Assembly (NCBI RefSeq): GCF_003258315.1 | Contig: NZ_CP030032.1 | Location: 782,001-846,000, forward strand | Direction of reading: 5' to 3' | Origin: Bradymonas sediminis | GTDB taxonomy: Bacteria; Myxococcota_A; Bradymonadia; Bradymonadales; Bradymonadaceae | DNA: 64,000 bases | Shown here: positions 1-64,000 of the stretch, in pieces | Layout: each line of letters opens with the position of its first letter | Position numbering within the stretch: the stretch's first letter is position 1 | The notes under the pieces: generated by a model | Told to the model about the DNA's origin: nothing | Databases searched by the model: none | What the model saw: only the letters and a program-made list of their open reading frames with translations | Program-made: the position numbers and the translations under genes

Positions 1-909
1 GACACCGAGCGGGTTGAGCTGCTCCTGTGGGATACGCATAAGCAGGCGCACCCGGTTGAGGCGCATATTAACGCTCATTTCGACGGGGAGACGGTCACGT
101 GGTTTCGCGTGGTGTTGCGCATGCAGCCGGTGATTGAGGGCGCCGCGGCCCCGGTCGACGAGACCCCGCGCATCCTGGTGGTCGAGGATGACCCGGTCAG
201 CGCGCGCATGCTCTCGCGGATGTTGGAGAATGGGGGCTTTGAAACCGAATGGGCGGCCACGGCTGCCGCCGCCATTGAGATGCTCTCCGAGGATTATTAT
301 GACGCGATGACCCTGGACCTGATGCTGCCGGACCGCAACGGGCTCGACCTATTGCGCGAGATTCGCGCCGACGCCGAGACCGAGGAGATGCCGGTGATCG
401 TGGTGTCGGCGTCGGCCGATAAGACCCGGGATTCGCTCAGCGGAGACGCGGCCTATGTGGTCGACTGGCTCAATAAACCCTTCGACCCAGGCGCCCTGCA
501 GAGCGCCATGGCCGGCGCGATCCGCAACGATAAGGAACGCCTGCCTCGGGTGCTTCACGTCGAAGCCGACGACGCGTTCTTTGAGCAAGTAAGCCAGACC
601 CTGCTCGGCAGCGCCGGGATCGACCGGGCCCGCACGCTCGGCGAGGCCCGCAAGATGCTGCAAGACAACGATGATTATGACCTCGTGCTGCTCGGGCTCA
701 ACCTGCCCGACGGGTTCGGCGCCGAGCTGCTGCCATTTTTGAACCGCCCGCGCGGCCGCTCGGTCCCGGTGATCCTGGTCTCCTCGGATGAGGCCGTCGA
801 CGCGCTCTCCTCGCATGTCGCCGATACCCTGAACAAATCGCACGCCACCCAGCAGCAGATGCTCGAGACCATCCGCGCTCACCTGCGCCCATCGCCGCCT
901 GCGCATTAA
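1..909 (+). CDS. Response regulator with two receiver domains (5' end cut by window edge)
   Basis: The frame is open from base 1, so the start lies outside the window. An internal ATG at 109 is possible but lies in an uninterrupted frame. Codons 1-37 look like the end of a beta-rich domain, perhaps PilZ; this is weak. Codons 52-165 form a CheY-like receiver with an acidic EDD pocket, the phospho-acceptor Asp at codon 106 in LDLMLPD, and the conserved Lys at codon 159 in NKPF. Codons 182-295 form a second receiver-like fold. There the acceptor position in LLGLNLPDG is Gly (codon 232) instead of Asp, so this domain is probably not phosphorylated. No output domain follows, so signalling is presumably by protein contact or through the missing N-terminal part. 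Its kinase partner is not visible. Confidence 0.85.
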   Translation, partial: DTERVELLLWDTHKQAHPVEAHINAHFDGETVTWFRVVLRMQPVIEGAAAPVDETPRILVVEDDPVSARMLSRMLENGGFETEWAATAAAAIEMLSEDYYDAMTLDLMLPDRNGLDLLREIRADAETEEMPVIVVSASADKTRDSLSGDAAYVVDWLNKPFDPGALQSAMAGAIRNDKERLPRVLHVEADDAFFEQVSQTLLGSAGIDRARTLGEARKMLQDNDDYDLVLLGLNLPDGFGAELLPFLNRPRGRSVPVILVSSDEAVDALSSHVADTLNKSHATQQQMLETIRAHLRPSPPAH

Positions 910-1118
910 CGCGTTCGGTTGAATAGCGATGCGCCCACGTTCGTCATTTGACCGGGCGTCGGCGATAAGATCCCCAATAGAAGAGACAATAGCGCGCGAC
1001 TCAGCCATCCGCGCATCTGCGGGTTGGCGTGTCGACAGCGGATAGTCGGTGCTCCAACTCGCCTGCGGATTGGGTAGGGCTTATCCGCAACGTTGCAAGT
1101 CTCGACGAAACATTGGTC

Positions 1119-1145
1119 TTGAAAGGGCGCTCGGGCTGCTATAAG
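1119..1145 (+). promoter_or_regulatory. Possible sigma70-type promoter before the beta-barrel-like gene
   Basis: TTGAAA at 1119-1124 and TATAAG at 1140-1145 lie 113 bases or more before the gene at 1258. The spacer is only 15 bases, shorter than the usual 16-18, so the call is weak. The rest of the 910-1257 gap shows no gene and no clear terminator for the response regulator. Confidence 0.3.
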
Positions 1146-1257
1146 TCACCGTTTTAACGGATTTTTGTTTTTGGCATATCTTATGCATTGTATCTTAAGC
1201 ATCGAAAGCGCGAAGGCGCTCAACCTTGTGTCCAACTATTTTACTGCGGAGTTTAGA

Positions 1258-2202
1258 ATGAAGAGTTTAATTTCAAGCGGCGTTGTCTCACTGGTTTTGT
1301 TGGCCTCGGCCTCGGCGTCCGCAGCGGTTTGTGTGCAGGTCGATGAAGCGCGCGATAACCTGGACCCGGCGGAGCGTACGGCGGTTAAGACGATGGTTGA
1401 GGAGTCGCTTCGCGGCCAGAACCAGAGTGTCAGTGACGCCAATTGCGACACGACCTACAAGATCTACAGCCTGCGCCTGGGCAATTCGGTGACCGCGAAT
1501 ATCTCCGGGCCCAACGGGTCGAAGTCCCAGAAGGCGTCGAGCATCGAAGAGTTGCCCGAGACCTACGACCAGCTGACGCGCTCGCTGCTCAACGGAGAGA
1601 CTGGCAGCACGACGACGGCCGGGGTGAACCGTCATAATGTGACCAAGCAGCAGGCCGTGCAGCGCCGCATAGTCGCCGACAACCTGTGGTTCTTGCGTCT
1701 GGGCTACGGCGCGGTGGCGGGCGGAGATATCGCCAGTGGGCCGGCGTTCGGCCTGGGCTACCGCTACGAGCTGGACCAACTCGGCATCGAGATCTCGACC
1801 CTTAATATCGTGGCGGCCACCGACGGCTCGTCGGACGACGGCCTCGGGGTCAGCGCGAGCTGGATTCGCCTGGGCGGCCTGTATTTCTTCAACCCGGTCG
1901 CGAATCACTCCGCGTATCTCAACGTCGGGTTGAGCTGGGGGACGTCGGCGTCGCGATCGCAATACCAGGGGGAGAGCTATATCTACTCAGGAAGCGGCAT
2001 CCAGGGTGAGATCGGCGGCGGCTATGAATTCCTGCGCGCCAGCACGATTCGCATGTTCGTCGAGGCCAACGCGGTGCTGCCCTTCTACACCTCCTCGATA
2101 GATTGGAGCATCGTCGATGACTCGATTTATACCCCGACCTTCACGATTTCACTGGGCGTGGGCTACGGCTCGTCGAACCGCAGCGCGGTCGAGATTTACT
2201 AA
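1258..2202 (+). CDS. Secreted outer-membrane beta-barrel-like protein, function unknown
   Basis: The protein has 314 residues. The start at 1258 is chosen over an upstream in-frame start at 1165 because it opens directly into a signal peptide (Met-Lys, then a hydrophobic stretch ending in Ala-Ser-Ala-Ser-Ala-Ala around residue 20) and has cggag 6 bases upstream. The first third of the mature part contains a small domain with two cysteines. From about residue 140 there are alternating aromatic and glycine-rich strands (for example RLGYGAVAGGD, GLGYRYELDQLGIEIS and GLGVSASWIRLGGLYFF), typical of small outer-membrane barrels. It ends in Glu-Ile-Tyr rather than a terminal Phe. No named family is recognised. 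It is monocistronic, closed by a strong terminator. Confidence 0.75.
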   Translation: MKSLISSGVVSLVLLASASASAAVCVQVDEARDNLDPAERTAVKTMVEESLRGQNQSVSDANCDTTYKIYSLRLGNSVTANISGPNGSKSQKASSIEELPETYDQLTRSLLNGETGSTTTAGVNRHNVTKQQAVQRRIVADNLWFLRLGYGAVAGGDIASGPAFGLGYRYELDQLGIEISTLNIVAATDGSSDDGLGVSASWIRLGGLYFFNPVANHSAYLNVGLSWGTSASRSQYQGESYIYSGSGIQGEIGGGYEFLRASTIRMFVEANAVLPFYTSSIDWSIVDDSIYTPTFTISLGVGYGSSNRSAVEIY

Positions 2203-2248
2203 TTCTGGAGTGCTTTGACTCCCAGGCGGCACGCCTCTAATGTGCGCA

Positions 2249-2277
2249 GGCGACTCCGGTGGGAGTCGCCTTTTTTT
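2249..2277 (+). terminator. Rho-independent terminator
   Basis: A perfect 9-bp stem, GGCGACTCC paired with GGAGTCGCC, has a 4-base loop and is followed by seven T. It ends the beta-barrel-like gene and sits just before thyA. Confidence 0.9.
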
Positions 2278-2312
2278 ATGCAATGATACAACCCCCGCCC
2301 CGCAGAACCGCT

Positions 2313-3107
2313 ATGAATAATTATCTTGAACTGATGGCGCATGTGCTCGACAACGGCACCGACAAGGCGGACCGCACCGGCACCGGCACGCGCAGTGTCT
2401 TCGGCTATCAGATGCGCTTTGACCTCCGGGAGGGATTTCCGGCGGTGACGACCAAGAAGCTGCACTTTAAGTCGATTATCCACGAGCTGCTGTGGTTCCT
2501 AAAAGGCTCGACCAACGTCGGCTATTTGCAGGAGAACGGCGTGCGCATCTGGAATGAGTGGGCGGACGAAGACGGCGAATTGGGGCCGATCTATGGGCAC
2601 CAGTGGCGCAGTTGGCCGCGCCCCGACGGCACCTCGGTGGACCAATTGCGCGCAGTGGTTACCTCGATTAAAGAAGATCCCGACAGCCGTCGGCATATTG
2701 TAAGTGCTTGGAATGTCTCACAGATCGACCAGATGGCGCTGCCGCCGTGCCATATCCTTTTTCAGTTTTATGTCGCCGATGGCCGCCTGTCCTGCCAGCT
2801 CTACCAGCGCAGCGCCGACATCTTTTTGGGGGTTCCCTTTAATATCGCCTCTTACGCGCTGCTGACCCAGATGATCGCGCAGGTCTGCGGCCTTGAGCCG
2901 GGGGATTTTGTGCACACATTGGGCGATGCGCACCTGTACCAAAACCACCTCGACCAGGCGCGCCAGCAATTAGAGCGCTCGCCCTACGCGTTGCCGCAGC
3001 TCAAGCTCAACCCGCAGGTGCGCGATATCGACGCCTTCACCTACGAGGATATCGAGATCGTGGGCTATCAATCGCACCCGAAAATCAGCGCGCCAATCGC
3101 GGTTTGA
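2313..3107 (+). CDS. thyA: Thymidylate synthase
   Basis: ThyA converts dUMP to dTMP using 5,10-methylenetetrahydrofolate and releases dihydrofolate. The protein has 264 residues, the length of the Escherichia coli enzyme, and is collinear with it. The catalytic Cys is residue 146 in [10 protein letters not shown]. The folate and dUMP-binding segments [30 protein letters not shown] and GDAHLYQNH are all present. An in-frame start at 2259 lies inside the preceding terminator and is rejected in favour of 2313. The dihydrofolate produced is recycled by DHFR, encoded 37 bases downstream, so the two probably form an operon. Confidence 0.98.
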
Positions 3108-3144
3108 TTCGGCCGCGCGCACCCCGGGAACTCAGGTGAATTTT

Positions 3145-3723
3145 ATGGGAAAAAGTCCGTTGAAAATCTCGGCAATCGCAGCCTGTGACCTGCAGATGAC
3201 CATCGGCAGCGAGGGGGGCATGCCGTGGGATTTGCCCGCGGATATGCGCCATTTTGTGCGGACCACCCGCGATAAGCCGGTCATCATGGGGCGGCGCACC
3301 TTCGAGAGCCTGCCCGGCCCGCTCAAGGGGCGGCTCAATATCGTGCTCACGCGCCAGACCGACTTCGCCGCCCCGGCGGGGGTGCGCGTGGCGCGCTCCA
3401 TTGAGGAGTCGCTCGAAATCGCGCGCCAGTCGGCACCGCACGAGGTGATGGTGATCGGCGGGGCGGGGATCTATGCGCAATTTATCCCGCGCTGCGACCG
3501 TATCTATCTGACCGTGATTCACGCGCAATTTGAGGATGGCGACACGTTTTTTCCCGCGATTGACCTTGTGGAGTGGGATATCGTGTCGCGGGATGCCCAC
3601 CCGCCAGACGCCAAAAATGCGTATGCGTATCGGTTTTTTATCCTCGAACGGGCCGCCCCCGGAGCGCTGCAGGCGCGGCATTTGCAGGCCGCTCAGCCAC
3701 TTCCTGAGGCGTTGCGGGCCTAG
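3145..3723 (+). CDS. folA: Dihydrofolate reductase
   Basis: The enzyme reduces dihydrofolate to tetrahydrofolate with NADPH, closing the cycle with the thyA product upstream. The protein has 192 residues from ATG 3145, which has aggtga about 5 bases upstream. A GTG at 3136 would overlap that ribosome site. Recognisable segments are AIAACDLQMTIG, GMPWDLPADMRHF with the substrate-binding acidic residue, VIMGRRTFESLP, and VIGGAGIYAQF near the NADPH site. The C-terminus runs about 25 residues past the usual end of the fold as an Ala/Leu-rich tail, an extension of unknown meaning. Confidence 0.95.
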   Translation: MGKSPLKISAIAACDLQMTIGSEGGMPWDLPADMRHFVRTTRDKPVIMGRRTFESLPGPLKGRLNIVLTRQTDFAAPAGVRVARSIEESLEIARQSAPHEVMVIGGAGIYAQFIPRCDRIYLTVIHAQFEDGDTFFPAIDLVEWDIVSRDAHPPDAKNAYAYRFFILERAAPGALQARHLQAAQPLPEALRA

Positions 3724-4010
3724 GCAACGCGCAGTCGAATCGGCGTGTGGGCCGCGTCAGGCCCCAAGAGGTGGCGTGCGCGGCCAACACAATGTTGTAG
3801 GTGTTGGGAGAATGTTATATGGTCGGTTTGAATCGGGAATTCGCTGCAGCCATGGCGCGAGTCGAAGGGCTCGCATGCATCGTCGCAGAGTTTTCGAGGC
3901 GAGATATAACTAGAAAATCAACGCTTATTTCCCCCTCTGTCGCGCCGTAGGCTTAAAAACCACAAACTCGGCCCGTACTTTGGCACTCTTCTCAAGGAGG
4001 AGCCCACGTA

Positions 4011-5462
4011 ATGCGTTTCTGCACGACCTGTGGACGAAATTTTGACAACTCGATAGTCGAGTGCCCGCACGATGGCACGCCCCTTTTTGAGATGCACGGG
4101 GGCGACGATGATGCAGCTGAAGAGCTGCAAAGCGACGGCGGCGCTCCTATCATTGGCAACGCCGCGGACGGCGTTATTGAGGCGCCGGTTGGCGCGCTTG
4201 CCGAAGACGCTGCGGCGCAAGCCCCGGTCGTTGACGACGCGGATGATGCGGCGTTGGCGGACGCGGACGCGTTGGCGGCTCCGAATTTTGCGGAGGTCGA
4301 CGACGACCCGTTTGGCGTCGGCGATGACTTCGATGCCTCCGATATGGACGCGGCGGACTTTGAGGACGCGCCGGCCGACGACGTGGTCGACGCCGCGCAG
4401 GAGGACGCTGACAGCGACCTCTTCGCCGGAGACGATGAAGGCGCGGCCGACGCCCTGGGCGCCTCGGATGCGTTCGACTTTGACGATGCCGAGGCGGACG
4501 CTGAGCAGGACGTCGCGGCCGAGCTCGACGCCGATGAGCCTGCGCTTGCCGAAGAAGACCCGGCCGCCGATGCAGACGCGGTCGCGGACGAAGACGAGTC
4601 GGACCTGGCGGCCAGCCTCTTCGACGATGACGACGCCATCGATGATATTCCGGCCGCGGACGCCGCGCCGTCTTCGGACCGCATCGCCGCGGGCATCCAG
4701 GACGCGCTGGGTGATTTCGAGGATGACGCGCCGGTGGCCGCTTCGGCGCCGGTGGATACCGCGTTCTCGAAGGAAGAGAGCGACGATGTCGCCGCCGCGG
4801 TCCCGGTAGCTGAAGAAGAGAAGAAGGGCGGAATGGGCAAGATTCTGCTTGTCTTGCTCGTGATCGCCGGCGCCGTGGGTTGGTATTTCATGATGGGACC
4901 GGGGGCGGATTCTGGAAAGACCGAGAGCGCGCCGACGACCCAGGAGAAAGCCGCGCCTGCTGCACAGACGCCGCCGGCCGCTGAGAAGGCGGGCGAAGCT
5001 GAGGCGGCGGCCGATGAAGCTGCTGCGGACGACGAGGCTGCGGCAGGTGAAGAGGGCGTTGACCCGATGGCTGCAGGGGATGACGCGGACGCCGGCGAGG
5101 AATCGTCGGACGCATCGGACGCCGCAGATGGGGCGCAAGTCGAAGAAGACCCCGCCGAAGCTGCGGGTTCCGAGCCGGAAGCCAAAGCTGCCGACGCTCC
5201 CGAGAAGCCGGAAGCAGTCGCGCCCGCAAAGTCGAGCGCGGCGCGCACTCCGACCGCAGACCCGCGCCCGAAGACCGAGCCGAAGATTCAGCGCGACCGC
5301 GTGCCGGAGCCTGACCCGGTGGCGAAGCCTGCGCCGAAGAAGACGGCGCCTAAAAAGGAGGCGCCGAAGAAGGCCGATAAGCCTGCCGAGAAAGAGGCGC
5401 CCAAGGCCGACGGTGTGGAGCTGCAGTTGAAGCAAGAGTTGGACGCGCTCAAAGGAAACTAA
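4011..5462 (+). CDS. Acidic single-span membrane protein with N-terminal zinc ribbon
   Basis: The protein has 483 residues, with aaggagg about 10 bases before the ATG. Residues 4-23 hold CTTC...CPH, a short zinc-ribbon motif (Cys-x2-Cys...Cys). Residues 25-265 are extremely rich in Asp, Glu and Ala and probably disordered. A positively flanked helix (KILLVLLVIAGAVGWYF) at about residues 280-297 should span the inner membrane. The remaining 185 residues start Ala/Glu-rich and end Pro/Lys-rich (repeated PKK and APKK), as in TonB-type linkers that cross the periplasm. Topology and periplasmic reach are inferred. No enzymatic domain is visible. Similar zinc-ribbon/linker architectures occur in myxobacterial regulatory membrane proteins, but I cannot name a family. 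Confidence 0.8.
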   Translation: MRFCTTCGRNFDNSIVECPHDGTPLFEMHGGDDDAAEELQSDGGAPIIGNAADGVIEAPVGALAEDAAAQAPVVDDADDAALADADALAAPNFAEVDDDPFGVGDDFDASDMDAADFEDAPADDVVDAAQEDADSDLFAGDDEGAADALGASDAFDFDDAEADAEQDVAAELDADEPALAEEDPAADADAVADEDESDLAASLFDDDDAIDDIPAADAAPSSDRIAAGIQDALGDFEDDAPVAASAPVDTAFSKEESDDVAAAVPVAEEEKKGGMGKILLVLLVIAGAVGWYFMMGPGADSGKTESAPTTQEKAAPAAQTPPAAEKAGEAEAAADEAAADDEAAAGEEGVDPMAAGDDADAGEESSDASDAADGAQVEEDPAEAAGSEPEAKAADAPEKPEAVAPAKSSAARTPTADPRPKTEPKIQRDRVPEPDPVAKPAPKKTAPKKEAPKKADKPAEKEAPKADGVELQLKQELDALKGN

Positions 5463-5484
5463 TCCGACAGCGCGCGACGCGAGC

Positions 5485-5512
5485 AAAAAAACCGCCCATG
5501 GGCGGTTTTTTT
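5485..5512. terminator. Bidirectional terminator
   Basis: A 16-base perfect palindrome (ACCGCCCATGGGCGGT, 5491-5506) is flanked by six A on the left and a T run on the right. It works for the plus-strand acidic protein and also lies just beyond the 3' end of the minus-strand ndh-like gene. Confidence 0.9.
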
Positions 5513-5542
5513 GTGTGTAATATGAGCCGCTTGACGCGTGTT

Positions 5543-6829
5543 CTACTCGGAGCTTTCGGGCGTGGGTAGCTGCGGGGTCTCCTCGACCTCGACCTCGAGT
5601 TGCGGCGGGGAGGGCGGCGCGATGCGGTGGCGCGAGAGCAGCCAGCCCTTGAGGAGCGAGGCCTTCTTGAGGCCGCCGGGCATCAGGGCGGTGTGGACCA
5701 GGCGGTACAGCGTGCGCGCGGCGCGGCCCGTGATGGCTGAGCCGGCGACATAGGCCGCCGCCTGCTCATTGCCCAGCGAGATCAACTCGGCGCTTGGGCG
5801 GTATTCCCACTCCCGATAGGCGCGCCCGGAGAGGTCGGCGACGATATTGTAGGCGGCGTCATACGCCTGTTGGGACGCCACCTGGGCGTTTTGCAGGCTC
5901 TCTTCGCCCACGGTCGCGGCGTCTCCGAGGGCAAAGATCCCCGCGACCGAGGTCGCCGGTGAGATCGCCTTCAGGGTCTTATTGACCAGGATGCGCCCCT
6001 GGTCGTCGACGCCAAATCCGGCCTCGGCGACCATGGGGTGCGCGCGCACGCCGCCGCACCAGATGAGGTTGTCGGCCGGGATAACTTCGCCGGTGGACAG
6101 CCCAACTTCGGTCGCGCTGCGCGACACCACCGAGGTCCCGAGGCGAAACTCCATGCCGAATTGGCTCAGCTGCGCGCGCGCGATATCGCCGACTTCCGTG
6201 GGCATATCGGGCAGCAGTCGCGGGCCTTGCTCGACCAGGATGACGCGGGTCGCGGCCACCAATTCGGGGGCGACGTTGGCGATAAGGTCGCTTTGGAGCG
6301 CGGCCACCAGGGACCCGCTGATCTCGACGCCGGTGGGGCCGCCGCCGCCGATCACGAAGGTCAGGCGCCGGCGGCGCGCCTCGGCGCAGCTAATCTGGGC
6401 GGCGTCATTGAGCGCGCGGGCGACCTCTTCGCGCAGGCGCAGCGCGTCCCCCGCGTTTTTGAGCGCCAGCGCGTGCTCGGCCCACTCGGGGTGCCCACCC
6501 CAGTTTACCTGGCTGCCGCAGGCGATCAGCAGATAATCGAAGTCGATGTCGCCCGCCGGGCTGCGCAGGCAGCGCGCGGCCAGGTCGATGGATTCAACCG
6601 TTTGAATCAGCACTTCGGTCGTCGGCTCGAACGCCTCCCTAAGCCCAAACGTAATATGCGAGGCGTCCAATTCGCCGGTCGCAACATTGGGCAGCAGGGG
6701 TGTATAAAGGAAGTCAGGGCGGTCGCTGACCACCGTAATCTGGACCCGACGCCCGGCGAGCTCGCGCTCCAATTCGCGCGCGGCCCGAAACCCACCAAAT
6801 CCGCACCCAAGTATGACGATTCGTCTCAT
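5543..6829 (-). CDS. ndh: Type II NADH dehydrogenase-like FAD oxidoreductase
   Basis: The protein has 428 residues. It is a two-dinucleotide-fold flavoprotein: FAD-binding GCGFGG at residues 8-13, NAD(P)H-binding GGGGPTGVEISG at 161-172, and a second FAD contact, IFALGDAA, near residue 305. NDH-2 enzymes transfer electrons from NADH to membrane quinone without pumping protons. The C-terminal region is basic and amphipathic (LYRLVHTALMPGG, then KGWLLSRHR), consistent with monotopic membrane attachment. The start at 6829 has aagagg about 8 bases upstream. Sulfide:quinone oxidoreductase is an alternative within the superfamily, but the characteristic redox cysteines are not evident. The C-terminal 25 residues are Glu/Pro-rich. 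Confidence 0.85.
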   Translation of the reverse strand: MRRIVILGCGFGGFRAARELERELAGRRVQITVVSDRPDFLYTPLLPNVATGELDASHITFGLREAFEPTTEVLIQTVESIDLAARCLRSPAGDIDFDYLLIACGSQVNWGGHPEWAEHALALKNAGDALRLREEVARALNDAAQISCAEARRRRLTFVIGGGGPTGVEISGSLVAALQSDLIANVAPELVAATRVILVEQGPRLLPDMPTEVGDIARAQLSQFGMEFRLGTSVVSRSATEVGLSTGEVIPADNLIWCGGVRAHPMVAEAGFGVDDQGRILVNKTLKAISPATSVAGIFALGDAATVGEESLQNAQVASQQAYDAAYNIVADLSGRAYREWEYRPSAELISLGNEQAAAYVAGSAITGRAARTLYRLVHTALMPGGLKKASLLKGWLLSRHRIAPPSPPQLEVEVEETPQLPTPESSE

Positions 6830-6884
6830 GTATCTTTTGAACCTCTTAAGTGAACCGAAGCGATTGCTCCGAAGACTCTGCGCG

Positions 6885-8009
6885 GTGCGGCGCGATCAGG
6901 TCAAGGAACAATTAGAAGCGGCGCGATTTTGCGGCCATGATCGGGCGCGAGTGTCGCCGGCGTTGATGTTGACGGGTGCCATCGGGCTCAGCGCGCTGGT
7001 CGGCTGTGAGGCGCCTGACCCCGACACGGTGGAGGCGCTGGCGTCGCGGCTTGAGCAGGGGGCGCAGCGGCGCTTCGGCGGGGGGCAAAAGACCGGGATG
7101 CTGCGGGCGCTGGAGGTCTCGCAGCGCGCGGTGGGCGTGGCGCGGGCGATGCGTGAGCGGCCGGAGCCCGCGTGCGCGATGCGGGGCGTGGACGGGCGCG
7201 CGTTCCGCTATGATTTTGAGCTTGTCTTGGAGCGCCACGGGCCGGGGAAGGCCGGCCTTGAGGCGAGCTGGCGCGAGACGCGTCGCTTTCGGCGCGCGGA
7301 GTCGGGGCGCCTCGAATTAGTGATGAATGCGCAGTTTCGCAATCCCACGATGCAGCCCACCGACGCTCCGGCTAAGCGAGCGCTGCGCTGGGCGCTCGCC
7401 GATGGGCAGAGCTATTTAAGCGATGATCTTCGGGAGGGCGCGCCGCAATATTATCGGAGGGAGGCGAGCTTTGGGGAGGCGGCGGCGCTCGAATATGCGG
7501 CCTTTGGCACGCTTCAAACGCTGCTCGATGCGGCCCCCGGCGGCTGGGAGCGCGTCGACGCCGCCCACCCGACATGGACGCCTGGCGGGCAGCCGCTTCG
7601 ATGCATTAAGCCTATCAGGGGTTTGCAAAACGCGAAGAATATGCAAATGCAGTCGCCGGTGATTGAGCGCAATTGGCTGCATCAATTTGGCGCCGTCGCG
7701 ACGCTTAAGGAGGCGCGGTTCGAAGTGCTGCGCGCAGCGGCTGCGCCGGAGGCGGCGGGCAATGAAGCCGACGACGCCCCGGCGAATTCGCGCAGGCTCA
7801 GCCTCGCCTGGCGCCTGAGCGATGGCGCGACGCTCAAAGCTAAATTTCGTGACTCCTGGGCGCCCACGGGCGCGCCCCTGGAATCGCTCGACACCACCAA
7901 TATTATCGAAGTTGAGCGGGACCGCAGCCTATTTGAGGCCAAGCAACGCCTTCAAGAATGGCGCGAGAACGCCTGGATCCGATCTGCATCCGAAGATGAG
8001 ACACCATGA
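6885..8009 (+). CDS. Lipoprotein of unknown function upstream of proB
   Basis: The start is uncertain. From GTG 6885 the protein has 374 residues, with a basic N-terminus, a hydrophobic stretch and a lipobox LVGC placing the lipidated Cys at residue 41. ATG 6966 would give a signal peptide with no basic residue, and ATG 6828 would overlap the divergent ndh start. The mature part contains mixed alpha/beta sequence with many Arg and Ala residues and no motif I recognise. Four bases (ATGA) overlap the start of proB, so the two are translationally coupled, but nothing in the sequence connects the lipoprotein to proline synthesis. Confidence 0.65.
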   Translation: MRRDQVKEQLEAARFCGHDRARVSPALMLTGAIGLSALVGCEAPDPDTVEALASRLEQGAQRRFGGGQKTGMLRALEVSQRAVGVARAMRERPEPACAMRGVDGRAFRYDFELVLERHGPGKAGLEASWRETRRFRRAESGRLELVMNAQFRNPTMQPTDAPAKRALRWALADGQSYLSDDLREGAPQYYRREASFGEAAALEYAAFGTLQTLLDAAPGGWERVDAAHPTWTPGGQPLRCIKPIRGLQNAKNMQMQSPVIERNWLHQFGAVATLKEARFEVLRAAAAPEAAGNEADDAPANSRRLSLAWRLSDGATLKAKFRDSWAPTGAPLESLDTTNIIEVERDRSLFEAKQRLQEWRENAWIRSASEDETP

Positions 8010-9166
8010 CAAACCGCGAAGAAATTGAGAACGGCCGCAGCGCGATCGCCGAGGCCGAGCATTGGGTTGTAAAATTAGGCAGCGCGGTTTTTCTGGGGGA
8101 CTCACGCCAGCTCGACCGCCCGGTGTTCACGGCGCTTATCGAGGATATCTCGAAGTTGCTGCGCCGCGGGAAGCGCGTGACGCTGGTCTCTTCGGGGGCG
8201 GTGGCGCTCGGGCGAGAGCATCTGGGTTGGCCCGAGGACGGTGGGGCGAGCATCCCCTGCCTGCAGGCGTACGCCGCGGTGGGGCAGTCTCGGTTGATGC
8301 AGCTCTACGCCGATGAGTTCGTCCACCACGGCCATAAGATCGCGCAGATTCTTTTCTCGCGCGCGGACCTCGACGCGCGCCGGCGCTTCTTAAACGCCCG
8401 CATGACCCTGGAGCGCCTGCACCAGATGGGCGTGGTGCCGATCATCAATGAGAACGACACGGTGGCGACCGAGGAGCTGCGCTTTGGCGACAACGACCGG
8501 CTGGCGGCGATGACCTGCGGCGTGGTGCACGCCGATATGCTGGTCATCCTGTCGGACGTCGAGGGGATCTTCGAGGTGGAGCAGGCGAGCGACGGCTCGC
8601 GAAAATTTGGCGAGCGCATCGCCCAGATCGAGGCCGACGATCCGCATTTGATGGAGATCGCCGGGCCGTCGATCTCGGGGGTCGGCACCGGCGGGATGAC
8701 CTCGAAGGTCCAGGCCGCGCAGATCGCGGCGCGCATGGGCGTGCCGACGGTGATCGCGCGCGGCAAGCGCCGGGGCGTGCTTGGCGAGATCGCGGACCAA
8801 AAGGATGTCGGCACGCTCATCGGCGCGGACCGCGACGCGGGGTTGGCGGGCAAGAAGGTTTGGCTGGGGACCGGGGCGCGCCCGGTGGGGCGGCTGCTAT
8901 GCGACGCGGGGGCGGTGCGGGCGCTACGGGAGCGCGGGGCGAGTCTTCTGCCCAGCGGCGTGCTGTCGGTGGAGGGCGCGTTCGACGAGGGCGCGGTGGT
9001 CGAGCTATCGGATGAGCATGGCGTGGCGTTTGCGCGCGGCATCAGCGTCTACGGCTCCAGCGATATCGAGCGCATCGCCGGGCATCATAGCGACGAGATT
9101 GTGGGGCGCCTGGGGTTCCGCATTCTCGACACGATCGTGCACCGCGACGGCCTGGTCATGATTTAA
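8006..9166 (+). CDS. proB: Glutamate 5-kinase
   Basis: ProB phosphorylates L-glutamate with ATP in the first step of proline synthesis. The protein has 386 residues, the size of the long form with a C-terminal PUA domain. The amino acid kinase domain (about 18-265) has VVKLGSAVF at 21-29, LVSSGAVALG, IPIINEND-like PIINENDTVATEELRFGDND, and GVGTGGMTSKVQAA. The PUA domain covers about residues 285-386. Its ATG overlaps the stop of the upstream lipoprotein gene. proA is not next to it in this window. Confidence 0.96.
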   Translation: MTNREEIENGRSAIAEAEHWVVKLGSAVFLGDSRQLDRPVFTALIEDISKLLRRGKRVTLVSSGAVALGREHLGWPEDGGASIPCLQAYAAVGQSRLMQLYADEFVHHGHKIAQILFSRADLDARRRFLNARMTLERLHQMGVVPIINENDTVATEELRFGDNDRLAAMTCGVVHADMLVILSDVEGIFEVEQASDGSRKFGERIAQIEADDPHLMEIAGPSISGVGTGGMTSKVQAAQIAARMGVPTVIARGKRRGVLGEIADQKDVGTLIGADRDAGLAGKKVWLGTGARPVGRLLCDAGAVRALRERGASLLPSGVLSVEGAFDEGAVVELSDEHGVAFARGISVYGSSDIERIAGHHSDEIVGRLGFRILDTIVHRDGLVMI

Positions 9167-9184
9167 GGCGCGGGCGCGCGGGCT

Positions 9185-9568
9185 CTATTTGGGCCAATAC
9201 GCGCGCAATACCTCGGGCCCCAGATAGATCATGATGCCGGTTGAGACCAAAATGATGAAAATCAGCAGGGGGTGCAGGAAGTCTTGGACGTCGACCTTGC
9301 CGGTCTTGATGACCTCGCCGCCGACCGCGATCTCGCAGGAGGGGCGAATGCCCACCAGAGATACCAGGTCGGCGGTGAAATGGTGAATGTCGCCCTGCTC
9401 ATCTTCGACCATCGCTTCAAGGCGCGGGTGTACGCGAGGTCCGCCGATGCGGTCGATGAACTCATCGTCGATATGCAGCTCGTAGGTGGGCGCCAGGAAT
9501 AGCCAGCGCCAGTTCCAACTTCCCGAGACCGCGATCGTGTGTCCCTTCCATTCGACTTCCAGCGCCAT
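9185..9568 (-). CDS. Small protein with C-terminal membrane helix, unknown function
   Basis: The protein has 127 residues. The N-terminal 90 residues are predicted beta-rich (VEWKGHTIAVSGSWNW, then YELHIDDEFID). One hydrophobic segment near the C-terminus, FLHPLLIFIILVSTGIMIYL, would span the membrane. No family is recognised. It is convergent with proB and has its own promoter candidate at 9620-9649. Confidence 0.7.
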   Translation of the reverse strand: MALEVEWKGHTIAVSGSWNWRWLFLAPTYELHIDDEFIDRIGGPRVHPRLEAMVEDEQGDIHHFTADLVSLVGIRPSCEIAVGGEVIKTGKVDVQDFLHPLLIFIILVSTGIMIYLGPEVLRAYWPK

Positions 9569-9619
9569 GATCGATCCTCGCAGAGACTGCCGTGAGTGCG
9601 TTCACCAAATATTGACTAC

Positions 9620-9649
9620 ATTATAGCGCGTGCGGCGCAGCGGCGCCAA
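9620..9649 (-). promoter_or_regulatory. Sigma70-type promoter for the gene at 9185-9568
   Basis: On the minus strand, TTGGCG and a perfect TATAAT are separated by 18 bases, about 50 bases before the ATG at 9568. The -35 element lies inside the hairpin at 9635-9668. Confidence 0.55.
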
Positions 9650-9668
9650 TAGGCTGGCGCCGCTGCGC
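9635..9668. repeat. 14-bp perfect inverted repeat
   Basis: GCGCAGCGGCGCCA and its exact complement are separated by 6 bases. No T run follows on either strand. It may attenuate or terminate transcription from the 9697-9945 gene on the minus strand, or be an operator over the downstream promoter. Confidence 0.55.
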
Positions 9669-9696
9669 TCAATCCCAGCCAATCCCGGGGAGTGGG

Positions 9697-9945
9697 TCAG
9701 CTCGACGGGTGCTGCTCTTTGGAGAGTTGAGCCTCGTTCACCAGGATATAGACCTTGCGCACGGTCTGGGCGAACTCGCAATTCTCGGCGATCGACTTCT
9801 CGGTATAAGGCGTGTGGCGGCAGTCGAGGACTTCGGTCCAGCCGCCGATGGTGGCGGGGAACTCGACGTCGCTGCCGTGGCCCACGGCGGTTTCGGCGCG
9901 CGTGGCGTCCTCGGATTTGAAGAGATAAAAAGTTGTATTAGCCAT
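9697..9945 (-). CDS. Small conserved-looking protein of unknown function
   Basis: The protein has 82 residues from the Met before ANTTFYLFKSED; the frame extends upstream to 10011 but that part is not protein-like. It is soluble, with no signal peptide and a single Cys. No family is recognised. It lies 93 bases downstream of the DksA-like gene on the same strand, with a hairpin between them. Confidence 0.55.
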   Translation of the reverse strand: MANTTFYLFKSEDATRAETAVGHGSDVEFPATIGGWTEVLDCRHTPYTEKSIAENCEFAQTVRKVYILVNEAQLSKEQHPSS

Positions 9946-10010
9946 CGTTACGATCTCAGATAATTGCAGCGGGTGTCGCCGCGATACATACGGTTGGGAA
10001 AATGGAGGCA

Positions 10011-10034
10011 AACCCGCCCGAGAGGGCGGGGTTT
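10011..10034 (-). terminator. Possible terminator after the DksA-like gene
   Basis: AACCCGCCC pairs with GGGCGGGGTT around a GAGA loop, immediately downstream of the minus-strand stop. The T run on the minus strand is only three bases, so termination may be partial. Confidence 0.45.
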
Positions 10035-10038
10035 GGAC

Positions 10039-10404
10039 TTATTCTGCGAAGTGGCGCTCGCGGCGCTCCTGGTCCTCTTTGCACGCGATGCACATCGTGG
10101 TCACCGGGCGGGCGGCCAGGCGTTTGTGCGAGATCTCCTCGCCGCACATCACACACTCGCCGAATTCATCGGCTTCGATGCGCTTGAGGGCGTGGTCGAT
10201 CTTGTCGATCAGCGTGCGCTCGCGCCCGCGCAGGCGCAGGTTGATGGTCTGGTAGGACATCACGCTGGCCAGGTCGGACTCGTCGGCGAGGTCGTCGGGG
10301 TTGAGTTCGATCTCGTTCTTGATGGTATGGGCTGCCTGCTGCAGCAGCGCCTGTTTCTCTTCGAGCAAGATCTGGCGGAATTCTTCGAGCTTTTTCGCGT
10401 CCAT
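10039..10404 (-). CDS. DksA/TraR-family C4 zinc-finger protein
   Basis: The protein has 121 residues. The N-terminal half is helical with a predicted coiled coil (about 5-75). A Cys4 zinc finger follows with cysteines at 84, 87, 105 and 108 (C-x2-C-x17-C-x2-C), the DksA/TraR signature. DksA proteins enter the secondary channel of RNA polymerase and act with ppGpp on rRNA and stress promoters. The acidic residues at the coiled-coil tip are not the canonical DxxDxA, so it could be a DksA paralogue of the TraR or YbiI type rather than the main DksA. Its 5' leader has a perfect 7-bp hairpin at 10457-10473. Confidence 0.9.
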   Translation of the reverse strand: MDAKKLEEFRQILLEEKQALLQQAAHTIKNEIELNPDDLADESDLASVMSYQTINLRLRGRERTLIDKIDHALKRIEADEFGECVMCGEEISHKRLAARPVTTMCIACKEDQERRERHFAE

Positions 10405-11198
10405 TCGAAAACCTTTGGGTATGGGGTTGAAAGTAATATTTCGTGCGGGTTCTGCATGCCGTCGTAGACGGCAGGCGCGGTCGTTATCTTAGGTTAAACC
10501 CGGGCACGAACTACTCACTGTCTATAATTGTGGCCGCTTTTTGCGGAGGCGTCGTGTTACCCGAAGCCGAAAGAACCGCCAAATTGAGAGGTTGTTTCGA
10601 CAGCGCACGCGGCAAAAGCCATTCTGAGTCTATGCTGAAACGCGCATCTTTTAAGTTATATGGCGAAGTAGCGCAACCCCACTTCTTCGCCGCGGCGATC
10701 TTGTGCCAGCGCGTGAGCAGCGACTGTAAATTAAAACACCATTTTCTGTGGAACAACTCACCGGCCGAAAACGGGCCGCGAGCCCGCGCCAAACGTCCCA
10801 GCGATGCCCCCAGGTTTCTTGGCAACACCGCGGGGTGGCCTGAATAATCCCGGCAAGGTAAGATTTTTTTAATCCCCCCGCCCGGGCGCCCAGCGGCTCG
10901 CACCCGGCGAAACCGCAAGGGGGGAAGGGGAATATCAAAATTGCAGATAAAAAAATTTCGTATTTTATCAAACGGGTGTATAAAGAGAACGAACTTGGAG
11001 GCATTGCATCGCTGGCAGGCATAAATTGACGGGCCTGCGACGCAAAATGACCTCCGTATTTTTTCAGCTAACTGCCCGAATCTCTTGATACAATCGATCG
11101 TTTTATAATTGTTGACAGTGGTTCGAGACGCGTGGCACGATGCGGACAGAAGATTTGCATCGAAACTTAGAATTCCCGCAGCTTAGAGGATCGTACGC
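10405..11198. other. 0.8-kb non-coding region between the dksA-like gene and pilM
   Basis: No frame here has protein-like composition. It contains several inverted repeats: TGCCGTC/GACGGCA at 10457-10473, GGCGAAG/CTTCGCC around 10667-10696, and a nested C- and G-rich set from CCCCCC at 10874 to GGGGGG at 10919-10924. Two T- or A-rich tracts lie near 10864 and 10948. Besides the pilM promoter it may encode a small RNA, but I could not match a known family. Confidence 0.5.
11112..11141 (+). promoter_or_regulatory. Candidate promoter of the pil operon
   Basis: A consensus TTGACA at 11112-11117 is followed 18 bases later by CACGAT, 58 bases before the pilM ATG. A perfect TATAAT at 11104-11109 lies just upstream but has no -35 at good spacing. 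Confidence 0.45.
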
Positions 11199-12260
11199 AT
11201 GGCGAAGGGACGAAATTGCATTGGTCTCGATATCGGGTCGAGTGCGGTCAAACTCTGTGTCCTCAAAGAGGCCAAGAAAGGACTGCAACTGCAGGCTTTT
11301 GACCATATCACTCTGCCTCCGGAGACGATCGTCGACGGCGCATTAATGAACTCGACGGTCGTGACGGACGCGATCGTTCAATTGCTCGGACGCAATAAGG
11401 TGCGCCAGAAGGAAGTGGCGCTGAGCGTGTCGGGCAATACCGTTATTATCAAAAAGATCACGCTGCCGCTGATGACCCAGGAGGAGCTCGAAGAGTCCAT
11501 CCAATGGGAGGCCGAGCAGTATATTCCCTTTGATATCCAGGACGTCTATATCGGCTTCGAGGTGCTCACACCGCGCACCGATCAGGGCCAGATGGATGTG
11601 GTGCTCGTGGCGGCCAAAAAGGAGATGATCAACGATTATACCTCCGCCTGCCACGAGGCCGGGCTCAAGCCGGTGGTCGTCGATGTCGACGTGTTCTGCA
11701 TGCAGAATATGTACGAGGTCAACTACGGCTACCACGAGGGCGAGACGGTGGTGCTGCTCGACATCGGTAACTCGGTGGTCTCGATGAACGTGGTGAGCGA
11801 CGCGATGAGCGTGTTCACCCGCGATCTGTCGATCGGTGGCAGCGACATCACCGAAGAGATCCAGAAGCAGCTCAATATCACCTATCAAGAAGCCGAGATG
11901 TATAAGCGCGGCGGCGCGCCCGGGGGCGGCGCCGACCAGGTGCTGCCGCATGAGGTGGAGTCCATTATTCAGGACAAAGCCGAGGACATGGCCCACGAAA
12001 TCCAGCGATCGCTGGACTTCTACACCGCCACCGCCGCCAATAATCGCATCGATCGGATCGTAGCCTCCGGAGGCACCGCCGCCATTCCCTCGTTGATTCG
12101 CACGATTTCGCGCATCAGTGGAATTCCGGCCGAGGTCGCCAATCCTTTTCGCAATATTAGTTATGATGAGCGCCAATTCTCCCCGGATAAGATCCAGGAA
12201 TGGGCGCCCATCGCCGCCGTTTCGGTCGGCTTGGCCTTGCGCAGGAGCAATGAACGATGA
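11199..12260 (+). CDS. pilM: Type IV pilus assembly protein PilM
   Basis: PilM is the cytoplasmic actin-like (FtsA-fold) component of the type IV pilus alignment complex and binds the cytoplasmic N-terminus of PilN. The protein has 353 residues, the usual length. The nucleotide-binding segment GLDIGSSAVK is at residues 9-18. Other family segments are LPLMTQEELEESI, WEAEQYIPF, VLLDIGNSVVSMNV and RIVASGGTAAIPSL. agagga lies about 10 bases before ATG 11199. It opens a five-gene operon and its stop overlaps the pilN start by ATGA. Confidence 0.97.
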   Translation: MAKGRNCIGLDIGSSAVKLCVLKEAKKGLQLQAFDHITLPPETIVDGALMNSTVVTDAIVQLLGRNKVRQKEVALSVSGNTVIIKKITLPLMTQEELEESIQWEAEQYIPFDIQDVYIGFEVLTPRTDQGQMDVVLVAAKKEMINDYTSACHEAGLKPVVVDVDVFCMQNMYEVNYGYHEGETVVLLDIGNSVVSMNVVSDAMSVFTRDLSIGGSDITEEIQKQLNITYQEAEMYKRGGAPGGGADQVLPHEVESIIQDKAEDMAHEIQRSLDFYTATAANNRIDRIVASGGTAAIPSLIRTISRISGIPAEVANPFRNISYDERQFSPDKIQEWAPIAAVSVGLALRRSNER

Positions 12261-12907
12261 TTCGCGTAAACCTATTGCCCATAAAGAAGGCACGCCGCCG
12301 CTCCGAAGGGCGCACCCAGATGGTCGTGTTCGTCGGGTTGCTGCTGCTTCAATGCGCGCTGATGGCTGTGGTCTATATGGACCTCAGCAGCCAGGTCGAC
12401 GACCTCAAGAAGGAAGTCGCCGTCAACCAGCGTGACGTCGCCGCCGCCGAGAAGGAGCTTGAGAGCGCCAAGGTGCTCGAAGCCAAGCAGGTCGAGCAGC
12501 AAAAGCAGGTCGATATCCTCAAGGAGCTCGAGGAGAAGCGCACCGGTCCGGTGCGCGTGCTCGACGAATTGCAGGCCGTCTTAAGCCCGCCGCGCAACGA
12601 GGCCGAGCGCCACGCACGCGCCCGCATGAATTGGAATGTCGAGTGGGATACCCGCCGACTGTGGGTCGAGAGCTGGGGCGAGGCCGACGGGACCTTTAAT
12701 ATGACCGGCAAGGCGCTCAACGCCGATGACGTCGCCGAGTACCTCGAGCGGCTCACCAGCGCGCGTTATTTCAGCAATATTCGGCTCAATTTTGTCAAGG
12801 CCGTCTCGGCCACCAAAGACAGCGTTGACCTGGTCGATTTTAGCATCACCGGCACGCTGTCATACCAGGATGAATCCGCTGAGGATGACGGAAAATCGGG
12901 CTCCTAA
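12257..12907 (+). CDS. pilN: Type IV pilus assembly protein PilN
   Basis: This bitopic inner-membrane protein has 216 residues. The cytoplasmic start MIRVNLLPIK is the conserved PilM-binding motif (INLLP type). A single membrane helix spans about residues 22-42, a periplasmic coiled coil about 45-95, and a ferredoxin-like domain the rest. It pairs with PilO. The ATGA overlap with pilM indicates coupled translation. The C-terminal 10 residues are acidic and probably disordered. Confidence 0.95.
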   Translation: MIRVNLLPIKKARRRSEGRTQMVVFVGLLLLQCALMAVVYMDLSSQVDDLKKEVAVNQRDVAAAEKELESAKVLEAKQVEQQKQVDILKELEEKRTGPVRVLDELQAVLSPPRNEAERHARARMNWNVEWDTRRLWVESWGEADGTFNMTGKALNADDVAEYLERLTSARYFSNIRLNFVKAVSATKDSVDLVDFSITGTLSYQDESAEDDGKSGS

Positions 12908-12984
12908 CGCGGCGCCCCTTATTCTTCGCGCTAACGGCTTTACTCTGGGTGCGCCGACCCAAGCATAGATGGGACTAAGAACTC

Positions 12985-13584
12985 ATGAACGACATTATTG
13001 ATAAATTTAATCAAATCCCCCTGGCTCAACGGGTCATCCTGTTGATCCTGACGATGGTGGCGTTGGGGGCGGCTTTCTGGTTCTTAGCCTATGAACCGAT
13101 GCAGTCCGATCTCAAGTCGAACCAGAGTCAGCTCCAGGAACTCAAGCACAAAAAGCAGGACCTCGCTCGCCTCAAAGAGAAGAAGGCGAGGATCCAGGCC
13201 AAGATCGCGTCGCTTGAGCAGGAATTGCTGATTGCCCGCGAGAAATTGCCTGAGTCGGCCGAGATTCCCAGCCTGCTTCAGCGCATTTACAACCAGGCCA
13301 ACACCGCCGGGTTGGACATCCGCACCTTTGAGCCCATGGAGCACCAGACCCAGAGCTATTATATCGAGATTCCCGTGAAGATGCAGTTGGTGGGAACCTA
13401 CGATGAGTTGGCCAACTTCTTTTATTATGTTGGCCGGATGACGCGTATCGTGAACGTGAAGAATCTGGACATTAAGCGCGAAAAATCCGGAATCAATGAG
13501 AATGGAAATCTGGTCGTGAGCGCTCAGGCCACCACCTTTCAGATGAATTCCGCCCCGGACGCCGGCGCAGCCAAGAAGAAGTAA
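12985..13584 (+). CDS. pilO: Type IV pilus assembly protein PilO
   Basis: The protein has 199 residues with a short cytoplasmic N-terminus, one membrane helix at about 16-33 (RVILLILTMVALGAAFWF), a coiled coil at about 40-90 rich in Lys, Gln and Glu, and a periplasmic ferredoxin-like domain containing YYIEIPVKMQLVGTYDEL. PilO and PilN heterodimerise and contact the PilP lipoprotein. A 77-base gap separates it from pilN, the largest gap in the operon. Confidence 0.95.
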   Translation: MNDIIDKFNQIPLAQRVILLILTMVALGAAFWFLAYEPMQSDLKSNQSQLQELKHKKQDLARLKEKKARIQAKIASLEQELLIAREKLPESAEIPSLLQRIYNQANTAGLDIRTFEPMEHQTQSYYIEIPVKMQLVGTYDELANFFYYVGRMTRIVNVKNLDIKREKSGINENGNLVVSAQATTFQMNSAPDAGAAKKK

Positions 13585-13655
13585 TTGCCGTGAGTATTCG
13601 GCCTGGCCGACATGGTGTCGCGCCGGTGAGTCCCAAGCGAATGGATTGAACGCCA

Positions 13656-14417
13656 ATGGATCGTAAGTCAATGGATTGCACGCAAAATAAAAGACGCACG
13701 TCCCCTCTCGACTCAGCCAGCAGGCTGCTCGTGCTCCTGGTGATCTTGAGCCTGGGCGCCGGCGGCTGCGGGTTTCTTGGGTTAGATGGTGGCGACACCC
13801 AGTCCGGGGACTCCCAGCAGGCCCAGGCGCCGGCGGTGAAACCGCCGCCCGCCGCCCCCGAGGCCCAGCTCGACGCGCCGGTCAAAGAGGAATACGAGCG
13901 CCCCGCTTATCCCGACCAGATCCGGCGCAACCCGTTTCTGCCCGAGATGGACGTGGTTCGCCCCACGCGCAACGTCGCCCGCGGCGAAGTGCGCCCCAAA
14001 GATCCCCTGGAGCAATACTCGCTCGGCCAGCTCAACCTGGTGGCGATCATCAGCTCGGTCGCGGTGCCCAAGGCGATGTTTTTGGACCCGGTCGGCTTCG
14101 GGCATGTTGTTAAGAAGGGTGACCGCATTGGACTCAGCGGCGGGATCGTCAGCGATATCCGCGACAACGAGGTCGAAATTCGCGAGGTCTCCGAGGGGCT
14201 CGACAGCGAAACCCGCTTGAGCACCATCAAACTCACCAGCGATCAATTGCGCGAGGACGATGACGAGTCGCTCAGCGATGAAGAGCGCGAGGCGCTGCGC
14301 CGACTGCTCGAGAGCGAGCAAGGCCGGCGCGTGCTCCAGGAGTCGTTGAACTCCGGGGCCGACGCCGCCCCGCAAGATGCAGACTCCATGGGAGCTGCGG
14401 GGCAGGGACGTCCATGA
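13656..14417 (+). CDS. pilP: Type IV pilus inner-membrane lipoprotein PilP
   Basis: PilP links the PilN-PilO platform to the PilQ secretin. The protein has 253 residues. A basic N-terminus and hydrophobic segment end in GAGGC, giving the lipidated Cys at residue 38. A Pro/Ala-rich linker follows to about residue 85. The conserved beta domain (about 85-195) includes RRNPFLPEM, LVAIISS, AMFLDPVGFGHVVKKGD and the family pattern VSDIRDNEVEIRE. The last 55 residues are acidic and helical and go beyond the usual family end. A second in-frame Met six residues in (13671) is an alternative start. The stop overlaps an ATG at 14414. Confidence 0.93.
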   Translation: MDRKSMDCTQNKRRTSPLDSASRLLVLLVILSLGAGGCGFLGLDGGDTQSGDSQQAQAPAVKPPPAAPEAQLDAPVKEEYERPAYPDQIRRNPFLPEMDVVRPTRNVARGEVRPKDPLEQYSLGQLNLVAIISSVAVPKAMFLDPVGFGHVVKKGDRIGLSGGIVSDIRDNEVEIREVSEGLDSETRLSTIKLTSDQLREDDDESLSDEEREALRRLLESEQGRRVLQESLNSGADAAPQDADSMGAAGQGRP

Positions 14418-14593
14418 AAGTTGATAGGAATAAAGATGTTAACGCCGACACCACGGCGCTGAATTCACTGGAAACGCTTCGAGCCGGAGCTAATAATACG
14501 ATGAAGCTGATGAACCAAAAGAACAGTTCCCCGCTGAAGCCCACGCGCCCTAATAGCCGGGTTGTCAGCTCATTGAGCGGCAGGAGTCACGCC

Positions 14594-17500
14594 ATGAGAC
14601 GCACTTTATCCGCCCTCTGTCTTTGCACCCTCGCCGGATTCGGTGGCTCGGTGTTGACCCCGACCACCGCCTTTGCGCAGGGCAGCGCCGCCACGAGCGT
14701 GAAATCCTCGGGTGCGCTGCAGGTCAGAGAGGCCGACGACGGCACGTATATTCGCCTGCGCGGCACCGGTGAGCCGACCTTCTCGGTCTTCAAGCTCACC
14801 AACCCGCTGCGACTCTTTGTGGACGTCTCCGGCTGGGAGCCCGCCTCGGGCGACAGCGCTTCGGCGGCGACCCAGAACGTGTCAAACGGCGTCATCTCCA
14901 AGGTCGCCCTGGTCGGCGTCGATGAGAATGCCCGCCCCATCACCCGTCTGATTATCGGGTTCGACGAGGCCGCGCATTATGACGTCAAGGCCGATGGCAA
15001 CGATATTGTGGTGTTCGTCGACGGCGCCAAGCGCCAGCAGGCGCCGCGTAATCTGGCGCAGGTTCAGCAGCGCACCAAGCAGCTCGAGGCCGAGCGCCAG
15101 GCCGCGCTCAAGCGCGCCGCAGAGCTCAGCAACGCGCTGGGTTCCGCGCGCAGCGAGCTCGACTCGGTCGCCCACGAAAAAGACCAGGTCAAGGCGCGTC
15201 TGGCCAAGATGGCCGCCGACGCCCAGCGCTCGGCCCAGAAGGTCGACACGCAGATCGCCAAGCTCGAGGCGGCGCAGAATCGCCAGCGCGAGCTGGAAAC
15301 CCAGATCGACAAATTGCGCGCCTCGCTTGCCCAGGGCAACGAGTCGGTGCGCAGCGAATTGGCCGAGTTCGAGAAGACCCGCGACCAGCTTAATAACAGG
15401 CTGAAGACGCAGCGCTCCGAATTGCAGGCTGCGCGCACCCAGGCCGATAAAGCCAACCAGCGCGTCGCCGAGATCCAGGCGCTCGTGAATCAGCGCGAGT
15501 CCGAAATCACGCGACTTCGCGCCGAATTGCAGCAGACCCGCGCGCGCCAAAAAGAAGTGGCCAAAGGCAACGAGAGCCTCGAGGCAGCGCGCAAGAAAAA
15601 CGCGCAGGAGCTCGCAAGCCTGCAGAAGTTGCGCCAGCAGCTCAAGGGCGAGCAGCAGCGCATGGCCGCGCTTGAGACCAAGCGTCAGGCCGAGCAGACC
15701 CGCCTGGCCGAGCTCGCCAGCGAGCGCCAGGCCGCCCAGCGCCAGCTCGCCGATACCGAGTCCCAGCTCGCCGAGCGCCGCCAGGAGCTCGAGGCGATTC
15801 GCAGCCGCGAGAACCTGCCGGCCGCCCGCGCCGTGGCGCTCAACGCCCAGGAAGCGAACTCGGTTCGCGATATCCGCCTCGAGACGGTCAACGGCCGCTC
15901 GCGCATCATCGTCGAGCTCAACCGCGCGTCCTCTTCCTTCGAGACGCTTCCGTCCAAGGACAGCCGCGCGGTCATGATTCTCAATAACGTGTCGCTGCCC
16001 GACGCCCTTGAGCGCACGCTGTCTAGCGACGCGCAGAGCGGCGCGGTGCGCCTGCTCTCCAGCTATACCGACCGCGAAGGAAACGTGCGCGTCGAAGCTG
16101 AGCTGGGCGGCAAGACCTCCGAGATCATCCGTCAGGATGGCAACCAGGTGGTCTGGGAATTCGCTCCGGAGATGACCGAGGAGCTCGCGCAGAACGCCCC
16201 GCAGAACACGGTACACCCCGGCGGCCAAGCTCGCCCGTCCACCCAGGGCACCAGCTTCACCTCGGCCCCGCCGAATTACCCGCGCACCGTCGCCGACCCG
16301 TCCAAGGTCAGCACCGTCCCGGGCATGAAGCGCAAGCGCCTGACCATTGACCTTCGCTCGGCCGACATCCAGAACGTGCTGCGCCTGCTGGCCAAAGAGG
16401 GCGGCGTCAACATCATCTCGGGCGACGGCGTCAAGGGCAGCGTGACGATGCGCCTGCGCAGCGTGCCGCTCGACCAGGTCTTTTTGACCGTGCTGAACTC
16501 CCAGGGGCTTGGCTTCGAGGTGCGCGGCAACGTCATCCGCGTCGCCCCGCAGGCCACGCTCTTGGCAGAGCAAAAAGCCCGCGCCGAGGCGCGCGCCAGC
16601 GCCCAGCAGCTCGAGCCGCTCGAGGTCTTTTTGATGCCGGTCAACTACGCCGCGGCCAGCGAGATGCAGCCGCAGGTCCAGGGACTGCTGAGCCCGCGCG
16701 GCTCGGTCACCGTCGACGCGCGTACCAACACCCTTATCATCAAGGACCTGGCCGCCAACCTGACCCCGATTCGTGCCCTGGTTGAGAGCCTCGACTCGCA
16801 GGTTCCGCAGGTGCTCATCGAGGCCCGCATCGTCGAGACCAACGACACCTTCACCCGTCAGTTGGGCATCCAGTGGGGCGGTGACTTCTCGTTCTCTCAA
16901 GGAAACGGTAACCCGACCGGGCTTATCTTCCCGAGCGTCCTGGGCGTCGCGGGTGGCGCAACCGACGGCGAGACCAACGCTACTGGCACCTCGTCGAACC
17001 CGAACTTCGCGGTCAACTTGCCCGCCCCGGCCGGTACCGGCTCCGGTGGTGCGATTGGTCTGACCATGGGCAGCGTCGGCGGCGCCGTGAACCTGAACCT
17101 GCGCCTGTCGGCCATGGAGGCCTCGGGCCACGCCAAAATCGTGAGCGCCCCGCGCATCCTGACCATGGATAATACCGAGGCGACCATCTCACAGGGCACC
17201 TCGATTCCGATCAGCGTGGTCAGCGCGGCCGGCGTCCAGACCGTCTTCGTCGACGCGACCCTGGAGCTCACCGTGACCCCGCACGTCACGCCCGACGGCA
17301 ACGTCCAGCTCAAGATTTCGGCCTCCAAAAACGAGCCCGACTTCCAGAACACCGGCGCCCGTGGTGACCCCACGATCATCCGTAAGCAAGCCGAGACCGA
17401 GCTGCTTATCAAAGATGGTGACACCACCGTGATCGGCGGTATCTACACCCGAAACTCTGGTTCAAGCCTGTCGGCGGTCCCCTTCTTGCACAAGATTCCG

Positions 17501-17638
17501 ATCCTCGGCGCGCTCTTCAAATCAACCTCGACCAGCGAGCGACGCACGGAGTTGTTGATCTTCATCACCCCGCGCATCGTCAATCGCCAGGAGTCGCTCG
17601 GAAGCAATCGTGCCGGCGGGTCAGTCGATATGGACTAA
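14594..17638 (+). CDS. pilQ: Type IV pilus secretin PilQ with long internal coiled coil
   Basis: PilQ forms the outer-membrane gate through which the pilus passes. ATG 14594 is chosen because caggag lies 7 bases upstream and a signal peptide begins there (MRRTLSALCLCTLAG, cleavage after AFA near residue 32). An ATG at 14414 overlapping pilP would add 60 polar residues before the signal peptide. From 14594 the protein has 1014 residues. In order: AMIN domain (about 40-140), a very long Glu/Gln/Ala/Arg coiled coil (about 150-409), a second AMIN domain (about 423-515), an STN-type N0 domain (582-650), secretin N1 (676-745) and the secretin barrel (about 750-1005) with VTPHVTPDGNVQLKI and VPFLHKIPILGALF. 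Most PilQ proteins have no coiled coil of this size, hence the large length. Confidence 0.95.
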   Translation: MRRTLSALCLCTLAGFGGSVLTPTTAFAQGSAATSVKSSGALQVREADDGTYIRLRGTGEPTFSVFKLTNPLRLFVDVSGWEPASGDSASAATQNVSNGVISKVALVGVDENARPITRLIIGFDEAAHYDVKADGNDIVVFVDGAKRQQAPRNLAQVQQRTKQLEAERQAALKRAAELSNALGSARSELDSVAHEKDQVKARLAKMAADAQRSAQKVDTQIAKLEAAQNRQRELETQIDKLRASLAQGNESVRSELAEFEKTRDQLNNRLKTQRSELQAARTQADKANQRVAEIQALVNQRESEITRLRAELQQTRARQKEVAKGNESLEAARKKNAQELASLQKLRQQLKGEQQRMAALETKRQAEQTRLAELASERQAAQRQLADTESQLAERRQELEAIRSRENLPAARAVALNAQEANSVRDIRLETVNGRSRIIVELNRASSSFETLPSKDSRAVMILNNVSLPDALERTLSSDAQSGAVRLLSSYTDREGNVRVEAELGGKTSEIIRQDGNQVVWEFAPEMTEELAQNAPQNTVHPGGQARPSTQGTSFTSAPPNYPRTVADPSKVSTVPGMKRKRLTIDLRSADIQNVLRLLAKEGGVNIISGDGVKGSVTMRLRSVPLDQVFLTVLNSQGLGFEVRGNVIRVAPQATLLAEQKARAEARASAQQLEPLEVFLMPVNYAAASEMQPQVQGLLSPRGSVTVDARTNTLIIKDLAANLTPIRALVESLDSQVPQVLIEARIVETNDTFTRQLGIQWGGDFSFSQGNGNPTGLIFPSVLGVAGGATDGETNATGTSSNPNFAVNLPAPAGTGSGGAIGLTMGSVGGAVNLNLRLSAMEASGHAKIVSAPRILTMDNTEATISQGTSIPISVVSAAGVQTVFVDATLELTVTPHVTPDGNVQLKISASKNEPDFQNTGARGDPTIIRKQAETELLIKDGDTTVIGGIYTRNSGSSLSAVPFLHKIPILGALFKSTSTSERRTELLIFITPRIVNRQESLGSNRAGGSVDMD

Positions 17639-17655
17639 AGCGCAACGCGCTCTGG

Positions 17656-17684
17656 CCGCCGGGCACCGAATCGGTGCCCAGCGG
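17656..17684 (+). terminator. Hairpin after pilQ
   Basis: GGGCACCGA pairs with TCGGTGCCC (17661-17679), extended by CCGC/GCGG with one bulge. There is no T run, so it may be a factor-dependent stop or an RNA-stabilising 3' hairpin. Confidence 0.5.
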
Positions 17685-17811
17685 TTGACTCGGGCCCGAG
17701 ACTTAGGCCCAATGAGAAGAGCGCCTGATTTGTCGAATGTTAATCGGAAGTGCCGTATCTAAGATAATCAACTCGTGCCGATGCGATAATCGAGCCGTCG
17801 AGGAGAAGAAG

Positions 17812-18534
17812 ATGAAAATGACTCAATATACAAAGATAGCTCTACTGGCGGGTTCGCTGGCTCTGGTGGGACTCACCGGGTGCGTGGAGCAGGACGTGAG
17901 CATGTCGCTGGCCGGCAGCGTTGTCTATCAGGGCGAGGTCAACGAGGACACCGGGGAGCTGCGCTGCGATATGGCCTCGGCCAAGCCGGGCTCCGTCGAG
18001 ATGTATTTCCAGGCCGCGGACCTCAACCTGTCCACGCCGATGCCGCTGAGCTTCAACGCCGAGATTATCAACCTGCTCGAGGCGAGCAACCAGGCGTCGT
18101 CGGGCGGCGAGACCTTCCCGGGGCTGGCGCAGGACCAGAACTCGATTCGTGTCACCAAGGCGACCATTCGCTACCCCGCGTCGCTCAATAATTTCGCGGG
18201 CGCCGAACTTGCCGACCAATATCTGGCCAAGTCAGCGGTCTTCTCGGCGGTCCTGCAGAGCGGAAAGGGCGGCGCGATCGCCCCGTTCGAGCTGGTCAGC
18301 CTGCGTGATTTCAACAACGCGAAGGCTTTTTATGACGCCGCGATCGCGGCCTCCGGGCTGCCGGCGGGCACCGGCGACGCCATCATCCCGCTGATCGCCG
18401 AGATCCAGATCGAGGGCGAGACCTTCGGCGGCGAGATCGTCGAGTCGAATATTTTCCAATATCCGGTCAACCTGTGCAAAGACTGTAACCCGGCCGAGTT
18501 CAACACGACGCCCCCGTGTCTGCCGAATGAATAA
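17812..18534 (+). CDS. Lipoprotein of unknown function
   Basis: The protein has 240 residues from ATG 17812, with gaggag about 7 bases upstream; upstream in-frame Met codons lie outside the signal peptide. The signal peptide ends in the lipobox GLTGC, with the lipidated Cys at residue 24. The mature part looks beta-rich, with two Cys close to the C-terminus (NLCKDCNP) and one in PPCLPNE. No family is recognised. It follows pilQ after 173 bases on the same strand but has its own terminator, so it is probably a separate unit. Confidence 0.75.
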   Translation: MKMTQYTKIALLAGSLALVGLTGCVEQDVSMSLAGSVVYQGEVNEDTGELRCDMASAKPGSVEMYFQAADLNLSTPMPLSFNAEIINLLEASNQASSGGETFPGLAQDQNSIRVTKATIRYPASLNNFAGAELADQYLAKSAVFSAVLQSGKGGAIAPFELVSLRDFNNAKAFYDAAIAASGLPAGTGDAIIPLIAEIQIEGETFGGEIVESNIFQYPVNLCKDCNPAEFNTTPPCLPNE

Positions 18535-18580
18535 AGGGTAGCAGCGGCTGCTTCAAACAAGCCGGCTTGCTCTTAAGACG

Positions 18581-18615
18581 AAGGCCCCGCAAAAGTTATT
18601 TTGCGGGGCCTTTCT
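18581..18615 (+). terminator. Rho-independent terminator
   Basis: AAGGCCCCGCAAAA and TTTTGCGGGGCCTT form a 14-bp stem with a 4-base loop (GTTA), followed by a short T-rich tail, after the lipoprotein gene. Confidence 0.85.
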
Positions 18616-18676
18616 CATGTCTGCTAGCGCGGGTGTCGGGGGGTAAGCCGGCCCTTTAACCGGCTCAACGCGGCGC

Positions 18677-19540
18677 TTAGAAACGCCAATCCGCCGCGAG
18701 TTGCGCGGCAAAATAGAGGGTGTCTTCCCGGTTAGTGTGGTTGAGCCAATAGCCGCCCAGCCCGACCAATTTCATCTCGGCGCCGGTGGGTTTGCCCGGC
18801 AGCTTCCACATGCCCAGCAGGGTCGGCATGTCGCGGCTCAGCGCGCTCTTGACCGTCTCTGCGTGCTGCCAGCGGAACCCGGTGAGCACCCACGAGTCAT
18901 GCTCCTTCATGACGAAGACATAGCCCAGGGTCGGCTCGATTTGCCAGACCTGGTCGGTGGGCTCCAAAAGGAAGTCGAAGTTCGTCTCGTAATACGCCCG
19001 GTCCACGTCCATCGAGACATAGCTATATTTGGCCGGCACCATGGCGACGAAATTGCCGAACTTCGCCTGCAGCGTGGCGGCGCCCTCGAGCACGTATCCC
19101 TGGCCCGGGGTGCCCGAGGAGATCGGTTTATCCAGGGCGTCGAGGCTCCAGTCGGATTGGTCGGGGTCGGTGGGCAGGTGCAGGTAGCCGAAGGTGCCGA
19201 AGTGGGTCATCGACTGCGCGGTCGCGCGCAGCTTGAGCACCGCCACCGGCAGGGCTTCAATATAGGCGCCGCCCCAGAAGCTTGAGGGGCTTGAGATGGT
19301 GGTGACCCCGGCCTCGATATAGGTGTCCTTGAGCAGCACGGAGTCGGAGTCCGACAGGCCCAGGCGATACCCTGCGTTCAGGTCGAGCTTGGCCCCCAGC
19401 GGGATCGCTCGGAGCCCGAAGGCTGAGTAAATATGCAAACCATCGATGGACGGCTCGGTATCGGCGTTGTCACTGGCGAATGCGGAGGTGGATGCCAGCA
19501 CGAGGAACGATAGGGCGGCGCTTACAGCAATGGTTTTCAT
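18677..19540 (-). CDS. Outer-membrane beta-barrel-like protein, unknown function
   Basis: The protein has 287 residues from the Met of MKTIAVSAALSFL; a Met four codons upstream is less typical. The signal peptide ends at SAFA (about residue 23). The rest consists of alternating strands with frequent aromatic ends (LDLNAGYRLGLS, AAQLAADWRF), and the protein ends in Phe as most outer-membrane barrels recognised by BAM do. No transporter or porin family is named with confidence. It lies 41 bases downstream of the SpoIID-domain gene on the same strand and may be cotranscribed with it. Confidence 0.72.
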   Translation of the reverse strand: MKTIAVSAALSFLVLASTSAFASDNADTEPSIDGLHIYSAFGLRAIPLGAKLDLNAGYRLGLSDSDSVLLKDTYIEAGVTTISSPSSFWGGAYIEALPVAVLKLRATAQSMTHFGTFGYLHLPTDPDQSDWSLDALDKPISSGTPGQGYVLEGAATLQAKFGNFVAMVPAKYSYVSMDVDRAYYETNFDFLLEPTDQVWQIEPTLGYVFVMKEHDSWVLTGFRWQHAETVKSALSRDMPTLLGMWKLPGKPTGAEMKLVGLGGYWLNHTNREDTLYFAAQLAADWRF

Positions 19541-19581
19541 ATTTACTACCACTTATTTAGGTCATTGATACGAAGGTCAAA

Positions 19582-21414
19582 TCATGATCTTCGACGGCGA
19601 AAGAAAATCCAACTGATGCTCATCCATGCGGCAAGAAGCCCGCCGGGAAGCGAAGGGTTCGCGCCGGAAGTCGCGGCACACCCGCCACATCCGCCCGAGT
19701 CATAGGAGCCCGAGGAGGGCTGGACCAGCGGGCCAAACTCGGCCTTGTGCGGGTCCTGCAGGTCCTGCTCGGTGCTGGTGCCGACGTCATTGGTTTGGGT
19801 GTCGGGGGGCGAAGTATCGGCCTGGCTATCGGCGTCCCCGGGCTGGGCCGCGTCAGCGCCCGCATCCACAGGGCTTCCGGTGTCGGGGGTACCCACGTCG
19901 GCGGGATCAGGGTCGGGATCCGGGTCGGGTGGGGTATTGGTGCTCACGCTGATCTGAATGCTGCCCCAATTGGTGACCCCGGGCTCTAAGTCCTTGGTTC
20001 GGGTGGCGGTGTCGTAGCCTGATTTTGTGGTCGTGATTTCGACGCTGCCGAGGTCTTCGCGAACCGCGTCGAAGAGGTAGCTTCCCTGGGCGTCGGTGGA
20101 GGTGGTCTGCCCGTCACTCAGGCTGATTGTCACCCCGGCCACGCCGCTTCCGGCGATGTCGCCGGCGTCGGTGTAGGCGTAGCCCGACAGGGCCACGGTG
20201 GCCGGTCCGGTTTGGCCGATATTGCGCAAGGCGAGGTTGGGTTGGTAGTGGCTGAGCAGCCAGGTGTAGGACTTCCCAGCTTCGCCCCAGGACGCCGCGC
20301 CCCACTGGCAGATGCCGCGCACCAGGCAGCGGTTGCTCCCGCTGACGGCCGTGTTGGTCTCGTGGCCGGCGCAGCTATTGTGGCCGCACCAACTTCCCAC
20401 GCAGGAGCTGACCGGGGGGCGGTCAGAAACCAGGGCGGTCTGGTGCTCGGGGCGCGTGCCGTGCTTGCCGCAGCTGGCCGCGTACTCGTATTTATCCAGG
20501 GAGTTGGGGTCGCTTCGCTTCGCCATGATCTTGTTGGCGACGGCGTTGGCGGCGTTGGTCGTGATGGTGAGGCGCTGGCTGGTGTAGCGCTGGTTGCAGG
20601 CGGTGTCGTCGATATGAAACCAGGTGTAGTTATTCGGCGGGACGGAGCGCCCCAGGCTGCGTCGGTTGCCCGGTCCATAGCGCAGCACGAAATACAGCGC
20701 GTAACTCTTGGCGGCGATGGCGAAGGCTTTATAGACCTCTGACGCGCCCGGGATATTTTGGAAGACGCCAATCTCCGGGGGCAGCACGCCTTTGACGTAT
20801 TCGTCCAGGCTCATCGATTCGATGGCGACGATCGGGTTAACGCTGTCGCTGCAGCCGCCGCTGCCGGTGGATTCGCGGCGGCGGCCCACGCGGATCGTCG
20901 CAGGTTGGTCGCTGGGAATGGTATAATAGAGCGGGTTTGGCTCGCCGCTGCCGAAGAGGTCGCGCAGATCGACGGTCTCGGGGCCGCCCTCCGGCCCCTC
21001 GCCGCTGAAGCTCGGCATGCCCGGGGCGTGCTTCTGCGGGTCGATGCCCTGGTTGAGGAACCAGTCGGTGTAGACATAGGGGCGCGCCTCGAGAATCTGG
21101 GGCACATATTGGCGCACCATGCGCGACTCGTAGACCGCGTCGCCGACTTCCGCCCGGATCGCCAACTCATATACGCCGTCGGGCAGCTCGAAGGCGTAGC
21201 GCCCGTGGGCGTCGGTCTTCGCGGTTTCGTGGGTCCCCATGACGCGCACCGAGGCGCCTTCGATGGGGTGGCCGGTCGCGGCGTCGGTAAAGGTTCCGCT
21301 GAGTTCGCCAGCCTGGGCGCTCCCCAGGCCGAGCGTCATGACGCACAGCAGCGCCACGGCGGCCGCCAGAAAATACCTGAGAGGAGCTTGTACGACGTCG
21401 TGTTCAATCAGCAT
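19582..21414 (-). CDS. Exported SpoIID-domain protein with two carboxypeptidase-regulatory-like domains and C-terminal sorting signal
   Basis: Start 21414 has gagg about 8 bases upstream and leads into a signal peptide cleaved near SAQA; a Met 14 codons upstream is less likely. From 21414 it has 610 residues. Residues about 36-110 are a carboxypeptidase-regulatory-like beta domain (GTFTDAATGHPIEGASVRV). The SpoIID/LytB core follows, with EYVKGVLPPE at about 205-214 and AIAAKSYAL. SpoIID family enzymes are lytic transglycosylases that cut peptidoglycan glycan strands lacking stem peptides. A second regulatory-like beta domain lies around 405-480, then an Asp/Pro-rich linker. The end is GGCGGCAATSG, a hydrophobic helix and FFRRRRS, a Cys-containing sorting signal of the MYXO-CTERM kind. 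Activity against cell wall is inferred. Confidence 0.85.
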   Translation of the reverse strand: MLIEHDVVQAPLRYFLAAAVALLCVMTLGLGSAQAGELSGTFTDAATGHPIEGASVRVMGTHETAKTDAHGRYAFELPDGVYELAIRAEVGDAVYESRMVRQYVPQILEARPYVYTDWFLNQGIDPQKHAPGMPSFSGEGPEGGPETVDLRDLFGSGEPNPLYYTIPSDQPATIRVGRRRESTGSGGCSDSVNPIVAIESMSLDEYVKGVLPPEIGVFQNIPGASEVYKAFAIAAKSYALYFVLRYGPGNRRSLGRSVPPNNYTWFHIDDTACNQRYTSQRLTITTNAANAVANKIMAKRSDPNSLDKYEYAASCGKHGTRPEHQTALVSDRPPVSSCVGSWCGHNSCAGHETNTAVSGSNRCLVRGICQWGAASWGEAGKSYTWLLSHYQPNLALRNIGQTGPATVALSGYAYTDAGDIAGSGVAGVTISLSDGQTTSTDAQGSYLFDAVREDLGSVEITTTKSGYDTATRTKDLEPGVTNWGSIQISVSTNTPPDPDPDPDPADVGTPDTGSPVDAGADAAQPGDADSQADTSPPDTQTNDVGTSTEQDLQDPHKAEFGPLVQPSSGSYDSGGCGGCAATSGANPSLPGGLLAAWMSISWIFFRRRRS

Positions 21415-21538
21415 TGTCAGCCTCGAGTCGTGTGTATTTAAGCGGTCAGTATTCATGCGCAGATAGTTCGTTTGAAAGAGAGACTATAGTTGAAGACGCG
21501 ATACCTGCAACCCCCCAAATTTGCGGGTCGCGCCGGCG

Positions 21539-24500
21539 TTACTTCATCGGGGCCAGCCGCAGAGGTCGCCCGAAGCTGTCGAGCATCGCGCCGCTTTCAA
21601 GGTCGAGGATAAGTCCCTGCGCGTGCGGCGCGCCTTCGAAGATGTTTCCGTTTGCGTCCATCCGGTAGGAGCCGCGCTCGGAGGCAAATGCGATGCCCTG
21701 GGCGGTCCAGAAGGGAGGATTCGGGCCGGCCGGGAAGACCTCGAGTCGCTCGGCCACCAGGCGGCCGGCGGTGGGCGTGTTCGCCTCGCTGCGCGCGACA
21801 TCGACCTGGTAGATGGCCGGGTCGCCGGTTTCGGTCGGCGCGGTATAGATAACCTGGCGGCCGTCGGGTGAGATGGCGGGGGACCAGGCGTTCTGGGTAA
21901 GAAGTTGGATCTCGCGCAAATTATCGTCGGCGAGCGTCAGGATATTGAGCTTGGATTGGTCGGCCAGGGCGCCGCGCATATACGCCAGGCAGCAGCCGTT
22001 CTCGGCCACCGCGATGCTAAAGCCCACGTCGCGGTCGAGCTCGACCTCGCCCGGGTTCTGCTTATTCTTCTCATCGAGGGTGACCAGCAGAAGGCGCGCG
22101 TCCGGGGTGCGCACGGCGACGCTCACGGGCTCGCCGTCGGCGCTGGGGATGAAGACCGCGTTGGTGAGCGGCGCGGCGCCAAGCGGCCAATCCACCACCT
22201 TCGCCTCGAAGCTCAGCTCCGCGATCATGCTCGGCGGCTGGTCGGATTGAGGAAGCAGGGGCAGCGGTTGCCCCCGCAGCTCCCACCCCCGGTAGACGGC
22301 GAGCAGGCGGGTGGACGTGAAGTCGAGCTTCGGCTCCTCGACGGGCGCGCTCGCGGGCATCTGGTCGGCGTGCGGGGCCGGGACATAGTCGAGGGCCTTG
22401 GCCGACTTATTCTGCGCCGGCACCGCTTCGCCTTCGGTCGAGGTGGCGGGCGAATCGCAACCCATCAGTCCCGCGCCCGCGAGGGGCATGACCAGCAGCA
22501 CGGCCATCATCGTAAGGCGCGTTTTTTGCAATTTATCGGCGGACGCCTTTCGGCGGCGCATCCAGAACAAACTCATCATCAATACTCCGGGCCACAAGGC
22601 GGTCGAAAGAGGCGAGGGCGGGTTGTCGGTGCTGGAGCACGCGCAGGAACTGCTCGACGCGCTATAAAGCGTGGAGTCGCGGTCGGAGTCTGTCACGTCG
22701 TTCTCCGCCATGCCGCCATCGGGGTTATCAGGGCCGGCGTCGCCGCCGGGCGTGTTATTATGGTCGTTTGGATCTTCTTCCTCGGGCGTCGTGACGCCCA
22801 TGCCAACCGTCGCGCTCGGGGAGGGACACGCGATCGGTTTGTCATTGGCGTTGAGCACGAAGAGGACTTCGTCGAAGGTCGCCGCGTCCGCCGGGACGCG
22901 CATCATAAAGGTGAGCGTGGCGATTTCGCCCGGAGCGACCGTCTCGCCGAGGACGGCCGGCGTCGTCGCGTCCTGCCAGCCGCTGGCCGGGCGCAACGCG
23001 TCGAGCGCGTCCGAGGTGTCCCCGACGGCTTGCAGCGCGATTTCTCCTGCGCTCCAGGTGTCGCGCCCCATATTCTCGAAGCGGACAACGGCTTCAACCT
23101 CGGTGCCGATATCGGCGTTCTCGGGGACCGTCGAGTCGACGAATTTCGCCGCGATGGCCGGCGGGACATGCCCCATTCGCGTAGGGGAACCCTCGTCAAT
23201 CTTGCCGTCGCAATCATCGTCGAAGCCGTTGCAGAGCTCGGCTCTGCACGTGCCCGAGCCCATGCGCATGGTGCTATAGTACTTCTCCGCATCCCAGCCA
23301 TTCGCGTTGCTAAACGCGTCAAGGGCGGCCACCGACGCGAAGCCATCATCGGTGGTGCGTCGGCACATCCAGCCCGCCGAGGCGCGCGCGCAGATATCGC
23401 GGCGGCGGTCCGGGTCGATATCGGTGACCGTCAGGGTCGAATAATAGCGCGCGCGCGACCAACCCGACGAGTCTTTCCACCGCGGCCCCGTAATCTTTGG
23501 GGTGCCGGGGCTAAAGCAGTCGACGCCCTCGACGCCACGCACGCAGACGTTCTCGGCGCCGTCGCCGTTGATGTCGCCCGCGCGGAACGTCGCGAAATGC
23601 TCAAGCGCGTCCAGGTCGAGCTCTGCGCTGGTGGCGAGCACCTCTTCTGGGGCAGCGAACCCGGTGGCGGTCGCCTTCATGCAGCGAAATCCACTGAAGA
23701 ATCGCGCACATACGTCGTCTTTTCCGTCGCCGTTATAGTCGAAGAGGCTCAGCGTGCTCCAGTACTTCATGTCCTTCCAGCCACCGTCGTTGGAGAAGTC
23801 CTCGACCAGCTTAAAGCGCTCAAAGGACGTTCCGGTGGAGGTATAGCAATCGAAGCCGGCGGCCCGGCGGATGCACACGTCCTGCTTGCCGTCGCCGTTG
23901 ATATCGCCGGTGCGAATGGTGCCGTAATACCAGGCGCGGTTGTAGCCACTTGCGTCGGTCCAGGCCGGGCCCGCGACGGTCTCGCCAAAGCCGGTGCCGG
24001 TCGAGAGCTGACAGCTCCAGCCATCGGGGCCGCGCGCGCAGACGTCGTCTTTGCCGTCGCCGTTGATATCGGTGAGGCGGAAGGTGGTGTAGTAGCCCGG
24101 ATCGGTCCAACCCTCGGCGTTGGTATACCCCGGGGCGTTGGCGTAGTGCTCGAAGCCATCGCCGGTGGAGCGCCAGCACTGATAGCCCTTGGTGGAGTGG
24201 CGCCCGCAGACGTCGGCGAGTCCGTCACCGTCGACGTCCCCGGTGCGAATGGTGGCATAGTAGCGGCGGCTGCCCCAGCCGCCGCCATCGGTCATTTGGC
24301 CCGAGGCGATCTTGTCGCCCCAGCCATTTCCGGTCGACAGGTAGCAGGTCCAGCCGTCGGGGCCGCGCCCGCACACGTCTTGGAGGCCGTCTCCGTTGAT
24401 ATCCGTGGTGCTCGCCGGGGCGTAGCGGTTGGGCGACTGCGCCAGGAACTCGTCTTCACAAACGTCGCCTTCGTCGACCTCGCCGTCGCAGTTATTGTCT

Positions 24501-25138
24501 TTGCCGTCGCATACTTCGGTGCTGGGCTCGCAGCCGCAGGACGTGCCAACCGGCTCGCGGTAGCCGTTTTGCTGGCGCCAGACGCCCGAGGAGTTGGTGC
24601 AGGAGCCGCGAAAGGTGTCGCGAAAGCCCGAGCCGCTCTGCCACTGCACGTGAAGATGCGGTCCGGTGGAGCTGCCCGAACTCGCCGACTGGCCGACTTT
24701 TTGCCCGCAGCTAACCCGCTGGCCCACCGAGACGGTCAGGGAGTTGCGCTTCATATGGCAATACATCGAGAATTGCCCGTCATCATGCGTGATTTTAACG
24801 TAATTTCCGCAGCGGCCACCGCAGGTGTTGCCGTAACTTCCATAGTCACCGCAACTGTTGTTGACCGCCGTGACGGTCCCGTCTTCGCCCGCCAGCAGGT
24901 TGGTCCCAACCGGCATCGCGAAGTCGGTGCCGCCGTGGCCATCATAGCAATGGCCACCGCAGTTATAATCGGTACACCCCGCGGATCCGTAGTTATTGTC
25001 GAAGCCGTAGTTGAATACGTAGCCTTCGGTATAGGGTCGGCGCAATTTCACCGCCTCGGCGGGGGAGGCCATCGCGAAGCCGAATAGCGTGAGCGCAAGA
25101 GTCAGGGCGACTATATTAAAAACTCTGGGCATCTTCAT
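21539..25138 (-). CDS. M23 metallopeptidase / VCBS-repeat surface protein fused in frame to a TolB-like lipoprotein
   Basis: The open frame has 1199 codons with no stop. Signal peptide 1-29. M23 peptidase domain at about 35-175 with zinc ligands H68 and D72 (GHGGTDF), H161/H163 (HLHVQW) and additional H128; it has many cysteines and should cut peptide cross-links or glycyl bonds. Next come two Cys-rich MopE-like metal-binding motifs (CDGKDNNCDGEVDEG and CNGFDDDCDGKIDEG) flanking about six VCBS/FG-GAP repeats containing DINGDGxxDVC. An NBR1-Ig-like beta domain and an Asn/Asp/Gly linker follow. SCACSS, a helix and MRRRK at about residue 860 resemble a MYXO-CTERM signal. From Met 877 (22510) the frame continues into a complete lipoprotein signal peptide (GLMGC) and about 300 residues with WD40/TolB-like segments such as SPAISPDGRQVIYTA. 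The two halves look like separate proteins. Confidence 0.85.
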   Translation of the reverse strand: MKMPRVFNIVALTLALTLFGFAMASPAEAVKLRRPYTEGYVFNYGFDNNYGSAGCTDYNCGGHCYDGHGGTDFAMPVGTNLLAGEDGTVTAVNNSCGDYGSYGNTCGGRCGNYVKITHDDGQFSMYCHMKRNSLTVSVGQRVSCGQKVGQSASSGSSTGPHLHVQWQSGSGFRDTFRGSCTNSSGVWRQQNGYREPVGTSCGCEPSTEVCDGKDNNCDGEVDEGDVCEDEFLAQSPNRYAPASTTDINGDGLQDVCGRGPDGWTCYLSTGNGWGDKIASGQMTDGGGWGSRRYYATIRTGDVDGDGLADVCGRHSTKGYQCWRSTGDGFEHYANAPGYTNAEGWTDPGYYTTFRLTDINGDGKDDVCARGPDGWSCQLSTGTGFGETVAGPAWTDASGYNRAWYYGTIRTGDINGDGKQDVCIRRAAGFDCYTSTGTSFERFKLVEDFSNDGGWKDMKYWSTLSLFDYNGDGKDDVCARFFSGFRCMKATATGFAAPEEVLATSAELDLDALEHFATFRAGDINGDGAENVCVRGVEGVDCFSPGTPKITGPRWKDSSGWSRARYYSTLTVTDIDPDRRRDICARASAGWMCRRTTDDGFASVAALDAFSNANGWDAEKYYSTMRMGSGTCRAELCNGFDDDCDGKIDEGSPTRMGHVPPAIAAKFVDSTVPENADIGTEVEAVVRFENMGRDTWSAGEIALQAVGDTSDALDALRPASGWQDATTPAVLGETVAPGEIATLTFMMRVPADAATFDEVLFVLNANDKPIACPSPSATVGMGVTTPEEEDPNDHNNTPGGDAGPDNPDGGMAENDVTDSDRDSTLYSASSSSCACSSTDNPPSPLSTALWPGVLMMSLFWMRRRKASADKLQKTRLTMMAVLLVMPLAGAGLMGCDSPATSTEGEAVPAQNKSAKALDYVPAPHADQMPASAPVEEPKLDFTSTRLLAVYRGWELRGQPLPLLPQSDQPPSMIAELSFEAKVVDWPLGAAPLTNAVFIPSADGEPVSVAVRTPDARLLLVTLDEKNKQNPGEVELDRDVGFSIAVAENGCCLAYMRGALADQSKLNILTLADDNLREIQLLTQNAWSPAISPDGRQVIYTAPTETGDPAIYQVDVARSEANTPTAGRLVAERLEVFPAGPNPPFWTAQGIAFASERGSYRMDANGNIFEGAPHAQGLILDLESGAMLDSFGRPLRLAPMK

Positions 25139-25232
25139 AGAATTAGACCGTTCTAGTGGGTTCTAGCCGAGTAGCCATCGAGGTCAGGAGTATTAATTAA
25201 TCTCTTGCACCATCCGTCGCGTTATTTCAACT

Positions 25233-25249
25233 GCTGTTAGAATAACAGC
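25233..25249. promoter_or_regulatory. Palindrome upstream of the M23/VCBS gene
   Basis: GCTGTTA GAA TAACAGC is a perfect 7-bp inverted repeat with a 3-base centre, lying 95 bases before the ATG at 25138 in an AT-richer stretch. On the minus strand TTGAAA follows it closely. It could be a repressor operator; no regulator is identified. Confidence 0.35.
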
Positions 25250-25333
25250 TATCCTAAAAATTCGCATATACTGTGGCCATATTTGTCGGTGCGCTGGCGT
25301 CCGGTTCAAAAAAGGCGGCCTGCCAGACGCAAC

Positions 25334-25360
25334 AAAGCCCGGCGACCAGCGCCGGGCTTT
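25334..25360 (-). terminator. Terminator after the RNase J gene
   Basis: AAAGCCCGGCG and CGCCGGGCTTT form an 11-bp stem with a 5-base loop, 40 bases beyond the minus-strand stop. T-rich ends on both strands would let it act in either direction. Confidence 0.8.
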
Positions 25361-25400
25361 TATGGTATCAGACGGCTTTTAAGAGCGCCTTATTGGGGGC

Positions 25401-27116
25401 TCAGATTTCGTGAACCACCGGAATAACGACCGGTTTACGGTCGAGATGTTTGCGGAAGAAGCGTCGCAGCGCCGTGCGAATGGCGTCGCGCACCTCATTG
25501 GAGTCCTTGCGCACTTTGACCGACAGGTTCTCAAGGGCCTCCAGGGTGAACTCGGCGGCCTCGTCCATCAGGTCTTCGGTGGCGTTGTCGCCCAGGAAGC
25601 CTTTCTGCATCAATTCGATGGGACCGCTGATGTCGCCGGAGTGGCGCTCGATGGTGGCCACGGCCACGAGGATGCCGGATTGGGCGAGGTCGGCACGGTC
25701 ACGAATGACCATCTCCTTCTCGTCGCCCATATATTTGCCGTCGACCAGCAGGCGTCCGGTGAACACGCGGCCCACGACCTTGGCGCCTTTTTTGGTGAAC
25801 TCGAGCACGTCGCCGTTCTCGACGAGCTGGCAATCCGGCACGCCCACCGATTTTCCGAGTTCGGCGTGACGCATCCGCATGCGGTACTCGCCGTGCACCG
25901 GGATCAGGACGTCGGGGCGGGTGAGGTTGAGCATCAATTTGAGCTCTTCCTGCTTGGCATGCCCGGTGGCGTGGATCGGTGCGTTGGCCGCCGTAATAAG
26001 CGTCGCGCCCTGTTTGGCCAGGTTATTGAGCATATTGAAGATGCCGCGCTCATTGCCCGGGATTCGACGCGCGCTCAGCACGATGGTGTCGGTTTTGTTG
26101 ATGGTGACTGAGCGGTGGTCGCCCAGGCCCATGCGGGTCAGGCTCGCGCGCGGCTCGGCCTGGCTACCCGTGGAGATGATGAGCAGTTTCTCCGGCGGAT
26201 AGCTGTCGATCTCACGGGTGTTGATGATCAGGTTGTCGGCGGGGACCTCCATAAACTCTTCCTCGCAGGCGAGGTTGAAGTTACGGGTCAGGCTACGGCC
26301 GAGGAGCGCGACCTTGCGGCCGTGCTTCTGGGCCAGGTCGAGCATCCCGCGCACCCGGTAAATATTGCTCGAGAACTGAGCAATGATCACGCGTCCCGGG
26401 GCGTTCTCGATGACGTCGTCGAGCCCGTCGAATACCTGGCGTTCGCTATTGGAGAAGCCGGGGGTCTCCGAGTTGGTGCTGTCGCCAAACACGCCGACCA
26501 CGCCTTCGTTGCCCAGGGCAGCGAAGCGGCCCATATCCATGGGCTCCTCGTAAATCGGGGTCTGGTCCATCTTCCAGTCGCCGGTGAAGATGAAATTGCC
26601 CAGCGGGGTTTTCAGCGCCAGGCTCATCGCGTTGGGCACCGAGTGGTTGGTGTGGACGAACTCGACCACGAAGGAGCCGATCTCCACGCTCTCGCCAGCT
26701 TCCATCGGGATCAGCTCAACCTGGCCGCCCAGGTTATGCGACTGCAATTTCGCGTTGAGCATCGCCAGGGTCAGTCGGCCCGAGTAAATCGGCACGTCGA
26801 CTTGCTGCAGGAAGAAGGGCAGCGCCCCGATATGATCCTCGTGACCATGGGTAATCAGGACCGCGTCAAGGCGGTCCAGGTTGTCCATTACATAGGTCCA
26901 GTCGGGCAGGATGATGTCGATTCCGAATTCATCTTCGGGGAACGTCAGCCCGCAATCGATCATGATCATGGAGCCGTTGCACTCGAGAAGAGCGCAGTTC
27001 ATGCCGACTTCGTCGAGCCCGCCGAGCGGGATAAAACGCACGTAATCATGCTTCGGGGGGGCAGGAACCGAATGCTTTCGCACTTGAGTCGAGCTTTCAC
27101 TTTTTGATTTTGTCAT
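25401..27116 (-). CDS. rnj: Ribonuclease J
   Basis: RNase J is a metallo-beta-lactamase/beta-CASP nuclease with 5'-3' exo- and endonuclease activity in mRNA decay and rRNA maturation. The protein has 571 residues, typical for the family. The zinc motif HGHEDH is at residues 90-95. Further ligands occur in FVHTNHSVPNA and FTGDWKMD, beta-CASP segments in GDSTNSETPG and STGSQAEPRASL, and PVHGEYRMRMRH closes the active site. The N-terminal 20 residues are a basic, Ser-rich extension. Its presence together with RNase II/R-type enzymes is normal for this group. No operon partners are visible. Confidence 0.97.
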   Translation of the reverse strand: MTKSKSESSTQVRKHSVPAPPKHDYVRFIPLGGLDEVGMNCALLECNGSMIMIDCGLTFPEDEFGIDIILPDWTYVMDNLDRLDAVLITHGHEDHIGALPFFLQQVDVPIYSGRLTLAMLNAKLQSHNLGGQVELIPMEAGESVEIGSFVVEFVHTNHSVPNAMSLALKTPLGNFIFTGDWKMDQTPIYEEPMDMGRFAALGNEGVVGVFGDSTNSETPGFSNSERQVFDGLDDVIENAPGRVIIAQFSSNIYRVRGMLDLAQKHGRKVALLGRSLTRNFNLACEEEFMEVPADNLIINTREIDSYPPEKLLIISTGSQAEPRASLTRMGLGDHRSVTINKTDTIVLSARRIPGNERGIFNMLNNLAKQGATLITAANAPIHATGHAKQEELKLMLNLTRPDVLIPVHGEYRMRMRHAELGKSVGVPDCQLVENGDVLEFTKKGAKVVGRVFTGRLLVDGKYMGDEKEMVIRDRADLAQSGILVAVATIERHSGDISGPIELMQKGFLGDNATEDLMDEAAEFTLEALENLSVKVRKDSNEVRDAIRTALRRFFRKHLDRKPVVIPVVHEI

Positions 27117-27325
27117 ATTCTAATAATCGCTTGAAATTAACTTCTTTCGGGCCGCAGAAATTGCGCGCCCGGGAATAAATATGCCTCTTTTATGAAGGCA
27201 CGGAGATCAAATGACCCCAAAAGGTCATAGGTTGGATTTCGTAAATATTACCCCACCACGAACTCGAGCATAACGCGCCAGCCCAGGGTCACGTTGACAG
27301 GGGCGTGGCTTGCCAATCCGGGCAA

Positions 27326-27637
27326 TTACGCGCTCGGGTTCTCACCATCTTTTTGGATGCAGGGAGCGGAGGGTTGTGCCTCGATGGGCTCATCCGGGTT
27401 TAGCCAGATGGCCTTGTCTGTATTCGTATCGTCGCTGCATCGAACGGGTTCGATCGCCGGGTTGGGCTCGCACCAGATGCAGTCGGTGCCGCTGTCAAGC
27501 AGGCGCACCGGGATTTCGTCGCTTTGCGCGCTGAGCTGGGACTCTTCCACGAACGCGCGCGGCGTCAATACCAGGGCCATCCAGAAGACGGTCCCGGCAA
27601 AGAAAATGCGCAGCATTTTGGCGTGGACAAGGTTCAT
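27326..27637 (-). CDS. Small exported protein, hypothetical
   Basis: The protein has 103 residues. A hydrophobic segment near the N-terminus (MLRIFFAGTVFWMALVL, from residue 8) resembles a signal peptide, so a start at 27616 is also possible. The mature part has four Cys (CIWC, RC, PC) and many Asp/Pro/Glu residues. No family is recognised and no strong ribosome site is visible. It is the only plausible gene in an otherwise empty 1.1-kb gap. Confidence 0.45.
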   Translation of the reverse strand: MNLVHAKMLRIFFAGTVFWMALVLTPRAFVEESQLSAQSDEIPVRLLDSGTDCIWCEPNPAIEPVRCSDDTNTDKAIWLNPDEPIEAQPSAPCIQKDGENPSA

Positions 27638-28214
27638 AAGCTCTGCAAATTCAACGCGTTGGAGAATCTAAAAATAATGAATGGCCACGAATCAATTAAA
27701 AGGATGGCCGGATATAAGTGGGCAGACCTAAATGCTTTTGATGCCCAGAAAATGGTCCCAATAAATAGTTTTGCTCTTCGCTCATTTTGTGGCGTCTTTC
27801 TAAGAAAGCGCTACCACAATTTAAATACTTTCGCGCAAAATAGTCGCGCATGTCGCGAAGGCTCTCTTATAGTATGTACCAAAATAGGGGGATATTTCAA
27901 GTGTTCTCTGGGCTCAGCGCCACAAGATTCGTACTTATTAATGATGAACGCCCGCGCCGATTGAGCAACTACTTCGCTTTTCGGGGCGAAAAGGAGCGCG
28001 AGGTTGTCCCCATCACTCAGCGCCCCTCGCCGGCGGCGTTATGGCTCGCCCGAACATCAATCGGGCCGCCCCCGAAATTCCCAATCGTCTTGTGTTTCAG
28101 CAGGCGCTTGATATACACCAGTGGAGAATTTTGGAAATATGAGCCAACCCCCCTCGCTCAGATGCGTGTGTCTGCTCATTTGAGATTTTCGGCGAGAACC
28201 AAGAGAGTGCGCTG
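27638..28214. other. Non-coding, AT-richer stretch before the flotillin operon
   Basis: Neither strand shows protein-like sequence. The part from about 27640 to 27960 is clearly richer in A and T than the surrounding genes and has short palindromes such as CTTTCTAAGAAAG near 27797. It may hold regulatory sites or be a decayed gene. Confidence 0.5.
28090..28117 (+). promoter_or_regulatory. Possible promoter of the NfeD/flotillin operon
   Basis: TTGTGT at 28090-28095 and TATACA at 28112-28117 are separated by 16 bases, about 100 bases before the first gene. The -35 match is only moderate. Confidence 0.35.
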
Positions 28215-28892
28215 ATGTCGACACTGCTTTTAATCTATATCTTTTGCATGGTGCTCGGCGGTGTCTTCGTCGCGCTGTCGGTCTTCGGCGGGCTTTTTGA
28301 CGCCGACGCGGATCTCGACGTCGATATGGACGTCGATATGGACGCAGATTTCGACCTCGACGCCGATGCTGACGCGGGGGCTCACGTAGACTTCAACGCC
28401 GAACACGGGTACGATGGCGACATCGAAGTGTCTGTTGGCCGGCGTTTTAATCCCTTTGTTAGTTTTAAATTCTACACATTTGGATTGGCGTTTTTTGGGC
28501 TCACCGGTGTGCTATTCACCGCCCTGAATTTGGTGGAGAGTTCGGCCCTTGTCTTGGCCGTCTCGCTGGCGACCGGCCTCGGGGCCGGGCTTGGTATGGC
28601 CTATGTGCTCTACCGGCTTAACGCCTCCGCCGGCTCTCAGGGGGTTACCTCGAACGATTACGCAGGGTTGCCGGCGAAGATTATGCTGCCGGTAGGCGCC
28701 GGGCGCACCGGCAAAGCCAGGATGTCTATTAAAGGGCAAATCATCGAGATGCCCGCGCGCGCCGCAGATGATGATGTTGTGTTCGACTTTGGAGAAGATT
28801 GCTACGTTTTAGGAATCGAAGATGGCGTGGTCCAGGTTGTGCGTCCGTCGGCGCTGCTTGGTGCGTCCAAGGCTGAGCTCGGTGGGGACTGA
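28215..28892 (+). CDS. NfeD-like membrane protein with alternating-Asp segment, flotillin partner
   Basis: The protein has 225 residues. A first membrane helix spans about 4-27. Residues 29-54 then alternate Asp with another residue 13 times without a break, followed by more acidic sequence. Two more membrane helices lie at about 88-105 and 110-133. The C-terminal 75 residues form a beta-rich, OB-fold-like domain (GLPAKIMLPVGAGRTGKARM, then GVVQVVRPSALL), as in NfeD/YqiJ/YuaF proteins. These proteins are usually encoded next to flotillins and act with them in membrane microdomains. The two SPFH genes directly downstream (37- and 51-base gaps) support the call. The Asp repeat is unusual. Confidence 0.8.
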   Translation: MSTLLLIYIFCMVLGGVFVALSVFGGLFDADADLDVDMDVDMDADFDLDADADAGAHVDFNAEHGYDGDIEVSVGRRFNPFVSFKFYTFGLAFFGLTGVLFTALNLVESSALVLAVSLATGLGAGLGMAYVLYRLNASAGSQGVTSNDYAGLPAKIMLPVGAGRTGKARMSIKGQIIEMPARAADDDVVFDFGEDCYVLGIEDGVVQVVRPSALLGASKAELGGD

Positions 28893-28929
28893 ACCCAGCG
28901 GGTTATTTTATCCCGGATGAGGAAAAAGT

Positions 28930-30312
28930 ATGGAACTCTTTTTGGTAATTTTTGCGGCGCTCGGCCTGGCCGCGCTGGGAATCGCGTTCTTCGCGCTGGC
29001 GAAGGCTTTTCTCATCGTGGGACGGCCCAATGAAGTCGTCGTCTTCTCCGGTGGGAACTATCGGAGCGAGACCGGCGGCAGCCAGGGTTGGTACGCGATG
29101 TTCGGCGGGCGCCGCTATCGCATTCCAATCTTGGAGAAGGTCGACCGCCTCGACCTGACGCTGATGTCGGTCAATATCGTCATTCATAACGCCTACTCAA
29201 AAGGCGGCATCCCGCTGAGCGTGCACGCCATCGCCAACGTCAAGGTGTCGAGTAATCCGCGCCTGGTCGGCAACGCCATCGAGCGTTTCCTCGGCAGTGA
29301 CAAACAGGAGATCCTGCGCGTCGCCAAGGAAACCCTCGAGGGGCATGTGCGCGGCGTTCTGGCCTCGATGACTCCCGAGGAGATCAACGAGAACCGCCTC
29401 AAATTCGCCGAAGAGCTGCACCACGAAGCCACGCCGGACTTCGAGAAATTGGGCCTTCACCTCGACGTGCTCAAAATCCAGAACGTCGCCGATGACCGCG
29501 ACTACCTTGAGTCCATCGGGCGCACGCGCATCGCCGAGATCATCAAGGTCGCCGAGGTCGCCGAGTCCGACGCCATGAAGTCGGCCGAGGAGATCGAGGC
29601 GCAGGCTCAAGGGCAGGGCGAGGTCGCCCGGCGCAACGCGCAGGCCCAGATCCAGAAGATGCAAAACGAATTGCGCGAATACCAGGCCCAGCTCGAACAA
29701 CTCGCAAAAAGTGCCGAGGAGCGCGCTGAAGCCGGCGCCCTGACCGCCCGCGCTGAGGCCGAGCAAGAGCTCCAGCAGGTGCGTACCGAGCTGGAGAAGT
29801 TCCGCCTGCAGGCTGACGTCGTGATCCCCGCCGAGGCCGAGAAGGTCGCCCGCGAGGTCATCGCCGCCGGTGAGGCCGCCGAGATCGCCGAGAAGGGCCG
29901 CGCCATGGCCATGGTCCTGAGCATGATGAGCAATGTCTGGAAAGAAGCCGGCCCCGACGCGATGGACGTCTTCATCATCCACCGCCTCGAGTCGATCATG
30001 AAGCAGGTGGCCGAGGCCGCCAATCAGGTCACCGTGCGCGAGGTCGCCCTCATCGACAGCGGCGACGGCACCGCGCTTCCCAATTATGTCAGCTCCTTCC
30101 CGCGGATCGTCGGCAATCTCTTCGATGAGATGCGCGACACCGTCGGCCTGGATATCGGCGGCGCCCTGACCGGCGACCACCGCGAGGTCGAGTTGGTCCC
30201 GCGGGCCCAAACGTCGCCTCGAAAACGTCTGGGCACCGAGACCGGGCGCAAAGCGCGTAGTCTCGACGCCGGCAGCATTACCCCGTCGACGACCGAGTCT
30301 GACAACTCCTAA
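28930..30312 (+). CDS. SPFH/flotillin-family protein 1
   Basis: The protein has 460 residues. An N-terminal membrane hairpin or helix (about 2-30) is followed by an SPFH/Band 7 domain (about 32-200) containing NEVVVFSGG, RIPILEKVDRLDLT, NAYSKGGIPLSV and LKIQNVADDRDYL. A Glu/Ala/Gln-rich coiled coil spans about 205-335, then a C-terminal flotillin-type helical segment with GPDAMDVFIIHRLESIM. Bacterial flotillins oligomerise on the inner face of the membrane and scaffold protein complexes. gatgagg precedes the ATG. The last 50 residues are polar and not conserved in appearance. It is paralogous to the next gene. Confidence 0.9.
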   Translation: MELFLVIFAALGLAALGIAFFALAKAFLIVGRPNEVVVFSGGNYRSETGGSQGWYAMFGGRRYRIPILEKVDRLDLTLMSVNIVIHNAYSKGGIPLSVHAIANVKVSSNPRLVGNAIERFLGSDKQEILRVAKETLEGHVRGVLASMTPEEINENRLKFAEELHHEATPDFEKLGLHLDVLKIQNVADDRDYLESIGRTRIAEIIKVAEVAESDAMKSAEEIEAQAQGQGEVARRNAQAQIQKMQNELREYQAQLEQLAKSAEERAEAGALTARAEAEQELQQVRTELEKFRLQADVVIPAEAEKVAREVIAAGEAAEIAEKGRAMAMVLSMMSNVWKEAGPDAMDVFIIHRLESIMKQVAEAANQVTVREVALIDSGDGTALPNYVSSFPRIVGNLFDEMRDTVGLDIGGALTGDHREVELVPRAQTSPRKRLGTETGRKARSLDAGSITPSTTESDNS

Positions 30313-30363
30313 ATTTATAGGTGTGAGCGGTTTTAATCACGCTTATCAACATAGAGGAATATT

Positions 30364-31608
30364 ATGGAAATCATTTTCGCCGCTGTCGTCATCTTTGGTC
30401 TATTCGCGGTCGCGGTCGTTATCGGCGCCTCGAATCTGCTCGAAATTTGCGAGCCGAACGAAGTGCTCGTATTTAGCGGCAGCAAGAACGAGAAGGGCTA
30501 TCAATTCCTGCACGCAGGAAAGAAGCTTCGTATCCCGCTTTTTCACCGCGTTGACCGCCTCGACGTGACCAATATGGTCATCGATCTCAACGTCACCAAC
30601 GCCTACTCCAAGGGCGGCATCCCGCTGAGCGTTAAGGGCGTGGCCAACGTCAAGATCGCCAGCCACCAGCCGCTTATCGCCAACGCCGTCGAGCGCTTTT
30701 TGGGCATGAGCCGCGAGCGCGTCATGCAGATCGCTCGTGAGACCCTCGAGGGGAACCTGCGCGGCGTCCTCGCCCGACTGACCCCCGAGCAGGTCAACTT
30801 CGACCGCCAGTCCTTCGCGTCGGAGTTGTCCGAAGAGGCCGAGCATGACCTGTCCAAATTGGGCCTGGTCCTCGACACGCTTAAGATTCAAAACGTCACC
30901 GACGACAAGGGCTATCTCGACTCGATCGGTCGTAAACAATCCGCCGTCCTGATCATGAATAGCCGCGTGGCCGAGGCCGAGAACCGCTCCGAAGCCGCCA
31001 TCCGCGACGCCTCCAACCAGTTGAAAAAGGCCCACGCCAAGATCGAGGCGCGAAAGGAGATCTCGAAGGCTGAGTCCGACCGGCGCGTCCTGGACGCGAC
31101 GACCCGCGGCTCCGCGATGATCGCCGAGGAGCGCTCGCGCATCGGCGCCGCCGTCGCCAAAGCGCAGGCCAACGTCGACGTGCAGCGCGCGCGTCTCGAG
31201 CAGGTTAAGCGCCAGCTCGCCGCCGACGTCATTCAGCCCGCCAAGGCCCGCAAGGCGCAGCTGGAGGCCGAGGCCAAAGGTAACGCCGCAAAGATCATCG
31301 AGGATGGTAAGGCCGACGTCGAGGCGCTCCAGGCCCTGGTCAATACCTGGCGCGACGCCGGAGACTCGGCCCGACCGATCTTCAAGCTTCAGCAATTCGA
31401 CTTCATCATGGAGTCTATGATGTCGACCATCAAAGCGATCGAAATTGACAAAATTACGGTCATCGACTCGCGGCTTAATAAGATCGACCGCGAGGGCTCG
31501 CTGCCGATGAAGGCCGCCAGCAGCTCCGAGCAGATCAAGCAGACGCTCGGCCTGGACGTGCCGCGCATGTTGCAGGGATTGTCGGCGATGAACACCAAAG
31601 ACTCCTGA
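30364..31608 (+). CDS. SPFH/flotillin-family protein 2
   Basis: The protein has 414 residues and the same architecture as the gene before it: N-terminal hydrophobic segment (about 2-25), SPFH domain (about 27-195) with NEVLVFSG, RIPLFHRVDRLDVT, NAYSKGGIPLSV and LKIQNVTDDKGYLDSIGR, a charged coiled coil (about 200-320), and a C-terminal helical part with RPIFKLQQFDFIMESMM. The shared motifs point to an old duplication. The two probably form mixed oligomers with the NfeD-like protein. The operon ends in tandem hairpins. Confidence 0.9.
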   Translation: MEIIFAAVVIFGLFAVAVVIGASNLLEICEPNEVLVFSGSKNEKGYQFLHAGKKLRIPLFHRVDRLDVTNMVIDLNVTNAYSKGGIPLSVKGVANVKIASHQPLIANAVERFLGMSRERVMQIARETLEGNLRGVLARLTPEQVNFDRQSFASELSEEAEHDLSKLGLVLDTLKIQNVTDDKGYLDSIGRKQSAVLIMNSRVAEAENRSEAAIRDASNQLKKAHAKIEARKEISKAESDRRVLDATTRGSAMIAEERSRIGAAVAKAQANVDVQRARLEQVKRQLAADVIQPAKARKAQLEAEAKGNAAKIIEDGKADVEALQALVNTWRDAGDSARPIFKLQQFDFIMESMMSTIKAIEIDKITVIDSRLNKIDREGSLPMKAASSSEQIKQTLGLDVPRMLQGLSAMNTKDS

Positions 31609-31643
31609 GTAAACCGGCTGCGCGGGGCCTGGTCCCCGCGCAG

Positions 31644-31686
31644 TGAAAAACCCCGGCGCGCCGCGATGGCGCGCCGGGGTTTTTCA
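31644..31686. terminator. Bidirectional terminator between convergent genes
   Basis: A 19-bp stem (TGAAAAACCCC... with ...GGGGTTTTTCA) has a 5-base loop and is A- and T-flanked on its two sides. A second hairpin, TGCGCGGGG/CCCCGCGCA, lies just before it at 31619-31642. It serves both the flotillin operon and the HEAT-repeat gene. Confidence 0.93.
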
Positions 31687-31705
31687 TTTTCTTGGCTCCC
31701 GCGCC

Positions 31706-33385
31706 TCAGTTCTTAAACGCGCTCGGCGACCGGTCCCGCTCGAGGTCAAAATCAAAGTCCCCCTCCAGGTCGAACTCGTTGTCGAGGTCGATGGGCGCCG
31801 GCAGGGGAGGGCGGCGGTTGGCGTGTTTTCGCTGCAGCAGGGCGCGTAGACTCTGCTGAGTGTCCGGGGCTTGTGAGTCCACCCAGCGCGTCAGGCTTAG
31901 GAGCGCGGCGGTGGAGTTCGTCTCGATAATCGCCGAGATAAGCAGCGAGGAGAATGTGTCCGAATCGGCGTAGAGCAGGCGCTCGAACTCGTGACAAAGG
32001 TTGGGCGTGTCGCCCGGGGCCGCGCGTCGAATCACCTCGAGGGCGCGCCGCTGAATCGAGGCGTTGGGGTGGTCGAGCAGCGGAACCAGCGCGCTGGCAT
32101 CGCCCGGATGCCACCGGCTGTTGGCTGGATAGCCCCCGCTCGGGGTGAGGCGCTCCAGCGCGTGCAAGCAGCCCTCGGCGATGGGCAGAAACTGGTGGGA
32201 ATCGCGCAGCGAATCCAGCGCGATATGCTGGGCGAGCGGGGCGTCGGGGGATTGAGGCGAGTAGAACTCGCCGAAGGTGCGAAGCAGCGCCGCCTCGGCC
32301 TGCAGCAGATTCGAATTCGGCTCGTAGGCCCGGCGCCGCCGGATAAGCTGCACGCTCTTGAGCACCTCGCGGCTCATCCACCCCGGCAGGTGCTGCGCGA
32401 TCGCGTGCAACGCGGTGGCCGCGGTCGCCGTAACGATGGTGTTGTCGGCGCGCGTGGACTTCAACGCGTGGTAGAGCAGGGGCTCATGGCCGGAGCGCCC
32501 CGCCGCCTCCAGCGCCGCCAGTTGCACAAACCCGTCGCCGTGGCCCAATCCCTGCTCGATGCAGCGAACCTCTTCGGGGCGCGCGTCGGCGTTCAAGAAG
32601 TCAGCCATCAGCCGCAGGCTCGCCGCGCGGTCGGCGTCCGAACTGGTCAGCTTAAAGTGGCGCAGCGCCACCCCGCGGGCCGCCGGGTTCCCCAGCGCAT
32701 GCAGCGTCTGGATGCCCAGCGTGCTCTGGGCGTCGTCGCGGCGCACCAGCGCGCTGGCCAGGGCGAACGCCTCGCGATGCTCCGGCAGCCAGCGCTCAAA
32801 GAGTCCGCGCCGCTCCTCGGGCCCACAGGTCAACCCATGGAAAAAATCGCGCGCCTCCAACTCCAGCGGGTGTATTTCCTGGCGTATCTGGGCCGCGCTA
32901 AACGCCTTTCGCGCGCTCTCTCGCACATACAGGCTCGGGTCCGTGAGCGCCTCGCGCAGATGCTCAAACACCCGCGGGTCGCGCAGCGTCGCGAAGCACT
33001 CCGCGACGTAGGTGCGCACCAGTTCATCGGGATCGTGGCGCATATCTCGCAAGAACTCGAAGAGCCGCGCGTCGTCCTCGGGCCCGGCGACCTCGATGAT
33101 CGCCTGCATCGCAAACCCGCGCGTGGTCCCCACCTCCAGGTCGTCTCGGGCATCAAATACAAAGCGCATCAGGCGCACCAGCGCCTTCGACCCGCCGATC
33201 TCTGCCAGCACCCGAATCAGGGCCGGATGCGCCCGGGGCTCAAGCTTGGTCAGCCCGGCTGAGACCACCCCGAGCGCCCGCTCTCCCAGCCCCACGAGGG
33301 TCTCGTGTGCCTGGGCGGCGCGCGCCTCATCGGCGTCGGTTAATTGGCGCAGAAGACGAATTATTTGCTGACGCTCAGTGGTCAC
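31706..33385 (-). CDS. HEAT-repeat protein
   Basis: The protein has 559 residues from GTG 33385; an in-frame GTG at 33436 would add 17 residues of unlikely sequence. It is soluble, with no signal peptide. It consists almost entirely of paired helices of the HEAT/PBS-lyase type (for example DPSLYVRESARKAFSAA, GDGFVQLAALEAAGRSG and HPNASIQRRALEVIRRA). Such solenoids serve as protein-binding scaffolds. The last 40 residues are acidic (DLDNEFDLEGDFDFDLERD). It is divergent from the giant TPR gene, with a 250-base shared upstream region, so the two may be coregulated. Confidence 0.8.
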   Translation of the reverse strand: MTTERQQIIRLLRQLTDADEARAAQAHETLVGLGERALGVVSAGLTKLEPRAHPALIRVLAEIGGSKALVRLMRFVFDARDDLEVGTTRGFAMQAIIEVAGPEDDARLFEFLRDMRHDPDELVRTYVAECFATLRDPRVFEHLREALTDPSLYVRESARKAFSAAQIRQEIHPLELEARDFFHGLTCGPEERRGLFERWLPEHREAFALASALVRRDDAQSTLGIQTLHALGNPAARGVALRHFKLTSSDADRAASLRLMADFLNADARPEEVRCIEQGLGHGDGFVQLAALEAAGRSGHEPLLYHALKSTRADNTIVTATAATALHAIAQHLPGWMSREVLKSVQLIRRRRAYEPNSNLLQAEAALLRTFGEFYSPQSPDAPLAQHIALDSLRDSHQFLPIAEGCLHALERLTPSGGYPANSRWHPGDASALVPLLDHPNASIQRRALEVIRRAAPGDTPNLCHEFERLLYADSDTFSSLLISAIIETNSTAALLSLTRWVDSQAPDTQQSLRALLQRKHANRRPPLPAPIDLDNEFDLEGDFDFDLERDRSPSAFKN

Positions 33386-33635
33386 AATAATCTCGTATCC
33401 AGGGGAATCGAAATAAGCTCGATTGGGCGGATGCACGCCCCATTTGAGTCGGTAGGCTTATCTCTCAAAATAGGCACCGCCATGGCCCCGAGGAGGCCGG
33501 TCCTCGAGGATTTCTTTTCGGCGCGTCCTTTTTTGTCGCGCACCCCAGATTTTGCGGCCCTATACTTGCGCCGCCGGTCTTGGCAGGGTTAAAACAAATG
33601 TGTTCATCACTCGAAATTTAGCGCAGGACCCTTTC

Positions 33636-36600
33636 ATGTCGCATAGCTCCGGAGATGGTACCAATCAGCCAGCCTCCGACCGCAGTCGCACTTCCCAACC
33701 GGGCCAGGGGAGCCCCGCGCAACTTCGAGACCAGTTGCCGTCGGTGCATCGCGAAGATGAGACGCTCAGTCGGGTCACCCGCACGCTGAAGCGCGGCATC
33801 GCGCCGGGCGGCTGGGATGATTTTGCCGAGGCCGACCGCGGCCTGCTCGAGAACCTGGGCGGCCTGGACCAGCCCTTCGCCCTGGACATCAACGCGGAGT
33901 TCCGGCGCACCGTCGAATTCGAGGATGCCTTCCCGCGTTTTCGCCCCCAGGACTATGACCGCGAACAGACCCCGCGCGACGCGGTCGACCCCTTCGACCT
34001 CGTTGACCTGCGCATCGAGCCAGACCCCGACGCGCCCGCCGAAAACGGCCGGCCAACCCGCATTCTTGTCGGCCTGGGCGCCCACGGCGGGCGTGTCCCC
34101 GTCGCCGCGCCGTGGGCGCAGTTTTTAGAAGAACTCCGCGAAGAAACTAGCGTCGAGGGCGACCTGCAGCTGCGCTCCAGTTACGTCTTTTTGGTCGCCA
34201 ACTTATTGCGCTTCTACGGCGCCGACGCCCCGGAGGCCGCCGCGATCGCTGACGCCTTACACGGCGCCGCCACTCAATTGCCGGGCGGATTGCGCGCCTC
34301 ATTGGTCGACCTGGTGGTCCAATATTGGGGCGATGGGGGGCTCGACTTTATCGAGATGGTCGAGCAGCTCGAGCAACGCGACAACCGGCACGACCCCAAG
34401 AGCGCCGGGCATCGGCGCGCAAGCATCGCCCTGGAGCGGCTGCTGGGCGGGGCGCTTGAGGAGGACGTCGCCGACCGCATGCGCGCCTGGCTCTACGCCC
34501 CCGAAACCCTGGCCGGTCTGGGCTTTCGCGGGATTCGAGCACATCAGCAGGGCGCGCGCGTCATCGCCGCGCAGATCTGGGAGCAGGCCGCGACTTATCT
34601 GCGCGAGGAGCCGCGCCAGGTCGTGGCCGACACCGCCGTCTATTTTATGCGCGACGCCCCCGGCTTTTTTGAGCGGGTCTATCGGCAGCCCAACCTCGCC
34701 TCGCGCTCGCGCGCCCAGCTGTTGATGATGCAGCGCCACGCCGCGATGGTCGGCGACCCGCGTGGCGAGGCGATGGCCCTCTATGAGTTGGTTATGGGGG
34801 ATATCGAGGTCGGAAAGCGCGAGCAACGCAGCAGCGCCGGGACCCACGAGAGCAGCGGACAAAGCGCCTGGCAGGCCCGCCTCAAAGCGCTGGCGGCCGC
34901 GAGGCTCTTTCGCCTGTCGACCCTGCTCTACCGCTTCAAGCAGGCGCGCGAGGCCGCCGCTGGCCCGCTGGCCGGCCTCTCCGCGTACCGCGTGCTCCAC
35001 GACGCGGCTTCATTGGCGCCCGATAACCGCCTCTATTTGCGCCGTCTTGTGCGCCGCTCCCGCCAGCGCGGCGACCTCAAGACCTGCGCCAAATCACTGC
35101 GAACCCTCGCCCGCGATTATCATAACCATCAGCTCGCCGCCCTCGCCGCCACCGAGTTGGCGCGCACCATTTTCCTGAGCGCAAACCCGCTGCCGCCCGA
35201 GAAGCTCTCGCTTGTCGAGCGCTATTTGGGTGAAGCCCTGGCGAGCGACCCGGCCTGTGAGCCCGCGCTTCTTGCCCTGAGACGACTTCATCGGCGCGAC
35301 GACGGCGAGCGGGCCGATGACGCGCGCGGCGCCGACGAAGCCGAACTCTTTGCCCGCGGCGATTGGAGCGCGCTCGCCGACCGCCTGGAGCAGCGACTTG
35401 GCGAGGTCGAGGAGCCCCAGGAGTGGAGCGCGTTGGCGTTTCGCATCGCGCAATTGCACGCCTGGCACCTCTCGCCGATCTCGGACTCGCGCCTGCGCGC
35501 GGAGTTCTTGGAGCAGGTGTTGATCGGCGCGCCGGAGCATGTGCCGACGTTGGTCGAGCTGCTCGACGTGCGCCTGGCCCGCCAGGAATACCCCGCCGCC
35601 CATGACCTCCTGGAGACCCTGGCCGACCTGGCCCACGACCTCGATGAGCGCGGGGCATGGTTGGTGGAGCGCGCCGAGTTGCTCGAATACCACCTGGGCG
35701 ACCCGGCTCAGGCGGCGCGGGTATTTCGCGACGCGCTGCGCCACGCGCCTGCGAATACCGACGCCTTTTTGGGTCTGCTGCGCTGCGACGGGTTTTTGAG
35801 CGACGCGGAGATGGAGCAGGGCGTGCTCGTTGAGATCGTGGCTCGCCTGGACGCGGGCGTTTCAGTCCACGAGAGCGACGCGATGGCCGTCGAGTTGATG
35901 TTGCGCGCCGAGGTCTCCGAGCGCGCCCGCGAGATTTTGGAGCAGCGCTTCTCGGGCCTACCCCTCTGGCAATTTATAAAGCTCTGCGCCAGCGTCTCCG
36001 ATGATTCCCTGAACCACGACGCGCTTCGCGTCCTCAAGCGCATGTGGATGTTGCCGCGCGCGGTGGAACTGCTTGACGTCTTCGAGCGCTTCTTTGTGGA
36101 CCCCGATACCCTGCGCGAAGCGCCGACCCGTGAGGCGGTGAAGGCCCAGCTTGGCCGCATCGATATCGCGCCCGCGCACGAAGGCCGAATGCTGTGGGCG
36201 ATGCAGGGCGCGCGCGGGCTCGCAGACCCCGAGATCTTCGGGCTTATCGCGGCGCTCAACGCGCGGCGAAGCCGGGATTTTATCGCCCGTGAATCCCACC
36301 TCTTGTGGATGGCGATGAGCTTTTTGTGGCGCGGCGAACAGGCCTCAGCGCTCAAGATCTGCGAGCATATTCTGGCCCGCTTCCCCGACTTTATGCCCGC
36401 GCTGAAGTTGGCCAAGATCATCGGCCCGAGCCTGGGGCGCTGGGCTGAGGTCGCGCGTTGGTGTGAGCTCGAAGCCCGGCGCACCCGCGTCGAGCGCGTC
36501 GGCTTTGAGAGCCGCCTGATGGCCTCCGAAGTCCAGCAAAACTACCTGGGGGACTTCGACGCCGCCTGCCTGCAATTTCGCACGCTCTTGCAGCAAGACC

Positions 36601-38393
36601 CGGCCCACCCCGAGGCGTTCGAGAAGCTCAAAGACTTGCTCCTTCAACGCGGTGATATCCCCGAGGTGCTGGAGCTATTCGAGCAGCGCCTCTCCCTATT
36701 TATCCCCGACCAGGAGCGCATCTCGTTGCTCAATGAGATGGGCAAAATTGCCCTGTACCGGGCCAATAATACCCGCCTGGCCAAGGGGTATTTTGCCCGC
36801 TCGCTCGACCTCGACCGCCAGCAACTTCGGGTGCTGCGGATCATCGGCGAGTTGCACCACGAAGTCGGCGACTACGACGAGGCGATTCGGGCGTACCGCG
36901 ACGCGGTCGCCCTGAGCGAGCACACCATTTTGATCGAGCGGCTCTTGCTTGGAATCGCCGCCCTCCACGAGCTCGCCGGGCAACCGGCTCAGGCCATCGG
37001 CGCCTACCAAGAGGCGTTGGATATTGACCCGGATCGCGTCGGAATCCTGCTCGATATCGCGCGATTGCAGATGGAGTGCGGCGCCAACGAGGACGCGCTG
37101 GGCGCCCTTGAGCGCCTCATCGCCCACGAAGAAGAGGAAGATGTTCCGCCCGAAACCTCGGTCTTGCGCGAGGCGCTGAGCCGGCGCGCCCAATGCCTGG
37201 TGCGCCTTAAGCGCCCGCGCGCCGAGGTCATGTCGGTCTATCAGGCGCTGCTCCAGGCCTATCCCGAGTCCAGCGAAGACGTCGACGCCTTCGCCGAGTA
37301 TATGCGCGCCGGCGGCTTCGAAGACGAGGTCGAGCCGTTCTTCGACAAGCTGGCGGTCCACGCGTTTCTGAATATGAGCGGCCGGCCCTTTGCCCCGCAT
37401 TTCGACATCGCGCGGCGCCTTGGCCACGTCGACCGGGCGTTTAATCTGGCGGCGGTCGCCGGCGTGCTCGGGTATACCAACGACGTGATGCAGCGCTATC
37501 ATGAGGTCGAGTCAAAGCAGCGGCGCTGGCCCCACACGCCGCTGCCGGTTGATATCGTGGCGGAGTTGACCCCCGCGACGCTGACCCCCGCGTTCGTGGG
37601 AATCCTGCGCCATAGCGAGGCCGCGCTGGCCGTGGCCTGCGCCGCAACCGGCGCGCTGCCCGAGGCGCCCGCGGAGTCGACGCGACTGGATCGTCGCGAC
37701 CCCGCGCTGCCCGACGCGCTCAAGAAGGCCACCGCGTGGCCGGGGCTCTTCGGGCTCGAATTGCGCGAGGTGCGCGAATATTCGGGGGTCAGCGACGCCG
37801 CGAGCGATGCGACCCGGCGCGCGCTTGCTGGCGGAAGTCTGCTGGTCGAAGATGACGGCGCGCGCCTTTATCTCGACGCGCGCTGGCGCGAGGCGAAGGA
37901 CCCCACGCAGCTCTTGGTGCATCTGGGGCAGCAATTGGCGGCGTGGAGTTTGGGGATCGGCAAATGGCAATATCTTGACCTGCGCACGCGGTTTCTGGCG
38001 GTGTCACGGGTGGTCGATTCTTATGTGCCGGGCTGGGGCAGCGGGGCGGTGGGCGCCGAGACCATCGACCTGGACGCCGTGCAGCAGTGGGCCAAAGAGG
38101 CCGCGACGCCGGAGCTGGCGGTCCACGCGCTCGACATCGCCGCGCGCCTGAGCGTGCAGGGCGTCGAGCCGGAGTTTCGGTTGGTCGAGCTTACCCTCGA
38201 GCGCGCAGCTTGCGTGTTGCTCGACGACCCGGCGCGCTTTTTGCCCCACACCAAATACCTCGGCAGCGAGCATGGCATGCTCCAGCAGCCCTGGAGTTTC
38301 TTATTCAGCGATATCGCGGCGCATATCCGCCACCGCGTCGGCGTGGCGCGCGAGCGCGAAGTCGGCGTTGCCGGCGCCGCCGACGACGGATGA
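33636..38393 (+). CDS. Giant tetratricopeptide-repeat protein
   Basis: The protein has 1585 residues from ATG 33636; an upstream in-frame Met at 33552 gives an improbable N-terminus. There is no signal peptide or membrane helix. After about 40 polar Ser/Gln residues comes an Asp/Pro-rich part and then helical repeats through most of the length. Clear TPRs occur at about 970-1180 (LQFRTLLQQDPAHPEAFEKL, LGKIALYRANNTRLAKGYF-like, EAIRAYRDAVALSE and AIGAYQEALDIDPDRVGIL). The C-terminal 250 residues form a different, less repetitive region. Large cytoplasmic TPR proteins of this type are frequent in myxobacteria, and their role is mostly unknown. No catalytic motif is seen. Confidence 0.85.
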   Translation: MSHSSGDGTNQPASDRSRTSQPGQGSPAQLRDQLPSVHREDETLSRVTRTLKRGIAPGGWDDFAEADRGLLENLGGLDQPFALDINAEFRRTVEFEDAFPRFRPQDYDREQTPRDAVDPFDLVDLRIEPDPDAPAENGRPTRILVGLGAHGGRVPVAAPWAQFLEELREETSVEGDLQLRSSYVFLVANLLRFYGADAPEAAAIADALHGAATQLPGGLRASLVDLVVQYWGDGGLDFIEMVEQLEQRDNRHDPKSAGHRRASIALERLLGGALEEDVADRMRAWLYAPETLAGLGFRGIRAHQQGARVIAAQIWEQAATYLREEPRQVVADTAVYFMRDAPGFFERVYRQPNLASRSRAQLLMMQRHAAMVGDPRGEAMALYELVMGDIEVGKREQRSSAGTHESSGQSAWQARLKALAAARLFRLSTLLYRFKQAREAAAGPLAGLSAYRVLHDAASLAPDNRLYLRRLVRRSRQRGDLKTCAKSLRTLARDYHNHQLAALAATELARTIFLSANPLPPEKLSLVERYLGEALASDPACEPALLALRRLHRRDDGERADDARGADEAELFARGDWSALADRLEQRLGEVEEPQEWSALAFRIAQLHAWHLSPISDSRLRAEFLEQVLIGAPEHVPTLVELLDVRLARQEYPAAHDLLETLADLAHDLDERGAWLVERAELLEYHLGDPAQAARVFRDALRHAPANTDAFLGLLRCDGFLSDAEMEQGVLVEIVARLDAGVSVHESDAMAVELMLRAEVSERAREILEQRFSGLPLWQFIKLCASVSDDSLNHDALRVLKRMWMLPRAVELLDVFERFFVDPDTLREAPTREAVKAQLGRIDIAPAHEGRMLWAMQGARGLADPEIFGLIAALNARRSRDFIARESHLLWMAMSFLWRGEQASALKICEHILARFPDFMPALKLAKIIGPSLGRWAEVARWCELEARRTRVERVGFESRLMASEVQQNYLGDFDAACLQFRTLLQQDPAHPEAFEKLKDLLLQRGDIPEVLELFEQRLSLFIPDQERISLLNEMGKIALYRANNTRLAKGYFARSLDLDRQQLRVLRIIGELHHEVGDYDEAIRAYRDAVALSEHTILIERLLLGIAALHELAGQPAQAIGAYQEALDIDPDRVGILLDIARLQMECGANEDALGALERLIAHEEEEDVPPETSVLREALSRRAQCLVRLKRPRAEVMSVYQALLQAYPESSEDVDAFAEYMRAGGFEDEVEPFFDKLAVHAFLNMSGRPFAPHFDIARRLGHVDRAFNLAAVAGVLGYTNDVMQRYHEVESKQRRWPHTPLPVDIVAELTPATLTPAFVGILRHSEAALAVACAATGALPEAPAESTRLDRRDPALPDALKKATAWPGLFGLELREVREYSGVSDAASDATRRALAGGSLLVEDDGARLYLDARWREAKDPTQLLVHLGQQLAAWSLGIGKWQYLDLRTRFLAVSRVVDSYVPGWGSGAVGAETIDLDAVQQWAKEAATPELAVHALDIAARLSVQGVEPEFRLVELTLERAACVLLDDPARFLPHTKYLGSEHGMLQQPWSFLFSDIAAHIRHRVGVAREREVGVAGAADDG

Positions 38394-38404
38394 GCCGGCC
38401 GGGC

Positions 38405-38869
38405 TCAGGCCGGGCTCATGCGCAACGCGTCGGCGACCCGGCGCGCCTCGACCTCGTAGGGAATCGCGCGGTACGCGGCGCTGTCGCCGAGCCCGCGCAG
38501 CAGCCCCGCCATATAGTCGCGCAAATATTTATACAAAAATTTGAGCATCCCATCGCGCGAGAATTGAACCACGTGGGCGACTTCGTGGGCGACGAGGTTC
38601 AGCGGGATTTCACCGTCATCGCCGAAGAATTCGCGGCGAATATAGACCTTGGACCCCAGCGTGATCGCGCTGGCGCGCGTCTTCAGCGCCGCGTACGCCA
38701 CGCCTCCGCCCAGCCCCCGAATCTCGCCGACCATCGGCGTGCGCCGCAATAACACGCAGCGGTCCACGGCCTTCTGGCACAGCTCCGGCGGCGCGATCTC
38801 GCTGGCCTGGAGCGCGGCCAGCACATGGTCTCGCTCATCGCTATACAGTCGTCGCTTTAACATGCTCAT
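38405..38869 (-). CDS. DUF4157-like HExxH metallopeptidase-fold protein
   Basis: The protein has 154 residues from the Met before SMLKRRLY; the frame extends to 38923 with an implausible Arg/Asn-rich start. HEVAHVVQ at residues 95-102 contains the zincin HExxH motif (H95, E96, H99), in the context of a DUF4157-type domain (IYIRREFF before it, EVEARRVAD after it as the probable third ligand helix). There is no signal peptide. DUF4157 domains are common in toxin/effector and contractile-injection contexts, but none is evident nearby. It is convergent with the TPR gene (11-base gap). Confidence 0.8.
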   Translation of the reverse strand: MSMLKRRLYSDERDHVLAALQASEIAPPELCQKAVDRCVLLRRTPMVGEIRGLGGGVAYAALKTRASAITLGSKVYIRREFFGDDGEIPLNLVAHEVAHVVQFSRDGMLKFLYKYLRDYMAGLLRGLGDSAAYRAIPYEVEARRVADALRMSPA

Positions 38870-38980
38870 TTTTCTACCCGGTGAGGCTGAGTTTCGCCTC
38901 TGATTTAGGTCCGTTCCGCGCATCAGCGCCCAAAAATTATTGGGCCTTTGCCCGGAGTGTAGCCGAACCTGACTCCCGGG

Positions 38981-39883
38981 TCACGGCGCAGCGCCCAGAA
39001 CTTGCCGACCGTTGCGCATCACCAACAAAATAAGCCCCAACACGATCAGGATGGCCCCGGTCGGCGGCTCCTGCTCGCCGGCGCCGGTGTTGCACCCGGA
39101 GCGGCGCAGCCCGAGGTCCGCCTCGCTGGGGAACTCACTGGCGCGCAGGCATTGCGGCGGCTCTTCTGCGCGCAGCGGGTAGGTCGCGCACAGCCCGTTG
39201 ATATCGTCGGGGTGCAGCGCGCGCTTGCTCGTCTCGCCGACCGGCGCGGTGCTATACATCGTGGCGTTTCGGAGGTCCGAGTGGTCCAGGCCGATAAAAT
39301 GCCCCACCTCGTGGGTCAGCGTATTGCGCAGGTCGACGTGGTTGGCCCGCGGGATATTGCCCGCCGAATAATTATAGAGCTCGGTATTAACCTGGATATC
39401 GGCGTCGGCGATGATCCCGTTTCGCGGGTTATAGGTGACGCTGGTCAGGGCGAATGCCTTGGCGGTTGCCAGTTCGTCCCAGTCCTTATCGCGCCACATC
39501 ACAAGGTTGGTGTTGCGGGAGTCGCCGGCGCGAAATGTCGAGTCTTTTTGGGTGGTTAGGCCGCCGTCGACCAGCGTCATGTCGCTGCACTCGACGTCGG
39601 TCCATGCCTGAAAGGAGAGCGCCACCGCCCGGCGAACTTCGGCCAGCGCGGCTTCGTCATTGGACCCGCCCGCCACGCTCTCCAGCGCATCTTCGTTAAT
39701 GTGATAGAGCACACAACGCGCGCTCCATCGCAGCGGCTTGGGTGTCTGGTCCTCGGCGCAGCGATGCTCCGATCCCTCCAGATTACACGTCATCGTGTGG
39801 CGAAACGCCTGGGCGTCGCTGGTATGAAAGAGCACCAGCGCCGCGGCCGCGGCAAAGACCATCCCCCCAAATATTTGCTTCAC
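38981..39883 (-). CDS. Secreted matrixin-type metalloprotease with C-terminal anchor
   Basis: The protein has 300 residues. The signal peptide ends around SDAQA (residue 26). The catalytic motif HEVGHFIGLDH at 191-201 is a complete metzincin site (H191, E192, H195, H201), and ATMYS at about 207-211 supplies the Met-turn. Paired cysteines in the N-terminal part (C33, C42, C57, C99) suggest disulfides. The C-terminus holds Cys, a Pro/Glu linker, a hydrophobic helix (AILIVLGLILLVM) and Arg-rich residues, resembling a Cys-dependent sorting or anchoring signal. It should degrade external or periplasmic protein, which fits a predatory lifestyle. No prodomain Cys switch is seen. Confidence 0.9.
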   Translation of the reverse strand: MKQIFGGMVFAAAAALVLFHTSDAQAFRHTMTCNLEGSEHRCAEDQTPKPLRWSARCVLYHINEDALESVAGGSNDEAALAEVRRAVALSFQAWTDVECSDMTLVDGGLTTQKDSTFRAGDSRNTNLVMWRDKDWDELATAKAFALTSVTYNPRNGIIADADIQVNTELYNYSAGNIPRANHVDLRNTLTHEVGHFIGLDHSDLRNATMYSTAPVGETSKRALHPDDINGLCATYPLRAEEPPQCLRASEFPSEADLGLRRSGCNTGAGEQEPPTGAILIVLGLILLVMRNGRQVLGAAP

Positions 39884-39958
39884 TCATTCCCCCCGGTGTG
39901 AGTTCTGCGCATCGATTTGGCCTGGGCCAGCGCGCCGATGCGAGAGCGCGCGCTTTGG

Positions 39959-40693
39959 TTATTTCTGCTCGTCCACGACCCGGCGAATCTCCTGCTTAAA
40001 CTCGCTCAGCGCGCTCACGCGCCGGTAGATATCCGCGGGCTCGGCGCGCTCAAAACGCTGCGGGTTCTGGGAGACCTTCGCGCGCTGCTGGGCCTCGACT
40101 TCCTTGAGTTCTTGGCCCTGGGCCTGCGCGGAGGCGTCGTCCTGCGCCTTGGGTTGAATCTGCGGCAGCACCGGCGCGGCCAGGGCGAGGTCGCCGAGGT
40201 AGGGCACCACATAGGGCGTGAGGTTATCCGGCCCCAGCGCGATATGAAATTTCCCCTGGGCCATGCCGGTGATGACCGGCAGGGCGTCGGCTTTGGGCTT
40301 CTCCAAGAAGACGATCACTCGCTCGCCGGACTGAAAATGCGGGCTGCCCGCCACGCGCGTGGCCAGGTCCGGCGTGCGCCCGCCAATCTGGCGGATCGTC
40401 ACGACTTCGCCGGCTTCGGCTCCCTTAAACGCGTCGGCCACCCGCACCGTGGTATAGGTGAAGACCCGGCCATCCTCGACCCGCGCCTGCACCTCGGTCA
40501 CTTCGCCCTCCACGATCTGGTCGGAGTTGGCCACCAGACTCTGCATATCCAGGCGCATCACCGTCGCCGCCGACACGCTCGCGGCGCCCGCAAAGCTCAC
40601 CAACACCGCCGCCATCATCAGCAGCAGGGCGCGCAGGCGACTGGGGGTGGAGCGGCGTTTGGAGGCGAGTAATTTCTGCGCGAATATATCCAT
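39959..40693 (-). CDS. Exported protein of unknown function next to the matrixin protease
   Basis: The protein has 244 residues from the Met of MDIFAQKLL; a Met five codons upstream is an alternative. A long basic n-region is followed by a hydrophobic segment and cleavage near VSA (about residue 43). The first part of the mature protein is beta-rich (VEGEVTEVQARVEDGRVFTY, then GEVVTIRQIGG), consistent with an OB-like or beta-sandwich domain. The C-terminal 70 residues are Gln/Glu/Ala-rich and helical. Small proteins of this beta type often lie next to matrixin-like proteases in myxobacterial genomes, so it may accompany or inhibit the protease; this is inference only. Confidence 0.65.
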   Translation of the reverse strand: MDIFAQKLLASKRRSTPSRLRALLLMMAAVLVSFAGAASVSAATVMRLDMQSLVANSDQIVEGEVTEVQARVEDGRVFTYTTVRVADAFKGAEAGEVVTIRQIGGRTPDLATRVAGSPHFQSGERVIVFLEKPKADALPVITGMAQGKFHIALGPDNLTPYVVPYLGDLALAAPVLPQIQPKAQDDASAQAQGQELKEVEAQQRAKVSQNPQRFERAEPADIYRRVSALSEFKQEIRRVVDEQK

Positions 40694-40743
40694 GGGAGTC
40701 GATCTCATCGTTAGGCTTTAATGTGGGCTACCAAACCGCTGTC

Positions 40744-42432
40744 TCACCGTCGTTGCATCTTCAAATAGTCGATCAATCGGTACTGAAATTCAATAGCGTC
40801 CCGGTTTTGCTCCGTCGGCGGCGTGACTTCGCTGTGGCCGAGCGTGCGGTTGCGGAAGAATCCATCCTGGAGAAAGACCACCAACTCACCGTTGTCGATC
40901 TTTTTTCGCCGCGCAATTTCGACGCGCTTGATGCCGTTTGATTCAGGAGCACCGGATGTGCTCGCCATCGCGCTCACGAAAGATGAGCCCCAGGTGGAAG
41001 ATATATCCAAAAGGTACGGAGGCAAATCCCCGCTCGGGTTCTGCGCGGGCCGGCGCATCATCGACAGCTTAAGCCCCTTGACCTCGAGCACCTCGGATTC
41101 GATGGGGTGGCTCCCCGCAATCTTCGCGATGTCCAGGTCGGTCAGTTCGCCTTCAGGCGTCGTCACAAATTCCAGGTCTTCGTCGCCCACCCGCAGCGAG
41201 AAGTCCGGCGCAAGCTCCGCCAAAAGCGCGATGGTCGCCGGGGAAATCGCGTCCGCCTCGAAGCTCAGCACCACCGTCTTTCCCTGCTTAAAAAAGCTGC
41301 GAATCCGCCGGATCGCCGCGGCGTCATAGGCCATGGTCGGGTTCATGATAAACAGCGCTTCATCGTCGGTGTCGACCCCGAGGCGTGCGCGCGCGGTCAC
41401 CAGATGGTCGCGGTTGAAGTTGACGTAGAACGGATAGAAGTCTTCAGCCTTGCCCCCGCCCAGGTTGAACTCATTGCGCGACATATCCAGCCCGATATTA
41501 TACCCGCTCGGGCGAGCCGCGCGCAGCGGCGCTTCGCCGTCCCGCCCGGCCAGCCATTGAAAGCTATTCATCATCAGGTCGAAGTTGTCGGCGAAATACA
41601 GCCACGCGTCCCCGAAGATATTCTGGTCGCCGACCACCACCACGCGCCCGTCGCCGTAATCGGCCGCCGACACCATCGCCAGCGGGCCGCGTGGCTCAAT
41701 CGACTCGTCGCCGTCGAAGCGCCAATTGCCATAAAACCCGCCGGTATCCGTTTCGTCCCAATAATCCCCGTAGCTCTGTTTGCTGGTCCAGGCCACCCCG
41801 TGCTCGCCAAGAATCGGCCCGCCGGTCTGCGGGCTGATCATGTCGACCCCGCGGGTGACAAAATGCGGGTCAAAATCCCACAGCATCAGCCAGGCCTTGC
41901 CGTTGACCGCGTACTCCGGCGGCTCGTCGACCGTGGTATGATACCCCATCTCCATGCCCATCGGCGCCAGCAGCGGGTTGATGCGCTCCGAGCTGCGATA
42001 GACGTTGGTGTGGTCGCCGATGACGAAAAGCCCGCCGCCCTCGCGCACCCATTGCTGAATCGCCGCGTACTCCTGCTGGCTAAAATTCGGCCGCTTCGAG
42101 TCCACCAGGTTGATAAAGAGAATATCAAACCCCTTGAGCCGCTCCGCCGACAGCGGCATATCGCGAATCGAGCGCACCTTATACCCGTGGTCGATCAGGT
42201 GCTCAAAAGCCCGGTAAAAGCCGTACACCCCCTGGTAATTATAGTCCCATTTGCCCAGGCGATAGTCCTCATGATTCTGCAGGCGCGTGTGGTAGAGGTC
42301 GACCAAAATCCACGGCCCATCGCCCTCCGGCGGCGCGTAGCTCTCCTCATCGAAGATGCCACAGCCAACGAGGCTTAGCCCCAAGAGGACGATCAACAGG
42401 CCGCGCGAGAGGCGTCGAAGACGGTAATTCAT
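40744..42432 (-). CDS. Large lipoprotein with glutamine-amidotransferase-like fold
   Basis: The protein has 562 residues from ATG 42432. The signal peptide ends in SLVGC with the lipidated Cys at residue 24. Residues 45-260 resemble the class I amidotransferase-like fold of GldG/DUF4350 and ThuA-type proteins: FDILFINLVDSKRPN, WVREGGGLFVIGDHTN, and GDGRVVVVGDQNIFGD. The nucleophile Cys of true amidotransferases is not present at the elbow, so it is probably a binding protein rather than an enzyme. GldG-like proteins couple to ABC transporters, but no transporter gene is adjacent. The C-terminal 200 residues contain a second alpha/beta part. Confidence 0.7.
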   Translation of the reverse strand: MNYRLRRLSRGLLIVLLGLSLVGCGIFDEESYAPPEGDGPWILVDLYHTRLQNHEDYRLGKWDYNYQGVYGFYRAFEHLIDHGYKVRSIRDMPLSAERLKGFDILFINLVDSKRPNFSQQEYAAIQQWVREGGGLFVIGDHTNVYRSSERINPLLAPMGMEMGYHTTVDEPPEYAVNGKAWLMLWDFDPHFVTRGVDMISPQTGGPILGEHGVAWTSKQSYGDYWDETDTGGFYGNWRFDGDESIEPRGPLAMVSAADYGDGRVVVVGDQNIFGDAWLYFADNFDLMMNSFQWLAGRDGEAPLRAARPSGYNIGLDMSRNEFNLGGGKAEDFYPFYVNFNRDHLVTARARLGVDTDDEALFIMNPTMAYDAAAIRRIRSFFKQGKTVVLSFEADAISPATIALLAELAPDFSLRVGDEDLEFVTTPEGELTDLDIAKIAGSHPIESEVLEVKGLKLSMMRRPAQNPSGDLPPYLLDISSTWGSSFVSAMASTSGAPESNGIKRVEIARRKKIDNGELVVFLQDGFFRNRTLGHSEVTPPTEQNRDAIEFQYRLIDYLKMQRR

Positions 42433-42487
42433 GATATGTTTCTTAGGGTGCATTAAAGATGAGGAGGAGCCGTGGGCGATGCTCTGA

Positions 42488-42922
42488 TTAGCTCAGGACT
42501 TTGCCGATCGTGTCTTTGGCGCGCTGCATCGTGGTGTCTTCGAGCACACGGCGGATATCACTATTTTCGGCGAGCAACTCCAATAGGATGTCTCGACCAA
42601 TCGCCAGGACGCCGACGTTCTCGCTGAGCGCCTCGACGCTGGCGGTGGCTTTCTTGCCGCTGAGCAACGACACCTCGCCCAGATACGCCCCGGACCCCAG
42701 CGTCTCCAACTCCACCACGCGCTCGCCGATGCGCGACCAGACCCGCACCTCGCCGCTGAGCACGATATAGAGCGAGTTGACCTGCGCGCCCTCCTCAATG
42801 ATCACCTCACCCACCTCATAAGGCTGAACCGACGCGGCGCGCATCAGGCGCTTCTTCCATTGCTCATTGAGGTCCTTAAATAGCGGCGATTTGCGGACGG
42901 CTTGGTCGATAATTGCGCTCAT
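42488..42922 (-). CDS. Cyclic-nucleotide-binding domain protein
   Basis: The protein has 144 residues from ATG 42922; gaagag lies about 8 bases upstream and the 25 residues ahead of it are Arg-rich and implausible. It is a single cNMP-binding fold (about 14-130) with GEVIIEEGAQVNSLYIVLSG, the phosphate-cassette region GAYLGEVSLLSGKKATASV, and a short C-terminal helix. No DNA-binding helix-turn-helix follows, so it is not a complete CRP-type regulator. It probably acts as a ligand-sensing adaptor. In the cassette the residues GEVSLL and the following KATA match binding-competent domains fairly well. Confidence 0.88.
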   Translation of the reverse strand: MSAIIDQAVRKSPLFKDLNEQWKKRLMRAASVQPYEVGEVIIEEGAQVNSLYIVLSGEVRVWSRIGERVVELETLGSGAYLGEVSLLSGKKATASVEALSENVGVLAIGRDILLELLAENSDIRRVLEDTTMQRAKDTIGKVLS

Positions 42923-43234
42923 AATGGCTCTTCTTCGGCGGTTAAATTTATGCGGTCGGACGCGCGTCAGGGGGCTCGCGCGCTTGGCTCGCGACACTGT
43001 AGGGTAATTGCAGGCCGGTTTCTAGTTTCTTCCGAGTCGAACCCGCCAAAGATTCTGGCGCGCGGCGCGCCTGGCCGGCCTCGGGCGCGATCGCGAAAGT
43101 TTTGCGCATTTCAATTTGCTTGTTTTCTTATTGAGGATCTTCTAGTGCTTGCACTCATTGAGAGTGTCTCCGGGCGCATCGCTTCGCGTCTGCGAGAATA
43201 TTCATCGACTTTTGGGACCCCCGGATTCATTGAT
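42923..43234. other. Divergent intergenic region before the lipoprotein array
   Basis: This 312-base region separates the cNMP-binding gene from the first array lipoprotein. An open plus-strand frame crosses it but has no signal peptide or typical composition. It presumably holds promoters for both directions; none stands out. Confidence 0.4.
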
Positions 43235-44692
43235 ATGTCGACTTCAACTCCGCGCACACAGCCCCTCGTGATGACGCGCATGATGACCGCAACGCTCATC
43301 ACGAGTCTCTGCTTGGTGACGAGTTGCGCGCTCTGGGACGCCGCAAACCCTTCCTCCGACGGGGGCGACGACGCGCCGGACGCCGTGTCATTGGACACCG
43401 GCGCCGACGGCATCGACATCGACATCGCTGATGCCTCCCAGGCGGAGGACGTAGCGCAGGCATCGGACTGTCAGGTGGGCGACGGCCTGGGGGTTCTCGA
43501 GGTGGATCGGGGTAGGGTCACGCCTCAATTCCAAGCACGAGCCGCCTTTGACGGCGCAGGCATCTGGGTGGTCTATGTTCGAACCTCCGCGCAGTCTCCC
43601 GAGGGGTCCATCGAGCAGGCGCGCGACATTATCGCGACCCGAATCTCGTGCGCAGGCGAGGTCCTCGTCGCACCCTTTGCGGTCAACGAAAATCCCATCC
43701 ACGTCGAGAGTCCGACACCGTCGATCGACGTTAAACGCGACACGGTTTATCTGGCGTGGAACTCGAAATCTGCCTGGTCCTCTCCCGCGCACCAGATTTA
43801 TTTTCGCACCCTGAGCGTCGGCGGCGACGCGTTGATGCCGGCCGAAAGGCTGGTCAACTTTAACGGCAGCACCCCCAACGCGCGGGTGTCCGACAGTGTT
43901 ACCGAGTCCGATATCGTGGCGCTAAATCAGGGAGGGGCGCTGGTCGTGGGCTCAACGTTTGATATGGCCGAGCGGCGCGTGTTTTTTCAGCGCCTCGATG
44001 ATCTCGGCGAGTCGGTGGGGCCGGCGGTGCCCGTCGATTTAGCGTCGGACTCCTTCCAGACGCGCCCGGCGATCAGCGTTGATCCCAGCGACCATGTCTG
44101 GGTCTCCTGGCAAAGCTTAAGCTATGGTCAGGACAGCTACGGACCTAATTATACCGCGTATCGTAGCTTCGATATCGACGCCCCCGAGGCGCCGAGCGCG
44201 GTCGAGCTTTTGCAGATATCATCACCCAAGGACCGAAGAGCTCGCATCTCCAGGCAAATTCCGCACGCCGAGTCTGTGTATTTGGCATCGGTCACGGACG
44301 AATACGGGTCCCATCGCATCGCGTTGCTTAACGCGGCGACGGACACCGACTACCTGCTGCTCGGCCAGGAGGCCGTGACCAATGACTACCCCGCGGTGGT
44401 TTCCTGGGGCGGCGGCGGCGCCGTGGCCTGGTTCGTGCGAGATATTCGCTCGGAGGAGCTCGACGAAAAAGTGCTTTTACTTCAACCCTTTCGGCCCGAC
44501 GGTGCCCATATTCAAGTTGGGGCGCCGGTTGAGGTCGCTGTCCTGAGAACCGATGTAATCAACGGTGAGCATCGCGGTGGCCCGGACATCGTTCATCTGG
44601 GCCAGGACGACTATTTTGTGCTGTGGCACGAAGGCAGTGATGCCCGCAAATCGAAAGTCAGAGGGCGCTTCGTCAAGGCCCGGGTTGACTGA
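43235..44692 (+). CDS. Array lipoprotein 1 (CALWDAA family)
   Basis: The protein has 485 residues from ATG 43235. The signal peptide ends in LVTSC with the lipidated Cys at residue 31, followed by ALWDAA and an Asp-rich linker to about residue 78. The body has a Cys near residue 79 and another in ATRISC, probably a disulfide. Repeated beta-propeller-like strands follow (AAFDGAGIWVVYVRT, PSIDVKRDTVYLAWNS, AISVDPSDHVWVSWQS and GGGGAVAWFVRD), and the end is KVRGRFVKARVD. These resemble BNR/sialidase-like or YncE-like propeller blades, but no catalytic residues are evident. The Ala after the lipid Cys suggests outer-membrane targeting. It is first in a tandem array of four paralogues; function unknown. 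Confidence 0.75.
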   Translation: MSTSTPRTQPLVMTRMMTATLITSLCLVTSCALWDAANPSSDGGDDAPDAVSLDTGADGIDIDIADASQAEDVAQASDCQVGDGLGVLEVDRGRVTPQFQARAAFDGAGIWVVYVRTSAQSPEGSIEQARDIIATRISCAGEVLVAPFAVNENPIHVESPTPSIDVKRDTVYLAWNSKSAWSSPAHQIYFRTLSVGGDALMPAERLVNFNGSTPNARVSDSVTESDIVALNQGGALVVGSTFDMAERRVFFQRLDDLGESVGPAVPVDLASDSFQTRPAISVDPSDHVWVSWQSLSYGQDSYGPNYTAYRSFDIDAPEAPSAVELLQISSPKDRRARISRQIPHAESVYLASVTDEYGSHRIALLNAATDTDYLLLGQEAVTNDYPAVVSWGGGGAVAWFVRDIRSEELDEKVLLLQPFRPDGAHIQVGAPVEVAVLRTDVINGEHRGGPDIVHLGQDDYFVLWHEGSDARKSKVRGRFVKARVD

Positions 44693-44743
44693 GCGCCCAT
44701 CCTTCGTCGACGATTTAGTGAGCACCCAGCAGAGACAACAAAG

Positions 44744-46219
44744 ATGAACTCCTCCCATCGGGCGAATCGCCCCACCCGCCAAGCGCTGCTCGGTCAACTA
44801 TGCCTGGTCGCCGCGCTGATCTTGTTCCCCGGCTGTGCCCTGTGGGACGCCGCGAATGGCTCCGATGATGATCCGGCAGATGCGAGCGATGTTGCTCAGT
44901 TCGACACCCTCGCCGCCGACGCAGATAGCCGCGACGCCGATGAGCCCGAAGTTGTCGAGGCTGACGCCACCGACGATGTCGGCGCGGATACAGCGGAGGA
45001 GCCCCACGCGTTTAAGAGCTGCTTGAGTACGGAGGCTGTCTACCCTCTCGAGGTGGGCGCTCCCAAGCCCCAATTTCACCCCCGCGTGGCTTTCGACGGC
45101 CACGCGATCTGGGTGGTCTACGCACGCGGTAGCGCGTTGGATGCGACCGCACTCGAGATTTTCGCGACTCGTATTACCTGTGACTCCGGGTTCCTTGCCG
45201 AGACCTGGCAGGTCAGCACCTTGCCGATTCTCGAAGTGGATCCCGTGCCCTCCATTGATATCGTCGGCGGAACGGTTCATATGGTGTGGCATAGTGATGT
45301 GGACACCGGGGCGGCCGACCGCTCCAAGGTGGCCTATCGTAGCTTTGGGGTCGATGGCGAGCCGAAGATGGATGCCGAGGTCTATGTCGACTTTGTCGTG
45401 CCAGGGGGAGGCGCTGGTGCTTTCCATGACTTCTACACTGCCGATATCGTTGGCCTCTCAGAGGGCGAGGCCCTCATCGCGGCGGTGTCCGACGATAATA
45501 TTGGCGAGATGAGGGTCGTCTTGCAGAAAGTTAGCCACCTGGGCGAAGCTCGCGGCCAGGCCGTGGCGGTGCCGTCGACCAGCAACGCGATTCAACTTCG
45601 GCCCAGCGTCGCGGCCTCCGCCAGCGGCCCGATATGGGCGGCGTGGCTGGAAGCCGCGACCGATGGTTTAAGCGGATATCTGATAAAGAGCAGCGCCTTC
45701 GACCGCAGCACCCTTGGCGCGACAGAGCAGCCGATGACCTCCAATAGCCGGGCGTCCATCCAGGTCGGGCCCAGACACGTCAATGGAGTACTGGAGGACG
45801 AGTCGGTGTATTTTGTCCAACAAACCGATGCATTGGCAGGCCGCCTCTACAGCGCCAATCGCGCCGGGGATGTCAGCGCTTTTGGATCCGATGATGCGAA
45901 TAATATCTTCCCGTCGCTCGCCTCACATGGCCGTGGCGGCGCGGTCGCCTGGTTCAGCCGTACCAATACCGACCCGGACCAACAGCGCCAGCTGATGGTG
46001 CAGACTTTTCGCGACTCGGGGAGCGTGACTACCATGGGGGTGGCCCAGGCAATCGCGCGCGTCGACGCGCCTTTAACCAAAAAATTGCCCGGAGGGCCCG
46101 AGATCATTTCGATCGGCGGGCACTATTATTTCGTCGTGGCCCAGGACGGTGGGACGACGAGCTCCACAGCGCTTAAAGGTCGCTTCGTTAAGCTGCCGGC
46201 GCAGGCGGACGCCGACTAA
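44744..46219 (+). CDS. Array lipoprotein 2 (CALWDAA family)
   Basis: The protein has 491 residues. The lipobox is LFPGC with Cys at residue 31, then ALWDAA and an Asp/Ala linker that is longer than in the other copies. The core shows the same blocks as copy 1: PQFHPRVAFDGHAIWVVYA, ATRITC, PSIDIVGGTVHMVWHS, GRGGAVAWFSRT and PGGPEIISIGGHYYFVVAQD, ending with LKGRFVK. The gap from copy 1 is 51 bases, so the two are probably cotranscribed. Divergence from copy 1 is considerable in the middle of the protein, which argues against a very recent duplication. Confidence 0.75.
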   Translation: MNSSHRANRPTRQALLGQLCLVAALILFPGCALWDAANGSDDDPADASDVAQFDTLAADADSRDADEPEVVEADATDDVGADTAEEPHAFKSCLSTEAVYPLEVGAPKPQFHPRVAFDGHAIWVVYARGSALDATALEIFATRITCDSGFLAETWQVSTLPILEVDPVPSIDIVGGTVHMVWHSDVDTGAADRSKVAYRSFGVDGEPKMDAEVYVDFVVPGGGAGAFHDFYTADIVGLSEGEALIAAVSDDNIGEMRVVLQKVSHLGEARGQAVAVPSTSNAIQLRPSVAASASGPIWAAWLEAATDGLSGYLIKSSAFDRSTLGATEQPMTSNSRASIQVGPRHVNGVLEDESVYFVQQTDALAGRLYSANRAGDVSAFGSDDANNIFPSLASHGRGGAVAWFSRTNTDPDQQRQLMVQTFRDSGSVTTMGVAQAIARVDAPLTKKLPGGPEIISIGGHYYFVVAQDGGTTSSTALKGRFVKLPAQADAD

Positions 46220-46327
46220 GCGTCGCATCATCATCGCATATTTTTGCTGTCATCGAATTTACTGATTTCACGTCTGCGCGGTTCAACCATCTGCGTCGAC
46301 GTACTCCTTATTCCCGAATACTTCCGC

Positions 46328-47746
46328 ATGATATCGCCACGACCTACGCACCATCTCCCGCGCGCCATCTTCCGTCTCCGAGCTCCGGTTGTTGCGCTGG
46401 CGTTTCTTTGCTCCAGCTGCGCCCTATGGGACGCCGCGAGTGGCCCTTCTGATGACACGGGCGACGCCGCCGATATTTCTGACTTCGATATTGGCAGGGC
46501 CGACGTCGCCGCTGACGCCGACGTCGAGCCTGCGGACGTCCTTGACGGCGAGGATGGCGCGACGCTGGGTGGGCCTTTCGATGATTGCCTGCGGGACGCG
46601 TCTGGATTTGCTCTCAACCTTGCCGGCTTGAAGCCGCAATACCAACCCCGCGTCGCTTTCGACGGCACTGCAATCTGGGCGGTGTACACCCAACAGCGGA
46701 GCCCAGCAGGTGATACCGAATTCGATATTATCGCGACGCGTATCACCTGCGAGGACGGTGAGCTGAAAAGAGCATCGTACCCGCTTAACCAGGATGTTCT
46801 TACGGCCGACTTTCCTTCTCCATCGATCGACATTGCAGGCACCACTGTTCATGTTGTTTGGAGCAATGCCGACGACGTCGTGATGAACCAGGGGCAGGTG
46901 GCGTATCGGCGCCTCCATATCGACGGCTCGTCGTTGATGGACGCCGAGACGTTCGTTGACTTTCGGCTCGAGGGAGCCGCGCTGACCCATTTTGGCTATC
47001 CAGAAATTGTCGCTCTTCCCGGCGAAGAGGCCATCATTACGGCGGTCGCGGGGTTTAACACAATCGTATTGCAACAAGTCGAGGGGGATGGGGAAATTGT
47101 CGAAGACGCAGTCGAGGTGAATACCGATGCTTCGGCCCTGCGAACTCGGCCCAGTATCGCCGCCGGCGCCACCGGACCGGTCTGGCTGGCGTGGTTGGAG
47201 CCGAAGGCATTGGGCAGTTCGCAATACCGAGTTGGCTATGCCTCATTTGAGCGCAGCAATTTTGAACCCACGGGGCAGCCAGCTACCGTAGATACCTTGT
47301 CGATTCGAAGAGGGGGGCCGCGATTCGCCCGGGGCATTTTTAATGAGGAGCACGTGTTTTTCGTCGAGCAATCCAATACGTATCGGACGCGACTCTATAA
47401 TGCGACCCGGCATGGGACCTCCACTGAGTTTGGCGCGGAAGATACGACTAATTCTAATCCATCGGTCACTTCCATGGGCGCTCGCGGCGCGGTGGCTTGG
47501 TTTAGCCGGGAGGACGCGTCTTCTCTGGGGAGGCAAGTTAATATTCAATCATTTCATGACAGCCAAAATCGCATCGATATGGGCGCCCATAAGACCATCG
47601 CGACGGTAGACGGGCCGGCGGTTCCCCAACTCCCCGGGCGTCCCGAGATTGTCTGGGTTGGCGGCGATACATATTTCGTCGCCGTGCAGGATGGCCCCAC
47701 AGCGTCTTCAACGGAGGTTAGGGGGTATTTGGTTCAGTTGGACTAA
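46328..47746 (+). CDS. Array lipoprotein 3 (CALWDAA family)
   Basis: The protein has 472 residues from ATG 46328. An earlier in-frame start at 46244 is rejected because 46328 places the lipobox (LCSSC) Cys at residue 31, as in the other three copies. The core blocks are PQYQPRVAFDGTAIWAVYTQ, ATRITC, PSIDIAGTTVHVVWSN, GARGAVAWFSREDA and PGRPEIVWVGGDTYFVAVQD. Codon use shows somewhat more AT-ending codons than in copies 1 and 2 (for example around 47340-47560). Confidence 0.75.
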   Translation: MISPRPTHHLPRAIFRLRAPVVALAFLCSSCALWDAASGPSDDTGDAADISDFDIGRADVAADADVEPADVLDGEDGATLGGPFDDCLRDASGFALNLAGLKPQYQPRVAFDGTAIWAVYTQQRSPAGDTEFDIIATRITCEDGELKRASYPLNQDVLTADFPSPSIDIAGTTVHVVWSNADDVVMNQGQVAYRRLHIDGSSLMDAETFVDFRLEGAALTHFGYPEIVALPGEEAIITAVAGFNTIVLQQVEGDGEIVEDAVEVNTDASALRTRPSIAAGATGPVWLAWLEPKALGSSQYRVGYASFERSNFEPTGQPATVDTLSIRRGGPRFARGIFNEEHVFFVEQSNTYRTRLYNATRHGTSTEFGAEDTTNSNPSVTSMGARGAVAWFSREDASSLGRQVNIQSFHDSQNRIDMGAHKTIATVDGPAVPQLPGRPEIVWVGGDTYFVAVQDGPTASSTEVRGYLVQLD

Positions 47747-47863
47747 TTGCTTGAGTATGCCTTTACATCAGGGGGGCTTGCGGCCATAGAATAAGCGGCT
47801 CACGACGCAACGACGGGGGAGCCTGCCTGCCTCGAAGATTTCATTTTAAGCGGTGACTACAGT

Positions 47864-49324
47864 ATGATGCGACAAATATTTGCGCTAGACCTCACCGGCG
47901 CTACCGACCTATTTCGGTTGCCGGTCATCGCCCTGGCGATGCTCTTGTCGAGCTGCGCGCTGCTAGACGCCGCCGGGAATTCCTTCGACGATCCGGGTGA
48001 TAACTCCGAGCTCGACGCTGCCGGCGACGACGCTGGGCCCACGCCCGATATCACCGAGGAGCGCAGCGCCTTTGCGGACTGTGTCGAGCTGAACCGTGAC
48101 ATCGACATCGATCCGACCGGTATGGGGCAGCGGTATCAACCGCGTGTTGCGTTTGACGGCAACGCGATCTGGGTCGTCTTCACGCAAGCGGACCCGAATG
48201 CCGCAAACCAATACAATATTATCGCGTCGCGCGTCGCTTGCGGGACCGTTGAGACCGGCAGGGTCGACACGGTCACCATCAAAGTGAACACCGCGCCGAT
48301 CCCGGTGAACTCTCCGGCTCCGTCGATCGATATTCAGGGTGAGACCGTGCATATCGTCTGGAATACCGAGCTGAGCGCGGGCAGTACCGCTCACAGTCGA
48401 GTGGCGTATCGCGCCTACAATTTGGCAGAGTCCAGGTGGTATGCGCAGCAAGAATCCTTCGTGAAATTCCACCTGCCTGGCAGCACTGAGCCCATCGATG
48501 CTCTGGGCTCAGGCACCACCGATATTCATTTTTATGACGCAGATATTATCGCCCCGCCCACCGGCGAAGCGATCATAACCGCGGTCAAGGATGTGGTTGG
48601 CCAAGATAGTACACATATTGTCTTCCAAAAGCTCAGCACCAACGGAATCGTCAAAGATCAGGCGAGCGTGGTGCCTGCGGGGCCCGACTCCACCCAATAC
48701 AAGCCGAGCCTCACGCTCGACGCCTCAGGCCGTGTTTGGATCGCTGCATTTGAGTTTTTGTCGTCCACCAACGAGGACTTTTTGGTGTACTCATCCTTTG
48801 CCCCACAACAGCTGCAGCCCGAAGAAACCCGGCGACTTCCAGCGGACCCATCGCGCGGAATGGGGCCGGTCTTCTCCAAGGATATCCGCGGCGAAGACAG
48901 TGTTTTTCTTGCCTACCAGGCCACTGAGTTTGAGACGAACCTGCTCAATGCCGCGGAATCCTCCGAGAGCATCACGCTCGGCGCGTCGACATCGGTGAGC
49001 TTCTACCCCGCCCTTAGCTCCATCGCCGGGCGTGGGGCGGTCGCCTGGTTTCAAGTGGACGACACCGCTGTAGTGGAGCAGCGTTCTCTAAATATTCAAT
49101 CATTTCGCCAGCACGCCACCGGCCTAAAGCTTGGTGAGCCGGAACAGGTCGTCGAAATCGACTCCGTCGCTGCGGCGCAACTTCCGGGAGGGCCTGGACT
49201 CGTGGCGCTCGGCGGAGACTATTATTTCGCTGTGTATCAGAATGGGCCGGTTGGCGAGCTGACATCGGTCGAGTCGACCTCGCTGAACGGGCGTTTTGTC
49301 AAGGTTTCGCCGCCCGCCGAGTGA
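47864..49324 (+). CDS. Array lipoprotein 4 (CALWDAA family)
   Basis: The protein has 486 residues. The lipobox is LLSSC with Cys at residue 31, then ALLDAAG (Leu replaces the Trp of the other copies). The core blocks are QRYQPRVAFDGNAIWVVFTQ, ASRVAC, PSIDIQGETVHIVWNT, GRGAVAWFQVDD and LPGGPGLVALGGDYYFAVYQ, ending with LNGRFVKVSPP. It closes the array, and a strong bidirectional terminator follows. ATG 47864 is doubled (Met-Met). The ligand or partner is unknown. Confidence 0.75.
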   Translation: MMRQIFALDLTGATDLFRLPVIALAMLLSSCALLDAAGNSFDDPGDNSELDAAGDDAGPTPDITEERSAFADCVELNRDIDIDPTGMGQRYQPRVAFDGNAIWVVFTQADPNAANQYNIIASRVACGTVETGRVDTVTIKVNTAPIPVNSPAPSIDIQGETVHIVWNTELSAGSTAHSRVAYRAYNLAESRWYAQQESFVKFHLPGSTEPIDALGSGTTDIHFYDADIIAPPTGEAIITAVKDVVGQDSTHIVFQKLSTNGIVKDQASVVPAGPDSTQYKPSLTLDASGRVWIAAFEFLSSTNEDFLVYSSFAPQQLQPEETRRLPADPSRGMGPVFSKDIRGEDSVFLAYQATEFETNLLNAAESSESITLGASTSVSFYPALSSIAGRGAVAWFQVDDTAVVEQRSLNIQSFRQHATGLKLGEPEQVVEIDSVAAAQLPGGPGLVALGGDYYFAVYQNGPVGELTSVESTSLNGRFVKVSPPAE

Positions 49325-49356
49325 GTTGAAATAAACTCGCTCTTCTTAGACTCGCC

Positions 49357-49399
49357 AACAAAAAAGCCGCGCGCCCCGAGGGCGCGCGGCTTTTTTGTT
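49357..49399. terminator. Bidirectional terminator after the lipoprotein array
   Basis: A stem of about 19 bp (AACAAAAAAGCCGCGCGCC side) with a very short loop is flanked by A and T runs. It lies between the array and the convergent RNB-family gene. Confidence 0.93.
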
Positions 49400-49414
49400 A
49401 TTTAAAGCGAGCGC

Positions 49415-51538
49415 TTAGATCGAGCGCAAATACAGCGTATCTTTGCGCGGGTCCGCGCTCGAGACCGTGACCTCACACACCTCGCCGACCTCCGGGCGCT
49501 TGGTGAATTTGCAGGTCGCCTTGAGCGCGACATCGTGCAAAAACACCGCCGCCAACGCGTCATTATGGTCCTTATGCTCGACGACCGTGGCCTGCATGGG
49601 CTCGCCCTTGCGACCGGCCAGGTGGTGCAGCATCCAATAGCGGGTGGTCTCGCGCTCGGTGATCTTGGCGTCTTTGGCGGTATTCTCCACGGTGCCCAGC
49701 ACCTCCACGATATCGGTCTCGTCGTAGGGCAGCGGCTCGCCGGCCAAAAACGCCTTCACCTGCCGCTGGCAGACCAGGTCATTGAAGCGGCGAATCGGGC
49801 TGGAGCCCTGCACATAGGCCGACAGTCCGAGCCCAAAATGCGGCGCCGGCTCGGTGCTGACTTCGCCGGGCTTCATCTTTCGCACCAGCGCGAATTCGCG
49901 CACCACGCCCTCGGGGAGCGCCAGGATTTCGTCGGTATAAAGCTCCTCATCGGGCTTGGGCTGCGTGCGATAAATCGCCGGCAATTGATGCTCGCGGCAA
50001 AACTCCCCGAGCAATTTGTTATTGGCGACCATCCACTCGCTGACGATCTTTCGGGCCTCCGAATTCGAGTCCAAGACCTCGCAATAGACCACCGGCTCGT
50101 CGCCCGAATAATCGACCTTCATATCGAGCTCGGGCAGGTCGATGCTCACGGCGCCCATGGCGTTTCGCTCGGCCAGCATCACCTCGGCGGCGCGCTGCAA
50201 AAGGGCCAGTGCGCGGGCGAGTTCCGCCTCGCCGGCGAGCTCCTCGGGGGTCTCGGCGTCGTCTTCGCTTAACAGCGCGTCCACCGCCGCGTAGGTCAGG
50301 CGATGGTCGACCACCACGCTGGTCGGCACGACCTCGGAGCCGACCAATTCCAGGTCTGCGCTGAAGTCAAAAAAGGTGCTCACGCTCGGGCGAAGCTCAC
50401 CCGCCACCAGGCTCATCAACCCGTGGCTAAGCTCCGGGCTAAACATCGGGTAATTGCCGGTGGGCAAATACACGCTGGTGCCGCGCGCACGCGCGTCCGC
50501 GTCGAGCTCACACCCCACCGGAACCCGCGCCGATGGGTCGGCGATATGCACGCCCACGCGGAACCCTCCGTCCTCCAAAAACTCAACCGACAACGCGTCA
50601 TCGATATCGCGCGTCGAGATATCATCGATGCTAAAGGTCAGGATCTCAGTCGCGTCGCGACGCCACTCTTCCGGCGTCCACGCCTGGGCGCAGACCTTGC
50701 GGACTTCCTCCAGAATATCGGCGCTCATCGAGGTCGAGATATTGCGGCGCAGCAGGTGCAAATTCTCGTGGGTATCCCAGATGCCGGCCTCAACCATCAG
50801 CTCAAACGCGCGCAGGTTTTTGCTGCCTCGCAGGCGTCGTCCAGCCCGCTCCTCGATCTGGTCGAGCAGCTCATTGGCCTGGGCCAATTGATTCGAGTCC
50901 TCGTCGTGAATCGCGTAGTCCTGCACCACATGCGCCAGGCGCCGAAAGCTCGTGTCGGTCATCTTCTCGGTCGACAGCGCCGCGCGCTCGGGCGGGTCTT
51001 CGACGGCCAAAATTTCGCAGACCCCGTCGATGAAGATATCGCGCTCGCGCTCCTTTTCGAGCTCCGCCTCGCGCTGGCGCTGCATCTGCTCGACCTGGGC
51101 GATGGGGCGCGGCTCAAAACGCGGGAGGTCGTCGCGCTTGGCCTTTTTCTGCTTAAAATAGATGATATCGTCGCGAAGAACTCTAAAAATAGCCAGCAAA
51201 TTCGGCGGGTTAACCTCGCCGAAGAACAGCTCCGAGAGCTCGGCGAGCGTCATCGGTTCGTCGGCGTCTTTGACGAATTCCCAGAGCATCTCGACCTCGA
51301 CCTCAGCCGCGGCCTCCTCGACCTGTCGGGCAAATCGGCGCGCCCCGGACTCCGCGGTGCTCTCCGAGACATCCGCGATCTTCACGCCGCTCTCAAAGGT
51401 GACCTCCGTGCGCAGCGCGCGCATCTTCTCGCCCTCCGAGCTCACAATCTCGAGCTTCTTCTTGCCGATTTCTCCGACCACCGCCCCAAGGCGGAAGTCG
51501 TCGCCACTGCTAAATTCGATCAACTCACCGATATTCAT
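49415..51538 (-). CDS. RNB-domain exoribonuclease (RNase II/R family)
   Basis: These enzymes degrade RNA processively from the 3' end. The protein has 707 residues. The N-terminal 260 residues contain a small beta domain and helical segments with a Lys/Arg/Glu-rich stretch instead of the two cold-shock domains of RNase R. The RNB catalytic domain spans about 290-620. DDISTRDIDDALS at about 302-314 carries the clustered Asp residues that bind the catalytic metals. Further family segments are GVHIADPSARVPVG, RGTSVYLP and FGLGLSAYVQGSSPIRRFNDLVCQRQ, with the Arg-Phe-Asp-Leu pattern of the family. A C-terminal S1-like beta part ends the protein. It resembles the cyanobacterial/plastid RNase II type more than Escherichia coli RNase R. 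Confidence 0.92.
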   Translation of the reverse strand: MNIGELIEFSSGDDFRLGAVVGEIGKKKLEIVSSEGEKMRALRTEVTFESGVKIADVSESTAESGARRFARQVEEAAAEVEVEMLWEFVKDADEPMTLAELSELFFGEVNPPNLLAIFRVLRDDIIYFKQKKAKRDDLPRFEPRPIAQVEQMQRQREAELEKERERDIFIDGVCEILAVEDPPERAALSTEKMTDTSFRRLAHVVQDYAIHDEDSNQLAQANELLDQIEERAGRRLRGSKNLRAFELMVEAGIWDTHENLHLLRRNISTSMSADILEEVRKVCAQAWTPEEWRRDATEILTFSIDDISTRDIDDALSVEFLEDGGFRVGVHIADPSARVPVGCELDADARARGTSVYLPTGNYPMFSPELSHGLMSLVAGELRPSVSTFFDFSADLELVGSEVVPTSVVVDHRLTYAAVDALLSEDDAETPEELAGEAELARALALLQRAAEVMLAERNAMGAVSIDLPELDMKVDYSGDEPVVYCEVLDSNSEARKIVSEWMVANNKLLGEFCREHQLPAIYRTQPKPDEELYTDEILALPEGVVREFALVRKMKPGEVSTEPAPHFGLGLSAYVQGSSPIRRFNDLVCQRQVKAFLAGEPLPYDETDIVEVLGTVENTAKDAKITERETTRYWMLHHLAGRKGEPMQATVVEHKDHNDALAAVFLHDVALKATCKFTKRPEVGEVCEVTVSSADPRKDTLYLRSI

Positions 51539-51572
51539 AAACGCCTGATTTTGTTCTTTTAATAATCTAAAA

Positions 51573-51611
51573 TCCAGATGAGCCCGGAAAGAATCTCCGA
51601 GCTCATCTGGA
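51573..51611 (-). terminator. Terminator of the CoA-transferase operon
   Basis: TCCAGATGAGC and GCTCATCTGGA form an 11-bp stem with a 17-base loop. On the minus strand the stem is followed by ATTTTAG. It lies 29 bases after the stop of the B-subunit gene. Confidence 0.75.
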
Positions 51612-51639
51612 CGCTACGACCGCTTCGCGCAGCGGTCGC

Positions 51640-52314
51640 TTAAAATTCCATCTCACGAAGGTCTTCGCAGACTTCAAACTCAGCCTCGGTCACCGTGCGC
51701 AGCGCCTCGACGCTGACGCCCGGGGCAACTTCGGTCAGCAGCAGGTGGTCGTCGAGCACGTCGAAGGCCGCCAGGTCGGTGATGATGCGGTCGACGCATT
51801 TCACACCGGTCAGCGGGAGCGTGCACTCTTTGAGCAGCTTCGCCTCGCCCTTGCGGTTGGTGTGGCTCATCAACACGATGACCTCTTTGGCCCCGCTCAC
51901 CAGGTCCATCGCGCCGCCCATGCCTTTGACCATCTTGCCCGGAATCATCCAGTTGGCCAGGTCACCGTTCTGGGCGACCTGCATCGCGCCCAAAAAGGTC
52001 AGGTCGATATGGCCGCCGCGGATCATCGCGAAGCTCTCGGCGCTGTCGAAAAACGCCGAGTTCGGCATCGTCGTGATGGTCTGCTTGCCGGCGTTGATAA
52101 GGTCCGGGTCCTCGTCACCCTCATAGGGAAACGGGCCGATGCCGAGCAGACCGTTCTCGCTCTGCAGCGTCACTTCGATTCCCTCGGGGATATAGTTGGC
52201 GATCAGCGTCGGAATGCCGATGCCGAGGTTGACATAAAAGCCGTCTTTAAGCGCGCGCGCTGCCTGCTGGGCGAGTTGGTCGCGCGAGAGAGCAAGTTCT
52301 GGGGAAATGGCCAT
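51640..52314 (-). CDS. scoB: 3-oxoacid CoA-transferase subunit B
   Basis: The two-subunit enzyme moves CoA between succinyl-CoA (or acetyl-CoA) and acetoacetate or a similar 3-oxoacid. The protein has 224 residues from the Met of [10 protein letters not shown], with ggagat about 9 bases upstream; the frame extends upstream across the A-subunit gene but is not used. The catalytic Glu is in [13 protein letters not shown]. Other family segments are [31 protein letters not shown], and [14 protein letters not shown]. It lies 56 bases downstream of the A subunit in the same operon. The name atoA is an alternative if the substrate is a short-chain acyl group. Confidence 0.93.
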
Positions 52315-52370
52315 GGTATCTATCTCCAATGAGGCAAAAATTAATGGGTGATTCGCGACTTCAGGGCGGC

Positions 52371-53069
52371 TTAGGCGCGCGGGCGCGTGGTGCGCTGCTC
52401 GATCCATTTCTCGTAGTCACTGCCCTGGAAGATGCGCTGCACATAGATGCCCGGAAGATGCACTTGATCGGGGTCGAGCTCGCCGACCTCGACGAGCTCT
52501 TCAACCTCGACGATGGTGATCTTGGCGGCGCGGGCCATCAGCGGGTTAAAGTTCTGCGCCGTGGCGTTAAAGATCAGGTTGCCGCTGGTGTCGCCTTTTT
52601 GGGCCTTCACGAACGCGAAGTCCGCCGTCAGCGAGCGCTCCATCACATACGGGCGCCCGTCGAACTCGCGGGTCTCTTTTCCGTCGGCCACCACCGTGCC
52701 GTAGCCGGTGGCGGTGAAGAACGCCGGGATGCCCGCGCCGCCGGCGCGAATGCGCTCGGCCAGCGTCCCCTGCGGGTTGAGCTCAACCTCCAACTCTCCG
52801 TTGAGGTATTGGCGCTCAAATTCTTTATTCTCGCCGACATAGCTCGAGACCATTTTGCGGATCTGCTTATTCTGCAGCAAAATGCCCAGGCCGTAGTCGT
52901 CGGTGCCGCAGTTATTGCTGATGACCTCAAGGTCTTTGGTGCCACGCTCACGCAACGCGCGAATCAGATTCTCCGGGTTGCCACAAAGCCCAAACCCACC
53001 GCTCATAAGCGTCATGCCGTCTTCAATATCAAAGATCGCATCGCTCGCCGATTTAAATACTTTTTTCAT
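52371..53069 (-). CDS. scoA: 3-oxoacid CoA-transferase subunit A
   Basis: The protein has 232 residues, the standard length, from the Met of [12 protein letters not shown]. The glycine-rich segment [14 protein letters not shown] is the CoA-transferase family 1 signature. [22 protein letters not shown] and [15 protein letters not shown] are further conserved blocks. It pairs with the B subunit encoded immediately downstream. It is divergent from the prenyltransferase gene with a 248-base gap. Ketone-body or polyhydroxybutyrate turnover is the usual context, but no other gene of those pathways is seen here. Confidence 0.94.
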
Positions 53070-53317
53070 CCGATCGCTCCTTCTGCAATTGGGAAAATGA
53101 GTAATTTGGGCCATTTGCCCGGACTCGCATCTCATTGGGTGAGATCGTTACTAAATGAGGGCGATTTTGCCAACCGGATAAGGTTGACGGGCGATCCTCG
53201 CTGCGCGAATCGCTTGCATTTTAGTGCGTTATTCTCGGCGCGAAGTATGGTATGCGTAGGATAAAAGATATTGCCTTCAGGGGATTTTCTCGCACACTTA
53301 AGAAACGACGATCGATA

Positions 53318-54349
53318 ATGGACTTTAACGCCCTGGGGCAAAAATACCTGGATGATATTAACGCGTTGATGAACGGCGTGGTCGCGGCCTCGGTTGTCGG
53401 CGGCACTTCGCTTGAGGCGATGTATCACTACCATATGAGCACCGGAGGAAAGCGCCTCCGCGCGCTGTTGCCGTTGGCTGTGGCCCAGGCGCTTTCGGTG
53501 CCACCTGAGCGCCTGCTGCCCTGGGGCGCGGCCTGCGAGATGCTGCATAACGCGACCCTGGTGCATGACGATGTCCAGGACGGCGACCGCCTTCGGCGCG
53601 GCCAGCCGACGGTCTGGGCCAAATATGGCACGCCCCGCGCGATCAACCTCGGCGATGCGATGCTCTATTGGGCGCCGCTTCTACTGATGAGCATGGACGC
53701 GGCGGTCGAGAAGCGCGAGGCGCTCATAAAGCGTTTATTGCGCCAATCACTGCTCATTATGGACGGCCAAGAGCGCGAGTTTTTGCTCAAGGATGTCGAG
53801 TCCCCTTCGATGGACGCTTATTTTAAGATGGTCGAGGGGAAGACGGGCGGCCTCTTTATGCTGACGCTCGCCGGCGCAGCCGAGTTTTGCGACGCTCCGG
53901 CCAAGGCGGTTGCCGATTTCGAAACCGCCGCCGCGCACCTCGGTGTGCTCTTTCAGGTTCAGGATGACGTGCTGGATCTCTACGCCGACAAGGGGCGTTT
54001 GCAGCGCGGAGCCGATATCTTTGAGGGAAAGATTTCGGTGCTCGTCGTGCATTTCCTGGCAAACGCGCCCCAGGCCGAACGCGCCTGGTTGCGCAGATTG
54101 CTCAACGCGCCGCGCGAGCAGATCGGGCCGGATGATATCGCCAAGGTTGCCCGGGCCTTTCGTGAGCGTGGCTCCCTGGACTTCGCTGTCAGCGAGATAG
54201 CGCGGCGACACCGCCTGGCGCTGAAGTCGGGGGTCTTCGACGATTATCCTGCCCTTAGCATGCTCTTAAACGCGGTGGTCGACAGATTTGTCGCGCCGAT
54301 TCGCCCGCTTATCGACGCCCGGGCCACGGGCGTCAAATCAGCGGAATAG
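53318..54349 (+). CDS. crtE: Polyprenyl diphosphate synthase (GGPP synthase-like)
   Basis: The enzyme condenses isopentenyl diphosphate with allylic diphosphates. The protein has 343 residues from ATG 53318; the 22 upstream in-frame residues are Arg/Lys-rich and unlikely. It has both Asp-rich motifs: DDVQD at 84-88 (first, DDxxD) with the preceding LVH, and DDVLD at 216-220 (second). GGKRLRALL at 43-51 binds isopentenyl diphosphate. Its position beside carotenoid genes suggests that it makes the C20 precursor of phytoene. Longer-chain quinone-type products cannot be excluded from sequence alone. Its end overlaps the convergent 54338 gene by 12 bases. Confidence 0.85.
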   Translation: MDFNALGQKYLDDINALMNGVVAASVVGGTSLEAMYHYHMSTGGKRLRALLPLAVAQALSVPPERLLPWGAACEMLHNATLVHDDVQDGDRLRRGQPTVWAKYGTPRAINLGDAMLYWAPLLLMSMDAAVEKREALIKRLLRQSLLIMDGQEREFLLKDVESPSMDAYFKMVEGKTGGLFMLTLAGAAEFCDAPAKAVADFETAAAHLGVLFQVQDDVLDLYADKGRLQRGADIFEGKISVLVVHFLANAPQAERAWLRRLLNAPREQIGPDDIAKVARAFRERGSLDFAVSEIARRHRLALKSGVFDDYPALSMLLNAVVDRFVAPIRPLIDARATGVKSAE

Positions 54350-55120
54350 TTGCTTTTTATTCGCTTTGATTTGGGCGCAGGACATATCCTTGTCGAGGCG
54401 CCTCATGTCAAAGTAGCTGAGCGACGCGTCGGGGTGAACCCAGGTCGGTGGCGGGTCTCCCAAAAAGATACTCGTTGAGTCGAGCACCACCTGCTCACTC
54501 TCCCAGCGGACCTCGCCGTGGATGCGTTTATCCGAGTCGACGTTGCCGCGATAGGCGTCTTTTCCGCGCTGAACCACGTAGATTTTCCCGTCCACGAGCC
54601 CCCGAATCTCAAGCGTGACGCCTGGTTTTTTGTCCTTGTCGGGATCTGTCACGCGAAAGTCGTCGGGCTGGGTCGGCAGACTCTCAGAGGACGGTTGTCG
54701 CAGCGTCGCCCCGGTAACCTGGACATTTTGGGCGACATCTAAAAAGACATCCTCCCCCGAGATGACGAGCTTCGCCTTGCGCGAAGTCGTCCCCTGCGCC
54801 TTGATAAACGCCCTGGGGACGATGGTCCGAATACGCTTGAAATCACTCTTAATATCAATATCGCAGGCCGTCGTTTTGAGCCTAATATCGCTAGCGCTCT
54901 TCTGGTCGATTTCGACGCGAAGATAGGTGATGGTCTCGGTCGTAACATTGGAGACGATGGGCGGATCAGAGACCGCAGTGAGCACAATCTTCTGCGCCCA
55001 AACGCCGGAGAGATCCGGGGATTTTGACTCGGTTTCGGGCGCGGTTTCCTGGGCCACAGCGTGGCTGGTGAGCAGCATCGCGCAGATAAAAAGAACGGGG
55101 CGCGTCAATGATAATTTCAT
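54338..55120 (-). CDS. Exported protein of unknown function at the end of the carotenoid operon
   Basis: The protein has 260 residues. The signal peptide (MKLSLTRPVLFICAMLL, cleavage after VAQ, about residue 24) is followed by a predicted all-beta protein with segments such as TITYLRVEIDQKSA and VTLEIRGLVDGKIYVVQRG. Cys residues occur near 86 and 250. No family is recognised. The ATG overlaps the stop of the alpha/beta-hydrolase gene by ATGA, so it is translated with the carotenoid genes; an envelope role in pigment placement is only a guess. Confidence 0.7.
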   Translation of the reverse strand: MKLSLTRPVLFICAMLLTSHAVAQETAPETESKSPDLSGVWAQKIVLTAVSDPPIVSNVTTETITYLRVEIDQKSASDIRLKTTACDIDIKSDFKRIRTIVPRAFIKAQGTTSRKAKLVISGEDVFLDVAQNVQVTGATLRQPSSESLPTQPDDFRVTDPDKDKKPGVTLEIRGLVDGKIYVVQRGKDAYRGNVDSDKRIHGEVRWESEQVVLDSTSIFLGDPPPTWVHPDASLSYFDMRRLDKDMSCAQIKANKKQLFR

Positions 55121-55923
55121 GATGCCTGCTCATGTGAAGGTAATAATCGTGGCGTCTTGGCGGCTCTTCGCTCAAATAGCTTCTCGGCGAAGAGCTCCGG
55201 TGCTTCGAGCAGGACCAGGTGTCCGGCCCCGGGGATCTCGATATGGTCGGCTGTCGGCCAGACCTCATTCCACTCTTTGACCGACTCTCGAATCGCCCCA
55301 AAGGTATGCTCTCCAGACACCAGAATCTTATGGCCGGGCAACTCCTTGAATAGGTAGGAGGCTTCAATGGTGTTGAAGAGTTGAAGGTAGCGATACGGGA
55401 TCATCAACGAGCCCTGGCCGAATGAGGCGAGCATATCGGTCTCGTCATTGCGATGCTTGGTCATCGCCTGGTTGGTGATCGCGCGCCCAATGGGCGTGCC
55501 AAACGAGGACCAATAAAAAAGCCACCCGAGCACAGGCCACATAAAAATGCGCAGATACCAGGGTAAAAAAGCGAAGGGTTCCAGGCACACAAAATCATCC
55601 AGGCGCTCGCCTGCCGCGCGCGCCACATAGAGCCCGACGATCGCGCCACCGCAGCTTCCGATCATCGAATAGGATTGCTCCCCGATGCGCTCAACAATCG
55701 CCCGGTCAATCTGCGCGCCAATCTCCGAAATATCCCACACAGGCGGCGCCTCGGATCGGCCGTAGCCGGGCAAATCCACCGACAAAAAAGTCACATTTTC
55801 GGGGATATAGGGCGCGATGGTGTCGAAGGTGCGCGCCGTGCCATTCCACCCATGCAGGCCAACCCAGATCTCCGGGCCGCTGCCGTAATCCACGATATGA
55901 ACGCCCTCGCTGCTCTTGCTCAT
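55117..55923 (-). CDS. Alpha/beta-hydrolase with cysteine at the nucleophile elbow
   Basis: The protein has 268 residues from ATG 55923, which overlaps the upstream desaturase stop by ATGA. The fold is clear: oxyanion region GLHGWNGTA (22-30), SVDLPGYGRSEAP (48-60), nucleophile elbow IGSCGGAIVG (88-97) and the catalytic His in GAGHLVLLEAP near the C-terminus. The elbow has Cys at position 91 where Ser is usual (G-x-S-x-G). Cys nucleophiles are known in dienelactone hydrolase and a few others. The role could be an esterase or acyltransferase acting on pigment acyl groups. A weakly hydrophobic segment (WYLRIFMWPVLGWLFYW) in the cap may touch the membrane. Confidence 0.82.
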   Translation of the reverse strand: MSKSSEGVHIVDYGSGPEIWVGLHGWNGTARTFDTIAPYIPENVTFLSVDLPGYGRSEAPPVWDISEIGAQIDRAIVERIGEQSYSMIGSCGGAIVGLYVARAAGERLDDFVCLEPFAFLPWYLRIFMWPVLGWLFYWSSFGTPIGRAITNQAMTKHRNDETDMLASFGQGSLMIPYRYLQLFNTIEASYLFKELPGHKILVSGEHTFGAIRESVKEWNEVWPTADHIEIPGAGHLVLLEAPELFAEKLFERRAAKTPRLLPSHEQAS

Positions 55924-57476
55924 GTGTGCCTCTTCGTAAATCGCGCGGGGCTTTTTTGTTTTTGGGAGCGTCCGAAATCCTCGTGGATGGCCTGAGCGGC
56001 GAGTCGCCCGGACTGCGCGCACAGCGGCACGCCGCCGCCCGGATGCGCCGAGCCGCTGGCCAAATACAGTCCGGGGATTTCTTTGACGCGATTCTGCGGG
56101 CGCTGAAACGCCGCGAATTTCGAGTTAGAGGCTGCGCCATAGAGCGCGCCGCGCGAGCCCGGAAATTGAGCGGCCAATTGTGCCGGCGAGCGCTCCCAGA
56201 TCAGCGCGTCCCCCGGGTCAATCGCCGCGGCGTTGCGCAAGCGCTTAAGCATCGCATCTCTTAGGGGCGCCCAATCCTGCGCTGAACTTTGCACCTCAGA
56301 AGACTCCGGCGGCGCGTTCGCCATGATAAAGAGCGCCTCATCTTCGGCCCACCCGGTGCGTTGATGTGCTTTTTCCTGTGCGCATACATAGACCGTCGGG
56401 TCCGTTGGGGCGCGTTTGTGGTCAAAGATATCGCGAAATTCCTGAATATAGTCCTCGGGGAAAAAGACCTCATGCCCGAGGCGTTCTCCTTCGGGGCGGC
56501 GCTTTGCTCGAATCACGCCGGTCCACCCGGACATCGACGCGGGCGCGTCCGCGTTGAGGCTGCTCTCGTCGTTATTGCTGGAGGCGGAGGCGATGTTTGC
56601 GCCCGGCAGCAGGGTCTCAACCAGGTGGCGTACGTCGGCGTTGACCACAACCGCATCCGCCTTAAATACACCCGATGCGGTCTCGACGCCGCGGGCTTCC
56701 CCTGCGCCCGAGGGGCGATGCAGGCGCAATACTGGCGAGTCGAATCGGAAGTCGACGCCCAGGGCAAGGGCGCGGCGGTGAAGGGCGCGCGCCAGCTCGA
56801 TAATGCCGCCGCGCACGCCGCGCGCGCCTTGGCCCATCTCCACCCAGGCGATGCAATTAAGGGTCGCTGGCGCGCTGCGCGGATCCGAGCCATTATAGGT
56901 CGCGAAGCGGGCCAGAAGATGGCGAAGGTGCTGAGATTCCACGCGTTTGTCGATGCTCTCTAACATCGTGTGGAGCGGGTCGATGCTCCATAAGGTCGTC
57001 AGTGAAGAAAGCCCAAGTCGCGCCATGGACCCCAGCGAGGGCGCCTGACTGAAGATGAAGTTCGGCGCTGCGCTCTCCCATATTTTTCCCGCGTAGCGCA
57101 TAAAATCGGCGAACTCCCCGCTCGCCCGACTCCCCAATTGCTGCCCAATCGCGGCGATGCTCTGGTCTAAGTCCGGGTAAATATCCAGGCGCACGCCGTC
57201 GGGATAGTGGTAGCGCATATAGGGCGCAGACTCGACGAGTTCGACCTCGTCGGCCAGCGAAGTGCCGGCCAGGCGAAAGAGGTCTTCGAAGACCTCGGGC
57301 ATGGTGAGCAGGCTCGGGCCGGTGTCGAATTCAACACCGTCATGCTGGCCCACGCCGATCTTTCCGCCCGGGGCCGACGCGGCCTCAAAGACCGTAACCT
57401 TGACACCCTTCGCCGCTAATTCTAGCGCGGCGCTCAAGCCGCCGATACCGGCACCGATAATCGCAACGCTCATCAT
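55920..57476 (-). CDS. crtD: CrtD-like carotenoid 3,4-desaturase
   Basis: The protein has 518 residues from ATG 57476, overlapping the upstream stop (ATGA). FAD-binding GAGIGG at residues 8-13 is followed by the acidic end of the fold, and PGGKIGVGQHDGVEFDTGPS matches CrtD/CrtI flavoproteins. The GGK (not GGRA) form and TMPEVFEDLF favour CrtD, the hydroxycarotenoid 3,4-desaturase, over phytoene desaturase. The C-terminal LYLASGSAHPGGGVPL is the FAD-binding signature. Functional assignment also rests on crtC being in the same cluster. A second phytoene desaturase or a CrtO-type ketolase is the alternative. Confidence 0.72.
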   Translation of the reverse strand: MMSVAIIGAGIGGLSAALELAAKGVKVTVFEAASAPGGKIGVGQHDGVEFDTGPSLLTMPEVFEDLFRLAGTSLADEVELVESAPYMRYHYPDGVRLDIYPDLDQSIAAIGQQLGSRASGEFADFMRYAGKIWESAAPNFIFSQAPSLGSMARLGLSSLTTLWSIDPLHTMLESIDKRVESQHLRHLLARFATYNGSDPRSAPATLNCIAWVEMGQGARGVRGGIIELARALHRRALALGVDFRFDSPVLRLHRPSGAGEARGVETASGVFKADAVVVNADVRHLVETLLPGANIASASSNNDESSLNADAPASMSGWTGVIRAKRRPEGERLGHEVFFPEDYIQEFRDIFDHKRAPTDPTVYVCAQEKAHQRTGWAEDEALFIMANAPPESSEVQSSAQDWAPLRDAMLKRLRNAAAIDPGDALIWERSPAQLAAQFPGSRGALYGAASNSKFAAFQRPQNRVKEIPGLYLASGSAHPGGGVPLCAQSGRLAAQAIHEDFGRSQKQKSPARFTKRHT

Positions 57477-58678
57477 TGATCCGCTCCAATCGCACTTTGA
57501 CTCACAGCTTCGGCTGGCGTGTTGCGTTGCTGCTTTCCAACATAACTTCGCCCACTCCACAGCACCTCGTTTTGCCGACTCCAACGCAGGGAGTTAAACG
57601 CGATCGCGACCAGGCTGATCACCGCAAGCGGATGCAGCAATATGCCCTCGATCGGCTGGCGAAAACGCAGCGCCATCATCGCGCGCAGCGCTAGATTCGC
57701 CCCGACGCCCGCCAGCGCGGACCACCACCAAATCCCGGCGGTTTGCCCCGCGATCGCGAGCGTCATCGCGGCGATATAGGGCAGCACAAAGGTGCTCAAA
57801 TAGATGAATATAACGAGGGCGAAGACCAGCGCTGACGACCCCATACCCTCGAATATATTTTTTGAGAATCCCTCCCAGACTTCGCGGGCCGACCGGTACA
57901 TCCGACACGACGCGATGCGAAAACCATCCGCGAAGACCACGCGTTTCTTCTCTTCCTTGAAGCGGCGAGCGATCGCCATATCGTCGACGATTTCGGCGCG
58001 CACCGCGTGAAATCCGCCGACCGCTTCGAGCGCGTCGCGGCGCATCATCATGACTTGGCCGTTTATCGCCAGAAACCGCGGGTCGTGGGTCTTCCAGATC
58101 AGGGGAAGCGGAAGCCAACAACTATAGCTCAGGTGAAGCAGCGGCAGGATGAGTCGCTCAAAAAAGGTGCCGCTGATTTGCTCGGGCACCGCGCTCACCA
58201 GGGCGGCATCGTGGCGAATCTGCAAGGACGCCAGGCGCGCGATGGCACCTTTTTTCAAGAAGGTATCGGCGTCGACAAGCAGCAGGGTATCGCCGCGCGA
58301 TGCCTCGACCAGCCGCGCGCAAGCGTGCGGCTTCCCGACCCAGCCGGCCGGAAGTGGCCGCCCCTTGATGACGCGCAACTTCGTAAACTCCGACTGCAAC
58401 CGTGCCAGAATCTCGGGCGTCTGGTCGGTGGAGCAATCTTCATAAACCAGGACCTCGAGGAGCGGGTGGCTGGCCTCGAAGATAGCGCGCACGCAGCGCT
58501 CGATATTTGCCTCTTCGTTGCGCGCCGGGACGAGCACCGATAGTGCTTCTTCCAGGCGCGCCGATGTCTTGCCGCGGGGCCAGAAGACGAGGTTTAAGGC
58601 GCTTAAGGCAAGCGCAAAACTCGGCAGTCCGGCGAGGGCAATGATCGGTAGAGCCGTTGTCAGAGATAGGTCGAACAT
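57473..58678 (-). CDS. GT2-family glycosyltransferase, probably carotenoid-acting
   Basis: The protein has 401 residues. A membrane helix opens the N-terminus (about 8-33). The GT-A domain has VLVPARNEEANI at 48-59, the metal-binding DAD at 136-138 in LLLVDADTF, the acidic EIVDDMAIARRF and the SRQNEVLW segment in the C-terminal part. Two or three membrane helices follow (FALVIFIYLSTFVLPYIAAM). GT2 enzymes of this kind (CruC-like) add glucose to carotenoids with a tertiary hydroxyl. Its position between crtB and the crtD-like gene supports pigment glycosylation. The acceptor is inferred, not shown. Stop and start codons overlap both neighbours. Confidence 0.85.
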   Translation of the reverse strand: MFDLSLTTALPIIALAGLPSFALALSALNLVFWPRGKTSARLEEALSVLVPARNEEANIERCVRAIFEASHPLLEVLVYEDCSTDQTPEILARLQSEFTKLRVIKGRPLPAGWVGKPHACARLVEASRGDTLLLVDADTFLKKGAIARLASLQIRHDAALVSAVPEQISGTFFERLILPLLHLSYSCWLPLPLIWKTHDPRFLAINGQVMMMRRDALEAVGGFHAVRAEIVDDMAIARRFKEEKKRVVFADGFRIASCRMYRSAREVWEGFSKNIFEGMGSSALVFALVIFIYLSTFVLPYIAAMTLAIAGQTAGIWWWSALAGVGANLALRAMMALRFRQPIEGILLHPLAVISLVAIAFNSLRWSRQNEVLWSGRSYVGKQQRNTPAEAVSQSAIGADQ

Positions 58679-59697
58679 CAGGTTCCAAATGGCGATGGCT
58701 TGGGAGATGGCCCGGCGTTGACGCCCGGCAATCCCGCGAGCGCGCGGTGCAGGTGCGCCTTGTGCGGCCGCGGCTTAAGCAGGCTCGACATGGCGAAGCG
58801 GCGCCCGGCCGGGCCGAGCCATAGCGCCTTCTCAAGCCCAGGGACCACCGTGCGGCCGTGCAGCGGATTGGCGTCGTGCAGGTAGCGTAGGCGCACGCCG
58901 ATGCCGCGGTACACGCGCGCCGCCACGCAGATGCCGAGGCGACTCCGCGCCGGGATATAAGCGAGCCCCTGGTCGGCGCTATCGTAATAGCGGTCGGCCA
59001 ATTTCAAGAGGTCGCTGACCACCTTGGCCACGGTCTCTTCGAGCTCAAAGCCGCCCGTGGCGACCGATTCGAGGAGCTCTTTCTGCGAGATCCCCGCGCG
59101 TCGAAGACGTGTTTCGGGCAAATACACCCGACCATTTTGCGCGTCTTCGAGCACGTCGCGGCAGATATTGGTCAATTGCATCCCGATGCCCAGATCGATG
59201 GCGTGAGCGACGGCCCGCGGGTCTTCGACGCCCAGCACCGGCGACATCATGAGCCCGACCGTGCCGGCGACGCGGTAGCAATAGCGAAGCAGGGCGCGGT
59301 CGTCCTCTATGAGGACGTCGCCCAGGTCGGAGGCGACGCCTTCGACCAGCTCCATCGCGGCGCTGACGTCGACGCCGCGGCGCTCCGAGAGGTCCAGAAA
59401 CGCCGCGACCGCCGCGCTCGGCGCGCGCTCGCGATTCAACTCATCGCGAAGCGCTTCAACCTGCTTGGTCGCAACTTCGGGCGACTCGGCCTCGTCAACT
59501 GTATCGTCGACCAGGCGGCAAAATGCGTAGAGAATCGCGGCGTCATCGCGGCTCTCCTCGGGCAAAAAACGCGACGCCCAATTGAAGGAGCGTGAGTGTT
59601 CGGCCAGGACCTCGCGGCTATGGCGCGCGACCTCTTCGGCACTCATCTCCGGAATCCGACCCTCATCGGCGGGGATATCTAATTGCGCATTCGTCAT
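58678..59697 (-). CDS. crtB: Phytoene synthase
   Basis: CrtB joins two GGPP molecules head to head to form phytoene. The protein has 339 residues. Both Asp-rich motifs are present: DDTVD at 64-68 and NICRDVLED at 177-185. SRSFNWASRFLP, YAFCRLVDD and RVYLP are further family blocks. The last 40 residues are basic and Pro-rich. It overlaps crtI by ATGA and the glycosyltransferase by one base, so the operon is tightly packed. Confidence 0.96.
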   Translation of the reverse strand: MTNAQLDIPADEGRIPEMSAEEVARHSREVLAEHSRSFNWASRFLPEESRDDAAILYAFCRLVDDTVDEAESPEVATKQVEALRDELNRERAPSAAVAAFLDLSERRGVDVSAAMELVEGVASDLGDVLIEDDRALLRYCYRVAGTVGLMMSPVLGVEDPRAVAHAIDLGIGMQLTNICRDVLEDAQNGRVYLPETRLRRAGISQKELLESVATGGFELEETVAKVVSDLLKLADRYYDSADQGLAYIPARSRLGICVAARVYRGIGVRLRYLHDANPLHGRTVVPGLEKALWLGPAGRRFAMSSLLKPRPHKAHLHRALAGLPGVNAGPSPKPSPFGT

Positions 59698-61265
59698 GGG
59701 ATTATCGCTCCTATCTTTCGCGTCAGACGATTGGCCATCGTTTCTTTTTTACTCGCCGAGCCCGGACCGTTCGCGCCTTTTTCGCGCTCAAGGACCAGGC
59801 GCTCAACGACCTTCGCCGAGTTGAGCACGCCCGGCACGCCGGCGCCCGGGTGAGTTCCGGCGCCCACGAAATACAGCCCTGAGATATCTTCGGAGGCGTT
59901 ATGATAGCGGAACCAGGCCGATTGCGTCAGGCGCGGTTCCGGGCCAAAACCTGCGCCCGAGCGCGAGCTTAACTCTCCCTGGAAATAGTCCGGTGTCACA
60001 AAGAAGTTGGTCGTTATATGCTCGCGCAGCCCCGGCATATGGCGCTCTTCGAGGTGCGCAAGAATGCGCTCAAAATACGCCTCACCCTCGGCCTCCCAGT
60101 CGATGCCGCTCTCATTGTTGGGCACCGGCGAGAGCACATAAAAACTGTCGTGTCCCTCGGGCGCCAGCGAGGGATCGCTCGCGGTGGGGCGGTGCAAATA
60201 GAGGGAGAAATCGTCGGCCAAGATCTTCTTCTCGAAGATATCGTCGAGCAATTCCCGATAGCGCTCGCCCAGTACAATCGTGTGGTGCTCGATCTCCGAG
60301 TAATTGCGGTCGGTGCCGAAATAGCCGACGAAAAGCCCCATCGACTGCTTAACCCGCGCGACGCGCTTATCGGTATTTCGGCGGCGATGCGCCGGGTCGA
60401 TAAGGTTCGTATAGACCACCGATGGGTCGGCGTTGCTGACGACAAAATCACAGGCGATGCGCTCGATTTCTCCCTCGTGTTCGATATAGACCGCTTGCGC
60501 GCGACCGCCGCGCACCTCGATCTGATCGACTGGTGAGCTTAAGCGAACGTCCACGCCGATATCTTCGAGCAGCTTCATCATGCCGCCTACGATGGCGGTG
60601 GTGCCACCCTTGGCGAAGTGCACGCCCCATTTGCGCTCGAGCCAATGGATCAGCAAATAGATCGAGGTGACGTTGAAGGGGTTGCCGCCGACCAAAAGCG
60701 GCTGGAAGGTGAAGACCTGGCGCAGGCGCGGGTCCTCGATATAGGAGGCTACCAGGTCATAGACCGAGCGATGATTGCGCAATTTAATCATCTCCGGCAC
60801 GACCCGGAGCATCTCGGAGAGTTGGTCGAAGGGCTGGTCGACAAGCTCCTCATAGCCCGTCTCGAAGATACGGCGCGCGTGGTCGGCCAGGCGCTTGTAG
60901 CCCTCGACATCCGGTGGGTTAAACTCCCGAATTTGCGCGATAAGTTCCTCTTCATCGCCCACGTAATCAAAGCTCGACCCGTCGGGGAAGCTCACCCGAT
61001 AAAAGGGCGTCACGGGCATCAATTCAAAATAATCACTGCGCTCTTTTCCCACGAGCTCAAAGAGCTCGTCGAAGAGATGCGGCGCAGTGATAACGGTGGG
61101 GCCGGCGTCAAAGGTATAGCCGTCGCGCTTGAAAACACCGGCGCGCCCGCCGGGTTGGTCGCGGGCCTCAACGACTGTCACATTGCAGCCCATCGCGCGC
61201 AGTCGAATCGCCGTTGCGAGGCCGCCGAATCCGGTTCCAATCACCACTACCGATTTGTTTTTCAT
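59694..61265 (-). CDS. crtI: Phytoene desaturase CrtI
   Basis: CrtI converts phytoene to lycopene (or neurosporene) with FAD. The protein has 523 residues, the usual size. The FAD motif GTGFGG is at residues 10-15; GGRAGVFKRDGYTFDAGPT, VHFAKGGTTAIVGGM and the C-terminal YFVGAGTHPGAGVPG are all CrtI blocks. The number of desaturation steps cannot be read from sequence. It shares ATGA with crtB and lies 58 bases after the crtW gene. Confidence 0.95.
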   Translation of the reverse strand: MKNKSVVVIGTGFGGLATAIRLRAMGCNVTVVEARDQPGGRAGVFKRDGYTFDAGPTVITAPHLFDELFELVGKERSDYFELMPVTPFYRVSFPDGSSFDYVGDEEELIAQIREFNPPDVEGYKRLADHARRIFETGYEELVDQPFDQLSEMLRVVPEMIKLRNHRSVYDLVASYIEDPRLRQVFTFQPLLVGGNPFNVTSIYLLIHWLERKWGVHFAKGGTTAIVGGMMKLLEDIGVDVRLSSPVDQIEVRGGRAQAVYIEHEGEIERIACDFVVSNADPSVVYTNLIDPAHRRRNTDKRVARVKQSMGLFVGYFGTDRNYSEIEHHTIVLGERYRELLDDIFEKKILADDFSLYLHRPTASDPSLAPEGHDSFYVLSPVPNNESGIDWEAEGEAYFERILAHLEERHMPGLREHITTNFFVTPDYFQGELSSRSGAGFGPEPRLTQSAWFRYHNASEDISGLYFVGAGTHPGAGVPGVLNSAKVVERLVLEREKGANGPGSASKKETMANRLTRKIGAIIP

Positions 61266-61323
61266 GAATCTCTCAGGTCAATTATTTGAGCAAAATAGAA
61301 GTTATTATTTTAAGCGCGAGCGC

Positions 61324-62049
61324 TTAATATTGTTGGGTTTTTCGGGTGCTCGGGAGCCGCCACCAGGGGGTTCCGGGGCGGTGATGGTGCTCCCAATGAT
61401 AGCCCCCAAAGTGGTAACAGGTCAGAAACGACATCCAGACGCCCAGGTCATTTGAGCGCGCGTGGTAGGCGTCGCCAAAGTCGGCCTTAGGCCCTCGATG
61501 GGGCAGATAGGTGCCGAAATAGAATAATTGCACCGTGCTCAAGAGCGACGGCATCACCCAAAAAAGATTGAGGTTCATCGCCGAGACGCCGACCAGATGA
61601 AGCAAAATATTATAGACCGCGGCCATCCCGATGATTTGCCAGACCGTGACATACTCGAGCAGAAAGCTCAGATACCAGGGCCAGAATCGGTCATTGTCGG
61701 GATGATGAAAGTCGGGGTCATCGTCCGATACGGGATGCTCGTGGTGCGCGTGATGTTTTTCGTAGAGCGTTTTATAGGAAAACAGCGCATAGAGCAGGAC
61801 CGTGACGCGTCCGATAAGTCGATTAAATCCGGGATTCGACGGGCAGACGGTGCCATGCATCGCGTCGTGGGCGGTGATGAAGAGCCCCGTATATAAAAAG
61901 GTTTGCCCGACAATCGCGGCGGGAATCCACCAGAGCGCGGTGAGCGATAGATCGACCTGCAGAAGGGCGACCAAGCCGAGCGACCACATCGCCACGATCG
62001 CGGTGGCGATGCTCACTCCGGTGATGCTGGTTTTAAGTGTCGGGCTCAT
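61324..62049 (-). CDS. crtW: Beta-carotene ketolase (CrtW type)
   Basis: CrtW is a membrane di-iron enzyme that oxidises C4 of beta-ionone rings to the keto group. The protein has 241 residues, near the usual 240-260. Three His boxes are present: HDAMH at 61-65, HHAHH at 99-103, and HWEHH at 218-222 followed by the CrtW-specific PGTPWWRLP. Four membrane helices surround them. The fit to CrtW is better than to the CrtZ hydroxylase or acyl-desaturases. With CrtL/CrtY it would produce a 4-keto ring, as in canthaxanthin or myxobacton. Confidence 0.9.
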   Translation of the reverse strand: MSPTLKTSITGVSIATAIVAMWSLGLVALLQVDLSLTALWWIPAAIVGQTFLYTGLFITAHDAMHGTVCPSNPGFNRLIGRVTVLLYALFSYKTLYEKHHAHHEHPVSDDDPDFHHPDNDRFWPWYLSFLLEYVTVWQIIGMAAVYNILLHLVGVSAMNLNLFWVMPSLLSTVQLFYFGTYLPHRGPKADFGDAYHARSNDLGVWMSFLTCYHFGGYHWEHHHRPGTPWWRLPSTRKTQQY

Positions 62050-62074
62050 CGTTTGGACGAAGTCTCCCCAGGGT

Positions 62075-63358
62075 TTAACGCGTTAAAAATGACGGTCCGC
62101 TCGCGCGTAATAGATAGGCCGCTTGCTTGGAAAATCCCGCTCTTGCGAATTGAATCTTTAGCGCCGGTGGAAGGTGGCGAAATACCTCAAGCATCATCTG
62201 AGTAATCTCAGCAGGTGAGGCCGTACCGCTCAAATAGGCTGCCCATTGGGCTGGCGCGAGCCTAAAGAATGCATTGAAAAACACACGTGTTTCATCTGCG
62301 TTGAGCTTTAATAGTGTTTCGAGGCCAAAAAGCAATAGCTCGCGCGAGCGGCGGGTTGATTGGGGCCAGATCGCCTCGCGACCCGCCGCCACCGCACGCA
62401 TCGGGTCGCCGCCGGCGCGCCCAAGTTCCTCGGCGATCGCGAAGGCCAGCGGCTGGGCCGCCTGCAAAGCGCGTCCGACCATATATCCCGTCGCCGGATG
62501 AACCATACTCGCCGCGCCGCCAAAGCCGAGGATGAATGGGTTTGAGATGGGCAAATCGAGCCCCATCGGGAACGCAACTCGCTCGGTTTCCAGAACCTCA
62601 ACGACTTCCACACCGCGCATCTCAAGGCGCGTTGCGAGTCGGTGCTGAAGGCGCTCGATCTTGAAGGCTGGGCGCGAGGCGAGGACGGTCTCTTCGAGGA
62701 AGTAGCGCCCGCCGCCCATATTCATCGCGTATAAAAACGAGGGAGGCTCCGCGAAGGTGGATTCACCATCGATGGCCGAGAAATCCATCAGCGCCATCGA
62801 CGCCCCGCCGAGAATTGGGTCCCCTTTGCAATGGGCCATGATGCCCCAGGCGGTTTGCCAGGCGGGGGCGACGCGCGACGCGCGTTTAAGCAGCGCCGGG
62901 AAATGTCCCGTCGCGTCGATGACCGCGCGCGCCTCGTAGCAGCGCGGTGATTGATGCGGAGCCGTGGGACTCGCGGCAATTTCGACGCCGCGAGATATGC
63001 GCGCCCAATCTCGAGCGACGCCCGTGAGCCAGGTGATATTGCCGTCTTCTGCCCGCTCGATTAGGCGCGCGATGAGCTTCTTATTATCGAGGCGCGCATA
63101 ACTTCTGGGGAGACGATGAATCGTGTTGGAGCCGGCCACGACGGTCGGTGAATCCCAACAAGTATCGACGCAGTCTTGAAGCCCCAGCGTCTCCAACTCG
63201 TCAAGCCATAGCCCGTAGGTATTGGACCATCGCGGCGGATGCTGGGGCGCGAGACACCCCACCCGCAGCCCGCGCTGGGAAAGCGCCGCCGCCGCGGCGA
63301 GCCCCGCAGGGCCTGCGCCGACCACCAGAATGTCGAATTGAAGAGATGCGTTGTTCAT
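62075..63358 (-). CDS. crtY: Lycopene cyclase, CrtL/CrtY type
   Basis: The enzyme folds the ends of lycopene into beta-rings. The protein has 427 residues. A dinucleotide-binding GAGPAG lies at 14-19, YGLWLDELETLGL at 48-60, the catalytic motif FLEET at 220-224 and GAASMVHPATGYMVGRAL later on; all are diagnostic of the flavoprotein CrtL cyclase family. Myxococcus xanthus uses an unrelated heterodimeric cyclase (CrtYc/CrtYd), so this lineage differs. It is probably the first gene of the minus-strand operon. Whether it cyclises one or both ends is not evident. Confidence 0.93.
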   Translation of the reverse strand: MNNASLQFDILVVGAGPAGLAAAAALSQRGLRVGCLAPQHPPRWSNTYGLWLDELETLGLQDCVDTCWDSPTVVAGSNTIHRLPRSYARLDNKKLIARLIERAEDGNITWLTGVARDWARISRGVEIAASPTAPHQSPRCYEARAVIDATGHFPALLKRASRVAPAWQTAWGIMAHCKGDPILGGASMALMDFSAIDGESTFAEPPSFLYAMNMGGGRYFLEETVLASRPAFKIERLQHRLATRLEMRGVEVVEVLETERVAFPMGLDLPISNPFILGFGGAASMVHPATGYMVGRALQAAQPLAFAIAEELGRAGGDPMRAVAAGREAIWPQSTRRSRELLLFGLETLLKLNADETRVFFNAFFRLAPAQWAAYLSGTASPAEITQMMLEVFRHLPPALKIQFARAGFSKQAAYLLRASGPSFLTR

Positions 63359-63393
63359 GAGCTAGTCGATATCGCATAATATTGAATTCATTT

Positions 63394-63419
63394 GGAATAA
63401 GACGCCCCACATATCGTTA
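63394..63419 (+). promoter_or_regulatory. Candidate ECF-sigma promoter for crtC
   Basis: GGAAT at 63394-63398 and CGTTA at 63415-63419, 16 bases apart, fit the -35/-10 pattern of ECF sigma factors. They face crtC, 114 bases upstream of it. Light-driven carotenogenesis through an ECF factor (CarQ) is known in Myxococcus, but no such factor is in this window. Confidence 0.35.
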
Positions 63420-63520
63420 TTCGCACGGTCTGAAACTTTGTGTGGTATCTGAAAGAATAATCAGGTGCTTTTATTCCGACGTGCGAAAAAAAAGTCCGGC
63501 AGGGTCCATCTTTGTGCGAA
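63420..63520. promoter_or_regulatory. Three copies of heptamer GTGCGAA in the crt control region
   Basis: GTGCGAA occurs at 63481-63487 and 63514-63520 and inverted (TTCGCAC) at 63420-63426. Three copies within 101 bases between divergent crt genes suggest operator sites. Confidence 0.35.
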
Positions 63521-63532
63521 TGAGAGTTGTAA

Positions 63533-64000
63533 ATGATTTCAATTGGAAATGAGCCGCGAACACTCGACCATCAATGCCTCGACGCGCCGGGAGGGTTTTT
63601 ATGGTGGTATGTGGATCTGATCGATGCGCGCGGGAACGGTCTCGTGCTCATCTGGTCTTTTGGACTTCCGTTTTTGCCCGGCTACGCGCACGCCGCGCGC
63701 GCCGGGCGCGCGCAGGCGGCGGGCGAGCGTCCGAGCCTGAACGTGGCGGTCTATAAGGGCGGAAAACTCGACTGCTACCTATTGCAGGAGTACACGCCCG
63801 CGCAGGTTGAATGGGAGCCCGAGGGCGGCTCCTGGCGATTCGGGAAGACCCGCATTCATACCCGGATCGAGGGCGACCAGCGCGTCGTCGACGTCGCGCT
63901 GGACTGCCCGATGCCGGCCGGGGCGGGGCGCCTCACCGGTTCGGTGCGCGTGCAGGGAAGGGCGCCAAAGCTGGAGGCGAAGATTCCCGAAAACGTCGTC
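63533..64000 (+). CDS. crtC: Carotenoid 1-hydroxylase CrtC (3' end cut by window edge)
   Basis: ATG 63533 opens a frame that runs to the window end (156 codons); this reading is mine, from direct translation. The opening PGGFLWWYVDLIDARGNGL, then IWSFGLPFLPGYAHAAR and SLNVAVYKGGKLDCYLLQE, match hydroxyneurosporene synthase (CrtC), which adds water across the C1-C2 double bond of acyclic carotenoid ends. Residues PGYAH and GRLTGSV continue the family pattern. With the CrtD-like protein and the glycosyltransferase this makes 1'-hydroxy-3',4'-didehydro ends that can be glucosylated. It is divergent from the crtY operon. Confidence 0.85.
   Translation, partial: MISIGNEPRTLDHQCLDAPGGFLWWYVDLIDARGNGLVLIWSFGLPFLPGYAHAARAGRAQAAGERPSLNVAVYKGGKLDCYLLQEYTPAQVEWEPEGGSWRFGKTRIHTRIEGDQRVVDVALDCPMPAGAGRLTGSVRVQGRAPKLEAKIPENVV

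Follow-up and report, generated by a model that had tools for sequence, protein, structure and literature searches.

Computation on sequences and predicted structures places four intact, homologous genes side by side in Bradymonas sediminis, all encoding lipoproteins with a seven-bladed beta-propeller fold and all belonging to a single clade. The reading that we favour, at a probability of about one half, is that an envelope lipoprotein present as one copy in other Myxococcota was quadrupled in tandem long ago; it would be a tethered, non-enzymatic binding propeller whose copies have probably specialised. Each protein would be exported by Sec and then lipidated on its cysteine, and an acidic, disordered tether of ~40-60 residues would hold the propeller off the membrane. 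An N-terminal strand would close the propeller ring, which one disulfide probably holds together, and the disc would serve as a non-enzymatic binding module touching a ligand or partner with its variable loops, with each of the four paralogues probably dedicated to different partners.

The array lies in a window (the whole stretch of DNA that was analysed, 64,000 nucleotides long) covering positions 782001-846000 of the single 5,045,683-bp contig of B. sediminis, the type species of the order Bradymonadales, whose genomes measure 5.0-8.0 Mb (PMC7460792). Its four codirectional open reading frames (ORFs), all on the plus strand, are copy 1 (43235..44692, 485 aa), copy 2 (44744..46219, 491 aa), copy 3 (46328..47746, 472 aa) and copy 4 (47864..49324, 486 aa), separated by gaps of 51, 108 and 117 bp. 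Copies 1 and 2 are predicted seven-bladed propellers by modelling, and copies 3 and 4 carry the propeller domain by sequence. Pairwise identity among the four is 29-43%, copy 3 being nearest to copy 2 (~43%), and the tblastn E values between them (~1e-41 to 1e-99) are far beyond chance; together with the intact ORFs, these values confirm the four-gene array of paralogous lipoproteins proposed in an initial annotation of this DNA. A cNMP-binding gene upstream and an RNase R-like gene downstream flank the array on the opposite strand, and farther away, also on the opposite strand, lie genes for a DUF4350 protein, a matrixin-like M10 peptidase (38981-39883, upstream) and a CoA-transferase. None of these neighbours provided a functional link, synteny of the array surroundings was not conserved between the window and the relatives, and neither the window nor the relatives' loci revealed a ligand, partner or conserved neighbour gene. 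There were no Rfam matches to RNA elements, and promoter and terminator signals were no higher than in shuffled sequence. Elsewhere in the window, a type IV pilus assembly cluster (11199-17638, plus strand) comprises PilM, PilP and an AMIN-containing secretin, and a 1199-aa protein (21539-25138, minus strand) combines an M23 peptidase with FG-GAP repeats and a MopE-type metal-binding motif.

Two candidate explanations were considered and rejected. A mobile or phage origin was dismissed, with no relatives found on plasmids or viral contigs. A role in fatty-acid uptake came into view because five relatives have FadL/OmpP1 and alpha/beta-hydrolase genes close to their single-copy homologue; it was discarded as weak, given that in two genomes (G004 and G005) the best hydrolase match lies elsewhere and that the intervening genes run on the opposite strand, and the genome of the window has neither this hydrolase nor FadL near the array.

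The N-termini of the four copies, like those of their relatives, consist of a hydrophobic stretch followed by a (T/P/S)(S/G)C lipobox. Signal peptide, lipobox and cysteine, i.e. the sequence marks of a bacterial lipoprotein, are present in every copy, which makes lipidation on this cysteine very probable. The initial annotation had placed the lipobox Cys invariantly at residue 31. That holds in all four copies for the starts it chose, and copies 2 and 3 each offer a single candidate ATG; copy 1, however, has extra in-frame ATGs at 43271, 43280 and 43283 (moving the Cys to residue 19, 16 or 15) and copy 4 has one at 47867, so the identical numbering is partly a matter of start choice. From the lipid Cys onwards, copies 1-3 read CALWDAA (43325..43345, 44834..44854 and 46418..46438) and copy 4 reads CALLDAA (47954..47974). 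An acidic linker follows in copy 1 (43346..43468, disordered, pLDDT <50), copy 2 (44855..45019, disordered, pLDDT mostly <50), copy 3 (46439..46585) and copy 4 (47975..48079), with 14-19 Asp/Glu within mature residues 2-55. Every mature protein contains exactly three cysteines, namely the lipid Cys and one conserved pair (mature residues 49/109 in copy 1, 63/116 in copy 2, 57/111 in copy 3 and 43/96 in copy 4). The Asp-rich linker, the Cys pair and the blade-like sequence blocks named by the initial annotation were all recovered in the four copies, copy 1 carrying the block variants AAFDGAGIWVVY, PSIDVKRDTVYLAW and GGPDIVHLGQDDYF.

A propeller had been suspected from these blocks, and structure prediction of the mature protein returned exactly that. 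AlphaFold2, run on copy 2 and copy 1 with nine sequences, gave a pTM of 0.81 for either copy, with a disordered linker and, judged by strand order, seven blades in both models. In copy 2 the propeller (45065..46216, mature 78-461) is made of seven four-strand blades, the last of which is closed by an N-terminal strand (mature 69-71) that serves as its fourth. Foldseek searches of the PDB returned 537 matches at E <= 0.001 for copy 2 and 415 for copy 1 (best E 3.5e-9 and 9.9e-9, respectively); among the matches listed, nearly all of the top ones are propellers, with identities of 7-13%. In addition, when the family profiles of blades 2, 4 and 6 are scored on one another, the average exceeds the 95th percentile of shuffled decoys. 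Of the conserved Cys pair, the first lies ahead of the closing strand and the second at the end of the third strand of blade 1 (the segment from one to the other, comprising the closing strand and blade 1, is 43469..43651 in copy 1 and 45020..45181 in copy 2), so that a disulfide at this place would staple the ring; one such bond per protein, formed by the conserved pair, is very likely. The middle region, already described as diverged, is indeed where the domain has diverged most, with a mean identity of 0.26-0.33 in blades 3-5 versus 0.39-0.45 in blades 1, 2 and 7.

What could such a disc be doing? The top Foldseek matches include carbohydrate-active propellers, specifically the polysaccharide lyases PL27 (7esl) and PL24 (6byp), the glycoside hydrolase BT3686 (5muk) and sialidases, and copy 2 has a sub-threshold Pfam match to GH43 (E 0.0058). 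These would be the expected traces of surface enzymes acting on glycans (hydrolase-, sialidase- or lyase-like propellers), each copy cutting a different one, yet we consider this quite unlikely. The structural matches share no more than the low identity given above and extend to many unrelated propellers; the GH43 match reaches 16.5 bits against a cut-off of 32.2 and covers 89 residues, and such sub-threshold GH43 matches were all that the comparison with curated GH43 and polysaccharide lyase families gave. Moreover, what the 19 family members share invariantly in the propeller region is limited to two Cys, one Gly, three Trp and one Pro; acidic residues, His, Arg and Tyr, the types on which catalysis by GH43 enzymes or polysaccharide lyases would depend, are all absent from this set. 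As these invariant residues are structural only, they favour a binding or scaffold role over an enzyme, and the alignment thus argues for a tethered propeller disc with a binding or scaffold function, even if missing invariant polar residues are no proof against an enzyme, since active sites can differ between subfamilies. Among the four copies, the most variable elements are the B-C loops, at an identity of 0.17 and a gap mismatch of 0.16, and the outer strand d (0.18), whereas strands a-c are retained (0.40-0.50); loops were assigned to propeller faces from strand order, not coordinates. Outside the array the corresponding values for the B-C loops are 0.18 and 0.09, and loop variability, which is common in many proteins, is by itself no proof of specialisation. 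The individual copies may perhaps bind separate ligands.

Among 237 sampled Myxococcota genomes, searched with a family profile of 19 rows and at most seven candidates scored per genome, the family occurs in 34, of which 33 have one full copy and B. sediminis has four; a class-level survey with deeper scoring gave the same copy numbers for full-length members. A contig profile search with the four copies alone as the query returned no matches, whereas the wider alignment recovered five named loci, and relatives include Lujinxingia vulgaris and a Lujinxingiaceae metagenome-assembled genome (MAG). Neither the four copies nor the family profile match any Pfam or NCBIfam entry over its cut-off, and a PDB sequence search with the profile gave only a chance antibody match (E 0.75). 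In two genomes, G040 and G048, up to 17 matches per genome are spread over many contigs (e.g. L023, L025, L033, L034). They are proteins of ~840-1,260 aa in which a putatively metallophosphoesterase-like N-terminal domain with GNHDY-type motifs precedes propeller-like repeats, and they represent a separate large expansion.

The single-copy, Myxococcota-wide pattern resembles that of an envelope part, and BamB is a propeller lipoprotein that acts as an envelope scaffold. Could the family be an internal scaffold of this kind, i.e. a periplasm-facing outer-membrane lipoprotein with the four copies as alternative subunits? We regard this as rather doubtful. The PQQ-type eight-bladed repeats of BamB are not seen here, there being no PQQ/BamB match in Pfam and seven modelled blades in copy 2; presence in only 34 of 237 genomes implies that the family is not generally essential; and, to our knowledge, BamB has no long acidic linker. 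The tethered binding propeller remains our preferred reading, and the array itself is a local event. The four copies form one clade with support 100/100 and the branching order (1,(4,(2,3))), copy 1 being the deepest branch, which together with the single copies elsewhere bears out the local expansion that had been proposed. Substitution rates between the copies (NG86) amount to dN 0.56-0.81 and dS 1.7-2.4; the dN/dS comparison could be computed, but it is uninformative as a selection test because dS is saturated. Saturation in combination with four intact copies nevertheless indicates that the duplications are old, and on sequence grounds we take the array to stem from a quadruplication that is old and confined to this lineage, with its copies held under constraint. 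In L. vulgaris, a 75-aa C-terminal remnant (G018:C55:31057-31278; L041 7755-7979) sits near the intact family copy; it shares ~95% identity with the intact family members from its genus and is a partial tandem duplication. It documents that duplicates arise and decay, as they would if the array were neutral or surface-variation baggage, with chance or a decoy function explaining why duplicates persist, and without distinct ligands. Four frames that are still intact at this dN and saturated dS would, however, need long purifying selection on each copy, and this makes the baggage reading very unlikely.

The sequence following the lipid Cys behaves differently from the rest of the family. CALWDAA had been taken as a family mark, a view that did not survive: CAL(W/L)DAA is missing from the single-copy relatives examined, and its more general form is present on ten unrelated lipoproteins of the same genome. 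The family profile, searched against its own genome, matches three lipoproteins only N-terminally, a DNA pattern for CALxDA finds eleven lipoproteins in 18 matches, and profile searches enlarge the set to fourteen. The ten carriers outside the array (G000:C1 455302, 926460, 1336353, 1355610, 2430472, 2431823, 2518187, 3631710, 4037991 and 4945289) have CA(L/I)xD(A/G) after the lipid Cys and bear RCC1 repeats, DUF285 or other domains. At least five architectures are represented among the fourteen: the array propeller (four), RCC1 repeats (six), DUF285 (one) and three others that are mutually dissimilar and have no Pfam match above cut-off. The motif codons differ at synonymous sites, which speaks against recent DNA copying. 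In a sample of lipoproteins drawn from twenty 20-kb stretches of each genome, CA(L/I)xD(A/G) was found in 0/38 of this genome (outside the window) and in 0/27 of a relative; by a rough calculation with independent positions, chance would give 0.02 in ~480. Beyond this genome, only three motif-profile matches reach 1e-4 in the 237 genomes searched; they belong to two genera of the same family and are lipoproteins with acidic linkers too. Since all fourteen rows of the motif profile come from this genome, its own-genome matches are not independent, and the independent evidence consists of the DNA pattern search and the foreign matches. It is conceivable, and we put this forward tentatively, that Bradymonadia use CA(L/I)xD(A/G) as a signal for lipoprotein sorting or surface export, serving a small, mostly beta-propeller set; the array would then be the largest block within a set dedicated to export; alternatively, the motif may have been dispersed via N-terminal shuffling. 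The DUF4350 gene upstream of the array (40744-42453, minus strand) also encodes a predicted lipoprotein, which reads CGIFDEES from its lipid Cys and is loosely motif-like.

What is the significance of these features? They define an unnamed, mostly single-copy propeller lipoprotein family of Myxococcota, and one genome with four old paralogues is a clear natural experiment. Lipoprotein targeting in the predatory Bradymonadia is apparently unstudied, as far as our literature search reached, and the post-lipid motif offers a directly testable candidate sorting signal. It is this shared N-terminal motif, rather than the array itself, that is the most novel part.

How do these proteins compare with known systems? 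The NCBIfam entry NF053835 (PDIAV motif-containing lipoprotein) shows a weak profile similarity to 7/19 members (best E 3.6e-5), far below its 90-bit cut-off, and its profile has no match at E <= 0.001 in the genome of the window. In Myxococcus xanthus, sorting of FibA to the extracellular matrix (ECM) needs Ala at +7, and lipoproteins of the inner membrane are recognised by a Lys at +2 (PMC3222651). The array proteins have Ala at +2, thereby matching the inner-membrane signal of neither E. coli (Asp) nor M. xanthus (Lys), and all four copies have Ala at +7, as do a few other sampled lipoproteins; the wider motif class, by contrast, keeps +2, +3, +5 and +6 and has Ala at +7 in only 6/14. If the M. 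xanthus rule may be carried over to Bradymonadia, both alanines count for an outer-membrane or surface placement, which the array proteins may perhaps have. The lipoprotein export signal (LES) of Bacteroidetes, K-(D/E)2 or Q-A-(D/E)2 after the lipid Cys (PMC5080379), is likewise a short acidic motif right after this residue and common to lipoproteins with unrelated domains; the putative signal CA(L/I)xD(A/G) differs in having one Asp and neither Lys nor Gln, and in being restricted to a small lipoprotein subset. The closest working analogue is BtuG, a seven-bladed surface lipoprotein of Bacteroides that captures vitamin B12 (BtuG2 being PDB 3DSM) (PMC6143338). The family profile finds no PDB sequence match that would make the two homologous, the Bacteroidetes-type LES is missing from the array proteins, and, in place of a btuB/TonB receptor gene, the array has cNMP-binding, DUF4350, RNase R-like and CoA-transferase neighbours. 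What the two have in common is a seven-bladed disc, a lipid anchor, a short signal (putative in the array) after the lipid Cys and several homologues per genome.
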